This document shows positions 1-64,000 of a stretch of DNA of 64,000 nt, one piece after another. Both the position numbers and the translations under genes were made by a program. The DNA is from Neptunicoccus cionae. GTDB taxonomy: Bacteria > Pseudomonadota > Alphaproteobacteria > Rhodobacterales > Rhodobacteraceae. The stretch is from assembly GCF_002860325.1 (NCBI RefSeq), contig NZ_PKOJ01000001.1:434001-498000 (forward strand). The letters are read 5' to 3'. Each line of letters opens with the position of its first letter. The first letter of the stretch is position 1. The notes below the pieces were generated by a model, which was given only the letters and a program-made list of their open reading frames with translations, was not told where the DNA came from and ran no database searches.

Positions 1-279
1 ATCTACAGAGGCGCCATTCACCGTACCCACATTCCGCCAGACACCGCGCTTGCCGATCCCGTTACCCACAACTGTTGGCGCGCCGGTCGGGTTCAGGATA
101 AGCTGCTGCGCCCAAACCCCGCCGGATTTGACCAACGCAAACAGCACTGCCAAAAGCAGCAGGACGGAATACCGGACAAACAGGCGTGCGAAACAGTGTG
201 CAGAACTGCGCATGCAGGCTGCACGGGGCGTAATGGCCGCTTTGCGGGCGCGGTCGTTAGTATGGGTTATCATAGGCAT
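1..279 (-). CDS. N-terminus of a secreted protein, cut by the window edge
   Basis: An open frame on the minus strand runs off the left edge. Possible ATG starts lie at 279, 273 and 213, none with a good ribosome binding site. After a basic stretch the product has a hydrophobic core (about residues 38-51 from the 279 start, motif VLLLLAVLFALV) and a signal-peptidase-like site near VWAQQ. The exported part begins LILNPTGAPTVVGNG and continues Gly/Val/Asn rich. This suits a large exported or surface repeat protein of the kind with long signal peptides, but too little is visible to name a family. The start is uncertain; the signal peptide is the firm part. Confidence 0.55.
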   Translation of the reverse strand, partial: MPMITHTNDRARKAAITPRAACMRSSAHCFARLFVRYSVLLLLAVLFALVKSGGVWAQQLILNPTGAPTVVGNGIGKRGVWRNVGTVNGASVD

Positions 280-664
280 GCAAATAAATTCAAAGGTTGT
301 TGATCTGACCATCAGGATTTACGCGCTATGCTGCGGGCAAACCATAGTCCCAAAAGTATAGGATGATGTATCTTAAGGATTCCTTTCGGATGACCGTTTG
401 CCTTAGAAGGGGCTCTCATCCGGACGGTTTTCGCTGGGAAGACTGCCCTACTGCCAACATTTTCGAATGGCGGGTGGCGACAATCGAAAGAAGGATATTA
501 TTATAAAAATTATTGCATTCTGACCGCCGCGCACCTTTATAAATCCGTCTCTTTATTGCGGGGCTTCATCCCCTGCGGTCTGAATGGGCAAGGTTTCGCT
601 AATTCTTTTCAACGACGCTCTATTTTAGCAGTGCACCAGATGTTTGCTGTGGTATTTCAATAAT
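280..664. other. Intergenic region, no gene seen
   Basis: The 385 nt between the divergent secreted-protein gene and the antiporter gene contain no convincing coding frame. The segment around 490-560 is AT-rich and is the likeliest place for promoters. A short GGGG/CCCC hairpin lies at 560-573. I see no operator-like palindrome. Confidence 0.4.
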
Positions 665-3157
665 ATGGACATAGTTTTAATCACTACGATTGTTGCGACG
701 CTGTTTGTTGTAATCGGCGTCGCAGAGCCTCTGGCTGCGCGGTTGCGGATGCCGTATAGCGCGCTTCTTGCGGTGATTGGTATTCTGATCAGCGTGACCG
801 CGATCTTCTTTATGCAGACGGATCTGACAGACGCTCTTAATCCGGTGGCAGAGGTGATTCTGGGCTTTCCTATCCGGTCCAATGTGTTCCTGTACGTCTT
901 TTTGCCGACCCTGCTGTTTCAGGCGACGCTGGGTATGAATCTGCGGCGGATGCTGGATGACTGGGTGCCGATTCTCGTTCTGGCAGTGGTGGCTGTTGTA
1001 GTGGCGACCCTGTTTGTCGGGTATGCGCTTTCCTGGGCTAGCACATTGCCGCTGGCGGCCTGTTTGCTGATCGGAGCGATTGTCTCCACGACGGATCCAT
1101 CGGCTGTGGTGTCGATCTTCCGCTCTATTTCCGCGCCGCGCCGTGTTGCGCGGATCATCGAGGGTGAAAGCCTGTTGAACGACGCGGCTGCCATCGCATT
1201 GTTTGGTCTGTTCATGGGGTTTGTCATGCTTGGTGTGCCAGACCCGACTCTGGCAGATGCGTTGGGTCGCTTCCCGCTTCTGATTGCGGGTGGTGTGCTG
1301 GTCGGCTGGATCGTCGCGCGCATTGCAATATGGTTAATGGCAGCCTTCCCGCAGTTCGAGCTGGCGCAGGTCTCGATCTCGGTGGCGTTGCCCTATCTGG
1401 TTTACATCGGGGCAGAACAAAGCATCGGGGCTTCGGGTGTGATTGCGGTGGTCGCAGCGGGGCTGACCTTGAACCTTGCAGGACCGGGGCGGTTGCTGCC
1501 CCAGACCTGGATCAGCCTGCGCGAACTTTGGGATGTGTTGGCCCATTGGGCCGGTGCGCTGATCTTTATTCTGGCGGCATTCCTGATCCCCCGTTTCCTT
1601 ACAGATGTCCGGTTGCATGATTTCCTGTTGATCGGTGTGGTGATCCTTGCAGCGATCACGGCGCGTGCCGTGATCCTGTTTGTCCTGATGCCGATACTTC
1701 ATAAATTCCGTCTGTCCCCCAAAGTCGAGCGCCCCTACCGTACGGCTATCCTGTGGGGGGGGTTGCGGGGAGCGGTGACACTGGCGCTGGCACTGGCGGT
1801 AACAGAGAGTTTCCGCGTACCCAACGACATCCAGCGGGTCGTTGGCATTCTGGCCACGGGTTTCACGCTATTTACGCTGCTGGTGCAGGGGACAACCCTG
1901 CGCAGGGTGATCCGCTGGCTGGGGCTGGAAAACCTGTCCCCGATTGACGAGGCACTGTCCCGTCAGGTGGTGGCGGTTGCGTTGCAAACCGTGCGGGAGG
2001 ATTTGTCACGCACCACCGAAAACTACGACCTGACCCATGAGATCGTGCGCTCCGAAGCCAAGCGGTTCGGAGACCGGTTGGAAGAGGCTGTGAAACAGGC
2101 CGAAGACAATGCGGATATTTTGGAACGGGACCGGGTGACGCTGGGCCTGATCGCGCTGGCTGGCCACGAACGTGACACGATCCTTGACCGTGTGCGCGAA
2201 CGCACCATTTCGGCGCGGATGGCCGAGCAGGTGCTGTCGGATGCGGACCGCCTGATCGAGGGCGCGCGCAGTGGTGGCCGCAGCGGCTATCAAAGGGCCG
2301 CACGGCGGAGTGTGTCCTACGGGCGCGGGTTCCGGATCGCAGGGTTGTTGCACAACCGTTTGGGCATCTCGGGTCCCTTGGCCGGAATGACGGCGGACCG
2401 GTTCGAACTGCTTTTGTCACAACGCTTGGTCCTGCGCGATCTGGACGCTTTTATCGGAGGGCGCATCCGGCGTATTCACGGCCGGCGTCTGTCGGATCTG
2501 CTGGCGGAATTACTGTCCCGCAGGATTGAAGTGGTTGAAACGGCACTGGATGGATTGCGGTTGCAGTATCCGGGCTATGCGGAAGAACTGGAGCGCCGTT
2601 TTATCCGTCGCACTGCGCTACGGCTGGAGGAGCGGGAATACACTGCCATGCGCGAGGACGGTTTGATCGGTGCCGAGGTGTTTACCAAGCTGATGGAGCA
2701 GACAGCGACACGTCGGGCCGCTGCCGAAGACCGCCCCCGACTTGATGTTGCCTTCCAACGGATCGAACTAGTGCGTCAGTTCCCCCTGTTCGTGGATCTT
2801 GACGAGACTGCTCTCAAGCGGCTTGCCCGTGCGCTTCAGACCCAATACGCCAATGCCGGTGAAATTATCATGCGCAGGGATACTCCGGCGCGAAGCGTGT
2901 TCTTTATTGCCTCCGGCGCTGCGGAAATGGAAACGGCGGGGCAGACATGGCGCTTGGGGCGTGGTGAAATGTTTGGCCAGATGGCGATCCTGACGAATAA
3001 GGCACGTCGCACCGAAGTGCGGGCCATTGCCCCTTCAACGTTGCTGGTGCTCGATGAAATGCGCTTTCGCCGCCTTCTTGACCGCAGTCCTGCCATTCAG
3101 GAAGCGGTTCGGGCCAGTGCCAGCAAACGGGGTATTTCCACCAGCGATCTGGTGTAG
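665..3157 (+). CDS. Na+/H+ antiporter (CPA1 type) with C-terminal cyclic-nucleotide-binding domain
   Basis: Predicted inner-membrane cation/proton exchanger for pH and sodium balance. About the first 410 residues form a multi-span exchanger domain with the CPA1-type motif GESLLNDAAAIALF near residue 167 (the ND pair is expected to be the ion site) and a later GGLRGAVTLALALA segment. A long charged helical cytoplasmic region follows. The last ~120 residues form a cNMP-binding fold (FPLFVDLDETALKRLARAL, then a GEMFGQMAILT segment like the phosphate-binding cassette). The ATG at 665 was chosen; an in-frame TTG at 644 is the alternative. At 830 residues it is longer than a plain exchanger because of the regulatory tail. 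It stands alone and converges on the HlyIII gene. The transported ion is inferred. Confidence 0.88.
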   Translation: MDIVLITTIVATLFVVIGVAEPLAARLRMPYSALLAVIGILISVTAIFFMQTDLTDALNPVAEVILGFPIRSNVFLYVFLPTLLFQATLGMNLRRMLDDWVPILVLAVVAVVVATLFVGYALSWASTLPLAACLLIGAIVSTTDPSAVVSIFRSISAPRRVARIIEGESLLNDAAAIALFGLFMGFVMLGVPDPTLADALGRFPLLIAGGVLVGWIVARIAIWLMAAFPQFELAQVSISVALPYLVYIGAEQSIGASGVIAVVAAGLTLNLAGPGRLLPQTWISLRELWDVLAHWAGALIFILAAFLIPRFLTDVRLHDFLLIGVVILAAITARAVILFVLMPILHKFRLSPKVERPYRTAILWGGLRGAVTLALALAVTESFRVPNDIQRVVGILATGFTLFTLLVQGTTLRRVIRWLGLENLSPIDEALSRQVVAVALQTVREDLSRTTENYDLTHEIVRSEAKRFGDRLEEAVKQAEDNADILERDRVTLGLIALAGHERDTILDRVRERTISARMAEQVLSDADRLIEGARSGGRSGYQRAARRSVSYGRGFRIAGLLHNRLGISGPLAGMTADRFELLLSQRLVLRDLDAFIGGRIRRIHGRRLSDLLAELLSRRIEVVETALDGLRLQYPGYAEELERRFIRRTALRLEEREYTAMREDGLIGAEVFTKLMEQTATRRAAAEDRPRLDVAFQRIELVRQFPLFVDLDETALKRLARALQTQYANAGEIIMRRDTPARSVFFIASGAAEMETAGQTWRLGRGEMFGQMAILTNKARRTEVRAIAPSTLLVLDEMRFRRLLDRSPAIQEAVRASASKRGISTSDLV

Positions 3158-3176
3158 CGCTGTCTGACAGCCGCAA

Positions 3177-3818
3177 TCACATAAACAGCGCGTTCCAGAT
3201 TCCGGCAAACATGAAAATGCCGCCGATATTCACCCAAAGATGCCAGATCGCATAACGGAAAGGCATGGACCGGCGCGTGTAGAAGACGGTGCCGATCACA
3301 TAGGCGCCCGCACCTGCGATAATACACCAGAGTGTCACCAGCGGCATGTGCTGCATATCGGGCAGGGCCAGCAGCCCGATAGCGCCAAGCCCGAGGTAAG
3401 AAGCCGTCGACCATTTGGATTGCACAGCCACATCTGTCAGCTTTTTATAAATTGCGACAAAGGTCAGGCCCCAGCAGATCACCAGAAGGGAAAGGGTCCA
3501 GCCGGTATTGGCGAGTACGAAAAACGGTGTGAATGTTCCGGCAATGCTGGGATAGATCGCGGCATGATCCAACCGGCGCAGGGTAACGCGGTGCCCGTGC
3601 CACGGGGCAAAATGATAGGTCCATGATGCCACATTGGACACCAGCGCACACAAAACATAGACGCTGACAGCAAGAAAAACCGTCAGCGGATGAACCGCGG
3701 CAGATTTGATCATTACCAGCCCGCCGGCGACAAAAATCAATACCAGCCCCAGCAGGTGCACGGCTGTATCCGCGCGGCGGTGGGAGACGAACTGGCTCGG
3801 ATAGGTCGTATCTGTCAT
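3177..3818 (-). CDS. Hemolysin III (HlyIII/PAQR) family membrane protein
   Basis: 213-residue integral membrane protein of the usual HlyIII length, with about seven hydrophobic spans. The HlyIII/PAQR histidine pattern is visible: TYHFAPWHG and LRRLDHAAIY in the first half and RYAIWHLWVN near the C-terminus; such His/Asp/Ser residues bind metal in PAQR proteins. The frame is open to 3938, but the ATG at 3818 (MTDTTYPSQF) gives the normal family N-terminus and is preceded by CAGGG, so I chose it. Despite the family name, bacterial members are not established toxins. It lies downstream of the AI-2E family gene in the same direction. Confidence 0.85.
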   Translation of the reverse strand: MTDTTYPSQFVSHRRADTAVHLLGLVLIFVAGGLVMIKSAAVHPLTVFLAVSVYVLCALVSNVASWTYHFAPWHGHRVTLRRLDHAAIYPSIAGTFTPFFVLANTGWTLSLLVICWGLTFVAIYKKLTDVAVQSKWSTASYLGLGAIGLLALPDMQHMPLVTLWCIIAGAGAYVIGTVFYTRRSMPFRYAIWHLWVNIGGIFMFAGIWNALFM

Positions 3819-3952
3819 GGTTGCCCTGTCTGTTAACCCAAACGGACCTAGCCGTATCAGGCCTGAAAGTCCAATCAATCCGCGCTGGATGGCGTATGAC
3901 GTTTGGGTAACTTGGCGACCTTGGAATGCCCTATTCAACCAATGTTGCCGGG

Positions 3953-5101
3953 TCAGCCGGCCGTGCGCTCTTCACGGGCGGCTGCCACAGCGCGGTCGTC
4001 ATCCGCTCCGCCGATAAAGCGGCCGATCACCCGCAGGGAACGGGATTCATCGCAGGCGATTTTGATCACGATAAGAATGGGCAGGGCCACGACCATCCCC
4101 ATTACCGACCAGATCCAGGCAAAGAAAGCGACCGTCAGGAACACGATTGTCGTGTTTAACCGCATCCTTTTCGAGATCAGCATGGGCGTCACCAGTTGCC
4201 CTTCGATAGAGGTCAGGGTCGCATAGGTTGCAAACACCCCGAGTGCGGTCCATGCGCTTTCAAGGCTGACAAATGCTACGGAACCTGCAATCGCCGCCCC
4301 CATCAGACCTCCCAGGAAGGGGACGAAATTCAGACCAAAGGCGAGAAATCCGAAGACCAGCACGTTGGGCATCCCCCATAGATACATCGCGATGCTGATT
4401 GTAATGCCCAGCCCGATGTTGATGAGTGTTATCCCCCCGAGGTAATAGCCGAGCCGGTCCTCGATAGCGTGCAGGACTTCAACAGCACGGCGCTTTTCTG
4501 CGAAAGCGTCAATGCTCTCGATGGTTTTTGCGAGAAACAGGTCGCCTGATGAGATCAGAAAGAACAACAGCACCAGCGCGAATAGAATACGGCTTAAAAA
4601 GCTTGGTGCCATGCTGAAAATTGCGGTGACGATACCGGGATCGGATACCACTTCTACCTCAACCGTTTCCTGTTCCTGATCCGCAATGATTTCACCCGCC
4701 GCGACCGTTGCATCCTTGATCGCTTCCAGCGTACCGCCGGAATTTGAAAGCTGGGCCTTCATCTGTTCGATCAGCCACGGCAGATCTTCTATGAACTGGG
4801 CTGTCGGGGAACTGATCTGAACGAGAAACATGCTGATCACGACAGATAGCACGGTCACAAACAGCGTTGCCGACAGGAAAGGCGGAACCCCGCTGCGCTC
4901 CAGCCAGCGGCGGGGGCGGTTCAGGATCAGATAGCCGAGAAATGCCGTGGTGACGGGAATTAAAAAGTCGCTGGCCCAGACAAGGGCCTGCAACAGCAAA
5001 ATAAGAAAGATGCCAAAAACAGGTACCCGCAACCCGACAAGGTGCGACGATAATTTTTCTTGGGGTGAAGGAGGCATTTCCGGTGGGGTGTTTGTCATCA
5101 C
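3953..5101 (-). CDS. AI-2E family transporter (UPF0118)
   Basis: 382-residue multi-span inner-membrane protein. An N-terminal pair of hydrophobic helices is followed by a soluble loop (about 120-175, ending in a Glu/Val-rich stretch), then the conserved C-terminal membrane block with GFLAFGLNFVPFLGGLMGA and a TSIEGQLVTPMLISKRM segment, the hallmark of this family. Members have been linked to autoinducer-2 export or Na+/H+ exchange, so the substrate here is open. The start at 5101 has an adjacent ATG at 5098. It follows the YihY gene in the same direction with 52 nt between them and is probably co-transcribed. Confidence 0.87.
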   Translation of the reverse strand: MMTNTPPEMPPSPQEKLSSHLVGLRVPVFGIFLILLLQALVWASDFLIPVTTAFLGYLILNRPRRWLERSGVPPFLSATLFVTVLSVVISMFLVQISSPTAQFIEDLPWLIEQMKAQLSNSGGTLEAIKDATVAAGEIIADQEQETVEVEVVSDPGIVTAIFSMAPSFLSRILFALVLLFFLISSGDLFLAKTIESIDAFAEKRRAVEVLHAIEDRLGYYLGGITLINIGLGITISIAMYLWGMPNVLVFGFLAFGLNFVPFLGGLMGAAIAGSVAFVSLESAWTALGVFATYATLTSIEGQLVTPMLISKRMRLNTTIVFLTVAFFAWIWSVMGMVVALPILIVIKIACDESRSLRVIGRFIGGADDDRAVAAAREERTAG

Positions 5102-5153
5102 GCCAGACTCGCCGTTAGAAAAAACGCGCAGTGGCGGTTGGGGACTATGTTGT

Positions 5154-6101
5154 TCACTTCCCCGCTGCCTCGCCCAGATTGTCCGCTTTTACAGCGTCGC
5201 GCTCCCCCATCGGTTCATCCTGCCCGACCGTTGTGTCCTTGCGGGTTTGCGCCTCCAGCTCTGCGTTCACCTCCGCGCCAACCAGAACGATGTAGGCGGA
5301 AATCCAGAACCACATCAGCAAAACGATTGCACCGGCCAAGGTGCCAAAACTTTCATTGTAAGACCCGAAGTTCCCCACGTAAAAAGCAAAGCCGATGGAG
5401 GCGGCGATCCACATGATACAGCCGATAATGGCTCCGGGAGAGGCCCATTGCCATTCCGGGCGGTCCCTTGAAGGAGCAAAGTGGTACAGCGCGGCCAGTC
5501 CGAACATCGTCATTGCCACAAGTACCAGCCACGGCAGTACTGTTGCGAAGACCGAGGACAGCGTCCCCAGATTGGCAAAAGCCAGAATTGCAGGGACTGA
5601 TAGTGTAACTCCGAGCCCGATAATCAGGCCGGCAATCAGCAGGAGTGTCAGGCCGATTGTAACCAGTTTCAATTTGATAAAGCCGCGGGATTCATTTTCG
5701 TCGTAGACGACATTCAACCCCTCGATCAGGCTGGCCATCCCTTTGGACGCCGAATAGACCGCGACCAGTATGCCGATGACCGCAGCCAGCCCGAGACCTC
5801 CGTCTCGTGATCCGGCAACTGCGGTCGCCTGATCGGTAATAATTGTCATAACCTCTTCCGGCATCAGACCGGAGAAAGACTGCATTTGCTCGACAATCTG
5901 GCTGGGTTCGACCAGCAAACCGCTGATGGCGATGACAGCGGTGATGGCCGGAAATAACGCCAGAAGGCCGTAAAACGCCACACCGGCAGCAACCAACCCT
6001 ATCCGATCGTTCGCGATCTCGTCCTTGACGCGGAACGCGACATCCTTCCAGCCTTTGGCAGGGATGTGATCAGGAGATTCTGCTGTGCGGCCTCTTGCCA
6101 T
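5154..6101 (-). CDS. YihY/virulence factor BrkB family membrane protein
   Basis: 315 residues with about six hydrophobic spans. Family features include the N-terminal GWKDVAFRVKDEIANDRI, then AAGVAFYGLLALFPAITA near residue 37 and the late PGAIIGCIMWIAASIGFAFYV and SFGTLAGAIVLLMWFWISAY segments. Once annotated as RNase BN, the family is now regarded as membrane proteins of unclear function. A GAAGGA site lies 8 nt upstream of the ATG. A terminator for the upstream stress operon sits at 6130-6155, so this gene probably has its own promoter just downstream of it or depends on read-through. Confidence 0.88.
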   Translation of the reverse strand: MARGRTAESPDHIPAKGWKDVAFRVKDEIANDRIGLVAAGVAFYGLLALFPAITAVIAISGLLVEPSQIVEQMQSFSGLMPEEVMTIITDQATAVAGSRDGGLGLAAVIGILVAVYSASKGMASLIEGLNVVYDENESRGFIKLKLVTIGLTLLLIAGLIIGLGVTLSVPAILAFANLGTLSSVFATVLPWLVLVAMTMFGLAALYHFAPSRDRPEWQWASPGAIIGCIMWIAASIGFAFYVGNFGSYNESFGTLAGAIVLLMWFWISAYIVLVGAEVNAELEAQTRKDTTVGQDEPMGERDAVKADNLGEAAGK

Positions 6102-6129
6102 CTGGGTCTTCCTTCTTTGCTAGGAGGGG

Positions 6130-6155
6130 AAAAAGGGGGCTGTAAAAGCCCCCTT
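6130..6155 (-). terminator. Rho-independent terminator of the envelope-stress operon
   Basis: On the minus strand, just after the DUF3618 stop at 6162, AGGGGGC and GCCCCCT form a 7-bp GC-rich stem (arms 6148-6154 and 6134-6140) with a 7-nt loop, followed by TTTTT. It separates the stress operon from the YihY gene. Confidence 0.85.
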
Positions 6156-6161
6156 CGTCAA

Positions 6162-7418
6162 TCAGGTGCTTGGTTTTCCAAGCTCCTCTTCCTTGGCCTT
6201 TGATTTGGCTTTGTCTGCGACACGATTGGCAGCCGATTTGGCCTTGTCGCCAACAGCTTCCACTGCGGTTTTGTTACCGGGTGCGCCGCTGTCCAGATCG
6301 GATTTGGTTTCGGATGCGATATCCTTCACCTCTTTCTGGACTGATTTTGCAACCCGTGCGGCTTTTTCTTTCTCTTCCTGAAAGATGCGTTCCGCTTCTT
6401 CAAACATCTTGTCGCTGTGTGCGCCTACGTATTTATCTTCGGTACGTGTACGAGGCAGGGCCCCGCCCAATGCAGCACCGATGGCAAGCGCCAGAGCACC
6501 AACGACAAGTGGTTGCCGGTCGTAGAAGTCCGCCGCGGCGTCCGCCCCTTCAGAGGCTTTCTGTGTTGCGGTCCGGCGCATCTCGATGGCTTTCTCGCGG
6601 GCTGCAATAACCCGTTTGCGGCCTTCCTCGCTAAGGTTCTCGGTACCTTCCGCAATCCGGCTGCGTGCGGCCGCCATTTTGTCCTGAACGGTCCCTGCAC
6701 CACTGGCGATTGCGGATTTGCCTGAGGCTGCGGCTGAAGAAACCTTGTCCCGCAGATTACCCGCACCGTCGCGCAATTTGTCAGCACCGTGGGATACACT
6801 GCCGGACACCTGATTTTTGGCATCAGCCACGCTACCGGCCACCTGATCCTTCGCGTCAGCGACACGATCCCGCGCGTTTGCCAGTGACTCCTTGGCATCA
6901 GCGGCACGATCCGAGATGAAGGAAGACCCGTCATCGTCATCATCTTGCGACCAAGATGGCAGTGGATCACCATTGCCAAGTGTGTTTACAGGCGGTGTAT
7001 AGGGCATTCCGCTGCGGGTACGGGACTGGCGGTAATCGTCCTCGCGGGAGCGATAATCGTCCGCCGGATGCGGCGCGACACGGGTCGCGGGGTAGGCATT
7101 GCGGTCGCGGCTGTCATAACGTTCATCCGTCCGGTAAGCGCGGGAGTGGTTAGACTGTTCACGCTTCTGCCCGTTTCCGAACATCATCCAGGCAAGACCG
7201 ATCCCTGTCAGGGCCAGCGGTACCGGATTGGCTTTGACCTGCTCCACAACAGAGCGGCCCAGATCACCACCGTGTTCGCGGAACTGGTCACCGACCTGAC
7301 GTACCATCGTGTCGATGGAAAACTTGTCTTGCAGGGTTTCGATATTGTCGCTCAGATTGGCACGCTGCCGTTCAATGTCGCGTTCAATTTCACTGGCACT
7401 TCTGGTGTCGTTAGGCAT
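6162..7418 (-). CDS. DUF3618 domain-containing envelope/stress protein
   Basis: 418-residue protein. The N-terminal DUF3618 signature (EIERDIERQRANLSDNIETL) lies at about residues 9-28, followed by a short hydrophobic helix (PLALTGIGLAWMMFG, near residue 84). A long Ala/Asp/Lys-rich region (about 190-300) has imperfect 11-residue repeats such as SVADAKNQVSGSVSHGADKL, like LEA or apolipoprotein amphipathic helices. A second hydrophobic helix (PLVVGALALAIGAALGGALP) and a charged tail follow. The ATG at 7418 was chosen because AAGGAG precedes it by 7 nt; it overlaps the holin-like gene by 8 nt. Last gene of the EcfG-type operon. A membrane-tethered protectant is my inference. Confidence 0.8.
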   Translation of the reverse strand: MPNDTRSASEIERDIERQRANLSDNIETLQDKFSIDTMVRQVGDQFREHGGDLGRSVVEQVKANPVPLALTGIGLAWMMFGNGQKREQSNHSRAYRTDERYDSRDRNAYPATRVAPHPADDYRSREDDYRQSRTRSGMPYTPPVNTLGNGDPLPSWSQDDDDDGSSFISDRAADAKESLANARDRVADAKDQVAGSVADAKNQVSGSVSHGADKLRDGAGNLRDKVSSAAASGKSAIASGAGTVQDKMAAARSRIAEGTENLSEEGRKRVIAAREKAIEMRRTATQKASEGADAAADFYDRQPLVVGALALAIGAALGGALPRTRTEDKYVGAHSDKMFEEAERIFQEEKEKAARVAKSVQKEVKDIASETKSDLDSGAPGNKTAVEAVGDKAKSAANRVADKAKSKAKEEELGKPST

Positions 7419-7809
7419 CGTAAGACTCCTTGATAGCTTTGGCATCACGTTTGACGTTTTTTGCGGTGCGTGTCGGTGCAAGGCTGGACAGTTTCAGATC
7501 GTTCAGTCCTTTGGCGATCATCCCGTAGGCTATACCGGCAAGGATCACGCCAACGATCAGCGCAGCCCATCCGGCATCAAGACCCGCTTCGGCCAGACCG
7601 GCCACAAGGGCGCCTGCCAGAACATTCAGGGAGACCAGCGCAATAATTGCGGCGCCTGCGATCATACCAAGGGCAGTACCGGCACGGTTAACGTTTTCGC
7701 TGATTTCGGCACGGGCCAGATCAACTTCGCTGCGGACCAGCGAACTGACGTTGTTCAGCGCATCGCTCAGGACAGAACCGGCGCTTTTATTCGGTTGATG
7801 GTCACTCAT
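7411..7809 (-). CDS. Phage-holin-superfamily-like small membrane protein
   Basis: 132 residues. The N-terminus is an amphipathic helix (VSSLVRSEVDLARAEISENV) of the type that opens Actinobacterial Holin-X / phage holin superfamily III proteins. Two hydrophobic spans follow (AGAAIIALVSLNVLAGALVAGL and WAALIVGVILAGIAYGMI), then a basic tail. A strong AGGAGG site precedes the ATG. In bacterial chromosomes these genes usually sit beside DUF3618 genes, as here, and belong to stress operons rather than prophages; nothing else phage-like is nearby. Overlaps both neighbours by a few bases, indicating translational coupling. Confidence 0.78.
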   Translation of the reverse strand: MSDHQPNKSAGSVLSDALNNVSSLVRSEVDLARAEISENVNRAGTALGMIAGAAIIALVSLNVLAGALVAGLAEAGLDAGWAALIVGVILAGIAYGMIAKGLNDLKLSSLAPTRTAKNVKRDAKAIKESYDA

Positions 7810-8330
7810 GAGAAATCTCCTCCTGTGCGTGTTGTTCCTGTTTGTGCGGCTGGTGCGTAGGTCTGGTATCCCTGCGCAGCGTCTGCGTTGCTGTCGTCGT
7901 GGCTGGAGCTGCCGGACGCTTTGGCAAAGCGTGTTGCGGCAAAGCCGAGCAGCGCGGCGCCACCAAGAAACAGCAGCGGGTTCTTGCGGGCGAAGTGGGT
8001 CACGTCCTCGACCATCGTGCCAAGGTCTTTGTCCCGCAGCGCATCAGACGCATCTGCCAGACCCTCGGCCATCTGGCCGAACGTGCGTTCCTGTGGCGAT
8101 CCGTTGCGCATTTCACCTGCGGCGGTGCGCAGGGCAGAGGCAACACCTGACACTTCGTCAGCGACGGATGCCTTTGCATTGTCTGCTTGTTGGACTGCGG
8201 CATTCGCAGCAGTTTGCGCTGCGCTGTTGGCCGTTTCTTTAGCTTGTCCGGCCAGTTCCGAAGCAGTCTCTTTTGCTTTTTCCGCTACGGAAGATTTGCC
8301 TTGAGTGTTCAACGTATTTTGATTGGTCAT
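7806..8330 (-). CDS. Ala-rich stress protein with one membrane helix
   Basis: 174 residues. The first ~65 are an Ala/Lys/Glu-rich helical region with LEA-like periodicity (AEKAKETASELAGQAKETAN). A middle region (RTFGQMAEGLADASDALRDKDLGTM) is followed by one hydrophobic helix (PLLFLGGAALLGFAATRFA, about 128-146) and a disordered Ser/Gly/Asp-rich tail. Similar proteins are annotated as nutrient-deprivation-induced or hypothetical. An AGGAG site lies 7 nt upstream. It overlaps the holin-like gene by 4 nt. The function is unknown; operon position and promoter suggest a general stress role. Confidence 0.72.
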   Translation of the reverse strand: MTNQNTLNTQGKSSVAEKAKETASELAGQAKETANSAAQTAANAAVQQADNAKASVADEVSGVASALRTAAGEMRNGSPQERTFGQMAEGLADASDALRDKDLGTMVEDVTHFARKNPLLFLGGAALLGFAATRFAKASGSSSHDDSNADAAQGYQTYAPAAQTGTTRTGGDFS

Positions 8331-8348
8331 AATGCGTCTCCTGTCGGT

Positions 8349-8423
8349 TTAAAATGCAAGGCTGATGATGGCCAGAACGACGACGACCACCCCGATGATG
8401 TAGAATACATTGTGCATGTTCAT
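8349..8423 (-). CDS. Tiny single-span membrane peptide (22-24 residues)
   Basis: A very short gene at the head of the stress operon encodes MNMHNVFYIIGVVVVVLAII then SLAF. The peptide is almost entirely one hydrophobic helix. AAGGAG precedes it: the second ATG (8417, giving 22 residues) is spaced about 8 nt from the site and is the better start, while the first (8423) is only 2 nt away. The stop is 18 nt before the next ATG. Comparable tiny hypothetical proteins head similar operons in alphaproteobacteria. Position directly behind the promoter, a good ribosome site and a coherent helix support a real gene; its role is unknown. Confidence 0.65.
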   Translation of the reverse strand: MNMHNVFYIIGVVVVVLAIISLAF

Positions 8424-8802
8424 TTCTCCTTCTTAAGCGGTGCGTCTGCGCGTCACCCATTGCAGTTCCAACGCGGCTTTGATCGGAATCGTTCCAGCAA
8501 AACTGACGGAAATGTCACCAAAGGGTGAGTGAAGCGGGAGAAATACACCCCGCGGCGTGAAGGGTGAGCTTCACTAAGCGGCGGCTGTGACTGGATAAAA
8601 TGGAAAGTCGCGTTGGCGTGAACTGGCAGGCAAAGATTTTGCCTCCGGCGCGGATGTGTCCGTGTGCTTTGGAATAAAACGCAGCTTGGCGGTTACAATG
8701 CGACAGTATCTTTTTGGCAGACTCCGTACCGCACCCGGCGTAACGAGACACCGGATGCAATGGGGGTCGAAGCCTTGCAGAAGCAGCCCTGGGGGCTGGA
8801 GA
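8424..8802. other. Intergenic region between the stress operon and the dehydrogenase gene
   Basis: 379 nt with no convincing gene. It holds the EcfG-type promoter (8470-8495), an inverted repeat GTGAAG/CTTCAC at about 8557-8574 beside a repeated GGGTGAG element, and, just after the dehydrogenase stop, a 6-bp hairpin (CAGCCC 8784-8789, GGGCTG 8793-8798) without a T-run that may end the betaine operon. Confidence 0.45.
8470..8495 (-). promoter_or_regulatory. EcfG-type (general stress sigma factor) promoter
   Basis: On the minus strand the -35 element GGAAC (8495-8491) and -10 element CGTT (8473-8470) are separated by exactly 17 nt, matching the alphaproteobacterial EcfG consensus GGAAC-N16/17-CGTT. 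The start codon of the tiny peptide lies about 47 nt downstream, a normal leader length. The identity of the downstream genes agrees with control by the PhyR-NepR-EcfG general stress response. Confidence 0.75.
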
Positions 8803-11235
8803 TCAGGCTTTCACCCGCTCCATTTTGGGATCGAACAACGGGGAAAGCGTGACGTTTGCGGGCACCCGTTCTGTGGCTACTTCCAGTTCATATTCTCCTG
8901 AAAGCACATAGTCGCGATCAATCACTCTGTCGCTGCGCACATAGCCCATGCCGATACTCTGCCCGAGCGTGTGCCCGTAGCCGGCAGAGGACAGCCAGCC
9001 GCAGGTTTCCCCGTTGCGATAGATGGTTTCGCGGCCCGACAGGATTACATCCCCGTTACAGGTGAAAGTGGCCATGATCTTTTTCTTGCCCTCTTCCCGC
9101 TGTGCCTGCACCGCCTCGCGTCCTTTGAACGGAATGTTGGATTTCATTTTTACTGCCCAGCCAAGCCCCGCTTCATCCGGTGTATGGTCTGGCCCGATAT
9201 CCGAGCTCCACGCGCGATAGCCTTTCTCCAGACGGAGTGTTTCAATGGCGCGGTAGCCTGCATTACGCAGCCCGTGTTCCTTACCCGCCGCGTGAATCGC
9301 TTCATAGACAGTCAGCGCGTATTCCACAGGCAGGTGCAATTCCCAGCCGAGTTCGCCGACATAGGTGATCCGCAGGGCCAGTACCGGACAGCCTGCGATG
9401 CCGATTTTTCGGGACTGGCCGAACGGGAAGGGTTCATTGCTAATATCGTCGCGGGTGCAGGCAGCAAGGATCTCGCGGGCTTTGGGTCCGAAAAGGGACA
9501 GCACCGCGTTGGAAGAGGTCACATCCACCAGTTGCGCATTCATGCCTTCGGGGATGTTGCGGGCGATCCAGTCGAAATCATGGGTGGCATAGCCGGTGCC
9601 TGTCACGATGTAATACTCGTCCAGCGCGATGCGCACGCAGGTCAGGTCACATTCGATGCCGCCCTTGTCGTTCAGCATCTGGGTATAGATGATACTGCCG
9701 ACGGGCTTGTCCACACGGTTGGAGGCGATCCAGTTCAACGCCGCTTCTGCATCTGGCCCTTTCAGGATGAATTTCGCAAAAGAGGTCTGGTCGAACAGCA
9801 CCGCTGCTTCCCGTGCGGCCTGGTGTTCGCGCCCGACAGCGGCGTGCCAGTTCGGCCGCTCGAATGTGTAGATGTCGCGGGCATCCTCACCTTCTTCGGC
9901 AAACCAGTTGGGCCGCTCCCAGCCCAGTTTCTCGCCAAAGACGGCCCCGCTGCGCAGCAGGGTTTCATAAAGCGGTGAGCGGCGGCAGGGGCGGCCGCTG
10001 GAATGTTCCTCTGAGGGCCATGCCATCGTGTAATGCTTGCCGTAGGCTTCGAGTGTGCGGGTACGCACCCAGTCCTCATCGGAATGGGGGCGGCCAAAGC
10101 GGCGGATGTCCACCGGCCACATGTCATAGGGCGGTGCGCCGTTGGCCACCCATTCCGCCAGCGCCATGCCCGCGCCGCCACCCGAAGCGATGCCGAAGGC
10201 GTTGAACCCTGCGCCGATAAAGACATTGGCCATTTCCGGAGCTTCGCCAAGGATGAAATTCCCGTCGGGCGTAAAACTTTCGGGACCGTTGATCAGTTGC
10301 TTGATCCCTGCCGTTTGCAAGGCGGGAACGCGGGGCAGGGCCAGTTCGACAAGTTGTTCGAAATGGTCGAAGTTCGACTCCAGCAGCTGGAAGTCGAACG
10401 GTTCGGGGATACCTTCTTTCGCCCAAGGGATGCCGTTAGGTTCGTAGCCGCCCATGACCAGCCCGCCAACTTCTTCCTTGTAGTAGGTCAAACGGTCAGG
10501 ATCGCGCAGGGTCGGCAGATCGGAAGGCACATCAAAGGGTTCAGTCACCATATACTGGTGTTCGACAGACACCAGCGGCACGGTCACGCCGATGGTTTTG
10601 GCCAGTTCGCGGGTCCACTGGCCACAACACAAGACCAGCTTTTCGCACATAACATCGCCTTGCGGGGTGCGCACGCCGGTGATCTTTCCCTTCTCCGTCA
10701 GGATTTCTGTTACAGGGGTATGTTCCACCAGTTTCGCGCCCTTGGCCCGCGCACCTTTGGCCAGCGCTTGTGTGATGTCGGCAGGGTTGGCCTGTCCGTC
10801 TGTGGGCAGGAAGGCCGCGCCAACCACATCACCGATGTCCATCAGCGGCCACAGGTCCTGTGCTTCTTGCGGGGACAAAAGCTGCATGTCCAGCCCGAAG
10901 CTATGGGCGGTGGTGGCCTGCCGTTTCACCTCGGTCCAGCGTTCCTGATTACACGCCAATCGCAGCCCGCCGTTCATCTTCCAGCCGGTGGCAAGGCCGG
11001 TTTCCGCTTCGAGGTTTTTGTAAAGATCAATGGAATAGCCCAGCAGCCGCGTGATATTGGCGTTCGACCGCAGCTGTCCGACGAGTCCGGCTGCGTGCCA
11101 TGTGGAACCGGACGTCAGCTGCGCCTTTTCCAGCAGCAACACCTCCTGACCCATTTGCGCCAGATGGTAGGCGGTGGAGCACCCGATAATTCCGCCACCG
11201 ACGATGACGATTTTCGAAGAGGATGGGAGTTTCAT
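8803..11235 (-). CDS. FAD-dependent dehydrogenase with GcvT domains (dimethylglycine/sarcosine dehydrogenase-like), copy 1
   Basis: 810-residue cytoplasmic enzyme predicted to demethylate an N-methylated amine oxidatively and pass the one-carbon unit to tetrahydrofolate. The N-terminal Rossmann FAD motif VGGGIIGCSTAYHLAQMG is followed by STWHAAGL, where the His is the covalent FAD attachment site in DMGDH/SARDH enzymes. A DAO-type domain fills about residues 1-370, then a FAO-type linker, the GcvT aminomethyltransferase domain (about 430-700) and the GcvT C-terminal barrel. The substrate cannot be read from the sequence. Last gene of the betaine transporter operon, 8 nt after the kinase gene. 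A paralogue lies at 18087-20504. Confidence 0.85.
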   Translation of the reverse strand: MKLPSSSKIVIVGGGIIGCSTAYHLAQMGQEVLLLEKAQLTSGSTWHAAGLVGQLRSNANITRLLGYSIDLYKNLEAETGLATGWKMNGGLRLACNQERWTEVKRQATTAHSFGLDMQLLSPQEAQDLWPLMDIGDVVGAAFLPTDGQANPADITQALAKGARAKGAKLVEHTPVTEILTEKGKITGVRTPQGDVMCEKLVLCCGQWTRELAKTIGVTVPLVSVEHQYMVTEPFDVPSDLPTLRDPDRLTYYKEEVGGLVMGGYEPNGIPWAKEGIPEPFDFQLLESNFDHFEQLVELALPRVPALQTAGIKQLINGPESFTPDGNFILGEAPEMANVFIGAGFNAFGIASGGGAGMALAEWVANGAPPYDMWPVDIRRFGRPHSDEDWVRTRTLEAYGKHYTMAWPSEEHSSGRPCRRSPLYETLLRSGAVFGEKLGWERPNWFAEEGEDARDIYTFERPNWHAAVGREHQAAREAAVLFDQTSFAKFILKGPDAEAALNWIASNRVDKPVGSIIYTQMLNDKGGIECDLTCVRIALDEYYIVTGTGYATHDFDWIARNIPEGMNAQLVDVTSSNAVLSLFGPKAREILAACTRDDISNEPFPFGQSRKIGIAGCPVLALRITYVGELGWELHLPVEYALTVYEAIHAAGKEHGLRNAGYRAIETLRLEKGYRAWSSDIGPDHTPDEAGLGWAVKMKSNIPFKGREAVQAQREEGKKKIMATFTCNGDVILSGRETIYRNGETCGWLSSAGYGHTLGQSIGMGYVRSDRVIDRDYVLSGEYELEVATERVPANVTLSPLFDPKMERVKA

Positions 11236-11243
11236 ATCTTGCC

Positions 11244-12119
11244 TTACGTGTTTGCAAAGTCGGACAGGGCCGCGTTCAGCCTGTCGAGGTTTTGGCTGGT
11301 GTATTGCGCATAGTCAAAGTCCAGCGCCGAGTGGATTTCAGAGGTCATCGACCAGAGTGTTTCGCGCATGAGGGAGGCGCATTTCATCGCCTGATAGGGG
11401 CGCCAGCGATCATCGGCGGAGGCGGCGAAATACTGTTCCAGCATCTGCCGTTCCTGCGCCTCGCCCAACCCGTTGTTCGAAGCCAGTCCGGCCAGATCGA
11501 ACAGGGGCGCGTTAAAGCCGCCGTATTCCCAGTCGATCAGCCAGAGCTTGTCACCGTCGTCCAGAATATTTGCCGCCAGCAGGTCGTTGTGCCCGATCAC
11601 CAGTTCCACTGCTCCGGTCGCTTGCTCCAGCATTTCGCTTTGTGCGGTAAGTTCGTCGAACATGCCTTGGTACTTGGAGCCTGCGGCCAGCAAACGTGTG
11701 ATATAGGTGCGGTTCACCTGATAGGGCCAGAAGGCCAGAACGGGTTTGATCAGATGCTGTCCCATTTCTGTGTGCACGTCGTGCATCAGCGCCACAATCC
11801 GGTGCAGGTTTTCGGGTTTGCGCACATCTTCTTCGGCAAAGGTACGCGCCTCCAGAAACTCCAGCACCAGAACACCGTCTTCGTGGTAAACAACTTCGGG
11901 GGAAAACCCGCCCTTGGCTGCTGCTTGGGACAGGGCCAGTTCGTTCCAGCGCATGACGCCGTGTTCTTCAATATCCGCACCGATGCGAACCACGTATTTT
12001 CGGCCCTGATCGGTGACAGTCAGGTTCACATTGGTGATTCCGCCGCTTAGCGGTTTGATGTCCTGCGGGTTACTAAAGCAGGACAGGGCGGCTGTCCGTT
12101 CTATCGCGTTTTCTGTCAT
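11244..12119 (-). CDS. Choline/ethanolamine-kinase-like phosphotransferase, copy 1
   Basis: 291-residue kinase of the APH/choline kinase superfamily. It has an N-terminal nucleotide-binding lobe (GGITNVNLTV, then YVVRIGADIEEHGV), the catalytic loop VIGHNDLLAANIL (HxDxxxxN) and the metal-binding LIDWEYGGFN. The frame is open further upstream, but that part is a shadow of the permease gene; the ATG at 12119 overlaps the permease stop by 4 nt and gives a normal N-terminus. Lying between a betaine-type transporter and a demethylating dehydrogenase, it probably phosphorylates an amino alcohol brought in by the transporter; the substrate is inferred. Confidence 0.82.
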   Translation of the reverse strand: MTENAIERTAALSCFSNPQDIKPLSGGITNVNLTVTDQGRKYVVRIGADIEEHGVMRWNELALSQAAAKGGFSPEVVYHEDGVLVLEFLEARTFAEEDVRKPENLHRIVALMHDVHTEMGQHLIKPVLAFWPYQVNRTYITRLLAAGSKYQGMFDELTAQSEMLEQATGAVELVIGHNDLLAANILDDGDKLWLIDWEYGGFNAPLFDLAGLASNNGLGEAQERQMLEQYFAASADDRWRPYQAMKCASLMRETLWSMTSEIHSALDFDYAQYTSQNLDRLNAALSDFANT

Positions 12120-14098
12120 AAGCCCAACCTCCTGCGTTGTCCTTCGGCCAGTGCGTTTACGATCCGGTCGGCCACAATGGCGATGAAGGCCACGGACAGA
12201 CCCGCGACGATGCCTTGCCCTGCGTTGGCTTTGGTCAGGGCGATATAGACCTCTTGCCCCAGATCGCGGGTGCCCACCAAAGCGGTGATCACCAGCATGG
12301 AAATTGCCAGCATGATGGTCTGGTTCAGCCCCAGCAGCAGTTGCGGCGTGGCCAGCGGCAGTTTCACCCGCCACAGCAGTTGCCGTTTGGTGCAACCGGA
12401 CATGACACCGGCTTCGATCATCTGTTCGGGTACATCACGCAAACCGTGGGCGGCATAGCGTACCGCAGGGGCCAGCGCATAAAGAACGACCGCGATCATG
12501 GCGCTGAAATCACCGACGCGGAACAGCATCACAACCGGGATCAGATAGACAAAGCTTGGCAGGGTTTGCAGCGTGTCCATAAACCCGAGGATCACACGCC
12601 CCGCAGCGGGTTTCTCGGCGGCCCAAATGCCAAGGGGTATGCCGATCACCGTGGCGATCAGAACCGACACACCGCACAGATAAATCGTTATCATCGCCTT
12701 GGCCCACAGCCCGCTTGCTGCAATAAAGGCCATCATCAGGGCGGCCATAACGCCCAGCTTCCAGCCGCCGATGCGCCATGAAATCAGGCCGGTCGCGATG
12801 ATGCCCCAAGCCCAGGGGATACCGCTGAAGAATTTCTTTACCGGCAGCAAAAGCCCTTGCAACACAACGACCTTGATCGCCTCGAAGGTGTCGAAAAAGT
12901 TGACGTTGATCCACTCCATCGCATCGCTCCAGAAGGGGCCGGTGGTCAGGGTCATGGCATCGGGATAGGTTTGCAGCGCGGGAACGAAACGGCCCAGCAC
13001 CAGATTGGCCAGGATCACCAAGAGCACGGTGCTGCTCCACGGATGGCGTTGAAGAAGATTGCCTTCCGGCAGGTTTCGCTGGCTGCGTTCCGCAAAGGCC
13101 TGACTGGCACGGTCAAGCGCGATGGCCATGACAACAATGGCCAGTCCTGCTTCAATTCCCGCGCCGATGTCGAGCCGCCGCAAAGACGCCAGCACATCGA
13201 ACCCGAGCCCGCCCGCGCCGATCATTGACGCAATAATCACCATGTTGAGCGAGAGCATGATCACCTGATTGACGCCAACCATAAGGGACGGTGTGGCCGA
13301 GGGCACCAGAACCTTCCACATGATCTGGCGCTTTGTGCAGCCCGCCATGCGTCCGGCTTCCTGAATTTCTTCGGGTACGGAATGAAGCGACAGAATGGTG
13401 ATCCGTACCATCGGAGGCATGGCATAAATCACGGTTGCCACAAGTGCGGCAACAGGGCCAAAACCGAACAGGATCAGGATCGGCACCAGATAGGCAAAGA
13501 CCGGTACTGTCTGCATCAGATCCAGAACGGGTTGCAGCAGGCGGTTGAACCACGGTGCGCGGTAGGCCGCAATCCCCAGAAACAACCCGCCGACCGCGCC
13601 GATCGGCACCGCGATCAGAACAGAGGCCAGCGTGATCATGGCACTGTGCCATTGCCCGAACACAGCAAGGTAGAGAAAACACGCCCCTACCAGCGCAGCC
13701 AGCGCCCAGTTACGGGCGTAATGGCCGATGGCAATGACGCAGACCACGACAGCCACCCAGCCAAGCGACGGGGCAAGTTGCACGGCGCTGTCGCCATAGC
13801 CTGTGGTGAAGCCTTCAATGAGCAGATTGCGCAGGAACTGGTAAGGGGCTTCCAGCACGGCGGCAATCGCGCGGGTCAGGTCCCTGAAAGTGAAGAAATA
13901 GAAGTTCGCAGTTTCCACCAGCCAGTCCAGAAAACCGCTGATAGAGTCTTCCAGTGGCAGTTGCCATTTCTTTGGATAGCGGATGATCCAGCGGGCATCG
14001 AGCGCCTTGTAAAGCTGGAAGGAATATTGCGACAGCAGCCAAGTGACCGCAAACAGGCCAAGCCAGAAAACCCTGCCGGATGTGAGCCAGCGTCCCAT
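12116..14098 (-). CDS. Betaine-type ABC transporter permease with two fused permease domains
   Basis: 660-residue inner-membrane protein carrying two full binding-protein-dependent permease modules, where ProW-type subunits have one. Each module ends in a similar EAA-loop region: KRQIMWKVLVPSATPSLMVG then MLSLNMVIIASMIGAGGLG in the first, and KRQLLWRVKLPLATPQLLLG then MLAISMLVITALVGTRDLG in the second. A membrane-associated N-terminus precedes module one. One chain could therefore form the whole channel. It is directly adjacent to the ATPase gene (ends at 14098, ATPase starts coding at 14099) and overlaps the kinase start. Substrate class (glycine betaine, proline betaine, choline or similar) is inferred from the partners. 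Confidence 0.88.
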   Translation of the reverse strand: MGRWLTSGRVFWLGLFAVTWLLSQYSFQLYKALDARWIIRYPKKWQLPLEDSISGFLDWLVETANFYFFTFRDLTRAIAAVLEAPYQFLRNLLIEGFTTGYGDSAVQLAPSLGWVAVVVCVIAIGHYARNWALAALVGACFLYLAVFGQWHSAMITLASVLIAVPIGAVGGLFLGIAAYRAPWFNRLLQPVLDLMQTVPVFAYLVPILILFGFGPVAALVATVIYAMPPMVRITILSLHSVPEEIQEAGRMAGCTKRQIMWKVLVPSATPSLMVGVNQVIMLSLNMVIIASMIGAGGLGFDVLASLRRLDIGAGIEAGLAIVVMAIALDRASQAFAERSQRNLPEGNLLQRHPWSSTVLLVILANLVLGRFVPALQTYPDAMTLTTGPFWSDAMEWINVNFFDTFEAIKVVVLQGLLLPVKKFFSGIPWAWGIIATGLISWRIGGWKLGVMAALMMAFIAASGLWAKAMITIYLCGVSVLIATVIGIPLGIWAAEKPAAGRVILGFMDTLQTLPSFVYLIPVVMLFRVGDFSAMIAVVLYALAPAVRYAAHGLRDVPEQMIEAGVMSGCTKRQLLWRVKLPLATPQLLLGLNQTIMLAISMLVITALVGTRDLGQEVYIALTKANAGQGIVAGLSVAFIAIVADRIVNALAEGQRRRLGL

Positions 14099-15112
14099 TC
14101 AGCGCCGCCCCACCAAAACGTCGATCACGGCACTTCGGGTGATCTGGCCGATGACTTCGCCGTCCTGTTCCACGTGAAACGGGTGTTCGGCAGCCTCGAC
14201 ACGATCTCCGATGGTTTCAATTGTGGCGTTTGCAGGAACGGTTCCGGAAAAACTGTCGCCGCTTAGCGGTTCTGCAAGGGCGGCGGCAGTGATCACTTTG
14301 GCGCGGTTCACATGGCGGGTAAATTCCGCCACATAATCGGTTGCAGGGTTCAGAACCAGTTCTTCGGGCTTGGCCACCTGCTGGATCGCGCCGTCCTTCA
14401 TGACGGCAATACGGTCGGCAAGGCGGATCGCCTCGTCAAAGTCGTGGGTAATGAAGATGATCGTCTTGTGCAGCATGTTCTGCAGGCGGATGAATTCGTC
14501 CTGCATTTCGCGCCGGATCAGCGGATCAAGCGCAGAAAACGGTTCGTCCAGAAACCACAGGTCCGGTTCCACCGCAAGAGACCTTGCGATGCCGACCCGT
14601 TGCTGCTGGCCACCGGACAATTCGCGCGGGTAATAACCTTCGCGCCCCTTGAGACCGACCAGTTCCACCACCTCTTGCGCGCGGGCCAGACGCTCCGCCT
14701 TGGGCACGCCCTGCACATCCAGCGGGAAGGCGGCGTTTTCCAGAACCGTCAGATGGGGCAGCAGGGCAAACTGCTGGAAAACCATACCCATTTTGCTGCG
14801 CCGGATCTGGATCAGCTCCTTGTCGGTCTTGTTCAGAAGGTTTTCACCTTCAAAGTGGATTTCACCCGCCGTGGGTTCCACAAGGCGGGACAGACATCGG
14901 ACCAGTGTTGATTTACCGGATCCCGACAGGCCCATAATCACGAAAATCTCGCCCTTGAAAATCTGCACATTGGCCGCCCGTACCGCGCCGATCAATCCGG
15001 CCCGTCCCAGATCCCCCTTTTTCGGCGCCGGCGTGTTTTTCAGGAAGGTTTCGGCGTTCGGTCCGTAAAGTTTCCAGACATCGCGGCATTCTAGTATGAC
15101 TGATTGGTTCAT
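14099..15112 (-). CDS. Betaine-type ABC transporter ATP-binding protein (ProV/OpuAA family)
   Basis: 337-residue ATPase subunit. It shows the ProV-type N-terminus (VWKLYGPNAETFLK), Walker A GLSGSGKST, signature [16 protein letters not shown], Walker B LWFLDEPFSALD and an H-loop ITHD. The last ~60 residues look like a shortened CBS-type regulatory region (AEHPFHVEQDGEVIGQITRS). It couples ATP hydrolysis to uptake with the double permease and the periplasmic protein encoded on either side. A 119-nt gap with a stem-loop separates it from the upstream binding-protein gene, a layout that often gives excess binding protein. Confidence 0.9.
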   Translation of the reverse strand: MNQSVILECRDVWKLYGPNAETFLKNTPAPKKGDLGRAGLIGAVRAANVQIFKGEIFVIMGLSGSGKSTLVRCLSRLVEPTAGEIHFEGENLLNKTDKELIQIRRSKMGMVFQQFALLPHLTVLENAAFPLDVQGVPKAERLARAQEVVELVGLKGREGYYPRELSGGQQQRVGIARSLAVEPDLWFLDEPFSALDPLIRREMQDEFIRLQNMLHKTIIFITHDFDEAIRLADRIAVMKDGAIQQVAKPEELVLNPATDYVAEFTRHVNRAKVITAAALAEPLSGDSFSGTVPANATIETIGDRVEAAEHPFHVEQDGEVIGQITRSAVIDVLVGRR

Positions 15113-15189
15113 TCTGTCCTCGGGGCGGCTGGCGCGGGCAGGCCGCGCAGCCTAAGCATGTGTCGTGCTATCAGGGGGTATTGGATGCT

Positions 15190-15216
15190 GGAGCGCCGCA
15201 TTTCCTGCCGCGCTCC
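15190..15216 (-). other. Stem-loop between binding-protein and ATPase genes
   Basis: GGAGCGC and GCGCTCC (arms 15216-15210 and 15196-15190) form a 7-bp stem after the binding-protein stop at 15232. On the transcribed strand no T-run follows, so it is more likely an mRNA-protecting or partial-termination hairpin than a full terminator. Such hairpins commonly raise the amount of periplasmic binding protein. Confidence 0.5.
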
Positions 15217-15231
15217 TTTTTGGATATGCTG

Positions 15232-16164
15232 TTACTTCACGATCCACGAAGACCATGCGTCTTTGTTCTCGGTCATCCAAGCCGCAACAACCTCTTCAAC
15301 GGTTTTGCCGTTCAGATCCACATCGGCCACCATTGCGCCCATGTCTTCGTTGGTGATCTTGAAGTTCTTGATTGCTTTCTCGGCGTTTGGCCATTTCTCG
15401 CCAAGTCCGGCCCATGCCGCCTTCCAGATCGGACCTGTCGGCTTGCCGCAGTCATAGGCAGCGTCCGGATTTACACCAACAGACGGATCGCTGTAGCATT
15501 CCGGTGTGTAAGGAGGAAACTCGACATAGCTGCCTTCGAATTTTGCCGGTGCCCAGTGGGGTGAATAGAGCCAGAGCATGATCGGGTCTTTCCGCTGGTA
15601 GGCCGCTTCCAGTTCGGCAAATAGCGCCGCATCGGTGCCTGCGTGCACCACTTCGAAATCCAGTTCCAGTGCTTCAACCCGTTCATCATCAAAGCCGCCC
15701 CACGTGACAGGGCCGCCCAGATACCGGCCCATCGGTGCGGTTTCGGCTGTGGCGAACTCATCCGCGCAATCCTTCAACGCTTCCCAATTCGGAAGGCCGG
15801 GGCAGCGTTCTTCCATATAGGAAGGATACCACCATTCCTCGATCGCCATCATGCCGGTTTCGCCCAGATTGACCACATTGCCGGTGGCAAAGGCCTCGTC
15901 CATTGCTTCGCGCGCTGTGGTTTCCCACAGTTCCATCGCCACATGCAGATCGCCGGTTTTCAGACCGGCAAATTGCGCGATGTAATCCGCCTGAACATAT
16001 TCGACGTTATATCCGGCTTCTTCCAGAACCTCGCCCATCAGCGTGGTGGTGATGAGCTGACCGGACCAGTCGTGCAAGGTCAGTTTGATCGGGTCGGTGG
16101 ATTCCTGTGCCAGCGCCGGTGATGCCGCCAAAAACGCGGCCGCCGCTACGGAAATATACTTCAT
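15232..16164 (-). CDS. Glycine-betaine-type ABC transporter substrate-binding protein
   Basis: 310 residues with a clear signal peptide (MKYISVAAAAFLAASPALAQ). The mature part has the OpuAC/ProX-type opening (IKLTLHDWSGQLITTTLMGE) and many tryptophans and tyrosines (ELWETT, EEWWYPSY, LYSPHWAP) of the sort that form an aromatic box around a quaternary ammonium group. Several cysteines could form disulfides. The frame is open to 16251, but the ATG at 16164 begins the signal peptide and follows GGGAG. First gene of a five-gene operon (binding protein, ATPase, permease, kinase, dehydrogenase), with ATCAACAAA repeats upstream. Confidence 0.9.
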   Translation of the reverse strand: MKYISVAAAAFLAASPALAQESTDPIKLTLHDWSGQLITTTLMGEVLEEAGYNVEYVQADYIAQFAGLKTGDLHVAMELWETTAREAMDEAFATGNVVNLGETGMMAIEEWWYPSYMEERCPGLPNWEALKDCADEFATAETAPMGRYLGGPVTWGGFDDERVEALELDFEVVHAGTDAALFAELEAAYQRKDPIMLWLYSPHWAPAKFEGSYVEFPPYTPECYSDPSVGVNPDAAYDCGKPTGPIWKAAWAGLGEKWPNAEKAIKNFKITNEDMGAMVADVDLNGKTVEEVVAAWMTENKDAWSSWIVK

Positions 16165-16261
16165 TCTAAAACTCCCTGTGTTGGATCGGGGCGTCCGGTC
16201 TTGGGTCGGGTCAAATGCCCGCGGATCGCCGGTAATGATCCAACTATACAATCAGATTCCA

Positions 16262-16287
16262 AATCAATATCAACAAAAATCAACAAA
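16262..16287. promoter_or_regulatory. Putative operator: tandem ATCAACAAA repeats
   Basis: Two perfect copies of ATCAACAAA (16269-16277 and 16279-16287) stand 10 bp apart, one helical turn, preceded by a partial copy (AATCAAT at 16262-16268). They lie about 100 nt upstream of the binding-protein gene and of the divergent phosphatase gene. The same 9-mer occurs beside the DeoR-type regulator gene (20546-20605), so this is the likely operator of that regulator. Tandem short repeats are typical of DeoR-family sites. Confidence 0.6.
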
Positions 16288-16382
16288 AGTTTCGATTATA
16301 TGTAGATTTGCGTCAGGATTTGCGGGATACCGAACAGGAAACCGCCTAAACGCCCGAAAATTTGGCAGACCGGATAAACGTA

Positions 16383-17153
16383 ATGAGCGATCTGAAACTG
16401 CGCCTTGAAACGGCAACCCGCATTACCGAACAAGCTGCAAAAGTGGCGATGGCCCATTTTCGCAACAGCCCCGACATTGAAACCAAGTCGGACCAGAGCC
16501 CTGTAACGGTTGCAGATAAAGAAACCGAAACCGCGATCCGAGACGGTCTGGCCAGAGCCTTTCCGCAAGAGCCGATTTACGGCGAGGAGTTCGGCCGTTC
16601 GGGGACCGGTGCGGATATGTGGATTGTTGATCCAATCGACGGAACCCGTTCCTTTATTACCGGTCTGCCCCTGTTCGGACTGCTGCTGGGATATTTGCAC
16701 AGCGGTACGCCACAACTCGGGATCATCCGGATGCCTGCGCTGGGCGAAACCTATACCGGCGCGGTCGGGCTGGGGGCGATGTGTAACGGTGTGCCGGTCC
16801 AAAGCAGCCGTTGCGAGAGCCTTGCAACCGCGCGTCTGTTTCTGAACGAGGGGGACAAGCTGGCGGTCCGCGAACCTGCGGTCTTTTCCCGACTCGTGCA
16901 GGCCGGAGAGTTGCGGCGTATGGGGGCGGATTGCTATCCCCATGCGCTGGTGGCCCGCGGGCTGGCCGACGCGGTCGTGGATTACGATCTGCAACCCTAC
17001 GATTACCTGCCGGTGTCCGCGGTGGTCCATGCGGCGGGGGGAATCATGACAGACTGGGAGGGCCAGGCTTTAACCATGAATTCCGACGGGCGCACCCTTA
17101 CAGCGGCGACACCGGCCCTGCACCGTGAACTGATGGAACTTGTGAACGCTTAA
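16383..17153 (+). CDS. Inositol-monophosphatase-family phosphatase (HisN-like)
   Basis: 256-residue Mg2+-dependent, Li+-sensitive-type phosphatase fold. Metal-binding motifs are visible: IYGEEFG (Glu), IVDPIDGTRSFITGLP (DPIDGT) and the later GGIMTDWEGQAL (Asp). The RSFITGLPLFG variant resembles histidinol-phosphate phosphatases (HisN) more than true inositol monophosphatases. The ATG at 16383 (MSDLKLRLET) was preferred to the upstream 16362 start. It is divergent from the betaine transporter operon and converges by 4 nt on the second kinase gene. That setting suggests a phosphorylated intermediate of the amine pathway as substrate; a role in histidine synthesis is the alternative. Confidence 0.8.
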   Translation: MSDLKLRLETATRITEQAAKVAMAHFRNSPDIETKSDQSPVTVADKETETAIRDGLARAFPQEPIYGEEFGRSGTGADMWIVDPIDGTRSFITGLPLFGLLLGYLHSGTPQLGIIRMPALGETYTGAVGLGAMCNGVPVQSSRCESLATARLFLNEGDKLAVREPAVFSRLVQAGELRRMGADCYPHALVARGLADAVVDYDLQPYDYLPVSAVVHAAGGIMTDWEGQALTMNSDGRTLTAATPALHRELMELVNA

Positions 17154-18076
17154 CCCTTTTCCACCGCAGCCACATGACCGGCAAAGGCAGGGTCTTGCAT
17201 CAGGGCCTTGCACCGCGCGAAGCGTTCCGTGGCATAAGCCCAGAAATCCTCGGCCGGATTCTTGTCGGCATGCTGGATCAATCCCCAAAGGGTCCAGAGC
17301 AGATCGCACATGGCCTTGTAAATCACCATGCGCCCGATCTCGGCTGCGGTCGGTGAACGTCCGAAGTAGGCTTCCAAGAGTTCTCGGTCCTGTGCTGCAT
17401 TCAAACCTGCCTCGACTGACAAGTCGCCCACATCCCACAAGGGATCGTTCATGCCGGAATATTCCCAATCCACAATCCACATGATATTGCCGTCATCCAG
17501 AAAATTCTCGCACAGCGGATCACAATGGCAAGGCGCCAGGGGCAGGTCCGCATTGGCGAGTGCCTGTTTAACCGGCGCGGCGGCTGATACCACATCGTGA
17601 TAGCCTTCGGGCAGGTCTACGTCTTTGGTCGCAAGGATTTTCAGGTAATCGTCAATCATCGAAAACAGCTCGAACCGGAACTGGAACGTCTCGCCCGAGC
17701 CATGCAGTTTTGCCAGCGCCTTGCCTGCCCTTGCGGGCGCGCCTTTCCGGCTTTGAAACAGCGCAGGAGTCATGGTTTCAATGTCAGGCACCGTTCGCGT
17801 GATCATCAGGCCGGTTTCGGATCGGGCAAGCAGAACCTCTGGTGACACACCGGCCCGCGCAGCGGCCTTCGCATTGTGCTTCTCCACCGCGCGGTCGATG
17901 TAATCTTCCGTACCTTCGCCCGGAATCCTGACAATCACGGACGAGCCGTCAAATTCCACACGGTAGACCAGATTGGTCATCCCGCCGAGCCGTGTAATAC
18001 TATCTACCTGCTGCACATGGTTAAATTGCGGTGCCTCCCGCAGCGCTGCCAGTACCTTGTCCCTGTTGTCTGTCAT
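17150..18076 (-). CDS. Choline/ethanolamine-kinase-like phosphotransferase, copy 2
   Basis: 308 residues, same superfamily as the gene at 11244 but clearly diverged. Visible motifs are GGMTNLVYRV in the nucleotide-binding lobe, VIVRIPGEGTEDYIDR, the catalytic loop APCHCDPLCENFL (HxDxxxxN) and IVDWEYSGMNDPLWDV for metal binding. It follows the second dehydrogenase gene by 10 nt in the same direction, so each dehydrogenase is paired with its own kinase. The pairing argues that phosphorylation is part of the same pathway or of a parallel one for a second amine. Confidence 0.82.
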   Translation of the reverse strand: MTDNRDKVLAALREAPQFNHVQQVDSITRLGGMTNLVYRVEFDGSSVIVRIPGEGTEDYIDRAVEKHNAKAAARAGVSPEVLLARSETGLMITRTVPDIETMTPALFQSRKGAPARAGKALAKLHGSGETFQFRFELFSMIDDYLKILATKDVDLPEGYHDVVSAAAPVKQALANADLPLAPCHCDPLCENFLDDGNIMWIVDWEYSGMNDPLWDVGDLSVEAGLNAAQDRELLEAYFGRSPTAAEIGRMVIYKAMCDLLWTLWGLIQHADKNPAEDFWAYATERFARCKALMQDPAFAGHVAAVEKG

Positions 18077-18086
18077 CGTTCCCCCG

Positions 18087-20504
18087 TTACCCTTTTAATG
18101 CACTGTTCGCCGGATCATAGACCGGACTGTCGGTCTGGTGGATGCTGTAATGGTCCCCGAAAACCTCCAGCGTGAAATCTGTCTGTTGCCAATGTTCCCG
18201 ATCCAGATAGCCCCGCAGGATGGTCTGCCCCACAGTGTGACCATAGCCGACAGATGTCGCGAGCGAGACCAGACGATCCCCGAGCAGGATCGCCTCGCCC
18301 CCGGTCAGGGGCAAATGTTCGTCCGTTACAAACGTGCAAAGCCGCCGGTCGATCCCGCCGGTTTTCTGCGCTTCCAGAACCTCTCTGCCGATAAAGTCGC
18401 CCTTGGATTTCAGATGCACGCGAAAGCCGAGCCCCGCTTCGATTGGGGTGTAATCCGGCGTTATGTCACCCGACCAATAAACATAGCCCTTTTCCATCCG
18501 CAGGCTTTCAATCGCACGGTAGCCTACATTTGCGATGCCGTGGGGCTGTCCCGCCTGCCATAAAGTGTCATAGACATGGGCGGCAAATTCGGTGGGGATG
18601 TGTAATTCATACCCCAGTTCCCCGACATATCCCATCCGTGCGGCCCGTACCGGTGCTGCACCGATGATGATCTCCCGCGCGGTTGAGAACGGAATGGCGC
18701 TGTCCGATACATCGCTTTCAGAAGCAGCGGCCAGAACGTCGCGCGATTTCGGGCCGACGATATTCAGAACAGCGGTTCCGCTTGTCACCTCGATCAGATG
18801 CACCGACCCGTCGTTGGGCAGATGCCTTTTGATCCAGTTGCTGTCATGCACCCCAAAGCCCGATCCTGTGACCATGTAGAACCGCTCTGCACCAAGGCGA
18901 ATGAAGGTCACGTCAGCCTCTGTCCCGCCTTTGGCGTTGCACATCTGGGTGTAGATGATGCTGCCCACGGGCTTGTCCATGTTGGAAACACATAGTCTTT
19001 GCAAAAGGTGCAGCGTACCTGACCCGAGGATTTCGAATTTGGCAAAACTGGTCTGGTCGATCAGGGCCACACGTTCGCGCACGGCTTTGTGTTCCTGTGC
19101 GGCAAACTGTTTCCATCCGGGGTTAAGGAAGTCCAGTTGGTCTGTAGCCGGAACCCCTTCGGGGGCGAACCATAGCGGGCGCTCCCAACCGTTTTTCGAT
19201 CCGTAAACCGCGCCCTGATCCTTCAGTTTCTGATAGAGCGGGGACAGGCGCAACTGGCGGGCGGTTTCATGTTCCTGCCCGGGATAGCGCATCTTGTAGT
19301 GATGGGCGTAATGTTCCACCGCGCGGGGATACATAAAGGCGCGCGTGCCGTGATGCGGCCCGAAACGGCGAACATCCAATGGCCATAGATCAAGCGAGGG
19401 TTGCCCGTCCACCACCCACTCGGCAATCATCTCTCCGGCACCGCCACCTGCGGCAATGCCATAAAGAAACCCTGTCGCCATCATCAGGTTCTTATAGTCG
19501 GGCTGCCAGCCCATCACGAAATCCCCGTCGGCGGAATAGGGGATCGGACCGTTGATCACCTGCCGGATGCCGACCTCGTTGATGACGGGTGTGACCTTAC
19601 CCGCAAGTTCCGCCAACGGCAGGAAACGGTCAAGGTTTTCAGGCAAAAGCTGGCGCACGAATTTCCCCGGAATACCTGTGTTGCCGAAGGGCAGGGTGTC
19701 CTCTTCATAGCCGCCGACCACCAGCCGCCCGCCAACATCCGGTTTGTAATAGACCAGCCGCTCGGGATCGCGCAGGGTGGGGTAGTTGCCGATATCGCTG
19801 CCAGTGGATTCCGTGATGATATACTGGTGTTCGACCGCGCAGGCGGGCACTCTGATGCCAAGTTTCGCGGCGATTTCGCGGCTCCACATGCCGGTAGCAA
19901 GGATAACCGTTTCCGCCTCCCAGCGCCCTTCGGTGGTTTCAGCCGAGGTGATCCGCCCGCCGCTGGTATTGAAATCTGTCACTTCAACATTCTGGCGGAT
20001 ATCTGCGCCTTGCCGCCGCGCGGCTCCTGCGATGGCCTGACACAGCGAGGCCGGATCTACATAGCCGTCAGAAGGGATAAAGGCAGCGCCTTCCAGCCCT
20101 TTGTCGTCGATCAGCGGGAACAGGTCTTTAGCCTCGGAAGGGCTGATGATCTGCATTTCGAGATCAAAACTGCGGGCCATGGTTGCCAGCCGCTTTGCTT
20201 CCAGCATCCGTTCTCTGGTCGCCGCCAGCCGCAGGGAGCCGGTCTTCTTCCAGTCAAACTGCAACCCTTCCTCATCTTGCAACCTGTCGTACATCTCGAC
20301 CGATTTCTTCAGCATCCGCGTCGTGTTGCGCGAGGAGCGCAACTGCCCCACCAGCCCTGCCGCGTGCCATGTGGCGCCTTCGGTCAGACTGGCCCGTTCC
20401 AGCAGCACGACGTTTTTCTCGCCCATGCGGGTCAGGTGATAAGCGATAGAGCACCCGATGATGCCTCCGCCAATGATCAGATGTTTCGCTGCGTGTTGTG
20501 CCAT
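18087..20504 (-). CDS. FAD-dependent dehydrogenase with GcvT domains (dimethylglycine/sarcosine dehydrogenase-like), copy 2
   Basis: 805 residues, same architecture as copy 1: FAD motif IIGGGIIGCSIAYHLTRMG, covalent-FAD type ATWHAAGLVGQLR, DAO domain, FAO linker, GcvT domain with SIIYTQMCNAKGG and GYVGELGYELHIP, and the GcvT C-terminal barrel. The ATG at 20504 was chosen; a GTG at 20528 would add eight residues, and neither has a strong ribosome site. Probably demethylates an N-methyl amine with folate as acceptor. Divergent from the DeoR-type regulator across a 144-nt region packed with ATCAACAAA-type repeats. Confidence 0.84.
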   Translation of the reverse strand: MAQHAAKHLIIGGGIIGCSIAYHLTRMGEKNVVLLERASLTEGATWHAAGLVGQLRSSRNTTRMLKKSVEMYDRLQDEEGLQFDWKKTGSLRLAATRERMLEAKRLATMARSFDLEMQIISPSEAKDLFPLIDDKGLEGAAFIPSDGYVDPASLCQAIAGAARRQGADIRQNVEVTDFNTSGGRITSAETTEGRWEAETVILATGMWSREIAAKLGIRVPACAVEHQYIITESTGSDIGNYPTLRDPERLVYYKPDVGGRLVVGGYEEDTLPFGNTGIPGKFVRQLLPENLDRFLPLAELAGKVTPVINEVGIRQVINGPIPYSADGDFVMGWQPDYKNLMMATGFLYGIAAGGGAGEMIAEWVVDGQPSLDLWPLDVRRFGPHHGTRAFMYPRAVEHYAHHYKMRYPGQEHETARQLRLSPLYQKLKDQGAVYGSKNGWERPLWFAPEGVPATDQLDFLNPGWKQFAAQEHKAVRERVALIDQTSFAKFEILGSGTLHLLQRLCVSNMDKPVGSIIYTQMCNAKGGTEADVTFIRLGAERFYMVTGSGFGVHDSNWIKRHLPNDGSVHLIEVTSGTAVLNIVGPKSRDVLAAASESDVSDSAIPFSTAREIIIGAAPVRAARMGYVGELGYELHIPTEFAAHVYDTLWQAGQPHGIANVGYRAIESLRMEKGYVYWSGDITPDYTPIEAGLGFRVHLKSKGDFIGREVLEAQKTGGIDRRLCTFVTDEHLPLTGGEAILLGDRLVSLATSVGYGHTVGQTILRGYLDREHWQQTDFTLEVFGDHYSIHQTDSPVYDPANSALKG

Positions 20505-20545
20505 GATGCCATCCAAGGGGGTTTTCACGGTTCACAGTAGTTAAA

Positions 20546-20605
20546 ATCAACATCGTGGCAACGAATTTGTTGATTTGTGTTGATATAAGCCGCAAAATCA
20601 ACAAA
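20546..20605. promoter_or_regulatory. Putative operator cluster: ATCAACAAA/TTTGTTGAT repeats
   Basis: The divergent region between dehydrogenase 2 and the DeoR-type regulator holds ATCAACA (20546-20552), TTTGTTGAT (20566-20574), TGTTGAT (20578-20584) and ATCAACAAA (20597-20605). The two inner TTGAT units are exactly 10 bp apart, like the pair at 16269-16287. Regulator autoregulation and control of both amine operons are the simplest reading. Confidence 0.62.
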
Positions 20606-20648
20606 TGCGGGCTGTTGTTTGGCAAGTTTCTGGGTATAGGTATCGCAA

Positions 20649-21413
20649 ATGTCGAAATATGAAGCACAGATTCTACACGCGGTTGATATGCGGGGAACAC
20701 TCTCGGTAGTGGAGCTTTCGCAAATGCTCGGCGTGTCCGACCAGACCATCCGCCGTGTAACACAGCCTCTTGTCGCAAGCGGGCGTCTGGACAAGGTGCA
20801 CGGAGCGCTGGTTTCCAATCGTATCGCAACGGACCCGCCTTATCTGGCGCGGATGAACCTGAACCGTGCCGCCAAAGTAGCCATTGCCAAGGAAGCGGCA
20901 GAGATCATCGGGGACGGGGCCAGTATTGCAATCGACACCGGTTCGACCTCGGGGTTTATCGCGCAGGCCTTGCGGGCGCGCAAGGAACTGACCGTTGTGA
21001 CGAATTCGGCCTTTGTGGCCAGCACGCTGGCGATTATTCCGGGCAACAAGGTGTTTATGGCGGGAACCCAGTTGCGCGACCATGACGGGGCAGCCTTTGA
21101 CCGCTCGGCATTTGACGTGATCGAGAGGATGCAGGTGGATTACGCGCTTTTGTCCGCGTCGATGGTGGATGCTGTCAAAGGGTTTCTGGTGCATGAACAA
21201 TGCGAAGTGGAAATTGCCACCGCCATGCTGCGCAATGCAGGCAAGGTGATAATGGCAGTGGACCATTCCAAATTCACACCGCAGGACCGTCGCCCCGCGG
21301 TGCGCCAGCCCCTGTTAAAGGCTGGCGATTTTGTCGTAACAGACCGCCGCCCCGACCCAGCCTTTGACAAGCTCCTGTCAGGACTGGAACTGCGGATCGC
21401 AGAGCAGGGCTAA
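20649..21413 (+). CDS. DeoR/GlpR-family transcriptional regulator
   Basis: 254 residues. The N-terminal winged helix (residues ~1-55, SVVELSQMLGVSDQTIRRVTQPL) is followed by a DeoRC sensor domain (about 75-235) with a ligand-pocket type IDTGSTSGFIAQAL and LTVVTNSAFVAS, and a conserved KVIMAVDHSKF. The recognition helix is normal for the family apart from VTQ in place of the commoner DLN. DeoR-family regulators usually sense phosphorylated metabolites, which fits kinases in the same locus. Divergent from dehydrogenase 2; likely controls itself and both amine operons through ATCAACAAA repeats. Confidence 0.88.
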   Translation: MSKYEAQILHAVDMRGTLSVVELSQMLGVSDQTIRRVTQPLVASGRLDKVHGALVSNRIATDPPYLARMNLNRAAKVAIAKEAAEIIGDGASIAIDTGSTSGFIAQALRARKELTVVTNSAFVASTLAIIPGNKVFMAGTQLRDHDGAAFDRSAFDVIERMQVDYALLSASMVDAVKGFLVHEQCEVEIATAMLRNAGKVIMAVDHSKFTPQDRRPAVRQPLLKAGDFVVTDRRPDPAFDKLLSGLELRIAEQG

Positions 21414-21421
21414 CGCGTTTT

Positions 21422-22708
21422 TCAGTCCAGCGTCAGGCCCAAAGCCATATTGCTGACCGCCGGTTCCTGATCTGACAGCTTCACATTGGGCCGCTCTGCA
21501 TTCGCCTTGGCCTGTTTCTTGTATTCCAGCCGCGCGATCTGGTCGCGGTGGACCTCATCGGGACCATCGGCAAGGCGCAACATACGCGCCGTCGCATAGG
21601 CTGCCGCCAGTCCGAAATCGTTGCTGGTGCCACCGCCGCCGAAAAGCTGGATGGCCCAGTCGATCACCTGACAGGCCATATTTGGCACCGCAACCTTGAT
21701 CATGGCAATCTCGGCCTTGGCTTCCTTGTTGCCGACAGTGTCCATCATATGGGCGGCCCGCAGGGTCAACAAGCGGGACTGTTCGATCAGGATGCGGGAC
21801 TGGGCGATGCGTTCACGGGTGACGGATTGTTCGGACAGAACCTTGCCAAATGTCGTCCGTTCACCGGCGCGGATTACCATTTTTTCCAGCGTGCGTTCGG
21901 CCAGCCCGATCAGGCGCATACAGTGGTGGATACGACCCGGCCCAAGACGGCCCTGTGCAATTTCAAACCCGCAGCCTTCACCCAGCAGCATGTTAGAGGC
22001 AGGTACACGCACGTTGTCAAAGATCACTTCAGAGGCACGGTCCGGCACGCCGTAAAATCCGAACACAGGGATCGAACGTTTCACCGTGACACCGGGAGTG
22101 TCTTTCGGGACGAGGATCATGGATTGCTGACGATAAGTCTCGGCGCTCGGATCTGATTTACCCATAAAAATGATGATCTTGCAGCGGGGGTCGGTCGCAC
22201 CAGTGGTGTACCATTTGCGCCCGTTAATCACATATTCATCGCCGTCCCGCACGATGGCGCTTTCAATATTCCGCGCATCAGAGGAGGCAACGGCGGGTTC
22301 CGTCATCGCAAAACTGGAGCGGATTTCACCCTTCAACAGCGGTTCCAGCCACTGTTTCTTGTGTTCTTCCGTGCCATAGCGTTCCAGCACTTCCATATTG
22401 CCCGTGTCAGGAGCGGAGCAGTTGAATACTTCGGGCGCAAGATGGCTGCGGCCCATGATTTCACACAGCGCGGCGTATTCCAGATTGTTCAGTCCGGCCC
22501 CTTTGTCCGATTCCGGCAGGAAAAGGTTCCACAATCCGGCTTCTTTCGCTTTGATCTTCAGTTCTTCCACAACCGGATGGACGCCCCATGGTCCGATATC
22601 CTCAGACTCCCGATAGAAGCGGGCTTCGTTCGGATAGATATGCTGGTCCATGAAATCTTTCAGACGGTCTTCCAGTTCGCGGGTTTTATCGGATTTCTCA
22701 GGGATCAT
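21422..22708 (-). CDS. Acyl-CoA dehydrogenase (ACAD10/11-like)
   Basis: 428-residue FAD flavoenzyme. It shows the N-terminal helical domain, the FAD/substrate block [16 protein letters not shown] (about 133-148), [11 protein letters not shown], and a C-terminal domain with [18 protein letters not shown] and [22 protein letters not shown]. The long C-terminal and the DGPDEVHR version resemble the ACAD10/11 group more than short-chain fatty acid enzymes. Divergent from the thiolase gene across a palindrome that also occurs before the kinase/ligase genes at 33-36 kb, suggesting one pathway. The general class is firm, the substrate is not. Confidence 0.85.
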
Positions 22709-22803
22709 TTCAGGCTCGTTCGTTAGGGGCGGGCTTGCTCCGGCGGCTGCATTTTGCGTGGCGCTAAGCCGGAGAGACCCATTGATAAACAGAATTTAGT
22801 GAC

Positions 22804-22820
22804 GTATTGTCTGACACTAA
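22804..22820. promoter_or_regulatory. Palindromic operator 1 (ideal TTAGTGTC-N-GACACTAA)
   Basis: GTATTGTC-T-GACACTAA lies between the divergent acyl-CoA dehydrogenase and thiolase genes. The right half is perfect and the left matches at 6 of 8 positions. Two more copies stand at 33269-33285 and 33478-33494. The GTC-N-GAC core is shared with FadR-type GntR operators, and a GntR/FCD regulator is encoded at 24191. Confidence 0.65.
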
Positions 22821-22903
22821 TGGCGTAGCATAGCGGAATTTGGATGGGAAGACGAAACACGCTCCCCCCGCTTGGGACGCAGGGTCAGAAGGAGGAACGG
22901 ATC

Positions 22904-24067
22904 ATGGCCGATGCATATATCGTAGAGTCGCTGCGCACCGCAGGGGGGCGCCGCAAAGGGGCGCTGGCAGACTGGCATCCCGCCGATATGGGGGCGGAAA
23001 TTCTGAATGCGCTGGTGGAGCGCACAGGGATTGATCCGGCGGCTATTGATGATGTGATCATGGGCTGTGTCACCAAAGGCGGCGAGCAGGCGTTTAACGT
23101 CGGGCGCAACGCGGTGCTGGCTTCCAAGCTGCCCCAGACTGTTCCTTCCACCACCGTTGACCGCCAGTGCGGCAGTTCCCAGCAGGCGGTGCATTTTGGC
23201 GCGGCTATGGTGATGTCCGGTGTTCAGGACGTGGTGATTGCTTCTGGCGTCGAAAGCATGACACGGGTGCCCATGTTCGCGGATATGAGCAGTTTTGCCA
23301 AAGCCGGTATCGGGGCGGATCCGGTCAGCCCGCGCATTGCAGAGCGGTTTGGCGTGACAGGCTTCAGCCAGTTCACAGGGGCTGAAATGATTGCACAGAA
23401 GAACGGGTTCTCCCGTGATGATCTGGACGCCTATGCATTGGAAAGCCACAAACGGGCTGCCGCTGCCACGGAAACGGGCGCGTTCCAGCGGGAAATCCTG
23501 CCACTGACAACGGCAGCGGGCGAACACACACGGGACGAAGGCATCCGCTATGATGCATCGGCGCAAAGCATCGGCAGCGTGGATACGCTGACCGAAGGTG
23601 GCGTGCTGAGTGCGGCAAACGCCAGCCAGATTTGTGACGGTGCTTCAGGATTGATGATCGTGTCCGAACGGGCGCTCAAGATCCACGGGCTCACCCCGAT
23701 CGCGCGGATCGTGGATATGACTGTCACCGCAGGTGATCCGGTGGTTATGCTGGAAGAACCGATCGAGGCCACCCGTCAAGCATTGGCAAAATCCGGCATG
23801 ACGCTGGATCAGATCGACCTTTACGAAGTGAACGAAGCCTTTGCGCCTGTTCCGCTGGCGTGGATCAAGGAACTGGACGCTGATCCGGCGCGCACCAATG
23901 CGCAGGGCGGGGCCATTGCGCTTGGCCATCCTCTGGGGGCGAGCGGGACGCGGCTGATGTCTACCCTCATTCACGGGCTGCGGGCCTCGGGCAAACGCTA
24001 CGGGTTGCAGACCATGTGCGAAGGCGGCGGCACCGCGAATGTGACCATTCTCGAGGCGCTGTCCTGA
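22904..24067 (+). CDS. Acetyl-CoA C-acyltransferase (thiolase)
   Basis: 387-residue thiolase. Catalytic residues are visible: the nucleophile Cys in TVDRQCGSSQQA (about residue 90), NEAFAPVPLAW, the His in GGAIALGHPLGASGTR and the second Cys in TMCEGGGTAN. It cleaves 3-ketoacyl-CoA to acetyl-CoA plus a shortened acyl-CoA, or runs in reverse. The open frame begins at 22844, but the ATG at 22904 follows AGGAGG and gives the normal start. A GC-rich hairpin follows, then the GntR regulator gene. The shared operator with the acyl-CoA dehydrogenase places it in beta-oxidation-like catabolism. Confidence 0.92.
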   Translation: MADAYIVESLRTAGGRRKGALADWHPADMGAEILNALVERTGIDPAAIDDVIMGCVTKGGEQAFNVGRNAVLASKLPQTVPSTTVDRQCGSSQQAVHFGAAMVMSGVQDVVIASGVESMTRVPMFADMSSFAKAGIGADPVSPRIAERFGVTGFSQFTGAEMIAQKNGFSRDDLDAYALESHKRAAAATETGAFQREILPLTTAAGEHTRDEGIRYDASAQSIGSVDTLTEGGVLSAANASQICDGASGLMIVSERALKIHGLTPIARIVDMTVTAGDPVVMLEEPIEATRQALAKSGMTLDQIDLYEVNEAFAPVPLAWIKELDADPARTNAQGGAIALGHPLGASGTRLMSTLIHGLRASGKRYGLQTMCEGGGTANVTILEALS

Positions 24068-24092
24068 CGCAAGGTAACTGAACCACGGGCAG

Positions 24093-24121
24093 GCCGCCTT
24101 TTTGTTCACAAACGGGGCGGC
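24093..24121 (+). terminator. Hairpin after thiolase, possible weak terminator
   Basis: GCCGCC (24093-24098) and GGCGGC (24116-24121) can pair, with an inner TTTG/CAAA stem in the loop. No T-run follows the second arm, so termination would be partial. The GntR gene begins 70 nt further on. Confidence 0.35.
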
Positions 24122-24190
24122 TTGTAGTTTAATCGGCGCAGCGGCAGGGGTCCGAACCACCGGCCAGCTGCAAGCATTGGAGTAAAAGAC

Positions 24191-24934
24191 ATGAGTTTGC
24201 GTAGCCAGCATTTGAAGGTGAATTACGCTTATCGCCAGTTCGCCGATGAAATCGAAGCGCAGATCATGCAGGGTACCCTGAAACCCGGAGAGCGGCTGCC
24301 CGGCGAAGTGGAGCTGGCGCAATTGTTTGGCGTCACCCGTTCGACCGTGCGCGAAGGGTTGCGCCAGTTGGAAAGCGAAGGGCTGGTGCACCGCCCCACG
24401 CCCCGCCGTCTGGAGGTGGCCTTGCCCCAGAGCGACAAGCTGGCCAGCCGCTCCAGCCGCGCAATGGTACTGATGAATGTGACCTTTCGGGAGTTGTGGC
24501 AGGTGGCGCTGGAAACCGAACCGCTGGCCGCGGAACTGGCGGCACGGCAGGGCAGCCCAGAGGCATTGGCCGAGTTGAAGGACACCCACGCCCGTCTGGT
24601 CGCCGCCAAGGACGACGTCGCAGAGACCACGCGGCTTGATACTCTGTTCCACACCCAAGTTGCCGAGATGAGCGAGAACCGCGTGCTCTGCCTAGTGCGG
24701 GAACCGCTGACTTTGCTGCTGTATCAGGGGTTTATCCAGATCCCGCCGTCCGTTCCCCAAGCTATCGAACGCCAGATTGTCGCCCACAGCCAGATTGTAG
24801 ACGCGATCGAGGCAAAAGACCCCGAACGCGCCCGAGACTGGGCCCACCGCCACATTCAGGACTTCTGGCGTGGTATCCAGATTGCAGGATTGCAGGACGA
24901 GCCGTCGATATCGAAAGAGAACCGGATGAAGTGA
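24191..24934 (+). CDS. GntR-family regulator with FCD (FadR-type) ligand domain
   Basis: 247 residues. N-terminal winged helix (about 10-80) with GERLPGEVELAQLFGVTRST and VREGLRQLESEGLV; C-terminal all-helical FCD domain (about 95-225), where DTLFHTQVAE and AHSQIVDAIEAKD supply the Asp/His residues that commonly bind metal or carboxylate ligands. FCD regulators usually sense organic acids or acyl-CoA. Next to the thiolase gene in the same direction. It is the best candidate in the window to bind the GTC-N-GAC palindromes at 22.8 and 33.3-33.5 kb, though this is inferred from position and motif type. Confidence 0.87.
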   Translation: MSLRSQHLKVNYAYRQFADEIEAQIMQGTLKPGERLPGEVELAQLFGVTRSTVREGLRQLESEGLVHRPTPRRLEVALPQSDKLASRSSRAMVLMNVTFRELWQVALETEPLAAELAARQGSPEALAELKDTHARLVAAKDDVAETTRLDTLFHTQVAEMSENRVLCLVREPLTLLLYQGFIQIPPSVPQAIERQIVAHSQIVDAIEAKDPERARDWAHRHIQDFWRGIQIAGLQDEPSISKENRMK

Positions 24935-25141
24935 GGGGGCAACTTTACGACCTCAAACATTGCTCTCGCCACAAATCTGCCAGCCAACGTTTGATTCTTC
25001 GCTGAACCTGCGACCACGTCTCTTCTCTTTCAAACGCCATACATTGGAACCAGCAATCTGAAAGACGTTATCATTTGTCGCAAACAGGCGATTCCGTCTG
25101 AAAAAATTGCGCAAAGCTTCCTCCCAGTTGGAGAAAGCTCA

Positions 25142-26482
25142 ATGGTTCCGCATCACCGAGACATCCGTAAAATTGACCCGACCCGTGGTGCTACGCTGGG
25201 CGACGGAACGCCTAACGATCAGGACCGGATTGAGATTGGCCCAACGCAGCTCGCCATGCGTGAGTGGGAAGCCGCAAGTTTGACCTTTCCCAATCTGGCA
25301 AACATGCGCAGTTTCAGGCACGCGCGCCTTACCCGTCATATCGTCGAACGTGGGTACGCTGGCCTTTTGATGTTCGACCCGCTCAATATCCGCTATGCAA
25401 CGGATTCCACAAACATGCAGTTATGGAATACCCATAACCCGTTTCGCGCGGTGTTGTTATGCGCTGACGGTTACATGGTTATCTGGGATTACAAAAACTC
25501 TCCCTTTCTCAGCAGGTTCAATCCGCTTGTGGCCGAGCAACGTTCGGGGGCGGATCTGTTTTATTTTGATCGTGGCGACAAAATTGACGTGGCTGCTGGT
25601 GCTTTCGCCAACGAGGTGCGCGTGTTGTTGCAGGATCACGCCCCGAACCAGAAAATGCTCGCCGTAGACAAGATCATGCTGCACGGGTTAACGGCGCTTC
25701 AAGCGCAAGGCTTCGAGATCCGGAACGGTGAAGAAGTCACCGAGAAATCAAGATCAGTTAAAGGGCCGGACGAAATTCTGGCGATGCGCTGCGCCTCTCA
25801 TGCATGCGAAACCAGTGTCAAAGCGATGGAAGAATTTGCCCGTGAGAATGTTGGCAATGGTCAAACATCGGAGGATCAGATTTGGGCGGTTCTTCATGCA
25901 GAAAACATCAATAGAGGCGGGGAGTGGATTGAAACCAGATTGCTATCGTCCGGGCAGCGCACAAATCCGTGGTTTCAGGAGTGTGGGCCCCGGATCACCC
26001 AACCAAACGAAATCATCAGCTTTGATACCGACCTGATCGGGCCGTATGGAATCTGCGTGGATATCTCGCGCAGTTGGTGGATCGGGGATCAAAAACCCCC
26101 TGCGGATATGATCTACGCCATGCGGCACGCCCACGAACACATCATGACCAACATGGAAATGCTAAAGCCGGGTGTGATGATCCCGGAACTCACCGCCAAC
26201 GCCCATCGGCTGGACGAAAAATTTCAGGCGCAGAAATATGGCTGCCTCATGCATGGTGTGGGCTTGTGTGACGAGTGGCCTCTCGTTGCCTATCCGGATA
26301 AAGCGGTGCCGGGGGCTTTTGACTATCCCCTTGAGGCTGGAATGGTGCTTTGTGTTGAAGCGGCAGTCGGTGAGGTTGGCGGGAGCTTTACGATTAAGCT
26401 CGAAGATCAAGTGCTTATCACCGAAGACGGGTACGAGAACCTTACCAAATACCCATTCGATGCCGCTTTGATGGGGCAATAG
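25142..26482 (+). CDS. dddP: Dimethylsulfoniopropionate lyase DddP
   Basis: 446-residue member of the M24 peptidase fold that cleaves DMSP to dimethyl sulfide and acrylate. All six metal ligands described for DddP fall at the expected positions: D295 and D297 (SFDTDLIGPYG), D307 (CVDISRSWW), H371 (LMHGVGLCDEWP), E406 (LCVEAAVGEVGG) and E421 (KLEDQVLI). Long stretches such as MFDPLNIRYATDSTNMQLWN are as remembered from Roseobacter DddP. A GGAG site lies 8 nt before the ATG. The gene stands alone, 207 nt after the GntR gene and converging on the acyl-CoA ligase operon. Expected in the cytoplasm. Confidence 0.96.
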   Translation: MVPHHRDIRKIDPTRGATLGDGTPNDQDRIEIGPTQLAMREWEAASLTFPNLANMRSFRHARLTRHIVERGYAGLLMFDPLNIRYATDSTNMQLWNTHNPFRAVLLCADGYMVIWDYKNSPFLSRFNPLVAEQRSGADLFYFDRGDKIDVAAGAFANEVRVLLQDHAPNQKMLAVDKIMLHGLTALQAQGFEIRNGEEVTEKSRSVKGPDEILAMRCASHACETSVKAMEEFARENVGNGQTSEDQIWAVLHAENINRGGEWIETRLLSSGQRTNPWFQECGPRITQPNEIISFDTDLIGPYGICVDISRSWWIGDQKPPADMIYAMRHAHEHIMTNMEMLKPGVMIPELTANAHRLDEKFQAQKYGCLMHGVGLCDEWPLVAYPDKAVPGAFDYPLEAGMVLCVEAAVGEVGGSFTIKLEDQVLITEDGYENLTKYPFDAALMGQ

Positions 26483-26599
26483 TAAGCCGTTTCACACGTC
26501 GACTGATTGGCTCCACCGATTGCCGTCATAGGGAATAAACTCGCTATTGGCCGGAACTGCATCGACAGTGGCGTTCGCGCTTCTAGCAACAATTCCCCC

Positions 26600-26633
26600 A
26601 AAAAAAACGGCAGCAGGTCCCCCACTGCCGTTT
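26600..26633 (-). terminator. Rho-independent terminator of the hydratase-TRAP-ligase operon
   Basis: On the minus strand, AAACGGCAG (26633-26625) and CTGCCGTTT (26613-26605) form a 9-bp stem with an 11-nt loop, followed by a run of T. It lies 23 nt after the ligase stop. The same hairpin, read on the plus strand after dddP, has the T residues only within its second arm, so it may also serve dddP weakly. Confidence 0.88.
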
Positions 26634-26655
26634 GCTAAGAATACTCGACCCGAAT

Positions 26656-28251
26656 TTACCCCCCGTCGAACACGCCCTGATATTCCACCCGCAGGTCTTT
26701 TTTCAGGATCTTGCCGCTCGCGTTTTTGGGCAGTTGGGTCACGATCTCGATGTGTTTGGGGGATTTGAACCCTGCCAGATTTTCGCGGCAGTAGTCCATG
26801 AGTTGCTCTCGTGTCACCGATGATCCGTCCTTGGCCACAACGATGGCCGTCACGGCTTCGATCCATGTGGGGTGGGGAATGCCGAACACGGCGACTTCGG
26901 CCACATCCGGGTGGCGGAAGATGGCTTCTTCTACTTCGCGGCTGGCCACGTTTTCGCCGCCGGTTTTGATCATGTCCTTCTTGCGGTCCACAACATAGAG
27001 GTAGCCGTCCTCGTCAAACCGGCCGAGATCGCCGCTGTGGAACCAGCCGTTGGCGAAAGCTTCGGCCGTTTTTTCTGTGTCTTTGTAGTATTCAAGGATC
27101 AGATGCGGACTGCGGTGGACGATTTCGCCGACTTCTCCCACAGCTACGGGCTGGTCATTGTCATCCACGACACGGGTTTCCACGTTCAGCGCCGGACGCC
27201 CCGCAGAACCCAGTTTGGTCAACTGGTCCTCCGGTTGCAGGATGGTGGCGATGGGGGCCATTTCCGTCTGTCCGTAGAAGTTCCACAACTTCATGTTTGG
27301 CAGACGCTGCATCAGTTCCTCGATAATCGCGGTGGGCATGATGGAGGCGCCGTAATACCCCGCTTCAAGGCTGCTCAGGTCCCGTTTGTCAAAATCGGGG
27401 TGGCGCAGCAGGGCGATCCAGACGGTGGGCGGGCAGAACAGTTTGGTCACGCCTTCAGCTTCAATGGCTGCCAGCATTTCGGCTGGATCTGCCTTGTCAT
27501 GCAGAATGCTGGTAGCGCCGAGATAAAGGTCGGGCGACAGGAAACAGTCAAGCTGTGCGCAGTGGAACAGTGGCAGACAGTGCAGCGAGACCGCTTCGCC
27601 AGTCATCTTGCCGTCTACGATGCAGCTGATGTATTGCGCATAAAGCGCGCTGGAGGTCAGCAGCGCCCCTTTGGGGCGGGATTCCGTACCGCTGGTGTAC
27701 ATCATCTGGATCGGATCGTCCGGGTCCACATCGACCCAGACGTCACTGTCATCCGAATGATCCAGCAGAGTGGCGACCGGTTCCCATTGGTCAGGTGCGG
27801 TAACATCGGCGTGGGGGATCACAAAACGTTGCATGTCCGCCTTACCGAGCGCCGCCAGCGCCGCATCGGCGGTTGCGCAAAGCGCATCCTCTGCAACGAT
27901 GGCACCGGTACCGGAATGGTCGATGATATAGGCCACATCTTCAGCGTTCAGCATGAAATTCACAGGCGTTGTCACCGCGCCGATCCGCGCCAGCGCAAAG
28001 CGCAGCACCACAAAGGCGCGGTTGTTATGGCTGAGAAGGGCAACACGGTCGCCCTTTCGGATACCTTTTGCTTTCAGCCCGTTGGCCGCACGGTTCACTG
28101 CACGGTTCAGTTCGGCAAAGGTTTCGGAAACTCCGCGGAACTTCAGTGCAGCCTTTTGCGGTGTGCGCGCGGCAGATCGGTGCAGCAGATCGCCAAGTTG
28201 CTGGCTGCGGGCACGCCGGACCAGCGTCGTGTTTTGGGATGTCATTTCCAT
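26656..28251 (-). CDS. Acyl-CoA synthetase (class I adenylate-forming)
   Basis: 531-residue CoA ligase. It has the P-loop-like IQMMYTSGTESRPKGALLT (about residue 180; note SGTES where SGTTG is usual), LWNFYGQTEM, the hinge region GWFHSGDLGRFDEDGYLYVV and the C-terminal catalytic Lys in NASGKILKKDLR. It activates a carboxylic acid with ATP to the acyl-CoA. Last gene of an operon with two enoyl-CoA hydratases and a TRAP transporter, so it probably acts on the acid the TRAP system imports. An alternative ATG lies at 28245. Confidence 0.88.
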   Translation of the reverse strand: MEMTSQNTTLVRRARSQQLGDLLHRSAARTPQKAALKFRGVSETFAELNRAVNRAANGLKAKGIRKGDRVALLSHNNRAFVVLRFALARIGAVTTPVNFMLNAEDVAYIIDHSGTGAIVAEDALCATADAALAALGKADMQRFVIPHADVTAPDQWEPVATLLDHSDDSDVWVDVDPDDPIQMMYTSGTESRPKGALLTSSALYAQYISCIVDGKMTGEAVSLHCLPLFHCAQLDCFLSPDLYLGATSILHDKADPAEMLAAIEAEGVTKLFCPPTVWIALLRHPDFDKRDLSSLEAGYYGASIMPTAIIEELMQRLPNMKLWNFYGQTEMAPIATILQPEDQLTKLGSAGRPALNVETRVVDDNDQPVAVGEVGEIVHRSPHLILEYYKDTEKTAEAFANGWFHSGDLGRFDEDGYLYVVDRKKDMIKTGGENVASREVEEAIFRHPDVAEVAVFGIPHPTWIEAVTAIVVAKDGSSVTREQLMDYCRENLAGFKSPKHIEIVTQLPKNASGKILKKDLRVEYQGVFDGG

Positions 28252-28303
28252 AACTCCTAATTTGATAGTGCCGGACCGGTCCGGCCGATTTGTCGTATTG
28301 GGA

Positions 28304-29611
28304 TCAGTTCAGGAACTCGGGCAGGAACAGAACCAGCGCAGGGAAAGCCGAGAGCAGGGCCACGATGGCAAGGTCCATCACGATGAACCACATCACGCCA
28401 CGGAAGATCGCAGAGGTTTTTATCAGATCGCCCACGACGCTTTTGATGACAAAAACATTCATCCCGATCGGCGGTGTGATCATTCCGATTTCCAGCAGTT
28501 TGGTCAGCACGATGCCAAACCAAAGCAGGCTCCATCCCGAATTATCTACTACAGGGAGGATGATCGGCAGGGTCAGCAACATGGCCCCGATGGGTTCCAG
28601 AAACATGCCCATGAGCAGGTAAACCAGCACGATCCCAAGCATCAGCAGAGCAGGGTTGGAAGCTACGGACATAATGCCTGACGACAGATAGTCTCCGGCA
28701 CCCGAAAGCGCGAGAAACCGTGTCAGCAGGCTGGCCCCGATCGCAATGATCAACAGGGAAGCTGTGGTCATCGTGGTTTCGCGCGCCGCCTTGAGAAAGC
28801 GTTCGAGCGTCAGTTCGCCGCTGATCAGCGCAACGATACAAGCCAGAAATGCACCTACGGCTCCGGCTTCTGTAGGGGTAAAGATACCGCCAAACAGACC
28901 ACCAAAGATACCGATCATGATCAGGAAGATCGGCCAGGTGTCTTTAAGCGCAATGATCCGTTCGGACAGGCTGACCTTTTCATCCCGTTCCGGTGCCAGA
29001 TCAGGGTTCAGTTTGACCCGTACCAGCACAACAATGATATAGCCTACGGTCGTCAGGATACCTGCGCTGATGCCGCCCAGAAACAGTTTGGCAATAGAGA
29101 CCTGTGCGATCACGCCGTAAAGGATCAGGATAATCGAAGGCGGGATCAGCGCGCCAATGGTGCCGGCCACCGCTACCGTGCCTGTGGCCAGTTCCGGGTG
29201 ATATTTGTGCTTCATCATCTCGGGGATTGCGATCCGGCCCATTGCAGCGGAACAGGCAATGGAAGAACCGGATACAGCTGCAAAACCGGCAGAGCCGAAA
29301 ATCGCGGCAATTGCCAGCCCGCCCGGAATAGCAGAAAGCCAGATCCGTGCGGCATTGAACATGCCTTTGGTCAGCTGCGTGTGATAGCTGATGAACCCCA
29401 GAAACAGGAACATCGGAATAGAGCTGAGCACCCAGTTCGCAGTGAACTGGTAAGGGATAACCCCAAGCGCACCCCAGGCGACGCGGGACCCCATAAGCGA
29501 CCACAATCCGATGAAGGACACACCGATGAGGGACACGCCAATCGGTACCCTCAGGGCGATAAGTGCCATCAGGGAACCAAGGCCGGTCAGGCCAATTGCT
29601 ACATCAGTCAT
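28304..29611 (-). CDS. TRAP transporter large permease (DctM family)
   Basis: 435-residue inner-membrane protein with about 12 spans, the ion-coupled channel of a tripartite ATP-independent transporter. DctM features include the opening GLGSLMALIALRVPIGVSL, AGFAAVSGSSIACSAAMGRI, GTIGALIPPSIILILYG (GxxPPS motif) and the late ITPPIGMNVFVIKSV. The stop is followed by 52 nt before the ligase gene. It overlaps the small-permease gene by 8 nt. Uptake uses the sodium or proton gradient together with the periplasmic protein encoded at 30202. Confidence 0.92.
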   Translation of the reverse strand: MTDVAIGLTGLGSLMALIALRVPIGVSLIGVSFIGLWSLMGSRVAWGALGVIPYQFTANWVLSSIPMFLFLGFISYHTQLTKGMFNAARIWLSAIPGGLAIAAIFGSAGFAAVSGSSIACSAAMGRIAIPEMMKHKYHPELATGTVAVAGTIGALIPPSIILILYGVIAQVSIAKLFLGGISAGILTTVGYIIVVLVRVKLNPDLAPERDEKVSLSERIIALKDTWPIFLIMIGIFGGLFGGIFTPTEAGAVGAFLACIVALISGELTLERFLKAARETTMTTASLLIIAIGASLLTRFLALSGAGDYLSSGIMSVASNPALLMLGIVLVYLLMGMFLEPIGAMLLTLPIILPVVDNSGWSLLWFGIVLTKLLEIGMITPPIGMNVFVIKSVVGDLIKTSAIFRGVMWFIVMDLAIVALLSAFPALVLFLPEFLN

Positions 29612-30140
29612 GAACTATCTCATCATCTTCGAGTGTTTCGTTAAGTCCGTTGCGGGTCTTGAAAACCCGCACCAGTACTTTGTAGGCGGCGATCAGACAG
29701 ATCAGCGCGGCGCCAAACGGGATCGCCCAATAGCTTGGCCAGATCGCAATCAGACTGGAGCCTTGCTCCATCGAGGCGCCGGCATTGGTTTTCTTCATGG
29801 CTTCGGTATAGCCGCTGATGGCCAGCAGTCCGAATACGAAGAGGGTGAACAGGCCAGAGAAAGCGGACAGCCAGCCCTGTATCGTGCGGGGCAACATATC
29901 AGTTATAAACTCGACCGAGATATGGGAGTTTTTTTCTTCGGCGACACCAAGGGCAATGAACACGACGATAATCATGTAGTAATGGCCAACGATCACAATC
30001 GTACCCGTCAGCGGGGCATTGAACAGATATCTGCCCACCACGTCTGCTGTCACATGCAGCATCATCAAAACGATGCATATCGTCCCGAGTAACGATCCGA
30101 TCTTTGTCAGTCCTGACAGGGCTTTCCCCACATGAATCAT
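29604..30140 (-). CDS. TRAP transporter small permease (DctQ family)
   Basis: 178 residues with four hydrophobic spans, the partner of the large permease. Visible family features: LLGTICIVLMMLHVTADVVG in span one with RYLFNAPLTGTIVIVGHYYM after it, EEKNSHISVEFITDMLP between spans two and three, and WAIPFGAALICLIAAYKVLV in span four. Its start is 61 nt after the binding-protein gene. Overlap with the large-permease start suggests coupled translation. Confidence 0.87.
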   Translation of the reverse strand: MIHVGKALSGLTKIGSLLGTICIVLMMLHVTADVVGRYLFNAPLTGTIVIVGHYYMIIVVFIALGVAEEKNSHISVEFITDMLPRTIQGWLSAFSGLFTLFVFGLLAISGYTEAMKKTNAGASMEQGSSLIAIWPSYWAIPFGAALICLIAAYKVLVRVFKTRNGLNETLEDDEIVHD

Positions 30141-30201
30141 CCGATTCCTCCCCTAAAATCCGTGTCAGGTGCCAGCGGTTTGCGCTGGCACCTGCGTTTG
30201 A

Positions 30202-31338
30202 TTATTTGCCGTAGCTGCTGACGTCGATCTTGGAGTAGATCTCGTTCCAGTAAAGCTCGGTCAGTGCATCAGCGGTTTCAACGCCTGCTGTCAGCTCTGT
30301 CCAGCGGCCCAGAAGCTCGCGCAGTTTGTCGGCTGCTTCCGTGCCGTTTTCCAGACCGAAACGGTCTTTATAAACAGTCGCAACGTTCTTTACGTCATTG
30401 GCGATGAATTCGCGGTTCATTGCAACAAGGCTCTCAGAAGCCGGACCGTACTCGATCCCCAGCTCAGGCGATTTGGCCTTACCGGCGGCGGCTTCGTCCA
30501 GATACACCCATGTCATTTCAGAGGCGAGCTTGGCGCTGGCTTTCATCACAGCGGATTTGCCGTTTTCGGACAGGCCGTTCCAACGGTCTTTGTTCATCAT
30601 TGTCGGAACGGTGAACTGGCCACCTGGCAGCCCTGTGTAGAGGTATTTCACCACCTCGATGAAGCTGAAGTTCACATAATCTGCAGTGTTGGAGGCTGTG
30701 CAATCCAGAACGCCCTGATTAAGCGCTTCGAAGGTTTCGTTCACAGACATGGACACCGGAACAGCGCCAACGGTTTCGGCCCAACGGGACCAGTATGCAC
30801 CTGCAGTCCGGATACGTTTACCCTTCAGGTCTTCCGGCGAGTTCAGCGGCACAACACATTGAAGCGCATAGGATGTGGTCATGCCAGCACCCAGATACAC
30901 CTGATTTTGCTTTGCAGTTTCGCTCAGGCAGTCGGGGCAGTTCAGCATGACATATTCTGTCAGCGCACCGGCAAAGGCAGCGGAACTGATTTCGCCGGAG
31001 AATTCTTCGAGTTCTACCAGTTGGGAGAATTCCGAGATCATATTCAGGTTTGGAAATTCAGCCGGAAAGTAAGGTGTCAGGATCGCAGCGGAGTCCGCCA
31101 GACCATCGCGTACACCGGCGTTGCCTTCTGCAAAAGACAGCAGGGACAGCGGGAACACCCGCATGGTCAGTTCGCCACCGGAGTTTTCCTCGATCGCTTC
31201 TGCATAGGATTCCAGAACCGCTGTAGGTTTGGAATTTGGCGGCCAGCCGCCTGCAAAGCTGAGCTGGTCGGCTTGGACAGCCGGAGCAAGCGCCAGCAGG
31301 GAAGCCCCTGCGAGTACTGATTTAATCATACGTTTCAT
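30202..31338 (-). CDS. TRAP transporter substrate-binding protein (DctP family)
   Basis: 378-residue periplasmic solute-binding protein with a signal peptide (MKRMIKSVLAGASLLALAPAVQA). DctP-type features include GKRIRTAGAYWSRWAETVGA (the region holding the carboxylate-binding Arg in TRAP proteins), PVSMSVNETFEALNQGVLDC and a late GLSENGKSAVMKASAKLA. A carboxylate ligand is expected; the flanking CoA ligase and hydratases suggest a short or medium organic acid. It is separated by 158 nt from the hydratase gene before it, enough for an extra promoter or a processing site. Confidence 0.88.
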   Translation of the reverse strand: MKRMIKSVLAGASLLALAPAVQADQLSFAGGWPPNSKPTAVLESYAEAIEENSGGELTMRVFPLSLLSFAEGNAGVRDGLADSAAILTPYFPAEFPNLNMISEFSQLVELEEFSGEISSAAFAGALTEYVMLNCPDCLSETAKQNQVYLGAGMTTSYALQCVVPLNSPEDLKGKRIRTAGAYWSRWAETVGAVPVSMSVNETFEALNQGVLDCTASNTADYVNFSFIEVVKYLYTGLPGGQFTVPTMMNKDRWNGLSENGKSAVMKASAKLASEMTWVYLDEAAAGKAKSPELGIEYGPASESLVAMNREFIANDVKNVATVYKDRFGLENGTEAADKLRELLGRWTELTAGVETADALTELYWNEIYSKIDVSSYGK

Positions 31339-31496
31339 TTATTATCTTCCTCCTGTTTGTATTCCGGATGCCGGAACGGTCGTTTTGAACGAAAGTCTCC
31401 TGCCCCGTTCCTCTCGGGGTGGAATGTCTTGTGATCCTTTGGAGGGGATCTCCGCACCGGAAGTCGTTCACCTCCGGGGGTGTTCTTGTCGCGCGG

Positions 31497-32273
31497 TTAC
31501 GCTTGGAACCGTGGCGCGCGTTTTTCCTTGAATGCCGCCAGCCCTTCGGCGAAATCGCTGGTTTCGCCGGCTTCTTTTTGCAACTTGCGTTCGGTTGCCA
31601 GAGTCGTGGCAAAATCGCTATCCGCAGCGGCCCACGCGGCTTTGCGGATAAGGCTGTAGCTTTGGGACGGACCCTGCGCCAGCCGCGCTGCGATTTCGAA
31701 TGCAGCAGTTTCAACCGCATCGTCTTCTGCAACCCGGGTGATCAATCCCCAGTCCAGTGCCAGTTCGGCCGGAAGTTTTTCGGCCAGCAGCATCATTTCC
31801 ATGGCGCGGACCCGCCCGACCGCTTTGGTCAGCAGCCACGTCGCACCGCCATCGGGGATCAGGCCGATGCGGGCGAATGCCTCCAGAAAATAGGCGTTTT
31901 TGCCAGCCACGATGATGTCACAAGCCAGCGCAATAGACGCACCGACACCCGCTGCTGCACCACGCACGGCGCTGATGACCGGTACTTCCAGATCGCGGAT
32001 GGTCAGCATCAGCGGGTTGTATTCTTTTTCCAGTGTCTCCCCGACGTCAAAACCGGTGGTGTCATCGGGCATCGCAGCGTTCAGGTTGGCCCCGGCAGAA
32101 AATGCCCGCTCGCTGCCCGCAAGGACGATGGCCCGCGCGGTTTTCGCCTCGCTCAAAAGCAGGTCACGCAAGGCGCTGGCCATATCCGCTGTCATGGCGT
32201 TCATGGCTTTGGGATCGTTCAGACGCAGGGTCGTGACCCCGTCCTTGCGCTCTACCAAAATCTTGTCTGTCAT
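31497..32273 (-). CDS. Enoyl-CoA hydratase/isomerase family protein, copy 2 (PaaG-like)
   Basis: 258-residue crotonase-fold enzyme. The oxyanion-hole segments are visible (AFSAGANLNAAM and VRGAAAGVGASIALACDI). The active-site loop reads RIGLIPDGGATWLLTKAVG, with Asp rather than Glu at the second acidic position, as in PaaG-type isomerases/hydratases. The ATG at 32273 follows GGGAGG at 8 nt. It lies 27 nt after the first hydratase gene. Hydratase and isomerase activity cannot be separated from sequence; an acyl-CoA intermediate of the imported acid is the likely substrate. Confidence 0.87.
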   Translation of the reverse strand: MTDKILVERKDGVTTLRLNDPKAMNAMTADMASALRDLLLSEAKTARAIVLAGSERAFSAGANLNAAMPDDTTGFDVGETLEKEYNPLMLTIRDLEVPVISAVRGAAAGVGASIALACDIIVAGKNAYFLEAFARIGLIPDGGATWLLTKAVGRVRAMEMMLLAEKLPAELALDWGLITRVAEDDAVETAAFEIAARLAQGPSQSYSLIRKAAWAAADSDFATTLATERKLQKEAGETSDFAEGLAAFKEKRAPRFQA

Positions 32274-32300
32274 TGCGTGTCCTCCCAACACATTAATGGA

Positions 32301-33176
32301 TCAGGCCCAGGGGGGCTCGTTCCACCAGGGGAAAAATCCGGGCATGTCCGTGCTGACACGATCAGGAAATTCCGCTGGTCGTTTTTCAAAGAAACTGGCG
32401 ACGCCTTCGGCAGAATCGGCCTGTACGCTGCGGGCAGCCACAGCGCGGCTGTCGATCTGGTGCGCCATCATCGGATGGGGTGCGCCGGACATCTGCCATA
32501 GCATCTGGCGGGTCATTGCCACAGACACAGGTGCTGCGTTATCCGCAATATCGCGTGCGATTTCGTAAGCTGCGGGCAACAGGTCGTCGGGTGCGTGAAC
32601 AGAACGTATCAATCCGGCTTCCAGCGCTTCTTCGGCGCCAAAAACGCGGCCCGAATAACACCACTCCAGCGCGGTGGACAGGCCGACAGCGCGGGACAGG
32701 AACCAGCTTGACGCCGCTTCAGGCACGATGCCGCGACGGGCAAAAACAAAGCCGAACTTGGCATTGTCCGAGGCGATGCGAATATCCATCGGCAGCTGCA
32801 TGGTGCTGCCGATCCCGACGGACGGGCCGTTCACTGCAGCGATTACCGGCTTGAGACATCGAAACAGGCGCAATGCCAGCATCCCGCCGGAATCACGGTT
32901 CTGGGGGTTGTTCCATGCGGTGGGATCCGTGGATTTCGGGTCAAGATCTGCCGAGGAAAACGCGTTCAAGTCATCAAGATCGGCACCGGCACAAAATCCG
33001 CGCCCTGCACCTGTCACCACAATGGCGCGCACGTCGTCGTCCGCATCGGCCATGTCGAGTGCCGCAATCATTTCTTCCATCATGGTGTTGTTGAACGCGT
33101 TCAGCTTTTCGGGCCGGTTCAAGGTCAATGTCATGATGTTGTCGGCAACATCGGTCAGAATGGTGTCAAAGCTCAT
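32301..33176 (-). CDS. Enoyl-CoA hydratase/isomerase family protein, copy 1
   Basis: 291-residue crotonase-fold enzyme. Features: RGFCAGADLDDLN for the first oxyanion-hole element, VNGPSVGIGSTMQLPMDIRI for the second and RRGIVPEAASSWFLSRAVG with Glu in the active-site loop. It therefore differs from its neighbour at the catalytic position, which argues for two successive steps rather than redundancy. The frame is open to 33290, but the ATG at 33176 follows GGAGG at 6 nt. First gene of the operon running to 26656, with operator 2 about 93 nt upstream. Confidence 0.87.
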   Translation of the reverse strand: MSFDTILTDVADNIMTLTLNRPEKLNAFNNTMMEEMIAALDMADADDDVRAIVVTGAGRGFCAGADLDDLNAFSSADLDPKSTDPTAWNNPQNRDSGGMLALRLFRCLKPVIAAVNGPSVGIGSTMQLPMDIRIASDNAKFGFVFARRGIVPEAASSWFLSRAVGLSTALEWCYSGRVFGAEEALEAGLIRSVHAPDDLLPAAYEIARDIADNAAPVSVAMTRQMLWQMSGAPHPMMAHQIDSRAVAARSVQADSAEGVASFFEKRPAEFPDRVSTDMPGFFPWWNEPPWA

Positions 33177-33268
33177 TCCCTGCCTCCTGCAACGCGCGCT
33201 TGCAAGGGGTAGGCGGGAGTTCTGCAACATTGGAAACAGGCCGTTGGGCGCATACCGAGAAATCTCAA

Positions 33269-33285
33269 TTAGTGTCTGACAGTAG
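33269..33285. promoter_or_regulatory. Palindromic operator 2
   Basis: TTAGTGTC-T-GACAGTAG: left half perfect, right half 6 of 8 against TTAGTGTC-N-GACACTAA. It lies 93 nt before the first hydratase start. Confidence 0.65.
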
Positions 33286-33477
33286 TACACTGATTAGAAT
33301 CGCCGTCCCTGTCAATATTATTGTCGTTTGACGCTACGGAGGGTGGGACCGGCGCTGACAGAAGCGGATGCTAGTTTAAGCTGACCAGCGTGCCCAGCCC
33401 GTTCTCGCCATTGCGCCGTAAGGTTATTTTGCGATTTAGCAAAAACCGTTGACCGCGCGAAGTCCGCTATTTATGTC

Positions 33478-33494
33478 CTAATGTCATACACTAA
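33478..33494. promoter_or_regulatory. Palindromic operator 3
   Basis: CTAATGTC-A-TACACTAA: left half 6 of 8, right half 7 of 8 against the shared ideal palindrome. It lies 36 nt before the start of the kinase gene, so a bound protein would overlap the promoter. Confidence 0.62.
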
Positions 33495-33529
33495 TTTTTC
33501 TGAAACCGCAACTGCGAGACTGAAGACAC

Positions 33530-34561
33530 ATGGCCATTCAACCCGACTTTGATCCCCGCGAACTGGAGAGTGTTCTGGGAGAGCCTGTGAAGCTTGCTCC
33601 GGTCACAAGCGGGCAGTCCAATCCGACATGGTTCCTCAGCACTGCCACTCGGGAATTGGTTCTGCGGAAGAAACCTGCAGGTGCAACAGCGTCAAGCGCC
33701 CACGCGGTTGACCGCGAGCATCGCGTCATGTCGGCTCTGGCTGACAGCGAAGTGCCGGTCCCTGCGATGGTAATGTTCGAAGCGGATCCGACGGTGATCG
33801 GAACGCCTTTCTATCTGATGGAAAGACTCTACGGTCATGTGTCAGAAGTCAGTGACCTGCCCGCGCTAGACCCTGCCGACAGGGGGGCGGTATTTCAGGA
33901 TGCGGCGCGTGTTTTGGCAGAGGTACACAAGGTCGACTGGCAGCGTGCGGGACTTTCCGATTACGGCAAAGCGAGTGATTACTACCCCCGTCAGGTTCGC
34001 CGCTGGGCACGTCAGTGGGACACTGCGAAGGCGGCGGGCATGGAAAAGACGTTTTGCGACCGGATTGATGCACTGGCAGGGTGGTTTGCAGACAATATAC
34101 CAGTCGAAAGCCCGACAACGCTGGTGCATGGCGATTACCGGATTGGGAATCTGATGTACGGCACCGATCCGGCAGGTATCGTCGCTGTGCTTGACTGGGA
34201 ACTTTCTACGCTGGGCGATCCACTTTCGGATTTGGCGCACTGGATGATGTTTTACGCGCTTTCACCGGATCAGATGGGGGGACTGGCAGGGCTGGACCTC
34301 GCAACGCTCGGGATTCCGGACGGAGTGGCCTTTCTGGACCATTATCGCGCCAGTGGCGGGTGTGAAGCGCCGCTGACCCGGTTCCACCGTGCCTTCGCCT
34401 TGTACCGCATGTCGGTCATTCTTGCCGGTATCACCGCGCGGGCCAAGGCGGGACAGGCGGCCCACGATGATGCGGTTGCCGTTGGTGCAATGGCCCCCCA
34501 GTTTGCATTACTGGCCGAATCTCTGCTCTCTTCTGACAAAGCGCAGCAGGCTGTAGGGTAA
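33530..34561 (+). CDS. APH-type phosphotransferase (ACAD10/11-kinase-like, LvaA-like)
   Basis: 343-residue kinase of the aminoglycoside phosphotransferase superfamily, in the group that in animals is fused to the acyl-CoA dehydrogenase of ACAD10/11. Visible motifs: GQSNPTWFLSTATRELVLRK in the nucleotide lobe, PFYLMERLYGHV at the hinge, catalytic LVHGDYRIGNLMY (HxDxxxxN) and AVLDWELSTLGDPLSDLAHW for metal binding. Related enzymes phosphorylate 4-hydroxyacyl-CoA thioesters before a dehydrogenase-like enzyme removes the phosphate. Followed 97 nt on by an acyl-CoA ligase gene; operator 3 lies directly upstream. Class firm, substrate inferred. Confidence 0.83.
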   Translation: MAIQPDFDPRELESVLGEPVKLAPVTSGQSNPTWFLSTATRELVLRKKPAGATASSAHAVDREHRVMSALADSEVPVPAMVMFEADPTVIGTPFYLMERLYGHVSEVSDLPALDPADRGAVFQDAARVLAEVHKVDWQRAGLSDYGKASDYYPRQVRRWARQWDTAKAAGMEKTFCDRIDALAGWFADNIPVESPTTLVHGDYRIGNLMYGTDPAGIVAVLDWELSTLGDPLSDLAHWMMFYALSPDQMGGLAGLDLATLGIPDGVAFLDHYRASGGCEAPLTRFHRAFALYRMSVILAGITARAKAGQAAHDDAVAVGAMAPQFALLAESLLSSDKAQQAVG

Positions 34562-34658
34562 TCGCGCAGCAACGTCGTTGTTGAACCGCGTTTGGCGCGC
34601 ATCTAGCCTTCGTCAAACCGCCGATGCGACCCGAACGCCCCTTCAAGAAAGTTCCGAT

Positions 34659-36221
34659 ATGACCAAGATGCCTACCGTTCGTAATGAAGTGCACTTTAGT
34701 GATCGTGTTGTAGCCTGTTTCGAGCCCCGCGCAGCATTGGTGATGGAGCAGATCGACGGGATCATCGCCCGCTATCCTGAACGCACCGCCCTTGTAGATG
34801 AACAGGTGCGGTTAAGTTATGCTGCGTTGTCTGACCGCGTAAACGGATGCGCGGCGCAACTACAAAAACTCGGTCTGTCTGGCGGAGACAGGGTCGGTCT
34901 GCTGCTGTCCAACCGTGCGGAATTTGTCGTTTCGCTTCTTGCGATCTGGCGGCTGGGGGCGGTTCCGGTTCCGATGAACGTGCGGGAGGCTGCGCCGGAA
35001 ACCGCCTTTATCCTGAATGATTGTGGTGCTGCGGGGCTGATCTATGATCCGGCTCACGATACTGCAATTCCGCTACAGAACGATGTGCCCGACATGAAGT
35101 GGCGGCTGGAAATCGATGGCATCGAACAAAGCGCCCCTGCCGGATTTGATCCGGTCATTCCTGCGATGGATGAAGATGATCTGGCCTGTATCCTTTACAC
35201 CTCCGGGACAACAGGGAAGCCCAAAGGTGCAATGCTGACCCATCTCGGGATTATCCATTCCATGATGCATTTTGCCCATCATCTTGAACTCACCCAAGAG
35301 GACGCCGCCCTTCTGGTCGTGCCTGCAACCCATGTAACAGGGCTGATTGCTCTGGTGATGACCAGTCTGGGGGTCGGGGCCAAACTGGTGATGCAAGAAG
35401 CCTTCAACACCCGTTCGGTTCTGGAGGTAACACAGGCCGAGAAGATCAGCTATTCGGTCATGGTTCCGGCGATGTACAACCTGATGTTGCTGCGCGAGGA
35501 TCTGACACAGTTTGATCTGAGTTCTCTACGGATCGGTGCCTATGGCGGTGCCCCCATGCCGGTGCCAACGATTGAAAAACTGGCCGAACTGGTGCCGGAC
35601 CTGACTTTGGTAAACGCCTACGGCGCGACCGAGACAACTTCCCCTTCGACCATCATGCCGCTGGATGCGGATCGCAGTGCCTTTGATACGATCGGCAAGC
35701 CGGTGGCCTGCGGGGAAATCCTGATCATGGATGAAGATATGCGCGAATGCCCGGTCGGGACTGTCGGTGAAATCTGGATACGTGGCCCGATGGTTGTGGC
35801 GGGCTACTGGAACCGTCCCGATGCCACAGCGTCCGAGTTTGTGGGCGGGTTCTGGCGTTCCGGCGATATGGGCGCGATGGACGAAAACGGCTATGTCCGG
35901 ATATTCGACCGGATCAAGGATGTGGTTAACCGCGGCGGCTACAAGGTGTTCAGTTCCGAGGTGGAGAGCATCCTGATGACCCATCCGGACGTGGCAGAGG
36001 CAGCGATTATCGCCAAACCCTGTCCGGTTCTGGGCGAGAGGGTACATGCGGTGATCTGCCCGAAAAGCGGTCAGGTTGATGAGGCCGCGCTAAGCGCACT
36101 TTGTGCCGCGAACCTGAGCGATTACAAAGTCCCCGAAAGTTATTCGATCTCGGAAACGCCTTTGCCGCGTAACGCCAACGGGAAGGTTTTGAAACGCACT
36201 TTGAAAGAGACTTTCCTGTAA
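34659..36221 (+). CDS. Acyl-CoA synthetase (class I adenylate-forming), second copy
   Basis: 520-residue CoA ligase. Motifs: CILYTSGTTGKPKGAMLTH (P-loop), LVNAYGATETTSPS, FWRSGDMGAMDENGYVRIFD (hinge) and the C-terminal catalytic Lys in RNANGKVLKRTLKE. Its frame is open from 34578, but the ATG at 34659 (MTKMPTVRNE) gives a normal N-terminus. It differs from the ligase at 26656, notably in having the standard SGTTG loop. Its pairing with the kinase points to activation of a hydroxy acid to the CoA ester that the kinase then phosphorylates. Confidence 0.87.
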   Translation: MTKMPTVRNEVHFSDRVVACFEPRAALVMEQIDGIIARYPERTALVDEQVRLSYAALSDRVNGCAAQLQKLGLSGGDRVGLLLSNRAEFVVSLLAIWRLGAVPVPMNVREAAPETAFILNDCGAAGLIYDPAHDTAIPLQNDVPDMKWRLEIDGIEQSAPAGFDPVIPAMDEDDLACILYTSGTTGKPKGAMLTHLGIIHSMMHFAHHLELTQEDAALLVVPATHVTGLIALVMTSLGVGAKLVMQEAFNTRSVLEVTQAEKISYSVMVPAMYNLMLLREDLTQFDLSSLRIGAYGGAPMPVPTIEKLAELVPDLTLVNAYGATETTSPSTIMPLDADRSAFDTIGKPVACGEILIMDEDMRECPVGTVGEIWIRGPMVVAGYWNRPDATASEFVGGFWRSGDMGAMDENGYVRIFDRIKDVVNRGGYKVFSSEVESILMTHPDVAEAAIIAKPCPVLGERVHAVICPKSGQVDEAALSALCAANLSDYKVPESYSISETPLPRNANGKVLKRTLKETFL

Positions 36222-36367
36222 TCGCTTGGCTTTTGTCTTTTTTGTCGGGTAACGTAAACTTTATTGAAATCATCTGTCATCCATGCCCTGCGGACGCCAG
36301 ACTGTGCAATACTCCGCACAACTGAACAGGCTGGATTAACCAGACGAAACCGACAAGGACAGAACCC

Positions 36368-37510
36368 ATGAATGTCTTGCGCCAGATAATCCTCTGTGCG
36401 GTGGCACTTGCAGCGGCAGTTTACATCTGGGCTACTTATGTGCCTTCTTCCGCACCCTATCTGGCGAAGCTTGGAATTGAGGTCGCGCAGCCGGAAGATA
36501 ACACTGCACAACGGGGAAGGTTTCAGGGCGGGCCCGCACAGGTGGTTACAGCACAGGTAAGTGAACAGTCCCTTGCAGACAGGATTAATGCGATTGGTGA
36601 CGGAAAAGCGCTTCATTCCATTGCGGTGAGGGCCAAAGCCGTCGGGTTGATTACCGAACTGCCTATTCTGGCCGGAGGATATATCGAAAAAGGGCAGGTC
36701 ATCGCCCGTCTGGAAGATGAAGCCGAAACCATTGCCGTGGAACAGGCTCGTGTCCGGCTTGAAGATGCGCAGGCTGCAGCAGAGCGTATCGCGCGGCTGG
36801 AAACCACCGGTGCTGTAACCGAGGTGCGCCTGCGGGAAACCCAACTGTCCCTGCGCAATGCCGAACTGGCACTGCGGCAGGCCGAATACAATCTGGAACA
36901 ACGCAAGATCGAAGCGCCGGTTTCTGGCTATACTGGGATCATCGATATTGCCGTTGGGGATCGTGTCAACGCACAGGATGTTCTGGTGACCATCACCGAC
37001 CGTTCGCAAATCCTGATCGATTTCCGTGTGCCCGAACGTGTAATCGGCAAAATAGAAACCGGACAGCCGTTCACGGCTACGCCTCTTGGATTGCGTGATG
37101 TTGAAATGACAGGAGTGATCAGCGCGGTCGACACTGTTGTGGAACGTACCAGCCGTACAATGCGGGTTCAGGGGCGACTTGATAACGAAGCCGACAGGTT
37201 GCGTGCCGGCATGGCTTTTTCCGTCAGTCTGACGTTTCCGGGCGAAACGCTGCTGTCGATCGCACCACTGGCGCTGCAATGGTCCAGTAGCGGGCCGTTT
37301 GTCTGGGTGCTTCGGGACGGCACGGTGCATCGTGCCGAACTGGAAATCCGCCAGCGCAACAGTGACAGCATACTCGTAGAGAGCAAGGTTTTGAAACCGG
37401 GCGATGAAATTGTCACCGAGGGCGTTCAGACCCTGCGCGAAGGGGCCGAGGTCGTTCTCTCGGAAAAGGCTGCTGCAGCCTTGCGCAACGGTAACGGAGA
37501 TCGGACATGA
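36368..37510 (+). CDS. RND efflux periplasmic adaptor (membrane fusion protein)
   Basis: 380 residues. An N-terminal hydrophobic anchor (LRQIILCAVALAAAVYIWAT) is followed by a lipoyl-like half (AVGLITELPILAGGYIEKGQVIARLEDE), a coiled-coil hairpin (about 115-180, VEQARVRLEDAQAAAERIARL), the second lipoyl half (IEAPVSGYTGIIDIAVGDRV), a beta-barrel domain and a membrane-proximal domain. It joins the inner-membrane pump to an outer-membrane channel. The stop overlaps the pump start by 4 nt. No outer-membrane channel gene is in the window, so a shared TolC-type channel is expected. Confidence 0.88.
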   Translation: MNVLRQIILCAVALAAAVYIWATYVPSSAPYLAKLGIEVAQPEDNTAQRGRFQGGPAQVVTAQVSEQSLADRINAIGDGKALHSIAVRAKAVGLITELPILAGGYIEKGQVIARLEDEAETIAVEQARVRLEDAQAAAERIARLETTGAVTEVRLRETQLSLRNAELALRQAEYNLEQRKIEAPVSGYTGIIDIAVGDRVNAQDVLVTITDRSQILIDFRVPERVIGKIETGQPFTATPLGLRDVEMTGVISAVDTVVERTSRTMRVQGRLDNEADRLRAGMAFSVSLTFPGETLLSIAPLALQWSSSGPFVWVLRDGTVHRAELEIRQRNSDSILVESKVLKPGDEIVTEGVQTLREGAEVVLSEKAAAALRNGNGDRT

Positions 37511-40500
37511 CACAGCAAACGGAGGAAGCGGCACCAGCCGGACACACCTCTGGTACCGCAGTTTTTGTGCGCCGGCCTATTCTTGCTTTCGTACTCAACG
37601 CGCTGATTGTGCTGGCCGGTGTAGCGGGGTTTTTTGGCGCCGAGATCCGCGAACTGCCCAATGTGGACCGCCCTGTTGTCACTGTCACTACCGAGTTTTC
37701 CGGCGCCGCGCCTGAAACTGTAGATCAGGAAGTCACGGGCCGCATCGAGGGGGCCGTGGGGCGGGTCGCTGGAGTGCGCTCGATCTCTTCCAATTCCCGC
37801 TTCGGGCGGAGCCGTGTCACGCTGGAGTTTGACGACAAGGTGAATATCGACATTGCGGCAACCGACGTGCGCGATGCTGTGGCGCGGATCGTCAACCAAT
37901 TGCCCGATACGGCGGAACAGCCGCAGATTGTCAAAGCGGATGCGAATGCGGATGCTGTCATGCGGATTGCGGTCACATCGTCGGGCCGCTCTCCGCAGGA
38001 TCTGACACGAATTGTGCAGGACCGGGTCGAGGACCGACTGATTTCCGTGGACGGTGTAGCGGATTTGCAGATTTACGGTGACCGCGATCCGGTCTTTCGT
38101 GTGGACATCGACCAGTTGGAACTGGCTAGCCGCGGGCTGACCCTCGCGGATGTGCGCAACAGTCTTGCTGATGTGGCCTACGACTCTCCTTCAGGTGATC
38201 TTGCCGGAGACAGCCAGTCGATCAATGTGCGGACCACAGCAAGTGTTGCCACGGCAGCAGCCTTCGAGGCGCTTGAAATCCGTAACGATGTGATCCTCGG
38301 CGACGTGGCCCGAGTAACGCTCGGGCCTGCGCCCGGCGAAACCGTTTTGCGGGCCAACGGGCAATCGGGGCTTGGCATCGGGATCATCCGTCAGGCCACG
38401 TCGAATACGCTTGAGATTTCCAAGAATGTGCGCGCGGTGGTGGCAGAGCTGGATGCGACATTACCCGAAGATGTCAGTATTTTCGTAACCTCTGATGATG
38501 CGGTATTTATCGATGGCTCGATCACTGAAGTTGTAAAGACCCTTCTGCTGGCAGTGACAATTGTGGTGATCGTGATTTTCATCTTCTTATGGGACTTTCG
38601 CGCTACGCTTATTCCCGCGCTGACCCTTCCGGTTGCGCTTATCGGATCGCTGGCGGCGATCTATCTGGTCGGGTTCTCGATCAATATCCTGACGCTGCTG
38701 GCGCTGGTACTGGCGACAGGGATGGTTGTGGACGATGCCATCGTCGTTCTGGAAAACATCGTTCGTCTGCGCGGTCAGGGTATGGGGCCAAGGGCTGCGG
38801 CTGTGCTTGGCACGCAGCAGGTGTTTTTTGCGGTGGTCACGACGACCGCCACACTGGCGGCTGTGTTTGTCCCATTGTCTTTCCTGCCGGGTCAGGTGGG
38901 TGGCCTGTTCCGCGAGTTCGGATTCACGCTGGCAATAGCGGTGATGCTGTCCTCGGTTGTGGCGCTGACGTTCTGTCCGGTTCTGGCCAGCCGCCTGCTG
39001 ACACGCAAACCGAAGACGGAAGGCAGCCGCGGCCCTATGGTCTGGCTCGGCGACTGGCTTGCAAACAGTTATGCCGCGCTTTTGCGCGGGGTACTGGCCG
39101 TTCCTATGGTGGTTGTACTTGTAGCTGTGCTGTTCACGGCGACTGCGGCGTTCATGGCAGGGGGAATCCGGCAGGAATTAACCCCGCGTGAGGACCGCGC
39201 CGTTGCCCTGCTTCGCGTGACGGCGTCCCAAGGGGTGTCTCTGGCTTACACCCAAAGCAAGATGCAGCAGATCGAGGACGCGGTAGAGCCTTTGCGCCAA
39301 AATGGTGAGATCACCAATGTGTTTTCAATTTCAGGCTTTGGCGCGGACAATCGCGGGTTTATGGTTTTCACCCTTGCGAAATGGGACGAGCGGGACAGGG
39401 CACAACAGGAAATCGTGGCCCAAATCAACCGGAGCCTTCGGGATATCGTTGGCGTGCGTGCCTTTGCGATCCAGCCGAACTCACTGGGAATTCGCGGAGC
39501 GGGCCGTGGGCTGGCTTTTGCAATCACTGGCGATAATTACGAGCAGCTTGCCAACGTGGCAGAGACTCTCGTCGACCGGATGAATGAAGTTCCGGGCATG
39601 GGTAAGGTGCAGCTGGAATATGAAACCACCCAGCCACAGCTTTTCGTCCAGATCGATCGCACGCGGGCGTCTGATCTGGGTATCGACATCACCGGTTTGG
39701 GCGAAGCCTTGCAGGCGGTTCTGGACGGGCGCAAGGTGGGATCTGTTTTCATTGATGACACCAGCTACGACGTGCAGATGCTCTCTACCACCGATCCGGT
39801 GAATGATCCGGGCGATCTGGAAAATATCTTTGTACAGGCGGGGGACGGGCAGATGGTGCCGATGTCGAGCTTTGTCACGCTAGAGGAACGGGCCGTTGCG
39901 CCGGAACTGGATCGTGAAGGACAAAAACGTTCGGTCGAGATTACTGCGGGCCTGTCACCGGAACTGTCACTCGGAGATGCACTGGCTGCGGTGGAACAAT
40001 TAGGCGAAGAGGTTCTTTCAGAGGAAAACTTCATCGTCCCGCTGGCCGAAGCTGCGACACTGGATCAGACAAATTCCGGCCTTTTCGTAACCTTCGGTTT
40101 TGCCATTCTGGTGGTGTTTCTGGTGCTTTCAGCCCAATTCGAAAGCTTTGTTTCTGCTGTGGTGGTCATGTCCACGGTGCCTATCGGGCTGGCCTGTGCA
40201 GTCTTTGCGCTGGTGCTGACGGGGCTGAGCCTGAATGTCTACAGCCAGATCGGTCTGGTGATGTTGATCGGGATCATGGCGAAGAACGGTATTTTGATCG
40301 TGGAATTCGCAAATCAGTTGCGGGATCGCGGGCAGGACGTTCACAGCGCTATTCTCGAGGCCTCTACAGTGCGGCTGCGACCTGTGATGATGACGATGAC
40401 ATCAACCGTTATCGGGGGCGTGCCGCTGATCCTGTCAGCCGGTGCCGGAGCCGAAGCCCGCGAGGCGCTGGGCTGGGTGATTGTCGGCGGGCTGGGGCTT

Positions 40501-40623
40501 GCCACGGTATCAACCCTGTTCCTGACACCGGTCGCCTACCTTCTGCTGGCGCGGTTCTCGACCCCTAAAGCTGCGCAAGAGGCCCGTTTGAAGACCGAGT
40601 TGCAAGAGGCGCAGGCAATCTGA
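37507..40623 (+). CDS. RND efflux pump inner-membrane subunit (AcrB/MexF-like)
   Basis: 1038 residues, the normal size. Two sets of a single span, a large periplasmic loop and a five-to-six-span bundle are visible. The proton-relay motif in span 4 is LALVLATGMVVDDAIVVLEN (Asp-Asp), and the matching C-terminal block carries GLVMLIGIMAKNGILIVEFAN with the relay Lys. The last residues are EAQAI. Proton-driven export; no substrate can be assigned. Located between the hydroxy-acid genes and phnM without obvious functional link to either. Confidence 0.92.
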   Translation: MTQQTEEAAPAGHTSGTAVFVRRPILAFVLNALIVLAGVAGFFGAEIRELPNVDRPVVTVTTEFSGAAPETVDQEVTGRIEGAVGRVAGVRSISSNSRFGRSRVTLEFDDKVNIDIAATDVRDAVARIVNQLPDTAEQPQIVKADANADAVMRIAVTSSGRSPQDLTRIVQDRVEDRLISVDGVADLQIYGDRDPVFRVDIDQLELASRGLTLADVRNSLADVAYDSPSGDLAGDSQSINVRTTASVATAAAFEALEIRNDVILGDVARVTLGPAPGETVLRANGQSGLGIGIIRQATSNTLEISKNVRAVVAELDATLPEDVSIFVTSDDAVFIDGSITEVVKTLLLAVTIVVIVIFIFLWDFRATLIPALTLPVALIGSLAAIYLVGFSINILTLLALVLATGMVVDDAIVVLENIVRLRGQGMGPRAAAVLGTQQVFFAVVTTTATLAAVFVPLSFLPGQVGGLFREFGFTLAIAVMLSSVVALTFCPVLASRLLTRKPKTEGSRGPMVWLGDWLANSYAALLRGVLAVPMVVVLVAVLFTATAAFMAGGIRQELTPREDRAVALLRVTASQGVSLAYTQSKMQQIEDAVEPLRQNGEITNVFSISGFGADNRGFMVFTLAKWDERDRAQQEIVAQINRSLRDIVGVRAFAIQPNSLGIRGAGRGLAFAITGDNYEQLANVAETLVDRMNEVPGMGKVQLEYETTQPQLFVQIDRTRASDLGIDITGLGEALQAVLDGRKVGSVFIDDTSYDVQMLSTTDPVNDPGDLENIFVQAGDGQMVPMSSFVTLEERAVAPELDREGQKRSVEITAGLSPELSLGDALAAVEQLGEEVLSEENFIVPLAEAATLDQTNSGLFVTFGFAILVVFLVLSAQFESFVSAVVVMSTVPIGLACAVFALVLTGLSLNVYSQIGLVMLIGIMAKNGILIVEFANQLRDRGQDVHSAILEASTVRLRPVMMTMTSTVIGGVPLILSAGAGAEAREALGWVIVGGLGLATVSTLFLTPVAYLLLARFSTPKAAQEARLKTELQEAQAI

Positions 40624-40660
40624 TTATTGCCTGCTGCCCTGATCTGAAAACCGGACCGGC

Positions 40661-41839
40661 CTAGCCTATCCGCTGCCCGTCACGCCACACCCCTTTGATG
40701 CAGGGCAGGTGGTATGACAGGGAAAATGCCAGCAGGTCCGCCCGTTTCCCGACGGCGATCTCTCCGCGATCCGGCAGGGCAACCGCCTTGGCCGGTTGAT
40801 GGGTGACGGTCCGCAGACCGGTAGCCATATTCCCCTGTTCCAGCCCCAAACGCACCGCGCCCATCAGCAGGGAAGAGGGTGCATAGTCGGAACTGAGCAC
40901 ATCCAGTACCCCGTCCTGTACAAGTTCCTGCGCTGCAACATTGCCCGAGTGGCTGCCACCGCGCAAAAGGTTCGGGGCGCCCATCATCACGCGGATATCG
41001 GCATTGCGGCAGGCTCTGGCGGCCTCCAGCGTCGTTGGGAACTCGGCAACGCGCACGCCCTTGCCCACAGATGTTTCCACATCCGATTCCGTTGTATCGT
41101 CGTGGCTGGCCAGTACCGCGCCAAGGTCTCGCCCGATCCGTGCGGCGCCTTCTTCATGCAGGGCACCGTATTTTTCGCGGGTAGCGTAAAGGGTCTCGTA
41201 ATGGGCGGAAATTTCGGACGGAGTCATGCCGTATTTGCCCCGCAGGTATTCGTCCATCTTGCTCAGGTCGCGGAACTGCCGCTGGCCGGGGGTGTGATCC
41301 ATAAGACTGACAATACCAATCCGGTCCGCGCGGCTGAACTCTTCCATTTCCTCGATCAGGGTTTCCGAACAGATTTCGGCCCGCAGGTGCAGGAAGTGGT
41401 TAATCCGCATGGCGCCACTGTTCTGCAAATCCAGAATGTCATTGGCCAGTTCACGGGCATATTTACGATAATTTGATCCGGTCTCTGTAACCGAGGAGCC
41501 GACCCGCAGGGCGTCAAACACTGTGGTGATCCCAACTGAAGCCAGTTCCGCATCATGGGCGATTGCCGCTGCTTTTGTCGGCCATTTCACACCGGGACGG
41601 GGCTGCATATGCCGCTCCAGATTGTCGGTGTGCAATTCGACCAGACCGGGACTTAGGAAATCGCCCCCCAGATCAACCGCCCCGTTGATTGCGCTGCTTC
41701 CGGTATCGATTGCGGTGATGATCCCGTCTTCCACGCGAAGCGTTCCGTTGATCACATCGTCTTTCAATACGATGCGCGCGTTGGTGAGCGTCAGCGACAC
41801 ACCGTTGTGGGCCTCCGCCGCGCGATCAGTGTCTTTCAT
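40661..41839 (-). CDS. phnM: Alpha-D-ribose 1-methylphosphonate 5-triphosphate diphosphatase
   Basis: 392-residue amidohydrolase-fold enzyme of the C-P lyase pathway; it removes pyrophosphate from the ribose 1-alkylphosphonate 5-triphosphate made by PhnGHIL, giving the PhnJ substrate. Metal-site motif VELHTDNLERH (HxD) near residue 68 and later HDDTTE agree with PhnM, as does LSPGLVELHTDNLE. The frame is open to 41926; ATG 41839 (MKDTDRAAEA) is the most family-like start, 41884 the alternative. Divergent from the DUF1045 gene, with a Pho-box-like element between them, and apart from the phnG-N operon. Confidence 0.9.
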   Translation of the reverse strand: MKDTDRAAEAHNGVSLTLTNARIVLKDDVINGTLRVEDGIITAIDTGSSAINGAVDLGGDFLSPGLVELHTDNLERHMQPRPGVKWPTKAAAIAHDAELASVGITTVFDALRVGSSVTETGSNYRKYARELANDILDLQNSGAMRINHFLHLRAEICSETLIEEMEEFSRADRIGIVSLMDHTPGQRQFRDLSKMDEYLRGKYGMTPSEISAHYETLYATREKYGALHEEGAARIGRDLGAVLASHDDTTESDVETSVGKGVRVAEFPTTLEAARACRNADIRVMMGAPNLLRGGSHSGNVAAQELVQDGVLDVLSSDYAPSSLLMGAVRLGLEQGNMATGLRTVTHQPAKAVALPDRGEIAVGKRADLLAFSLSYHLPCIKGVWRDGQRIG

Positions 41840-41877
41840 AGTTCTACTACCAGTTTTAGTTGCGATTTCAGGGTGTA

Positions 41878-41896
41878 ATGTCATGAGGGTGTAACA
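41878..41896. promoter_or_regulatory. Pho-box-like element between phnM and the DUF1045 gene
   Basis: TGTCAT (41879-41884) and TGTAAC (41890-41895) are spaced 11 bp, the repeat of PhoB boxes. A 9-bp direct repeat AGGGTGTAA (41870-41878 and 41886-41894) overlaps it. Phosphate-starvation control of phosphonate use is well known, but the second half-site is degenerate. Confidence 0.4.
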
Positions 41897-41943
41897 TCTT
41901 GATGTCTTATATCCGGCCCAGAGCAAAAGGAGCCCGAGTGACC

Positions 41944-42630
41944 ATGTACCAGCGTTATGCCGTCTATTTCACACCGCCGAGCGATCATTCCCTTGCCGCC
42001 TTCGGCGCAGGTTGGCTCGGCTGGGATATTGTGGCGGGGGAACCCGTTCGGCATCCGCGGCTTGACGGTCTGCCACTGCCGGTGGAAGAGATTACGGCCA
42101 CTCCGCGTCGGTACGGATTGCACGGCACCTTGAAAGCGCCATTCGTGTTGAACCCTGATTTCTCTGCGACGGAGCTGGTCGAAACCGTGCGCGGCTATGC
42201 GAAGCAGCAGGAGCCGGTAGAGATCGGCTTGCTGGAACTTGATAGTATCAAGCAGTTTATCGCGCTGCGTCCTGCTGATCCCGATCCGGCGTTCGGAGCG
42301 TTGGTTGGGGATATCGTAATGGCGCTGGACCGGTTCCGCGCGCCGATGGGCCCACAAGAACTGCAACGCCGCAGGAGCGCGAACCTGTCGCCGCGACAGG
42401 ACGAGTTGTTGCGCCTTTGGGGCTATCCCTATGTCTTGGACGAGTTTCGTTTTCATGTGACGCTCACCGGAAGTCTGAGCGATAACCAGCAGGCGCAGAC
42501 GCGGGAGGTGCTGGAAATGGCGCTGGAACCGCACCTGAAAAGACCCTTCATGCTGAACGAACTCTGTCTCTGCGGGCAGTTGGAAAACGGTTGTTTCAAG
42601 CTCATCGAACGGGTTCCGCTGCGGGGGTAA
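41944..42630 (+). CDS. DUF1045 phosphonate-metabolism protein (2H phosphoesterase-like)
   Basis: 228 residues. Genes of this family accompany C-P lyase genes in alphaproteobacteria. Two HxT motifs are visible, H60-G-T62 (YGLHGTLKAPF) and H171-V-T173 (FRFHVTLTGSL), about 110 residues apart, the hallmark of the 2H phosphoesterase superfamily, whose members often open cyclic phosphates. PhnP, which opens the 1,2-cyclic phosphate formed by C-P lyase, is not encoded in this window, so this protein may replace it; that is inference. AAGGAG is 11 nt before the ATG and 5 nt before an in-frame GTG at 41938, which may be the true start. Its 3' end overlaps phnN by 29 nt. Confidence 0.82.
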   Translation: MYQRYAVYFTPPSDHSLAAFGAGWLGWDIVAGEPVRHPRLDGLPLPVEEITATPRRYGLHGTLKAPFVLNPDFSATELVETVRGYAKQQEPVEIGLLELDSIKQFIALRPADPDPAFGALVGDIVMALDRFRAPMGPQELQRRRSANLSPRQDELLRLWGYPYVLDEFRFHVTLTGSLSDNQQAQTREVLEMALEPHLKRPFMLNELCLCGQLENGCFKLIERVPLRG

Positions 42631-43153
42631 AGGCCGCGACCATGCGTTCTACCGCATGGTCCAGCGTGCCGGAGTTGTCGATCTCGATCACGTGGGCCGG
42701 TGTTTCGAGCGCCAGTCCGGCCCGTGTCAGACGTGCCTCTATTTCCGCCGGGGTTTCGCGGCCCCGTTCAATCAAGCGCTGCCGCAGGACTTCGGGTGTT
42801 ACGCTTAGTGACAAGACCCGCACCTGCGGGTAACGACGCAGGATTTCGGGCATGGCCGCACGGGAGCCGTTAAAAACGACGTCCTGCCCCTCTGCCAGCG
42901 CCTGATCTATTGCGACTGGGATGCCGTAGCGGGTGTTGTGGGCCTCCCACCAAAGGGCAAATTCGCCCTGCTCCAGCATGGTCTGAAACTCTGCTGCGCT
43001 GACTCCGTCGATGGTTTCACCACCGGCATCGCTGGCCCGCGTGATCACACGGCGCATGCGCAGAACCCGCGGGCAGCGCTGCAGGGCGGCGTTTAAAACC
43101 GTGTCCTTGCCGGCCCCCGAAGGGCCGACCACAGTGAACAGTCGCCCCGCCAT
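42602..43153 (-). CDS. phnN: Ribose 1,5-bisphosphokinase
   Basis: 183-residue guanylate-kinase-like P-loop kinase that converts ribose 1,5-bisphosphate to PRPP at the end of the C-P lyase route. Walker A is VVGPSGAGKDT at residues ~6-16, followed by RMRRVITRASDAGGE, as in PhnN. Frame open to 43204, but the ATG at 43153 sits in TGATG with the phnL stop (1-nt overlap). Last gene of the phnGHIJKLN operon; its 3' end converges on the DUF1045 gene. Confidence 0.92.
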   Translation of the reverse strand: MAGRLFTVVGPSGAGKDTVLNAALQRCPRVLRMRRVITRASDAGGETIDGVSAAEFQTMLEQGEFALWWEAHNTRYGIPVAIDQALAEGQDVVFNGSRAAMPEILRRYPQVRVLSLSVTPEVLRQRLIERGRETPAEIEARLTRAGLALETPAHVIEIDNSGTLDHAVERMVAAFTPAAEPVR

Positions 43154-43836
43154 CAGGCTGCGGCCTTCGGGGCGAATTCGATCACGTCGATTTCGCGGGT
43201 GCACACCTGTTTGCGGGCTGCTTCGTCGTGGAAGATGCCCACGATTGCCGTGCCCCGTGCCTTCGCGGTTTCGATCAGACCCAGAACCGTTTCGCGATTG
43301 CGCCCGTCAAGGCTCGCTGTGGGTTCATCCAGCAACAGCGCGGGATAGTCATAGGCAAAGCCCCGCGCAATGTTTACCCGCTGTTGCTCGCCCCCCGAAA
43401 AGGTCAAAGGCGACAGATCCCACAGCCGTTCGGGAATGCGCAGCAGGGACAGCAGTTCGCTGGCCCGTTCCATGGCGGCATCGCGCGGGGTGCCCAGTTG
43501 CAGCAGCGGCTCGGCTACCACGTTCAGGGTCGGCACCCGTGGCACCACCCGCAGGAACTGGCTGACATAGCCAAGCGTATGCTTGCGCATCTGCAAAATC
43601 TCGCGCGGTTCGGCCTGTGCCACGTTCAGATCGCCAACGCGGATTTCACCGCTTTGGGTCAGGTAGTTGCCATAGATCATCCGCATAAGGGTGGATTTTC
43701 CTGCACCCGATGCCCCTGTCAGCCCGACACATTCGCCCGGATTTACGGTCAGGTTGCCATTGGCCATGACGGGGATTACCGCGCCGCCCTGATTGTGCAG
43801 CACAAAGGATTTGGTCGCGTTTTTAACTGTAATCAT
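43153..43836 (-). CDS. phnL: C-P lyase complex protein PhnL (ABC-type ATPase)
   Basis: 227 residues. Walker [10 protein letters not shown], signature TFSGGEQQRVNIARGFA, Walker B ALLLDEPTASLD. PhnL belongs with PhnGHI in the step that joins the alkylphosphonate to the ribose of ATP. ATG 43836 was chosen; a GTG at 43842 is possible. It follows phnK by 2 nt. It lacks any membrane partner, consistent with a non-transport ABC protein. Confidence 0.92.
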   Translation of the reverse strand: MITVKNATKSFVLHNQGGAVIPVMANGNLTVNPGECVGLTGASGAGKSTLMRMIYGNYLTQSGEIRVGDLNVAQAEPREILQMRKHTLGYVSQFLRVVPRVPTLNVVAEPLLQLGTPRDAAMERASELLSLLRIPERLWDLSPLTFSGGEQQRVNIARGFAYDYPALLLDEPTASLDGRNRETVLGLIETAKARGTAIVGIFHDEAARKQVCTREIDVIEFAPKAAA

Positions 43837-43838
43837 GG

Positions 43839-44609
43839 TCACACCTGTAGAACCGAGGAAACGAGAAGCTGGCTGTAGCTGTGCTGTGGATCATCCAGCA
43901 CCTGATCCGTCAGGCCGGTTTCCACCACATGCCCGTCTTTCATGACCATCAGCCGGTCCGCCAGCAGACGCACCACGGCGAGGTCATGGGTGACGATAAT
44001 CGCAGACAGTTCCAGATCGCGAACCAGTTCGCGGATCATGTCCAGCAGGCGGGCCTGCACCGACACATCCAGACCGCCGGTCGGTTCGTCCATGAACACC
44101 AGCCGTGGTCCTGTCACCAGATTGCGGGCGATTTGCAGGCGTTGCTGCATCCCCCCCGAAAAAGCGGTCGGGCGGTCGTCGATGCGGTCTTCGCGGATTT
44201 CAACGCGGCCCAGCCAGTCTGCGGCCTGTGCGCGAATGTTACCGTAGTGCCGTGCGCCCACAGCCATCAGCCGTTCACCCACGTTTCCACCTGCACTCAC
44301 CCCCATACGCAGCCCGTCGCGGGCGTGCTGGTGGACAAAGGCCCAGTCGGTGCGCCCCAGCATCCGGCGTTCAGGTTCGGACATGGTGACCGTGTCTTTC
44401 AGCCCGTCCGTCTTGGTGTCGAACAGCACCTTGCCGTGATCCGGTTCCAGATGACCTGCAAGGCAGTTCAGCAGGGTGGATTTGCCCGACCCGCTTTCCC
44501 CGACGATGCCCATGACTTCACCGGGATAGAGATCGAAAGACACATCCTTGCAGCCGATCCGTTGGCCATAGTTTTTCGACAGGTTTTGTACGTCCAGTAA
44601 AGGGGTCAT
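43839..44609 (-). CDS. phnK: C-P lyase complex protein PhnK (ABC-type ATPase)
   Basis: 256 residues. Opening LLDVQNLSKNYGQRIGCKDV, Walker A GESGSGKST, signature FSGGMQQRLQIARNLVTGPR and Walker B LVFMDEPTGGLDVSVQ. PhnK docks on the PhnGHIJ core complex. The gene overlaps phnJ by 4 nt. The dipeptide-transporter-like sequence can mislead, but context and order decide the assignment. Confidence 0.93.
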   Translation of the reverse strand: MTPLLDVQNLSKNYGQRIGCKDVSFDLYPGEVMGIVGESGSGKSTLLNCLAGHLEPDHGKVLFDTKTDGLKDTVTMSEPERRMLGRTDWAFVHQHARDGLRMGVSAGGNVGERLMAVGARHYGNIRAQAADWLGRVEIREDRIDDRPTAFSGGMQQRLQIARNLVTGPRLVFMDEPTGGLDVSVQARLLDMIRELVRDLELSAIIVTHDLAVVRLLADRLMVMKDGHVVETGLTDQVLDDPQHSYSQLLVSSVLQV

Positions 44610-45475
44610 GCCGCATCCTTTCCGTAAGGGGTGCCTTGTTCCCCGATGTGACCCGCCTGCCGGCGGCTTTCGCAGTAATCCGTGTCGGAACAGACAAACA
44701 TCCGCCCGCCGTCGTCGTCCACAATGACTTCATCCAGATAGGTATGATCCGCTGCGCACAGGGCGCAGGCACCTTCGGCCTTGCTGGCCTCAAACGGGTA
44801 GTCGTCGAAATCGAGGCTGACCACCTGTGTATAGGGCGGGATCGCATAAATCCGTTGTTCGCGCCCTGCGCCAAACAGTTGGATCGCGGCCATTTCCATC
44901 TTGGGGTTGTCAAAGCGCGGGATCGGGGAAGGGTCCATCACATAGCGCCCCTCTACCTTGACCGGATAGGCATAGGCGGTGGCGATTTGCCCGTGTTGGG
45001 AAATATCCTCGAACAGTTTCACGTGCATCAAGCCGTATTCTTCCAGTGCGTGCATCTTGCGGGTTTCGGTTTCGCGGGGTTCGAGAAAGCGCAGCGGTTC
45101 GGGGATCGGTACTTGATAGACAAGGATCTGATCCTCGTTCAGGGGTTCTTCGGGAATGCGGTGACGGGTCTGGATCACAGTTGCGTCAGAGGTGGCTTGG
45201 GTCACATTGATCGCGGCGGTTTTTTCAAAGAAGCGGCGGATCGACACCGCGTTGGTGGTGTCATCCGCGCCTTGGTCGATAACCTTCAGCGTGTCATCCG
45301 GAGTCAGACAGGCGGCGGTTACCTGCACGCCGCCAGTGCCCCAGCCATAGGGCATCGGCATTTCACGGCTGGCAAAAGGCACCTGATAACCCGGTATCGC
45401 CAACCCTTTCAGGATCGCGCGGCGGATCATGCGTTTGGTTTGTTCATCCAGATAGGCGAAATTGTAATCGCTCAT
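44606..45475 (-). CDS. phnJ: Alpha-D-ribose 1-methylphosphonate 5-phosphate C-P lyase
   Basis: 289-residue radical SAM-type enzyme that breaks the carbon-phosphorus bond. The cysteine pattern CxxC-x21-C-x5-C is intact (CALC, FVCSDTDYC), as is the glycine-rich PMPYGWGTGGVQVT segment around the glycyl radical position. The ATG at 45475 was preferred since AAGGA lies 8 nt before it; ATG 45505, two bases after the phnI stop, would add ten residues. It forms the core complex with PhnG, H and I. Confidence 0.95.
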   Translation of the reverse strand: MSDYNFAYLDEQTKRMIRRAILKGLAIPGYQVPFASREMPMPYGWGTGGVQVTAACLTPDDTLKVIDQGADDTTNAVSIRRFFEKTAAINVTQATSDATVIQTRHRIPEEPLNEDQILVYQVPIPEPLRFLEPRETETRKMHALEEYGLMHVKLFEDISQHGQIATAYAYPVKVEGRYVMDPSPIPRFDNPKMEMAAIQLFGAGREQRIYAIPPYTQVVSLDFDDYPFEASKAEGACALCAADHTYLDEVIVDDDGGRMFVCSDTDYCESRRQAGHIGEQGTPYGKDAA

Positions 45476-45507
45476 GTCACTGGTCCTTGTGTCTTGGCTG
45501 CTCATGG

Positions 45508-46614
45508 TTATTCCGCCGCAATTTTGGTTTCAGCCAGCGCCGCTGTAGCCGCGGTGCGGATGGATCGGATCAGTTCCAGTTCGGACTGGAAATCCACGTA
45601 ATGGGGCAGTTTGATATGCTCCAGAAATCCGGTGGCCTGAATATTGTCGGAATGGCTAAGCACGAATTCCTCGTCCTGCGCGGGGGCACCGGCGAAATCC
45701 TCGCCCAGTTCCTTCCAGCGCAGGGCGCGGTCTACCAGCGCCATGGAAATCGCCTTGCGTTCGCATTGCCCGAACACCAGCCCGTAGCCCCGTGTAAACT
45801 GCGGCGGCTCGCTTTTAGAGCCTTTGAACTGGTTCACGGTTTCACATTCCGTCACCGTCATTTCGCCGATTTCAATGGAAAATCCCAACTCGGGGATATC
45901 CATCTCAATCGCCACTTTCCCGATGCGCAATTCGCCCACAAAGGCGTGGTTGCGCGCATATCCGCGCTGGGTGGAATAGGCGAGACCTAGCAGGAAACCC
46001 TCATCCGCGCGGGTCAGGTTTTGCAGGCGCAGGGCGCGGTTCGCGGGCAGTTCCAAGGGTTCGCGCGTCAGGTCCGGCGGGGTGTCATTTGTTGCTTCGG
46101 CGGTTTCAATCAAACCGTCCTTGTTCAGAAAATCCATCACGTGGGGTTTGCGCTCTGCGGCCAGATCAGGGGTGTCCTGAGTTGGCGTATCCGCAGGCGT
46201 GAGCCCTTCGGCCGCCAGTTTGAAATCCAGCAGGCGATGGGTGTAATCAAAGGTCGGCCCGAGGATCTGCCCCCCCGGCACATCCTTGAACGTGGCTGAT
46301 ATCCGGCGCTGGCATTGCATGGAGTCGGTTTCAACCGGATGGGAGGCGCCGAAACGGGGCAGCGTGGTGCGATAGGCGCGGATCAGAAAAATCGCCTCTA
46401 TCAGATCACCACGGGACTGTTTGATCGCAAGTGCCGCCAGATCAAGATCGAACAAAGACCCTTCGGACATCACCCGATCCACCGCCAAAGACATCTGTTC
46501 GCGGATTTGCGCTAGCGACAGTTCAGCCACCGCAGGGTCGCCGCGACGCACGTCGGCCAGCCAGTCATGGGCGGCATCAATGGCTTTTTCGCCGCCTTTT
46601 ACTGCTACATACAT
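45508..46614 (-). CDS. phnI: C-P lyase core protein PhnI
   Basis: 368 residues, usual length. Begins MYVAVKGGEKAIDAAHDWLA, typical for PhnI, with the later LLGLAYSTQRGYARNHAFVG and FVLSHSDNIQATGFLEHIKL segments. PhnI supplies the nucleosidase/phosphonate transfer activity with ATP together with PhnG, H and L. Overlaps the phnH end by 10 nt and stops 32 nt before the chosen phnJ start. Confidence 0.95.
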   Translation of the reverse strand: MYVAVKGGEKAIDAAHDWLADVRRGDPAVAELSLAQIREQMSLAVDRVMSEGSLFDLDLAALAIKQSRGDLIEAIFLIRAYRTTLPRFGASHPVETDSMQCQRRISATFKDVPGGQILGPTFDYTHRLLDFKLAAEGLTPADTPTQDTPDLAAERKPHVMDFLNKDGLIETAEATNDTPPDLTREPLELPANRALRLQNLTRADEGFLLGLAYSTQRGYARNHAFVGELRIGKVAIEMDIPELGFSIEIGEMTVTECETVNQFKGSKSEPPQFTRGYGLVFGQCERKAISMALVDRALRWKELGEDFAGAPAQDEEFVLSHSDNIQATGFLEHIKLPHYVDFQSELELIRSIRTAATAALAETKIAAE

Positions 46615-47183
46615 GGGGTGGACTCCGGTTTTGTGGTGCGCGGCAGGGCGGCGATCTGATCACCGGCGGTAAAGAAGAAATCACAGCCGAGCGGGAAAAG
46701 CGCTGCGTTCAACTGAAACGGTTCCAGCGCGGGCAGGGATAATTGCACGCTGTCTTTGATGCCGGGACCTGTCAGGGTTGTACCCGATTGCGCCAGTTCC
46801 GGCATTTCGACAATCAGCGTGGCGGATCGGTCTGGGTATTGATCGGTGCCAATGGCATATTGCGTCAGGGGCATCAGGTCATCCCATGCGCCTATGGCAA
46901 AATCAGCCTGCGCGGCGGGCACAATCGGCGCACCTGTGTGAAAGGTCAGCCAGTCGCGGATGGTTTTCGTGTCTAAATCCCCTGCCAGATGCAGCTTGGT
47001 TTCCGGATCGCACAGGGTCAGCAACAGACTGCTCGCCGCAACGGACAGACCCTTCGGCGGCACCGCGCCAGTGACGGTTTCGATCACGCCGGGACGGGCC
47101 ATCACGTTCATGATCGCGCGAAAGGCGGTGGCGGATTGGTGGGCGGCGTTGTCAAATCCGCCGGACAGGGCTGAAAGCTCCAT
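46605..47183 (-). CDS. phnH: C-P lyase core protein PhnH
   Basis: 192 residues. The open frame extends to 47423, but that is a shadow of phnG; the ATG at 47183 shares TGATG with the phnG stop and starts the family sequence (GGFDNAAHQSATAFRAIMNV then MARPG). PhnH is a structural and catalytic partner in the PhnGHIJ complex, resembling PLP-enzyme folds without the cofactor. Confidence 0.94.
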   Translation of the reverse strand: MELSALSGGFDNAAHQSATAFRAIMNVMARPGVIETVTGAVPPKGLSVAASSLLLTLCDPETKLHLAGDLDTKTIRDWLTFHTGAPIVPAAQADFAIGAWDDLMPLTQYAIGTDQYPDRSATLIVEMPELAQSGTTLTGPGIKDSVQLSLPALEPFQLNAALFPLGCDFFFTAGDQIAALPRTTKPESTPCM

Positions 47184-47626
47184 CAGTCGTCTCCTCTGAC
47201 CATGGTGAAGAAATCTACTTTGGTGGCATTTGCGCGGGCCTGAATGGCGACCTGCTGCCTTGCGCGGGTCTCGCGCAGGGGTTGCAGGATTTCTGTTTCG
47301 ATCTGGTCTGCTGCGGGTGTTTGCATCAGCGCGTCCACCAGCGCGGCCTGTGTGGCGTGGGTTTTGTCGCGCCCCTGCACATAGCCGTGACCGACGGTTC
47401 CTTCGTCCAGCCGGAGCGAACAACGGGTCACTGTGACCTCTCCCATGTTAAAGGCAGAACCGGTGCCACCTGTGCGGCCGCGTACCATGACACCGCCTGT
47501 TTCGGGCTGGCGCAGCCATTCGAAGGTGTAGGTCTCGCATAGGGTTTCACAGAGCCTTTTCACGGCCTGGGGGGCTGATTTTGCCAGCAACCCCATCCAG
47601 TTTTTGCGTTTCGTTTGGTCATCCAT
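47183..47626 (-). CDS. phnG: C-P lyase core protein PhnG
   Basis: 147 residues. Family features: RKNWMGLLAKSAPQAVKRLC near the N-terminus, EWLRQPETGGVMVRGRTGGT and MGEVTVTRCSLRLDEGTVGH. First gene of the operon phnGHIJKLN. AGGAA lies about 10 nt upstream. The promoter region is shared with the divergent phnF and contains TAGACA half-sites, the first of which abuts this start codon. Confidence 0.94.
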   Translation of the reverse strand: MDDQTKRKNWMGLLAKSAPQAVKRLCETLCETYTFEWLRQPETGGVMVRGRTGGTGSAFNMGEVTVTRCSLRLDEGTVGHGYVQGRDKTHATQAALVDALMQTPAADQIETEILQPLRETRARQQVAIQARANATKVDFFTMVRGDD

Positions 47627-47673
47627 CTAGACAAGTTCCTGATGTGTCTATTACACTATACAACTAGACAAGT
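47627..47673. promoter_or_regulatory. Putative PhnF operator: repeated CTAGACAAGT
   Basis: CTAGACAAGT occurs twice in the same orientation (47627-47636 and 47664-47673), with an inverted TGTCTA at 47645-47650 that forms TGTCTA-N14-TAGACA with the second copy. HutC-type GntR regulators bind TGGTCTAGACCA-like sites, so these match half-sites. Their place between divergent phnG and phnF suits autoregulated repression. Confidence 0.65.
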
Positions 47674-47726
47674 GGTAGCGCGATTCTGGCGCGCTTGCCA
47701 GATGAATTTTGTGAAGGTTTCGTGAC

Positions 47727-48434
47727 ATGAAAAAACAGCCGGTCTGGAAGGAAATCGCCGAGAGGATCACCCGCGATATTGCCAAGGGGCATCATAAGGC
47801 AGGAGAAAAGCTGCCGACGGAAGCTGCCTATGCCGCGCGTTTCGGGGTGAACCGGCACACGGTGCGACACGCCATTTCCGCACTTGTCGAGGAGGGGCTG
47901 ATTTACACGCGGCGCGGTGCCGGAGCCTTCGTCGCCTCTGATCCGGTGCGCTATTCCGTAGGCAAGCGGGTGCGCTTTCACCAGTCTGTGGCAGAGGCGG
48001 GGCATCAGGGATCCAAAGAGTTTCTGTCCATGACAACGCGCCCAGCAGATGCAGAAGAGGCGCGCGCGCTCGGGAAGCGCAAGGGCATTCAGGTTCATGT
48101 GGTTGAGGGGCTGGCGCGGGTGGATGAAACGCCGGTGGCCCATTTCATTTCCGTATTTCCCGCAGCACGGTTTCCTGACCTGCTTGCGCACTTGAAGACG
48201 TCAAATTCCATCACTGCAGCCTTTGCCGCTTCTGGTGTGCAGGATTACATCCGTCAGGCAACGCGGCTGGCGGCCGTGAATGCCAATGCGACCTCGGCCA
48301 CGTTGTTGAACCTTCAGGCGGGTGCTGCCCTGTTGCGCAGCACCAACGTGGATGTGGATATGGACGGGCAGCCCGTGGAATACGGGCGCACGTGGTTCTC
48401 GGGCAACCATATAGAGTTGACCATCGACGGTTAG
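47727..48434 (+). CDS. phnF: Phosphonate-metabolism GntR-family regulator (HutC type)
   Basis: 235 residues. Winged helix at ~1-70 ([39 protein letters not shown]) and a UTRA ligand domain at ~90-230 ([40 protein letters not shown]). GAAGG lies 9 nt before the ATG. Divergent from phnGHIJKLN, which it probably represses. The 3' end overlaps the hexapeptide transferase gene by 4 nt, converging. Confidence 0.9.
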
Positions 48435-49051
48435 GCGGCTTCGTATTTCTCCAGAAATGCTTCGGCAGGCAGGGCGCGGAAGTCTTCCAGTGCGTCTCTG
48501 AGAGTCTCGTGGTCCCAGTCCCACCACGCCAGCGCCATCATTCGTTCGGCCACAGGTTCACAGAACCGCTCTCGCAAGGGGGTTGCCGGCACGCCAGCCA
48601 CGATCATGTAAGGCGCAACATCCTTGGTCACGACGGCCCCCGCCGCCACGACAGCGCCGGTGCCGATGGTCACTTCGGGCATGACAATCGCCTGCGCGCC
48701 GATCCATGTGTCATGACCCAGATGTACCCGCCGTGACGCACGTTTTTCAAAGAAGTCATCCCAGCGGGATGTCTCGTTCCAGTAATCGTCGGAGCGGTAA
48801 AGCATGTGATGCATTGATGCCAGTTCCATCGGATGGGCAGTCGGCCCGATCCGCGCAAAGGCGGCAATATTCGCAAACTTCCCGACCGTAGCATTGGCAA
48901 CATCCGCATAGCGGTCCGTATAGGAATAATCCCCGAAACTGGTGTTCAGCATACGGGTGCCGCGGCCCAGTTCGGTAAAGGCCCCGAGTGTCGAGTGAGA
49001 CACTTCACACTCGGGGTGAACGAAAGCTTCGCTCTGATCCAGTCTTGGCAT
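48431..49051 (-). CDS. Hexapeptide-repeat acyltransferase of the phosphonate cluster
   Basis: 206 residues with left-handed beta-helix hexapeptide repeats ([19 protein letters not shown], then [20 protein letters not shown]) and a loop with [14 protein letters not shown] holding the likely catalytic His, as in xenobiotic acetyltransferases. A transferase of this kind is a recurrent member of phn clusters, where an acetyltransferase can protect against aminoalkylphosphonates (the role of unrelated PhnO). Here it is the last gene behind phnCDEE. The acceptor is unknown. Confidence 0.82.
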
Positions 49052-49082
49052 TATAGACTCTTTCGACCTTGTTTTATTGACT

Positions 49083-50408
49083 TCAAGAGTCTTTGTTGCC
49101 GATCAGCTTGCTGCGCAACCAGCCTGAAAGGGAGTCCATCATCATTACCATCAGAACGATCAGGACGATGTAATAAGAAACCTCTTCCCAGTCCTTGCCG
49201 GTAATGATTGCCTGTGTCAGCAACAACCCGATACCGCCGCCGACAATCGCGCCGATGATGGTGGCACTGCGGGTATTGGATTCCAGATTATAGAGCACCT
49301 GACTGATGAACACGGGGGTGATCTGCGGGATGACACCAAAGCGATAACGCTGGATCGGTTTTGCTCCGGTGGAGCGGATGCCCTCGATCTGTTTGTCATC
49401 CACATTTTCCAGCGTCTCCGAGAACATCTTGCCAAAGGTGCCGGTATCGGTCAGCAGGATTGCCAGTGCGCCGGTAAGTGGCCCCGGTCCGAATGCACGG
49501 GACAGAATAATGGTCCAGATCAGACCGTCCACGCCGCGCAGGAAGTCAAAGATCCGCCGCATAGAGAACCGCGCGACCATATTTCTTGTGAAGTTCTGCG
49601 CAGAGAGGAAGGCAAGCGGCAGGGCGATCAGCGCCGCGCCAATCGTACCGAGAAAGGCCATCAGGATCGTTTCGACAATCGCCCACGCCACATCGGAGTG
49701 TCGCCACATGGCGTTGTTCCAGAAGCCGTCCCACATCAGCGCAAGGTTGCTGGTGTTCGGGTCGATCCGCGGGGCAGAGCTGGCAAGATAGGCCAGTTGG
49801 GCAGGGCTCTTGCCGTAAAACGGACTGTCGAGCGTGAAGAAGAACATCTCCCATCCTGTGAAATAACGGAAGATTTCAGTTTTGGCCTTGGTCACATTAA
49901 TCCGCCCGCCCGGCACAGTGATCGCAACGCGGTTGCGCGAGGCAGAAATGAATTCAGGTGCTTCGGCTGTAGGCAGTTCAAGGTCGATGCCGCTGTTACG
50001 GGTTGTGACTTTGATCGCGCCGTAATCAGGAACGTCGTAGTAGACAACCTTTCCGGCAAGTTCGACCACGCTGTTATCGGCCAGTGTGACGAAGGCGTCT
50101 GTGCCGTCGATTTCGACCCAGTCGGGATAGCTGCCTTCAGGATACCGGCCTTTCTTTTCGCCTTCAATTGAGGCTGTAAGGGTGCCTGCTCCACGGTTTG
50201 ATTTGGTGATGTGCGTTTTGTAGGAATAGCTGTCTGCCACCAGAGTTCGCGCATTTTCAAGGCTGGCCCGCTGGCCAAGGCTCGCGATGTCAAAGGTAAA
50301 GAAGATATAAACAAAATAGGCCAGTACCGCACCGAGAAGGGCAAAGGACAGGGTCTTCTTGCCGTTTACCTGACGGACTGCGCCGGCTTTCAAAGTTGCA
50401 GTGGTCAT
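49083..50408 (-). CDS. phnE: Phosphonate ABC transporter permease, long form
   Basis: 441 residues. One N-terminal span ([20 protein letters not shown]), then a ~170-residue periplasmic region, then a permease domain with [21 protein letters not shown] and the EAA-type loop [20 protein letters not shown]. Plain PhnE is about 260-290 residues, so the periplasmic insert is an extra. It overlaps the second permease gene by 4 nt; the two probably form a heterodimeric channel. Confidence 0.88.
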
Positions 50409-51253
50409 TTGGTGTCTCCCACCAGTTTGTTGCGCAGAAGGCTGGACAGTTGGTCCACTGCGACAATGGCAAGGAACAACAGTATGAAGATTGCGGCGGC
50501 TTCGTCGTATTTACCCTGCCCCCAGCTAATCGCGTTGCGCAGGTCGTACCCAATGCCACCGGCGCCGACAAAGCCCAAGATGGCCGAAGCGCGGATGTTG
50601 ATTTCAAAACGCAGCAGGGCGTAGCTGATAAAGTTCGGGGAAACCTGCGGGATCACGCCCAGCCACATCCGCTGCATCCAGCTCGCGCCAACAGAGCCAA
50701 GACCTTCAACCGGTTTCAGGTCGGCGTTTTCGGTGACTTCGGAAAACAGTTTGCCAAGGGCGCCGACCGTGTGGAAGGCAATGGCGATCATGGCAGGGAC
50801 AGGGCCGCCGCCAAGGATAAAGATCAGCACAAGGGCGATGACGATTTCAGGAATGGCCCGCATAATGTCGGACATGCGGCGGAACACCGGAATCATACGG
50901 GGCCAGCGGGCCAGACCGCGGGTGGACAATAGGGCCAGAAAGACTGCTGCAATCGCACCGGCCAGCGTGGCAGCGGCCGCAATATTGATGGTTTCCACAA
51001 GGCTCGGGAAAAAGGCAACCAGATGGGCCGGCAGCAGGGTAATTTTCTGCGCGGCCTCTCCCAGAACTTCAGCAGGGAAGTCCAGTACATGGGGCAATCC
51101 GTCCCAAAACCCACCGGCGTTCCGCTCGTCTGCGGTTATAAAACCGCCGCAAAGCATGGCCACCAGAAGGACCAGCATTATGCCGCTATAGAGTCTTTTT
51201 CGGTGGGTTTGGGCCAGATAGCTGGCGCGGGTATCCAGTGCGCTCGGAGACAT
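50405..51253 (-). CDS. phnE: Phosphonate ABC transporter permease, short form
   Basis: 282 residues with six or so spans and the PhnE signature region SDIMRAIPEIVIALVLIFIL plus the loop EGLGSVGASWMQRMWLGVIP. Upstream, a strong hairpin terminator separates it from phnD, so its transcription depends on read-through or another promoter. Works with the long permease, PhnC and PhnD. Confidence 0.9.
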   Translation of the reverse strand: MSPSALDTRASYLAQTHRKRLYSGIMLVLLVAMLCGGFITADERNAGGFWDGLPHVLDFPAEVLGEAAQKITLLPAHLVAFFPSLVETINIAAAATLAGAIAAVFLALLSTRGLARWPRMIPVFRRMSDIMRAIPEIVIALVLIFILGGGPVPAMIAIAFHTVGALGKLFSEVTENADLKPVEGLGSVGASWMQRMWLGVIPQVSPNFISYALLRFEINIRASAILGFVGAGGIGYDLRNAISWGQGKYDEAAAIFILLFLAIVAVDQLSSLLRNKLVGDTK

Positions 51254-51274
51254 ATTATTTTCCTGGGGAGTTCG

Positions 51275-51315
51275 AAAAAATTGACCGAGCAGAACGGGGG
51301 GCGTTCAGCTCGGCC
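51275..51315 (-). terminator. Stem-loop with T-run after phnD
   Basis: On the minus strand GGCCGAGC (51315-51308) pairs with GCTCGGTC (51290-51283), with an inner GAAC/GTTC stem, followed by AATTTTTT. It is a good Rho-independent terminator in the 83-nt gap between phnD and phnE, probably limiting permease against binding-protein expression. Confidence 0.75.
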
Positions 51316-51336
51316 AGATGCGGTTTGAAAATCTCT

Positions 51337-52239
51337 TTAATTGGATTTCAGTTCGCGGGCTTTAATGATGACTTCATAGGCTTCATGGGTGATCGGAGCG
51401 AAGGCTTTGGCTTCACCATTGGCCACGCCATAGGCACAGTCCGGGTCCATTGCGTGCAGAGAGCCAACCAGACCGGTCATCTTGATCTTTACGTCGGCAG
51501 GCAGGGTCTTGCGCAGAACGATCGGGCCTTCGGGGATGGTTTTGGATTTCCAGATCTGAACCATCTCGTTCATGTCGACGAGACCGGCATCAACGGCCTT
51601 GCGCAGCGCACCGGAGTTGTAGCCGTCTTCCCAGTTGCCCAGACCGTCGGCCCAGGTCACACCGGCGTCGATGTCGCCGTTGGCAACCGCAACGATGGTT
51701 TGTTCGTGGCCGCCAGTGAATTTCACCTCGCCGAAGTAGTCGCCGGATTCCATGGAAGCGCCAGTGGCTTCAGGGATTTCGATGGACGGGATCAGGAAGC
51801 CGGAAGTGGAGTTCGGATCACCGAAACCAAAAACTTTGTCTTTCATGTCTTCCAGCGAAGTGATGCCGCTGTCCTTTCGGGCAAAACCAATGGAGTAGTA
51901 GCCGTAACCGCCGTCTTCGTTGTATTTTACCAGTACCGGTTCAACCGCTTCGGGATCGGACAGGTAAGTCTTGGCATAGCCGGAAGCGCCAAGCCATGCC
52001 ATGTCGATGGTGCCGCCCAGCAGGCCCTGAATAACGCCGTTGTAATCGGCAGGTGCGAACAGCTTGGTTTCCACGCCCAGCAGTTCGGTGGTTTTGTCAG
52101 CCAGACACTGGTAGCTGTTCATACGGTCTTGTGCGTTTTCGCCACCCAGAATGCCGATGCGGAATTCGGTGATCTCTTGGGCCTGTGCAGCACCGCAAAA
52201 GGCGGAGGTCGCAAGGATTGCTGCGATCAGTTTTCTCAT
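51337..52239 (-). CDS. phnD: Phosphonate ABC transporter substrate-binding protein
   Basis: 300 residues with signal peptide MRKLIAAILATSAFCGAAQA. Mature PhnD features: EFRIGILGGENAQDRM, IDMAWLGASGYAKTYL and VFGFGDPNSTSGFLIPSI (the STSG segment binds the phosphonate oxygens in PhnD). A further VTWADGL segment follows. Hairpins with T-runs flank the gene on both sides. Confidence 0.92.
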   Translation of the reverse strand: MRKLIAAILATSAFCGAAQAQEITEFRIGILGGENAQDRMNSYQCLADKTTELLGVETKLFAPADYNGVIQGLLGGTIDMAWLGASGYAKTYLSDPEAVEPVLVKYNEDGGYGYYSIGFARKDSGITSLEDMKDKVFGFGDPNSTSGFLIPSIEIPEATGASMESGDYFGEVKFTGGHEQTIVAVANGDIDAGVTWADGLGNWEDGYNSGALRKAVDAGLVDMNEMVQIWKSKTIPEGPIVLRKTLPADVKIKMTGLVGSLHAMDPDCAYGVANGEAKAFAPITHEAYEVIIKARELKSN

Positions 52240-52256
52240 TGGTCTTTCTCCAGTCG

Positions 52257-52280
52257 AAAAACCCGCCGGTATTGGCGGGA
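52257..52280 (-). terminator. Stem-loop with T-run between phnC and phnD
   Basis: On the minus strand CCCGCC (52279-52274) and GGCGGG (52267-52262) form a 6-bp GC stem with a 6-nt loop followed by TTTTT. Placed after phnC and 18 nt before phnD, it could stop most phnC transcripts, implying a separate or conditional supply of phnD message. Confidence 0.65.
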
Positions 52281-52293
52281 ATAGGTTGAAATG

Positions 52294-53109
52294 TCAGGCG
52301 ATGGCCAGTTCGGGCATCTTGTGATCAGTCAGCACGTCCACGCTGGTGGATGTAGCTGCTTCGCTAAAGGTGCTGTCCGCGCCATAGATTTCGCGGGCCG
52401 CGCTCAGGGTCAGTTCGTCGCCAGTGCCATCAAACACCACGCGTCCGGCACGCATCCCGATGATCCGGTCGCAATAGCGCCGCGCGGTATCAAGTGTATG
52501 CAGATTGCAGATGACCAGCTTGCCGTCCTCGTCGTGAATGGCCCGAAGGCTATCCATGACGATCTGGGCGTTCATCGGATCAAGCGAGGCAATCGGCTCG
52601 TCCGCCAGCACAATCTCGGGGTCTTGCATCAGGGCCCGAGCAATGGCCACACGCTGTTGCTGTCCGCCCGAGAGCGCTTGTGCCCGTTTGGCGGCGTGCT
52701 CAGAAATGCCCAGACGTTCAAGAATATCAATCGCATGATGGATGTCACTTTCGGGATAGATGTTGAACATCGTGGCCAGTGTGTTGCGCCGGTTCAAAGT
52801 GCCGTGCAGCACGTTGGAGACAACATCCATACGGGGCACCAGATTGAACTGCTGGAAGATCATGGCGCATTGGGATTGCCATGCCCGTTTGTCGGCACCT
52901 TTGAGAGAGGAAATCTCGCGGCCCTGAAACAGGATCTTGCCGCTGGTGGGATCATTCAGCCGGTTCAGCATTCGCAGCATGGTAGATTTACCCGCCCCCG
53001 ATGCACCGATGATGCCGATGAACTGGCTGCGCTCTACCGCAAGATCGACCTGATCGACTGCTGTGGAATTCGCGAATTTTTTGGTTAGCCCTGAAAGCTG
53101 AAGTAGCAT
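52294..53109 (-). CDS. phnC: Phosphonate ABC transporter ATP-binding protein
   Basis: 271 residues. Walker [11 protein letters not shown]-loop [20 protein letters not shown], signature [16 protein letters not shown], Walker [13 protein letters not shown]. The Q-loop and NVLHGTL region are typical for PhnC. First gene of the transporter set, with a Pho-box-like repeat 55 nt upstream. Confidence 0.93.
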
Positions 53110-53163
53110 GTGTCACCCGATGTTCTGTCAGGGCGGGGAATAGGCGGGTTATGATTCACAAGG

Positions 53164-53192
53164 TTGTCAGTTTCTTGAAGGTTTTGTGAACA
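53164..53192 (-). promoter_or_regulatory. Pho-box-like repeats upstream of phnC
   Basis: On the minus strand TGTTCAC, CCTTCAA and CTGACAA follow each other at exact 11-bp steps (53192 down to 53164), the 7+4 spacing of PhoB boxes, in a good position before phnC. Individual 7-mers are degenerate against CTGTCAT. Confidence 0.45.
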
Positions 53193-53298
53193 CGCATTTT
53201 TTTTCGCTTTCTCGAACTGTCGGGGAGAGGATACCTCGCAGCGGACACGTGTCGTGCACCGCTCACGAAAAAGAGAGAAATGCCTGTGTTGACTTCCC

Positions 53299-53313
53299 TG
53301 ACTTATTTTGTCA
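53299..53313. promoter_or_regulatory. IRO-type iron box (TGA-N9-TCA)
   Basis: TGACTTATTTTGTCA matches the RirA-type IRO consensus TGA-N9-TCA and extends to a 19-bp inverted repeat, CCTGAC-N7-GTCAGG (53297-53315). It lies about 80 nt before the first gene of the iron operon and beside a -35-like TTGACT (53290-53295). Confidence 0.65.
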
Positions 53314-53391
53314 GGTAATAAAACACAGCCACCCGATGCCGGAATCATCGGACAGCCAGAACGTGAAACCGAAACAGAAGAGGGGCTGATC

Positions 53392-53538
53392 ATGGCTGAC
53401 CCGACCACCCTGAATGACCGGTGCTTTACAGCGCGCACGGAAAACACCGTGCCGGCTGGCGCACGGACGATAACGGTTCAAAACAACCGGATTGCAGAGT
53501 TCACCACAAACGGCGGAGGGATTGCCTCATGGGTATAG
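53392..53538 (+). CDS. Short unknown protein upstream of hemP
   Basis: 48 residues (begins MADPTTLNDRCFTARTENTV, ends GGGIASWV). The frame is open upstream, but the ATG at 53392 is preceded by AGAGGGG at about 6 nt. It overlaps hemP by 10 nt, in the style of a coupled leader gene. No recognisable domain; one Cys, no membrane helix. Reality is supported by the ribosome site and position directly behind the IRO-type box. Confidence 0.5.
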   Translation: MADPTTLNDRCFTARTENTVPAGARTITVQNNRIAEFTTNGGGIASWV

Positions 53539-53726
53539 TACATAAAGATATTCAGGCTGCGGGCGGGCAGGTCGCTTCCAACGCATTTTCCACATCCGCC
53601 AACCAGACACCGGTGCATTCGGCCGCCGAGCTGACAGGCGAAGGCCCGACCGCCTATATCCGTCACCTCGATCAGGTTTACACCTTGCGTATCACCCGCG
53701 CGAACAAATTGATCCTGACAAAATGA
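53529..53726 (+). CDS. hemP: Hemin uptake protein HemP
   Basis: 65 residues. The C-terminal half has the HemP family pattern: YIRHLDQVYTLRITRANKLILTK, quoted in parts, with YTLRITRANKLILTK the conserved end. HemP genes are among the most iron-responsive genes in many proteobacteria, and some HemP proteins act in heme uptake control. The start at 53529 lies inside the previous gene; the stop overlaps the next gene by 4 nt. Context (IRO-type box, imelysins) fits. Confidence 0.8.
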   Translation: MGIVHKDIQAAGGQVASNAFSTSANQTPVHSAAELTGEGPTAYIRHLDQVYTLRITRANKLILTK

Positions 53727-54205
53727 TGCCGCAGGATTCCAGCCCGAAATCGGGGCGCGGTGGCGCCCCAGTGGGGTTCCTATCGGAACTTGGACCACTG
53801 GAAGCTGCCGCAGTGATCTATCTGCGTCTGTGGTGCAGCAGTGCGCAGACACAAGCCCGCGCTGTTAGTGACTTTGAAGCCATGCTCGGGCCGGACAACG
53901 GCAGTCGTGTGGCGGCCGCTCTGGCCCAGATATGTCAGGCCTGCTCTATCCACGGTCGCCGCCCGCTCATGCGTCATCACGTGGATTGCACCTGTCTTGG
54001 CGGGGACGAAAGCTGTTTTGCGAACTTCATCGCCGCCGCAACCGAGGGCGAGCGGGAAGATGCCTTTCTTTTCGCCTCCAACATCGTCCGCCCCGACATC
54101 GCATTGAACCTCGTCACCACGGCCAGAGACTTCGGACTAGGCCTCAGAATGATGGGCGATGCAGCTTGTGTACCGCCCGAACCCCGATCAAACACTCTTC
54201 ACTAA
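53723..54205 (+). CDS. Uncharacterised cysteine-containing protein of the hemP operon
   Basis: 160 residues, not assigned to a family. A hydrophobic/aromatic opening (GPLEAAAVIYLRLWCSS) is followed by a central Cys/His-rich stretch (QICQACSIHGRRPLMRHHVD then CTCLGGDESCF) and a helical C-terminus ending near CVPPEPRS. The CxxC, CxC and adjacent His residues could bind metal or heme. It overlaps hemP by 4 nt and is 16 nt before the imelysin gene, so it is almost certainly co-transcribed. A role in heme or iron handling is inferred from context. Confidence 0.6.
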   Translation: MMPQDSSPKSGRGGAPVGFLSELGPLEAAAVIYLRLWCSSAQTQARAVSDFEAMLGPDNGSRVAAALAQICQACSIHGRRPLMRHHVDCTCLGGDESCFANFIAAATEGEREDAFLFASNIVRPDIALNLVTTARDFGLGLRMMGDAACVPPEPRSNTLH

Positions 54206-54221
54206 GTAGAAAGACCCTAAC

Positions 54222-55499
54222 ATGAAGACCCTTACGCAACTGGCAGGCCTGTTGGCCGCAACCACGGCACTGACGGCACCTGCCTTCGCAGAAACAGCGC
54301 CGGAAAAGGCAGCTGTAATTTCGACATACGCGGATATCGCAGAAGCGACCTACGGCGACAGCCTGCAAGCTGCCAAGGCTTTGCAAGCGGCTGTTGCAAA
54401 GCTGGTGGCAGATCCTTCTGCCGAAGCCCTGGAGGCCGCCAAATCCGCATGGCTGGCGGCGCGCGTTCCCTATCAGCAAAGCGAAGTCTTCCGGTTTGGC
54501 AACCCGATTGTGGATGATTGGGAAGGCAAGGTGAACGCTTGGCCGCTGGACGAGGGTCTGATCGACTATGTGGATGCCTCTTATGGCGGTGCGACGGATG
54601 AAAACGCGGCAGCCGCGCTGAACGTTGTAGCCAACCCGACCTTCAAGCTGGGCGGTACGGATGTGGATGCGACAACCATCACACCCGCACTGCTGGAAGA
54701 AACCTTGCAGGAAGCAGATGGCGTAGAGGCAAACGTGGCCACAGGCTATCACGCTATAGAATTCCTGCTTTGGGGGCAGGATCTGAACGGACACGAGGCA
54801 GGCAGCGGCAACCGTCCGTGGACCGATTATGCAAAGGGTGAAGATTGCACAAACGACAACTGTGACCGCCGCGGCGCATACTTGCAGGCGGCAACCGATC
54901 TGCTGGTCAGTGATCTTGAGTGGATGACAGCACAGTGGGCTGACGATGGTGAAGCACGCGAAGCCGTCAGCGGAGATGAAATCGCAGGTCTGTCCGCAAT
55001 GCTGACCGGTATGGGGTCGCTGTCTTACGGTGAACAGGCCGGTGAGCGGATGCGTCTTGGCCTTATGCTGAACGATCCCGAGGAAGAGCACGACTGCTTC
55101 TCTGATAATACCCATAACAGCCACTACTATGACGGGCTCGGGGTGCAGAACGTGTATCTTGGCGAATATGTCCGCATCGATGGTACAGTTGTCAGCGGTC
55201 CTTCGCTGGCGGATCTGGTCGCAGCCAAAGACACAGCTCTGGATGCGCAGATGAAAGGCAAACTGTCGAACACCATGCTGGCACTTGGCCGGATCAAGAC
55301 CGCCGCCGAGGCCGGATTTGCCTATGACCAGATGCTGGAGCAAGGCAATGCAGCAGGCGAAGCTCTGGTGATGGGTGGTGTGAACGGTCTGATCGACCAG
55401 ACGCGCACGATCGAGCGGATCGTTACAGAACTGGGCCTGAACAGCATCGCGTTCGAAGGCTCTGACAGTCTCGACAATCCGGATGCCGTTTTCGAATAA
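54222..55499 (+). CDS. Imelysin family iron-regulated protein (IrpA-like)
   Basis: 425 residues with signal peptide (LAGLLAATTALTAPAFA). The imelysin/M75 fold is shown by YADIAEATYGDSLQAAKALQ, a first repeat with PYQQSEVFRFGNP, the conserved TGYHAIEFLLWGQD (GxHxxE intact) and the second helical repeat with AGERMRLGLMLND. Periplasmic imelysins are thought to take part in iron uptake. It follows the unknown Cys-rich gene closely; a hairpin and 240 nt separate it from the di-heme gene. Confidence 0.88.
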   Translation: MKTLTQLAGLLAATTALTAPAFAETAPEKAAVISTYADIAEATYGDSLQAAKALQAAVAKLVADPSAEALEAAKSAWLAARVPYQQSEVFRFGNPIVDDWEGKVNAWPLDEGLIDYVDASYGGATDENAAAALNVVANPTFKLGGTDVDATTITPALLEETLQEADGVEANVATGYHAIEFLLWGQDLNGHEAGSGNRPWTDYAKGEDCTNDNCDRRGAYLQAATDLLVSDLEWMTAQWADDGEAREAVSGDEIAGLSAMLTGMGSLSYGEQAGERMRLGLMLNDPEEEHDCFSDNTHNSHYYDGLGVQNVYLGEYVRIDGTVVSGPSLADLVAAKDTALDAQMKGKLSNTMLALGRIKTAAEAGFAYDQMLEQGNAAGEALVMGGVNGLIDQTRTIERIVTELGLNSIAFEGSDSLDNPDAVFE

Positions 55500-55509
55500 A
55501 CGCCCGGCT

Positions 55510-55534
55510 GGTGGCAGGCCCAGTGTCTGCCACC
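55510..55534 (+). other. Stem-loop after the first imelysin gene
   Basis: GGTGGCAG (55510-55517) and CTGCCACC (55527-55534) form a perfect 8-bp stem with a 9-nt loop. No T-run follows, so it is a partial terminator or an mRNA-stabilising element. The rest of the gap up to 55739 shows nothing clear. Confidence 0.5.
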
Positions 55535-55739
55535 GGTTATCCCGCCCGAGGCCGGTGCAATCGGCAAAGCCTTGCCCCCGTCCGGTCCGAAGCGGGCTGG
55601 ACTAAAATTTTCAAACTGGTATCACCCCGCCGTCGGGCTGTGCCCTTAGGTTGCAAGGCGGCATCGGAATTCAGGCTGGGGCGGGTATGCGCCATAGTTC
55701 TGGTACCGGTTCTCCAGCCTTTCGCCAGAGAGTAAGTAT

Positions 55740-57275
55740 ATGGACATAAACAAAACCTTCCGCAGCCTGTCCTGTTCCGCTGTGATCGCGCTCCTGCCAG
55801 TGGCAGGCTTCGCCCAAACATTGCAACCGGATGACAGCCACCTGAAGGTGGTGCCAAGAACAGAAGCGGAAATAGAGCGGATCAAAGCCGTCACAGCCCC
55901 GCCGACCGACTTCAGCAAGCCCCAGAAATTTGAAGAAAACAGCGCCGGTGCGGCCAGTGTGCGGGTGCGCGACACGCGGGATGCATTTTCGGATATGTCC
56001 GGAAATATGCCCTTCGCCCGAGAGTTGGATTTCAAGGTCGGCAACGGGTTCTTCCGCAAGCTTTGGGTATCCTCGCCCAGTTCTACGCTGGCGTCTGACG
56101 GGCTTGGCCCGCTGTTTAATGCGCGGTCCTGCCAGCGCTGCCACTTGAAGGACGGGCGCGGCCACCCTCCCGAAGCGGGTGGCGATAATGCGGTGTCTTT
56201 CCTGATGCGGATTTCCGTGCCAACGCCAGAGCGTGTCACATCCGATCTGGAAAGTTACCTCAGCACCCGCCCCGATCCGGTTTACGGTGGGCAGATTCAG
56301 GATGAGGGTCTCGCCGGTCACACAGCCGAAGCGCGGATTGATGTGCGCTACACCGAGTCCGAGATAGCCCTTTCGGGCGGCGAGACTGTCTCTCTGCGCA
56401 AGCCGGAATTCACGCTGAAGGATCTGGGATACGGCCCGCTGGCCGAAGGGGCCGTTCTAAGCCCGCGTGTCGCACCGCAGATGATCGGTCTTGGCCTGCT
56501 TGAAGCAATCCCTGCGGCGGATATCCTTGCTGGTGAAGACCCTGATGATGCCGACTGGGACGGTATTTCGGGCCGCGCCAATATAGTTTGGTCGGCTGAA
56601 TTGCAGCGCCCGATGCTGGGCCGCTTCGGGTTGAAAGCCGGACAGGCGAGCGTTCGGGAGCAAACCGCTGCTGCGTTTCTGGGGGATATCGGTATATCTT
56701 CCTCCCTTCACGATGCCCCGTACGGCGACTGTACGCGGACGCAGGATGTTTGTGTTGCGGCTGTACACGGGGATCAGGATGCGCGGGTGTTCGAAGTGGA
56801 CGACGAAACCCTTGATCTGGTCACATTCTATAGCCGTAATCTGGGGGTGCCCAAACGCCGGGATGTAGACGATCCGCAGGTCTTGCGCGGCAAACAGGTG
56901 TTCTACGAAACCGGATGCACCGCCTGTCACACGCCAAGCTTTGTGACCAACCGGTTGCAGGATCAGCCGGAACAAAGCTTTCAGTTGATCTGGCCCTATA
57001 CAGATATGTTGTTGCACGACATGGGGGAAGGTCTGGCCGATCATGCGCCGGAAGCCCGCGCCAGCGGCACCGAGTGGCGCACGCCGCCTCTGTGGGGGAT
57101 CGGGCTGACCAAAGATGTCAGCGGCCATACCCAGTTTCTGCACGACGGTCGTGCCCGCTCCCTGCTGGAAGCTGTGCTTTGGCACGGCGGCGAAGCGCAA
57201 GCATCCCGTGACACTGTTATCAAAATGCCTCCTGCCGATCGGGCTGCCCTGATCCGCTTTCTTGAAAGTCTGTAA
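55740..57275 (+). CDS. Di-heme oxidoreductase (DUF1111 family)
   Basis: 511 residues with a signal peptide (VIALLPVAGFAQ). Two c-type heme motifs, CQRCH (near residue 131) and CTACH (near 397), with later Met/His candidates for distal ligands. The fold resembles di-heme peroxidases, but members are called thiol oxidoreductases without firm proof. DUF1111 genes commonly sit beside imelysin genes, as here. Periplasmic electron transfer to or from iron is an inference. Confidence 0.87.
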   Translation: MDINKTFRSLSCSAVIALLPVAGFAQTLQPDDSHLKVVPRTEAEIERIKAVTAPPTDFSKPQKFEENSAGAASVRVRDTRDAFSDMSGNMPFARELDFKVGNGFFRKLWVSSPSSTLASDGLGPLFNARSCQRCHLKDGRGHPPEAGGDNAVSFLMRISVPTPERVTSDLESYLSTRPDPVYGGQIQDEGLAGHTAEARIDVRYTESEIALSGGETVSLRKPEFTLKDLGYGPLAEGAVLSPRVAPQMIGLGLLEAIPAADILAGEDPDDADWDGISGRANIVWSAELQRPMLGRFGLKAGQASVREQTAAAFLGDIGISSSLHDAPYGDCTRTQDVCVAAVHGDQDARVFEVDDETLDLVTFYSRNLGVPKRRDVDDPQVLRGKQVFYETGCTACHTPSFVTNRLQDQPEQSFQLIWPYTDMLLHDMGEGLADHAPEARASGTEWRTPPLWGIGLTKDVSGHTQFLHDGRARSLLEAVLWHGGEAQASRDTVIKMPPADRAALIRFLESL

Positions 57276-57278
57276 CCT

Positions 57279-58289
57279 ATGAAGAAACTCTGCACCTTTT
57301 TCATCGCCCTGATGTTGCCTGTCTCTGCCAGCGCGGATCGGGCTTTGGTGGATCGTGTCATCAGCAACCACGTCATTCCCCGCTTCCAGACACTGGCGCA
57401 AACCACGGCGCAGCTTGCAGAAACCGCAGCCCAGACCTGTGATCTGTCGAACGGGCAGGTGGTTTCCGATTACCATGCGGCCTTTGATGCTTGGATTGGT
57501 GTCAGCCATTTGCGGTTCGGTCCGACCGAAATCGAAGACCGTGCCTTCGCGCTGGCCTTCTGGCCGGACCCGCGTAGCAAGACTCCAAAAGCCCTGCGTG
57601 CAATGATCACCGAAGAAGATCCGGTGATCCAGCTGCCGGAAAACTACGCCGAAGCCTCTATTGCGGTGCGCGGGTTTTATGCGATGGAGTATATCCTGTT
57701 TGACGAACCCACTCAGGCGCTTGGCCACCCTGAATACCAATGCGCGCTGTTTCAGGCCATGACGCAGGATACTGCTGCGCTTAGTCAGGCTATACTTGAC
57801 GACTGGCAGCCGGATTACGCTGCGCTGATGTTGGCTGCGGGACAGAACGATCGCTATCAGACCGAGAAAGAGGCAGTACAAGAGCTGTTCAAAGCGTCCC
57901 TGACCGGATTTCAGTTTACCAAAGACACCCGCATCGGCCGTCCCCTTGGCAGCTTTGATAACCCGCGTCCGAAACGGGCAGAGGCCCGCCGTTCGGGGCG
58001 GTCTTTGCGCAATGCCGTCCTTGCAACAGAAGCGGCGCTTGATCTGGCCCGACAGTTGGGAGAGGGCGACGAGGTTATCCAGAGCCGGTATGACGAATTG
58101 GAACATTACTTCACTACGGCAACAGCCAAGCTGGAAAGCCCTGTGTTCGCTGGAGTATCCGACCCGCAAAGCCGTGTGAAAATTGAAGTTGTTCAACAGG
58201 CTGTGGACCGGCTTCTGGAGTTTACACTGAATGGACTCGGGCCGTATCTCGGGGTGGCCGAAGGGTTTAACGCACTGGACGGAGATTGA
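57279..58289 (+). CDS. Second imelysin family protein, GxHxxE histidine replaced
   Basis: 336 residues with signal peptide (LCTFFIALMLPVSASA). It has the imelysin two-repeat helical fold: DYHAAFDAWIGVSHLRFGPT, then a motif RGFYAMEYILFDE in which the GxHxxE His is Tyr, and a late IEVVQQAVDRLLEF. Starts 4 nt after the DUF1111 stop. Loss of the His suggests a partner of the first imelysin with altered metal binding rather than a copy with the same job. Confidence 0.85.
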   Translation: MKKLCTFFIALMLPVSASADRALVDRVISNHVIPRFQTLAQTTAQLAETAAQTCDLSNGQVVSDYHAAFDAWIGVSHLRFGPTEIEDRAFALAFWPDPRSKTPKALRAMITEEDPVIQLPENYAEASIAVRGFYAMEYILFDEPTQALGHPEYQCALFQAMTQDTAALSQAILDDWQPDYAALMLAAGQNDRYQTEKEAVQELFKASLTGFQFTKDTRIGRPLGSFDNPRPKRAEARRSGRSLRNAVLATEAALDLARQLGEGDEVIQSRYDELEHYFTTATAKLESPVFAGVSDPQSRVKIEVVQQAVDRLLEFTLNGLGPYLGVAEGFNALDGD

Positions 58290-58291
58290 TT

Positions 58292-59362
58292 ATGACAAGC
58301 CGTCGGGGATTTCTGGCAGGGTTGGCTGCCGCAGGTCTGGTGCCGCGCACCACATGGGCCAGTGCAGGGGCGCCGGCCCTTCTGGCAGCGGCGCGGACGG
58401 ATACAGGAGCCTATGTGCTCTGCGGGCTTTCCGGTGCGGGCGAGGTCTTGTTTGACATACCGTTGCCGGATCGCGGTCACGCTGCGGCAGCCCACCCGCA
58501 CCGCGCGGAAGCTGTTGCTTTCGCCCGCCGGCCGGGGCGTTTCGCGATTATCCTGAACTGCGTGAGCGGTGCAGTGCTGGCAACACTCGACGCACCGGCA
58601 GGCCGCCATTTCTACGGGCATGGCAGTTTCAGTCTCGACGGGCGGTATCTGTTCACAACAGAAAATGATTACGAGGCCGGACTGGGTGTGATCGGCATCT
58701 GGGACAGTGCGCAGGATTATCGTCGTGTGGGAGAATATTATTCCGGCGGGGTCGGCCCGCATGAGATAAAGACCCTTCCATCCGGTGATCTGGTCGTGGC
58801 CAATGGCGGAATCGAGACCCATCCCGACGCGGGGCGTGCCAAGTTGAACATCCCGACTATGGAGCCAAACCTCTGCTATCTGTCAACGGACGGAGAGGTT
58901 CTCGAGACGGTCAAGCTTGATCACTCGCTTCACAAGAACTCTATCCGGCATTTGGATGTTTCCCGCGATGGTCTGGTTGCGGCTGGTATGCAATGGCAGG
59001 GTGACGCTGGACAGGTGGTGCCGCTGGTCTTCACCCATAAACAGGGCGAAGCGGCTGTTATCCTTGACGTTGGCACAGCGCTTTATCGCCGGATGGACGG
59101 CTATGTGGGAAGTATTGCCATCGATAGCGCGGGGCAGACCGTGGCCGCGACCTCGCCCCGTGGCGGGCTGGTGTTGACCGCAGAACTGGGCGGGCCTGCA
59201 CCCAAAACTGCAATAGATACCCATGCGGATGTCTGCGGCGTCGCTTACGGGCCGTGGGGGCGCATGGTGACAACGGGCAGAGGACAGGTGATTGGTGGCC
59301 TTTCCTTAAGCCCGAATGACTATCCCAAGTTGCATTGGGATAATCATCTGGTACGCATTTGA
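58292..59362 (+). CDS. DUF1513 protein, Tat-exported, beta-propeller-like
   Basis: 356 residues. Twin-arginine signal MTSRRGFLAGLAAAGL at the N-terminus. The mature part carries repeated blade-like segments (SLDGRYLFTTENDYEAGLG, GPHEIKTLPSGDLVVANGG), ending in a blade closing DNHLVRI. GGAG lies 7 nt before the ATG. Tat export suggests folding or cofactor loading before secretion. Last gene of the iron operon. Confidence 0.82.
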   Translation: MTSRRGFLAGLAAAGLVPRTTWASAGAPALLAAARTDTGAYVLCGLSGAGEVLFDIPLPDRGHAAAAHPHRAEAVAFARRPGRFAIILNCVSGAVLATLDAPAGRHFYGHGSFSLDGRYLFTTENDYEAGLGVIGIWDSAQDYRRVGEYYSGGVGPHEIKTLPSGDLVVANGGIETHPDAGRAKLNIPTMEPNLCYLSTDGEVLETVKLDHSLHKNSIRHLDVSRDGLVAAGMQWQGDAGQVVPLVFTHKQGEAAVILDVGTALYRRMDGYVGSIAIDSAGQTVAATSPRGGLVLTAELGGPAPKTAIDTHADVCGVAYGPWGRMVTTGRGQVIGGLSLSPNDYPKLHWDNHLVRI

Positions 59363-59377
59363 AATGACAATTGTGAA

Positions 59378-59403
59378 GTCCGGTGCCTCTCCGGGCACCG
59401 GAC
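59378..59403 (+). terminator. Hairpin at the end of the iron operon
   Basis: GTCCGGTGC (59378-59386) and GCACCGGAC (59395-59403) form a perfect 9-bp stem with an 8-nt loop, 15 nt after the last stop. A T-run is lacking, so strength is uncertain. The following ~245 nt up to the kinase gene hold no clear feature. Confidence 0.6.
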
Positions 59404-59650
59404 TGCCGTAGCTTTTGCCGATTGGAACGGGAAGCCTCTGTGCGGCGGCAACGGGGCAATTTATCTGCCGGATCGTTGCAAAATTGCTAAATTTACACAG
59501 CTTTGCCAAATATAAACCGCATTTGCGTATATACCTGTTTGGGCAGAGTCTGGAGTATGTTAGTTTGTCGAAAAAAAATGCGTTGCCTTGCCCTTCAACC
59601 CCAAGACGAATGGCTCAAGGTGGCCGAACATGAAGCAGACAGGCTAACAC

Positions 59651-62600
59651 ATGGTCCAAAATCCATTCTCAATTGCTGTGCGCGGCGTGCCTGCCCGTAA
59701 GACCGCGGCTTATGCTGCTCTTTGTCTTTCTGTGTTTCCCGAGACCGTTCTGGCGCAAACCGTCGCAGGCCCGGAAAGCAGCCTGCTGGCGCGGTTCATT
59801 GCCGAGTATTACTGGTTCGTTATGTCCGGCTCGATGCTGTTTATGTCGCTGCTGCTGGCACTGGTCGCGGTAACCATTCGCAACATCCACCTGTTGCGCC
59901 ACAGACGCCACAAGATCATTGCGCAGGGCGCTGAACTGGAATTCCAGAAACAGGCTATGGATCACCATGCTATCGTCAGCATTGCGGACAGCGAAGGGAT
60001 CATCACCTATGTGAATGACAACTTCAAGAAGGTGACCGGCTACACCGAAGAGGAAATTATCGGTAAGGAAGTCAAGGTTCTTTGGGCAGAGCGCAAGCTT
60101 GACGAAACCATGAAGGATCTGCTGCGTGCATTGGATCGCAGGGAGCCTTGGTCAGGTGAAATCCCGACCAAAAAGAAGAACGGAAACTTCTTTTGGGCGC
60201 AGGCAACGATGGTGCCATTCTTCGATTCGAATGGAAATTACGTTAACACCACCTCTATCCGCACCGATGTGACCGCGAATAAAATGGCCGAAGCAAAACG
60301 GCAGCTTACCTCGTCACTTGACCTTCTGAAGGACGAAGTGGCGATGTTCTGGCCGGACTCTCTCCAGCTTGTCTACATGAACAAGGCTGCACGGGAACAG
60401 AACGGCTGGACGGAACAGGACTATCGCACAAAGACTGTTTTTGATGTGTATATCCCGATCGAGCGCGCGCCTTTCGAAAAACTGCTGGAAACCCTGAAGC
60501 ATACGCGCACCGGACAGGCCAGCTTTGAAATGCCGGCAGGCAAGCGCGTGATCGAGATTACGATCCAGTATGTGACACCGCAGAATGAAAATCCCCGTTA
60601 TGTGGCGATTATCCGCGACGTGACAGAGGCAGCCCGCTCAAAACGGGAAGTCGCAAACATGCGTACCGTTCTCGATCTGGCGGAATACGAAGTTTACATC
60701 ATGGATGCGCAGACGCTGGAGTATACCTACCTGAACAAGGCGGCTTTGCGCACAGTGGGCTGGGCTGACAACACATATCGCGGCAAGTCGCCGGCCGATG
60801 ATGACGAACAATTCGACCGCGAGAGTTTCGAGCGGCGTGTCGCCCCCCTGCGGGAGGGTAAGAAAAATGCCGTCACATTCGAGCGCCGCTCGCTGCACCG
60901 CCGTCCTACGGAGGTGACGATCCAGAAACTGCGGATGAACGACAAGGGCGACCAGTTCGTCGCGATTGTGCGGGACATCACGGAACGGGCAACCGCTGAA
61001 CGGGAAATCCGCCGCTTCAAGACTGCCCTCGATCTGAGTACCGATGCGGTCCACATGTTCTGGCCGGAAACCCTGCGCTATTTCTACGGCAACGAAGAAG
61101 CCTTGCGCCGTTCGGGAAACACATTCGAGCAATTCCTCAATCACGGGCCGCTTGATACCAATACGACGCTGACACGGGAAGCTTTGCAGAAAAGGCTGGA
61201 CCGGTTAATTCGCGGCGAGGTTTCTTCCGAGGTTTACGAGACAGAACACCTGCTTTCCGATGGTTCGGTTATGCCGGTAGAAGTGAATCTTCAGTACATT
61301 GAACCGAAGTACCACCGCCCGTATTTCCTCGCGATTATCCGCGATCTGACCACGTCCAAAGCAGCCGACAAGGCAAAGTCCGAGTTTGTGGCCACCGTGA
61401 GCCATGAACTGCGCACGCCGTTGACGTCCATCAAGGGGTCGCTCGGGCTGGTACGCACCGGCGCGATGGGCGCTTTGCCTGACAAACCCAAAGCGATGAT
61501 CGAAATCGCTTACAACAATTGTGAACGACTGGTCCGTCTTATCAATGACATTCTGGATATCGAGAAAATCGAAGCCGGCAAGATGGACTTCCAGATGGAA
61601 CGGCTGGAAATGACCCAACTGCTTCAGGATGCGCTGGAATCCAACAAATCCTATGGCGAGGAACTGGGCATCAGTTTCAACGTGATCGCGCCTGACACCC
61701 CTGTATACACTCACGGCGACGCGGGTCGTTTGTTGCAGGTCATGGCCAACCTGATGTCCAACGCGGCGAAATTCTCCGATAGCGGCAGCACTGTGGATAT
61801 CAAGCTTGAAGCCGTCGGGGACAAGATGCGGGTGACGGTGTCTGACCAAGGCTCCGGTATCCCTCTGGAGGCCCAGCCAACAATCTTCGACAAGTTCACG
61901 CAGGCGGATTCTTCGGATGTGCGCAAGAAAGGCGGCACCGGTCTGGGATTGAGCATTTCCAGAATGATCGTGGAGCATCACGGAGGCGAATTGTACTTCC
62001 GAAGCGTGCCTGACGTAGGCACTGACTTCTGGTTCGATCTGGACCTTCTGGAAGCGGTAAAGCTGGCGCCGGCGAGCACACTGGCCCCTGCCTTGCCCCA
62101 TGTACTTGTGTGTGAAGATGACCGAGATGTCGCTTTGACCCTGAAAAATGTTCTTGAGTTCGAAGGGTTCAACGTCACCATCTCGCTTGATGTTGCCAGT
62201 GCGCGCGACCGGCTGGATCACATGAAGTTTGACGCCCTGACACTCGACCTGCAACTGCCAGACGGGAATGGAATCGACCTGCTGCACGAATTGCGCCATA
62301 CGGACAAACACAGCGATCTTCCCGTTATTATTATAACTGGCAGCCAGCTCGATATAGGGGAGCCTGTGCCGGAGAACCTCAAGGGCCTGTTCCGTAAGCC
62401 GCCTAACAGCCACGAACTGATCACACTGCTGCAAACCGTGACAGAGGACGCGGAAACAACCCGGCCACGGATCCTTCATGTGGAGGACGACGCAGGCACC
62501 CGCGAGGTTGTGAAGAACATCATGGCCGAGCTGGCCGATGTGGATGCCGCCCCGACGATCGAAGCCGCCAGAGAGATGATGGAGGCAAATAGCTACGATC

Positions 62601-62827
62601 TGATGCTGCTGGACTTGAATCTGCCGGATGGTTACGGGTTGGAGCTTATTAAGACGCTCAAGCAACGAAATTTCAACAAAATGCCGGTGATTGTATTTTC
62701 TGGCGACGAAAGTGCAGATTTGCGTGATGAAAATATCTCGTCGGTGCTGTTGAAATCCCGCGTAACAAACGAAAAAATCCTTGCAGAGATCATGGATACC
62801 GTGAAAAACAGGCTCACACTATCATAG
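59651..62827 (+). CDS. Hybrid sensor histidine kinase: membrane anchor, four PAS-like domains, kinase, two receivers
   Basis: 1058 residues. A signal-like stretch at ~15-36, one clear span at ~53-78, then four PAS-like modules between about 103 and 570 (first: IVSIADSEGIITYVNDNFKK; later ones each close with AIIRD or AIVRD). The dimerisation domain has H585 (VSHELRTPLTSIKG) and the ATPase domain has DQGSGIP and GGTGLGLSIS. Two receiver domains follow with phospho-acceptors D866 (LTLDLQLPDG) and D988 (LLLDLNLPDG). It likely feeds a phosphorelay with the receiver and Hpt proteins downstream. The signal sensed is not readable. Confidence 0.9.
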   Translation: MVQNPFSIAVRGVPARKTAAYAALCLSVFPETVLAQTVAGPESSLLARFIAEYYWFVMSGSMLFMSLLLALVAVTIRNIHLLRHRRHKIIAQGAELEFQKQAMDHHAIVSIADSEGIITYVNDNFKKVTGYTEEEIIGKEVKVLWAERKLDETMKDLLRALDRREPWSGEIPTKKKNGNFFWAQATMVPFFDSNGNYVNTTSIRTDVTANKMAEAKRQLTSSLDLLKDEVAMFWPDSLQLVYMNKAAREQNGWTEQDYRTKTVFDVYIPIERAPFEKLLETLKHTRTGQASFEMPAGKRVIEITIQYVTPQNENPRYVAIIRDVTEAARSKREVANMRTVLDLAEYEVYIMDAQTLEYTYLNKAALRTVGWADNTYRGKSPADDDEQFDRESFERRVAPLREGKKNAVTFERRSLHRRPTEVTIQKLRMNDKGDQFVAIVRDITERATAEREIRRFKTALDLSTDAVHMFWPETLRYFYGNEEALRRSGNTFEQFLNHGPLDTNTTLTREALQKRLDRLIRGEVSSEVYETEHLLSDGSVMPVEVNLQYIEPKYHRPYFLAIIRDLTTSKAADKAKSEFVATVSHELRTPLTSIKGSLGLVRTGAMGALPDKPKAMIEIAYNNCERLVRLINDILDIEKIEAGKMDFQMERLEMTQLLQDALESNKSYGEELGISFNVIAPDTPVYTHGDAGRLLQVMANLMSNAAKFSDSGSTVDIKLEAVGDKMRVTVSDQGSGIPLEAQPTIFDKFTQADSSDVRKKGGTGLGLSISRMIVEHHGGELYFRSVPDVGTDFWFDLDLLEAVKLAPASTLAPALPHVLVCEDDRDVALTLKNVLEFEGFNVTISLDVASARDRLDHMKFDALTLDLQLPDGNGIDLLHELRHTDKHSDLPVIIITGSQLDIGEPVPENLKGLFRKPPNSHELITLLQTVTEDAETTRPRILHVEDDAGTREVVKNIMAELADVDAAPTIEAAREMMEANSYDLMLLDLNLPDGYGLELIKTLKQRNFNKMPVIVFSGDESADLRDENISSVLLKSRVTNEKILAEIMDTVKNRLTLS

Positions 62828-62840
62828 AGAATACATTATT

Positions 62841-63227
62841 ATGGCCGCACTTGAAAAAATCCTCCACGTCGAAGATGACGCTGATATCCGGGAAATAGCT
62901 AAAATCGCGCTGGAGATGATTGGCGGCTTTGACGTGCACCAATGTGCCTCCGGCCATGACGCTATTGCTGTGGCCGAAGAGTATGCACCGGACCTTATTT
63001 TGCTGGATGTAATGATGCCGGTGATCGGGGGGGAGGATACACTGCGGGAGCTGCGCAAGATATCAGCGCTAGATGGGGTGCCTGCCGTATTCATGACGGC
63101 TAAAGCCCATCAAAAGGAAAAGCAGGCTTTGCTGGATCAGGGGGCGAAAGCTGTGATCGTGAAGCCGTTTGATCCGACCACTCTGGCGGATGAGATCCGC
63201 GCGATCTGGGACGGGCAGGAGGCCTGA
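62841..63227 (+). CDS. Single-domain response regulator (CheY-like)
   Basis: 128 residues, a stand-alone receiver: acidic pocket HVEDDADIRE, phospho-acceptor Asp in LILLDVMMPVIGGEDTL, conserved Thr in FMTAKAH and Lys in VIVKPFDP. No output domain. It begins 13 nt after the hybrid kinase stop and is surely co-transcribed, so it is a probable phosphorelay intermediate or target. Confidence 0.93.
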   Translation: MAALEKILHVEDDADIREIAKIALEMIGGFDVHQCASGHDAIAVAEEYAPDLILLDVMMPVIGGEDTLRELRKISALDGVPAVFMTAKAHQKEKQALLDQGAKAVIVKPFDPTTLADEIRAIWDGQEA

Positions 63228-63239
63228 CAGCCTGCCTGA

Positions 63240-63259
63240 GGGGGCAAGGTGCCCCTTCT
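63240..63259 (+). terminator. Terminator-like hairpin after the response regulator
   Basis: GGGGCA (63241-63246) and TGCCCC (63250-63255) form a short GC stem with a 3-nt loop, followed by TTCT. It lies between the convergent response-regulator and Hpt genes. Confidence 0.5.
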
Positions 63260-63276
63260 GGAAAGCCAACTATAGA

Positions 63277-63600
63277 TCAGGTATTTATCGCATCCTGTAC
63301 GTGGCCGATAAGGCTTGTGACACCGTCACACAAAGCACTGCTGTAGCCGCCTTTTTCAATAGCTGCATTAACGTCTGTTTCCAGATTGGCAGCAAAGCTA
63401 CCCAGTGCATTAAAGCCCAAAGTACCAGCCAGCCCGTGGATCTTGTGCACGATAAAGCGCAACTCGTCCATGTCATTGGCTGTGCAGGTACCTTCGGTCA
63501 GCTTTGCGTGAAGCGCTGAAAGACGTTCTTCCCGCTCGGGCAGGCTGCTCACGAATTTTCCCCGAATTTCCAGAAGCTTGTCAGACAGTGCCGGGTTCAT
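63277..63600 (-). CDS. Histidine phosphotransfer (Hpt) domain protein
   Basis: 107 residues, all helical. The phospho-accepting His lies in FIVHKIHGLAGTLGFNAL, matching HxxxG-x-x-x-x-LG of Hpt domains. The ATG shares TGATG with the stop of the gene upstream. It converges on the hybrid kinase pair and is the natural shuttle between receiver domains there. Confidence 0.87.
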   Translation of the reverse strand: MNPALSDKLLEIRGKFVSSLPEREERLSALHAKLTEGTCTANDMDELRFIVHKIHGLAGTLGFNALGSFAANLETDVNAAIEKGGYSSALCDGVTSLIGHVQDAINT

Positions 63601-64000
63601 CAGAAGCCCATTTCCATCTTGGTGACGTTTTTGGCTGACGGATGTTTCAGGCGGTTCCGAATGGTGTCTATCTTGCTGGACCAGCCGTTGTTCTTTGGAA
63701 GACGGCGCAAGGATTGCGCAGCGGTTTCGGCAGAATCTACGGCCTTATACAGCGGCTCAAGCGTGTTCTTACTGCTGAAGAAGCCACATTTGACAGGTTG
63801 CCCCATGACCAGCTGCACATCCATTTTGGCGCCATTGTCATAGACAAGTTCCATATCCCGGATCGACATTGAGATCTCACCGGGCAGGTCATTGAACGTA
63901 TCCATTACAACCTTGTGGCAGATGGCTACAAACTGGCCGTTGCCCCGATAGCTGAGGAAAAATTCACTCCGGCGCAAGTTGTCGGAAATCGCTTCGGCAA
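63600..64000 (-). CDS. Unidentified protein next to Hpt, cut by the window edge
   Basis: The C-terminal ~133 residues of a gene entering from the right edge; no true start is visible, since the in-frame TTG at 63977 is preceded by open frame (AEAISDN). Visible sequence: LSYRGNGQFVAICHKVVMDT, DMELVYDNGAKMDVQLVMGQ and a charged end. I do not recognise the family. The 1-nt overlap with the Hpt gene suggests a linked signalling role. Confidence 0.6.
   Translation of the reverse strand, partial: AEAISDNLRRSEFFLSYRGNGQFVAICHKVVMDTFNDLPGEISMSIRDMELVYDNGAKMDVQLVMGQPVKCGFFSSKNTLEPLYKAVDSAETAAQSLRRLPKNNGWSSKIDTIRNRLKHPSAKNVTKMEMGF

Follow-up and report, generated by a model that had tools for sequence, protein, structure and literature searches.

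A candidate regulon pairing choline-kinase-family kinases with DMGDH-like dehydrogenases in Neptunicoccus cionae

The window analysed here is a 64,000-nt stretch of the Neptunicoccus cionae genome. Its positions 8803-21413 hold every gene that an earlier sequence-only reading had named, with profile matches for the betaine-type transporter, two choline-kinase-like enzymes, two dehydrogenases, HisN-like phosphatase and DeoR regulator. On the minus strand, dhA (8803-11235) encodes a DMGDH-type dehydrogenase with FAD and GcvT domains (Pfam DAO, FAO_M, GCV_T and GCV_T_C) and kinA (11244-12119) a choline-kinase-family kinase with an apparently altered cation pocket (PF01633 Choline_kinase, 77.8 bits, cut-off 29, scored on a longer ORF ending at 12395; an ATG at 12119 that overlaps the stop codon of the permease gene is the preferred start). 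The same strand carries a fused ABC permease (12116-14098; two BPD_transp_1 stretches; TIGR03416, 438 bits, cut-off 363), an ABC ATPase of the betaine/proline/choline family (14099-15112; TIGR01186, 337.1 bits, cut-off 326.6) and a TmoX-like periplasmic substrate-binding protein of the OpuAC family (15232-16164, ATG at 16164; PF04069, 175 bits). A phosphatase of the inositol-monophosphatase family, HisN-like, follows on the plus strand (16383-17153; PF00459, 176.8 bits). Next are kinB, a choline/ethanolamine kinase-like gene (17150-18076, minus strand; PF01633 Choline_kinase, 66.6 bits, cut-off 29), and dhB, which encodes another DMGDH-type FAD/GcvT dehydrogenase (18087-20528, minus strand; DAO, FAO_M, GCV_T and GCV_T_C). 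The last gene, deoR (20649-21413, plus strand), encodes a DeoR/GlpR-family regulator (PF00455 DeoRC, 121.7 bits; PF08220 HTH_DeoR, 43.4 bits; both over cut-off). Each dehydrogenase gene thus adjoins one kinase gene (kinA-dhA and kinB-dhB) across a gap of ~10 bp. No tmm or tdm gene was seen in the locus, Rfam, tandem-repeat and tRNA scans gave nothing of note, and promoter and terminator scans found 4 and 11 candidates, compared with 5.2 and 13.7 in shuffled sequence.

A tandem TGTTGA repeat is present as an exact copy in both divergent intergenic regions, once between the binding-protein and phosphatase genes (16270-16285, minus strand, TGTTGATTTTTGTTGA) and once between deoR and dhB (20568-20583, plus strand, TGTTGATTTGTGTTGA), and these are the only two exact copies in the genome. 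With up to two mismatches allowed, the window has three matches where 0.11 would be expected. The two operons share this operator-like repeat, an element new to this analysis, which ties their kinase and dehydrogenase genes together. Among related loci, the repeat (≤2 mismatches) precedes dhB in all 17 loci with a DeoR identity of 64% or more, the window included, and is present in both regions in 15/16 such loci, in 6/12 loci with a DeoR 50-63% identical, and in 2/29 where DeoR is <50% identical or absent. Across relatives the operator-like repeat tracks DeoR identity. DeoR proteins often bind sugar phosphates.

The sequence-only reading had asked whether the gene set co-occurs across genomes, and it proved to be conserved together across genera and families, recurring in 80 kinB-seeded loci as well as in binding-protein-seeded and kinase-seeded samples. 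The kinB-seeded loci come from Roseibium, Labrenzia, Sulfitobacter, Roseovarius, Rhizobiaceae and Pelagibius, among others, with two in contigs labelled Granulosicoccus or Granulosicoccaceae. The full complement of nine genes is found in Roseibium album CECT 5095 (L055) and Sulfitobacter sp. M05 (L056). We scored kinase and dehydrogenase genes as neighbours when they lay on the same strand <400 bp apart, using 101 related loci and excluding matches below fixed bit thresholds; L031, L032, L034 and L037 (which share contigs with L053, L109, L095 and L100) and L041, L045 and L047-L050 (fragments, or loci where only a dehydrogenase relative was seen) were left out. By this measure kinA-dhA were adjacent in 61/64 loci holding both genes and kinB-dhB in 77/77, with the crossed pairs adjacent in 0/54 (kinA-dhB) and 1/55 (kinB-dhA). 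Within these 101 loci, kinA was found without dhA in five, four of them at or near a contig end (L094, L103, L116 and L123, but not L198), and kinB without dhB in 12, some cut by contig ends; L263 and L267 likewise have kinA without dhA. In all 11 other loci of the binding-protein-seeded sample (≥58% identity), kinA or kinB lies no more than 6.6 kb away, and in nine the kinase is accompanied by its own dehydrogenase. No non-core gene cluster occurred in more than 5/80 kinB-seeded loci, as judged from mechanically called ORFs and fixed identity and length limits by which genes may be missed. The gene neighbourhood is not due to chance.

In a phylum sample of 398 genomes, kinA was found in 22 (the window among them) and kinB in 12, all of which have kinA, though on a different contig from kinB in genome G195. 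Here dhA is present in 22/22 kinA loci and adjacent (≤39 bp) in 21, but kinB stands beside dhB in just 4/12 kinB genomes; in seven it follows kinA-dhA by 0.8-2.5 kb with no dhB in the stretch, and in one it is alone. The pairing of each kinase with its own dehydrogenase, claimed by the sequence-only reading, thus holds for the window and the kinB-seeded loci but not throughout the phylum sample. The constant core is kinA plus dhA, with kinB-dhB optional.

By sequence, both kinases are choline-kinase-family proteins with intact catalytic residues. The catalytic HND...N...D of kinA is kept in 69/69 orthologues, and the H-x-D...N and D residues of kinB in 8/8. A W..W plus Tyr forms the cation box of choline and ethanolamine kinases. 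The kinB product keeps this W..W...Y box in 89/89 orthologues and aligns there with choline kinases. The WxxW helix of kinA has V, T, I or A in place of its second Trp in 69/69 orthologues, the first Trp and the Tyr are kept, and there are also invariant Glu residues; the two pockets are thus predicted to differ. In the PDB, kinB matches 3dxq (402 bits) and the choline kinase 4r77 (112 bits), which we take to be LicA, and its closest solved relatives carry the names choline kinase or ethanolamine kinase. Compared with 4r77 and 3dxq, kinB has the same catalytic motif and box, whereas the kinases here adjoin a demethylase and an importer and kinA has an altered box. The top NCBIfam match of both kinases is GntI (NF041256; 161 and 153 bits, below the cut-off of 357).

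For dhA the closest PDB entries are DMGDH (4pab, 525 bits; 5l46, 524 bits); dhB, 48% identical to dhA, scores 461 bits against DMGDH 5l46. The columns scored correspond to the flavin-linking His, the equivalents of His225 and Tyr259 of dimethylglycine oxidase, and the folate Asp. The flavin His, the HQY His and the Tyr are kept in 62/62 dhA orthologues and the folate Asp in 61/62 (one gap); for dhB the same residues are kept in 74/76 (two gaps) and the folate Asp in 76/76. The dhB orthologues form a clade of their own, and both dehydrogenases group with a DMGDH-like paralogue from a separate betaine-type set. Matches to the TMAO demethylase model Tdm (NF053776) stay under its cut-off of 1100, at 159.5 and 169.6 bits for dhA and dhB. 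Both dehydrogenases are DMGDH-like by sequence, and in each the residues for flavin linkage, the active site and folate are intact.

The binding protein matches PDB 4xz6, which we take to be TmoX, at 268 bits (E ~1e-78), nearer than it matches choline or ProX entries. Five Trp columns of 4xz6 are kept in 72/72 binding proteins, and the Trp of FNWTPN is Tyr in 72/72. The phosphatase scores 233 bits against the HisN model TIGR02067 (cut-off 275.15). We rejected the histidine-pathway HisN as its identity: another HisN-like copy elsewhere in the genome scores higher (273 bits, also just below the cut-off), and the locus phosphatase may for this reason be pathway-specific. It was detected in 31/55 long loci and went undetected in 24/55.

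We consider the locus a coherent regulon, and the interpretation given in the sequence-only reading is borne out in part. The genes, their conserved catalytic residues, the conserved neighbourhood and the shared operator-like site are read here, tentatively and with somewhat less than even confidence, as a route in which an N-methylated amino alcohol would be phosphorylated, N-demethylated with tetrahydrofolate and then dephosphorylated. The regulon would be self-contained and DeoR-controlled, and through it the cell would take up and use an amine bearing N-methyl and hydroxyl groups, most probably an amino alcohol of the ethanolamine type. This amine would enter by the OpuAC/TmoX-like ABC transporter, its hydroxyl group would be phosphorylated by a choline-kinase-family kinase, and the partner FAD/GcvT dehydrogenase would remove an N-methyl group, passing the one-carbon unit to tetrahydrofolate. 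In such a scheme kinA-dhA would be the core cassette. The optional second cassette, kinB-dhB, would deal with another methyl group or a related compound, and the HisN-like phosphatase would free the demethylated amino alcohol. We infer that DeoR represses both operons at the tandem TGTTGA site until an intermediate, plausibly phosphorylated, releases it. Several observations count against this route: the looser kinB-dhB association in the phylum sample, the kinA loci without dhA, the second Trp missing from the kinA box, the phosphatase undetected in 24/55 long loci, the rarity of the phospho-lyase relative described below, the sugar-type transporter at L228-L230, and loci L096 and L101, where the transporter and kinB occur but kinA and both dehydrogenase genes are missing from the stretch. 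A narrower version, which we hold to be rather doubtful, is that demethylation is kinase-gated, with dhA and dhB acting on O-phosphorylated N-methyl amino alcohols rather than free amines and taking a phosphate in the place of the dimethylglycine carboxylate, such that phospho-dimethylethanolamine would be converted to phospho-monomethylethanolamine and phosphoethanolamine. If true, this would be a catabolic mirror of the N-methylation of phosphoethanolamine to phosphocholine, and would connect lipid headgroup amines with ammonia and one-carbon units through tetrahydrofolate-linked steps.

The steps might also run in the reverse order, with dhA and dhB demethylating first and the kinases then phosphorylating the demethylated amino alcohol; phosphorylation would trap the product or feed phospholipid headgroups or a lyase, and the phosphatase would adjust the pool. 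We judge this unlikely, while noting that the step order is not fixed by gene order and that kinA, with a Trp lost from the choline box and with invariant Glu residues, would suit a less methylated amine. The looser kinB-dhB association in the phylum sample, where 7/12 kinB genomes have two kinases for one dehydrogenase in the stretch, led us to rate this order slightly higher and to mark down slightly both the favoured reading and its kinase-gated version. At locus L234 a relative of ethanolamine-phosphate phospho-lyase adjoins kinA-dhA, and the established substrate of that enzyme carries a free amine. Against the reverse order, the near-invariant kinA-dhA pairing suggests matching substrates, and kinB retains the methyl-ammonium box.

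The L234 lyase relative also links the favoured route to the phospho-lyases (6tor, an ethanolamine-phosphate phospho-lyase, and 5g4i), which likewise involve a phosphorylated amino alcohol; none lies in the window locus or near the other loci checked, and the phospho-lyase route known to us has no demethylation. As a fixed partner of the cassette the lyase was rejected, being found at L234 only (1/129 sequences) and in none of the loci of six relatives, some of them short. Since matches to it occur in 24/36 genomes at E up to 1e-70, its position at L234 may be chance.

A sugar-like substrate, or a guanidino or N-hydroxy methylated amine, with the kinases phosphorylating the sugar or N-hydroxyl in the manner of GntI and DeoR sensing a sugar-phosphate-like ligand, seems distinctly improbable. 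GntI being the best NCBIfam match of both kinases is in its favour, as is the general frequency of such ligands among DeoR proteins, and at L228-L230 the strand of kinA-dhA also carries a Gfo/Idh/MocA oxidoreductase and an ABC transporter of the sugar type, a type less suited to an amino alcohol. Locus L076 moreover has a GntC-like gene nearby (320 bits, cut-off 415). The kinase scores nevertheless fall far under the GntI cut-off, the solved relatives of kinB are named for choline or ethanolamine, and the five Trp columns are retained in all 72 common binding proteins.

We also considered, as a very unlikely reading, ordinary degradation of glycine betaine, dimethylglycine and sarcosine beside unrelated kinases. 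For this, DMGDH is the closest match of dhA and dhB among solved proteins, and both group with the paralogue of the betaine set. That set, recognised by eye as a homocysteine-methyltransferase-like gene with two DMGDH/SARDH-type genes, looks separate and lies elsewhere in the genome, and it makes ordinary betaine degradation at this locus unlikely; the 21/22 kinA-dhA adjacency and the operator-like site joining kinase and dehydrogenase genes argue in the same direction. In marine roseobacters, glycine betaine is demethylated by BHMT, DMGDH (SPO3400) and SARDH (SPO3396) (PMC4744692). Both systems have folate-domain dehydrogenases passing methyl carbons to tetrahydrofolate, whereas the word kinase is absent from that text, each dehydrogenase of the window adjoins one, and the homocysteine-methyltransferase-like gene lies outside our locus.

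Least probable of all is import of an aminophosphonate that is methylated, or of what it breaks down to, with the kinases downstream in organophosphorus metabolism. In its favour, the transporter genes at L096 and L101 run on into the gene for a true PhnW (521 bits, cut-off 296); kinB lies nearby, as does an HD-domain phosphonate-oxygenase relative. At L076, TmpB (340 bits, cut-off 300) and TmpA (403 bits, cut-off 400) lie ~1 kb past dhA. Against it, L096 and L101 are closely related (PhnW 97% identical), the transporter belongs to the OpuAC type, and TmpB-like genes occur in just 4/80 kinB-seeded loci (L076, L096, L099 and L101). Phosphonate degradation was also rejected as a general role.

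Returning to the favoured amino-alcohol route, neighbours at other loci, each rare, suggest methylated-amine chemistry: besides TmpAB and the phospho-lyase relative, BetA lies at L193 (813 bits, cut-off 732) and Tmm upstream of kinA-dhA at L266 (826 bits, cut-off 675). Among the papers listed by searches of an open-access library, which takes in few subscription papers and no preprints, none described this gene set in the title or abstract shown, and a term search of PMC12478193 gave no match. The conserved locus, a putative regulon for uptake and catabolism in which kinases are unusually paired with demethylases, offers a small, testable gene set, and methylated amines are described, in the abstract of a study of the TmoXWV/Tmm/Tdm pathway for trimethylamine and TMAO, as an important share of marine dissolved organic nitrogen (PMC13390433). 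Relative to that pathway as outlined there (PMC13390433), the window shares a binding protein nearest 4xz6, and L266 has Tmm, whereas no tmm or tdm was seen in the window locus, whose binding protein has Tyr for the FNWTPN Trp. Surveys counting TmoX have used a threshold of e-80 (PMC10132767); with its E of ~1e-78 against the PDB, the binding protein here is close enough to 4xz6 that such surveys might include it, although the databases differ.

Nine genes lie within window positions 8803-21413 of the 4.29 Mb genome holding the window (G000:C1:434001-498000). The left block, on the minus strand, comprises genes for an OpuAC binding protein (15232-16164), an ATPase (14099-15112) and a fused permease (12116-14098), followed by the choline-kinase-family gene kinA (11244-12119) and the DMGDH-type dehydrogenase gene dhA (8803-11235). 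A second kinase gene, kinB (17150-18076), and a second dehydrogenase gene, dhB (18087-20528), are located farther right on the same strand. The HisN-like phosphatase gene (16383-17153, plus strand) is divergent from the binding protein gene, with its 3´ end abutting kinB, and the deoR gene (20649-21413, plus strand) is divergent from dhB. The preferred start codons are ATG at 16164 (binding protein), ATG at 16383 (phosphatase) and ATG at 12119 (kinA).

The core of this set is kinA and dhA. Using kinase profiles run over 398 genomes of the phylum, we detected kinA in 22 genomes and kinB in 12, all 12 of which also carry kinA (hypergeometric 2e-17, ignoring kinship; seven of the 12 belong to one family, f160). 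All 22 kinA genomes had dhA within the locus, adjacent (≤39 bp) to kinA in 21 and 9.9 kb away in locus L231. In a further 60-genome sample of one family, kinA was found in seven genomes, with dhA adjacent in five and absent from the fetched stretch at L263 and L267. Pairing was also scored in 101 loci with duplicates removed, taking as neighbours genes on the same strand <400 bp apart. Where both genes were present, kinA-dhA were neighbours in 61/64 loci and kinB-dhB in 77/77, with crossed pairs at 1/55 (kinB-dhA) and 0/54 (kinA-dhB); kinB lacked dhB in 12 loci and kinA lacked dhA in five, several being cut by contig ends. The co-occurrence across genomes that the sequence-only reading proposed as a check is thus borne out. 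Its claim that each kinase is paired with a dehydrogenase holds almost throughout for kinA, and for kinB wherever dhB is present in the 101 loci, but kinB adjoins dhB in only 4/12 phylum genomes (the window, G563, G630 and G073). In the seven f160 genomes, kinB lies 0.8-2.5 kb behind kinA-dhA with no dhB within the stretch, and in G195 kinB stands alone.

A binding-protein query (E up to 1e-60) had matches in 28/289 genomes of the class, with 12 loci, including the window, at ≥58% identity. In all 11 others, kinA or kinB was found ≤6.6 kb from the binding protein gene, accompanied by the matching dehydrogenase in nine (exceptions L197 and L198). A kinB-seeded scan of named genomes gave at least 80 loci; among the 55 listed that exceed 20 kb, all with kinB by construction, we counted dhB in 49, deoR in 48, each transporter gene in 47, dhA in 44, kinA in 43 and the phosphatase in 31. 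We also noted a broken, decayed kinB-like gene right after kinA-dhA (L242:6049-6653, minus strand), beyond which lie genes for a further ABC transporter and for a metallohydrolase of the CehA/McbA type (87 bits, cut-off 80). In two families a class-I methyltransferase-like gene, named by eye, adjoins kinB (L239:12997-13704 and L241:8484-9116).

Both kinases pass the Pfam choline-kinase cut-off, the only two proteins in the window genome to do so, and are 29% identical to each other. The best PDB match of kinB is 3dxq, named a choline/ethanolamine kinase family protein (402 bits), followed by the choline kinase 4r77 (112 bits), while kinA matches both weakly (68 and 43 bits). Catalytic residues are invariant among orthologues (kinA 69/69, kinB 8/8). 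In choline kinases, one helix bears two cage tryptophans. Both are present in 89/89 kinB sequences, while 69/69 kinA sequences have V, T, I or A in place of the second, with an invariant Glu two residues later. Because these cage-helix residues differ, kinA and kinB probably recognize different amines.

The sequence TGTTGATTTnTGTTGA occurs exactly in both divergent intergenic regions (16270-16285, minus strand; 20568-20583, plus strand). Since the pattern was derived from these two sites, their match is not independent; its scarcity in the genome and its presence in relatives are. No other exact copy exists genome-wide, seven more sites match with two mismatches, and reversing the pattern gave one match. 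At ≤2 mismatches the window has three matches, compared to 0.11 expected by chance, the third being at 26343 (two mismatches) within the DddP gene. For DeoR proteins ≥64% identical, counting the window and its 98% relative, the site was present (≤2 mismatches) before dhB in 17/17 loci and before the binding protein gene in 15/16. The counts were 15/19 and 6/12 at 50-63% identity, and 7/39 and 6/40 where DeoR was <50% identical or absent. Single-base shuffles, one copy per region, gave 0/33, 0/31 and 1/79 for the three groups. The candidate operator tracks regulator identity, the behaviour expected of a genuine operator.

dhA and dhB share the complete DMGDH architecture (525 and 461 bits, respectively, to solved DMGDH chains). 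Gapped rows aside, their orthologues keep residues that we take to be the flavin-linking His, the His of HQY, the Tyr and the folate Asp. In a 30-sequence tree, dhA and dhB each form one clade. The window genome encodes six other long dehydrogenase paralogues, of which the one from a betaine-type set groups with dhA (support 95/90), on a branch flagged as long and with unsure placement. That separate set (G000:C2, 61-67 kb) has a homocysteine-methyltransferase-like gene between two such dehydrogenases, as named by eye. For Ruegeria pomeroyi, SPO3400 and SPO3396 have been published as the betaine enzymes (PMC4744692). The regulon at 8803-21413 is probably not a betaine pathway. In L064 a 3-hydroxy-D-aspartate aldolase relative (1619-2716, plus strand; 186 bits, cut-off 690) lies upstream of dhB-kinB and in the same orientation.

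The nearest PDB match of the binding protein is 4xz6 (268 bits; next match 58), which we take to be TmoX. All 72 binding proteins keep five Trp columns of 4xz6, and in all 72 the Trp of FNWTPN is Tyr. A second copy in the window genome, 41% identical, adjoins an arginase gene, and the TmoX-like family is therefore likely not tied to one ligand; these proteins may also serve arginine-type compounds. Besides the arginase (291 bits, cut-off 228), this locus (L155, G000:C11:222001-242000) encodes the whole of a further TmoX-like transporter, whose permease is long, and by eye no kinase was seen in it, the only locus at <50% identity viewed with wide flanks.

The most economical account is that the kinase would act first on the imported amine, followed by the folate-linked demethylase and then the phosphatase, with DeoR sensing a phosphorylated intermediate and controlling the route. 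The order of steps is one that we infer, and the main rival has kinase and demethylase reversed. Links to other genes, each rare, jointly point to methylated-amine chemistry without naming the substrate. These include choline dehydrogenase BetA directly upstream of the binding protein gene (L193), trimethylamine monooxygenase upstream of kinA-dhA on the same strand (L266), and TmpB with TmpA, the latter cut by the stretch end (L076), all above cut-off. In L234, dhA converges with genes for an aldehyde dehydrogenase and an ethanolamine-phosphate phospho-lyase relative (361 bits against 5g4i and 321 against 6tor; next match 179). A second rival is a sugar-like or N-hydroxy substrate. Two arrangements count against an amino-alcohol substrate. 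In three genomes (L228-L230), kinA-dhA share a strand with genes for a sugar-type ABC transporter and a Gfo/Idh/MocA oxidoreductase, and this alternative transporter could help identify the substrate. In L096 and L101, whose stretches contain no dehydrogenase of the dhA/dhB family, PhnW (521 bits in L096; 97% identical in L101) accompanies the transporter and kinB. All protein families are already known, and a literature search of incomplete coverage found no description of the gene combination, the kinase-dehydrogenase pairing or the operator-like site.

L096 (3217-9878) and L101 (3205-9863) come from marine single-cell genomes, and in both the transporter genes continue into a true PhnW gene and a ureidoglycolate-lyase-like gene. 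Upstream of dhB in L076 (2899-6020), another marine single-cell genome, are genes for a PRK07324 aminotransferase that is also GntC-like, an ornithine-cyclodeaminase-family protein and, by eye, a dehydratase-like protein. Finally, the window encodes the DMSP lyase DddP (25142-26482, plus strand; 878 bits, cut-off 600) within a few kb of the regulon, and the adjoining genes for an acyl-CoA dehydrogenase, a thiolase, GntR and an acyl-CoA ligase may go with DddP.
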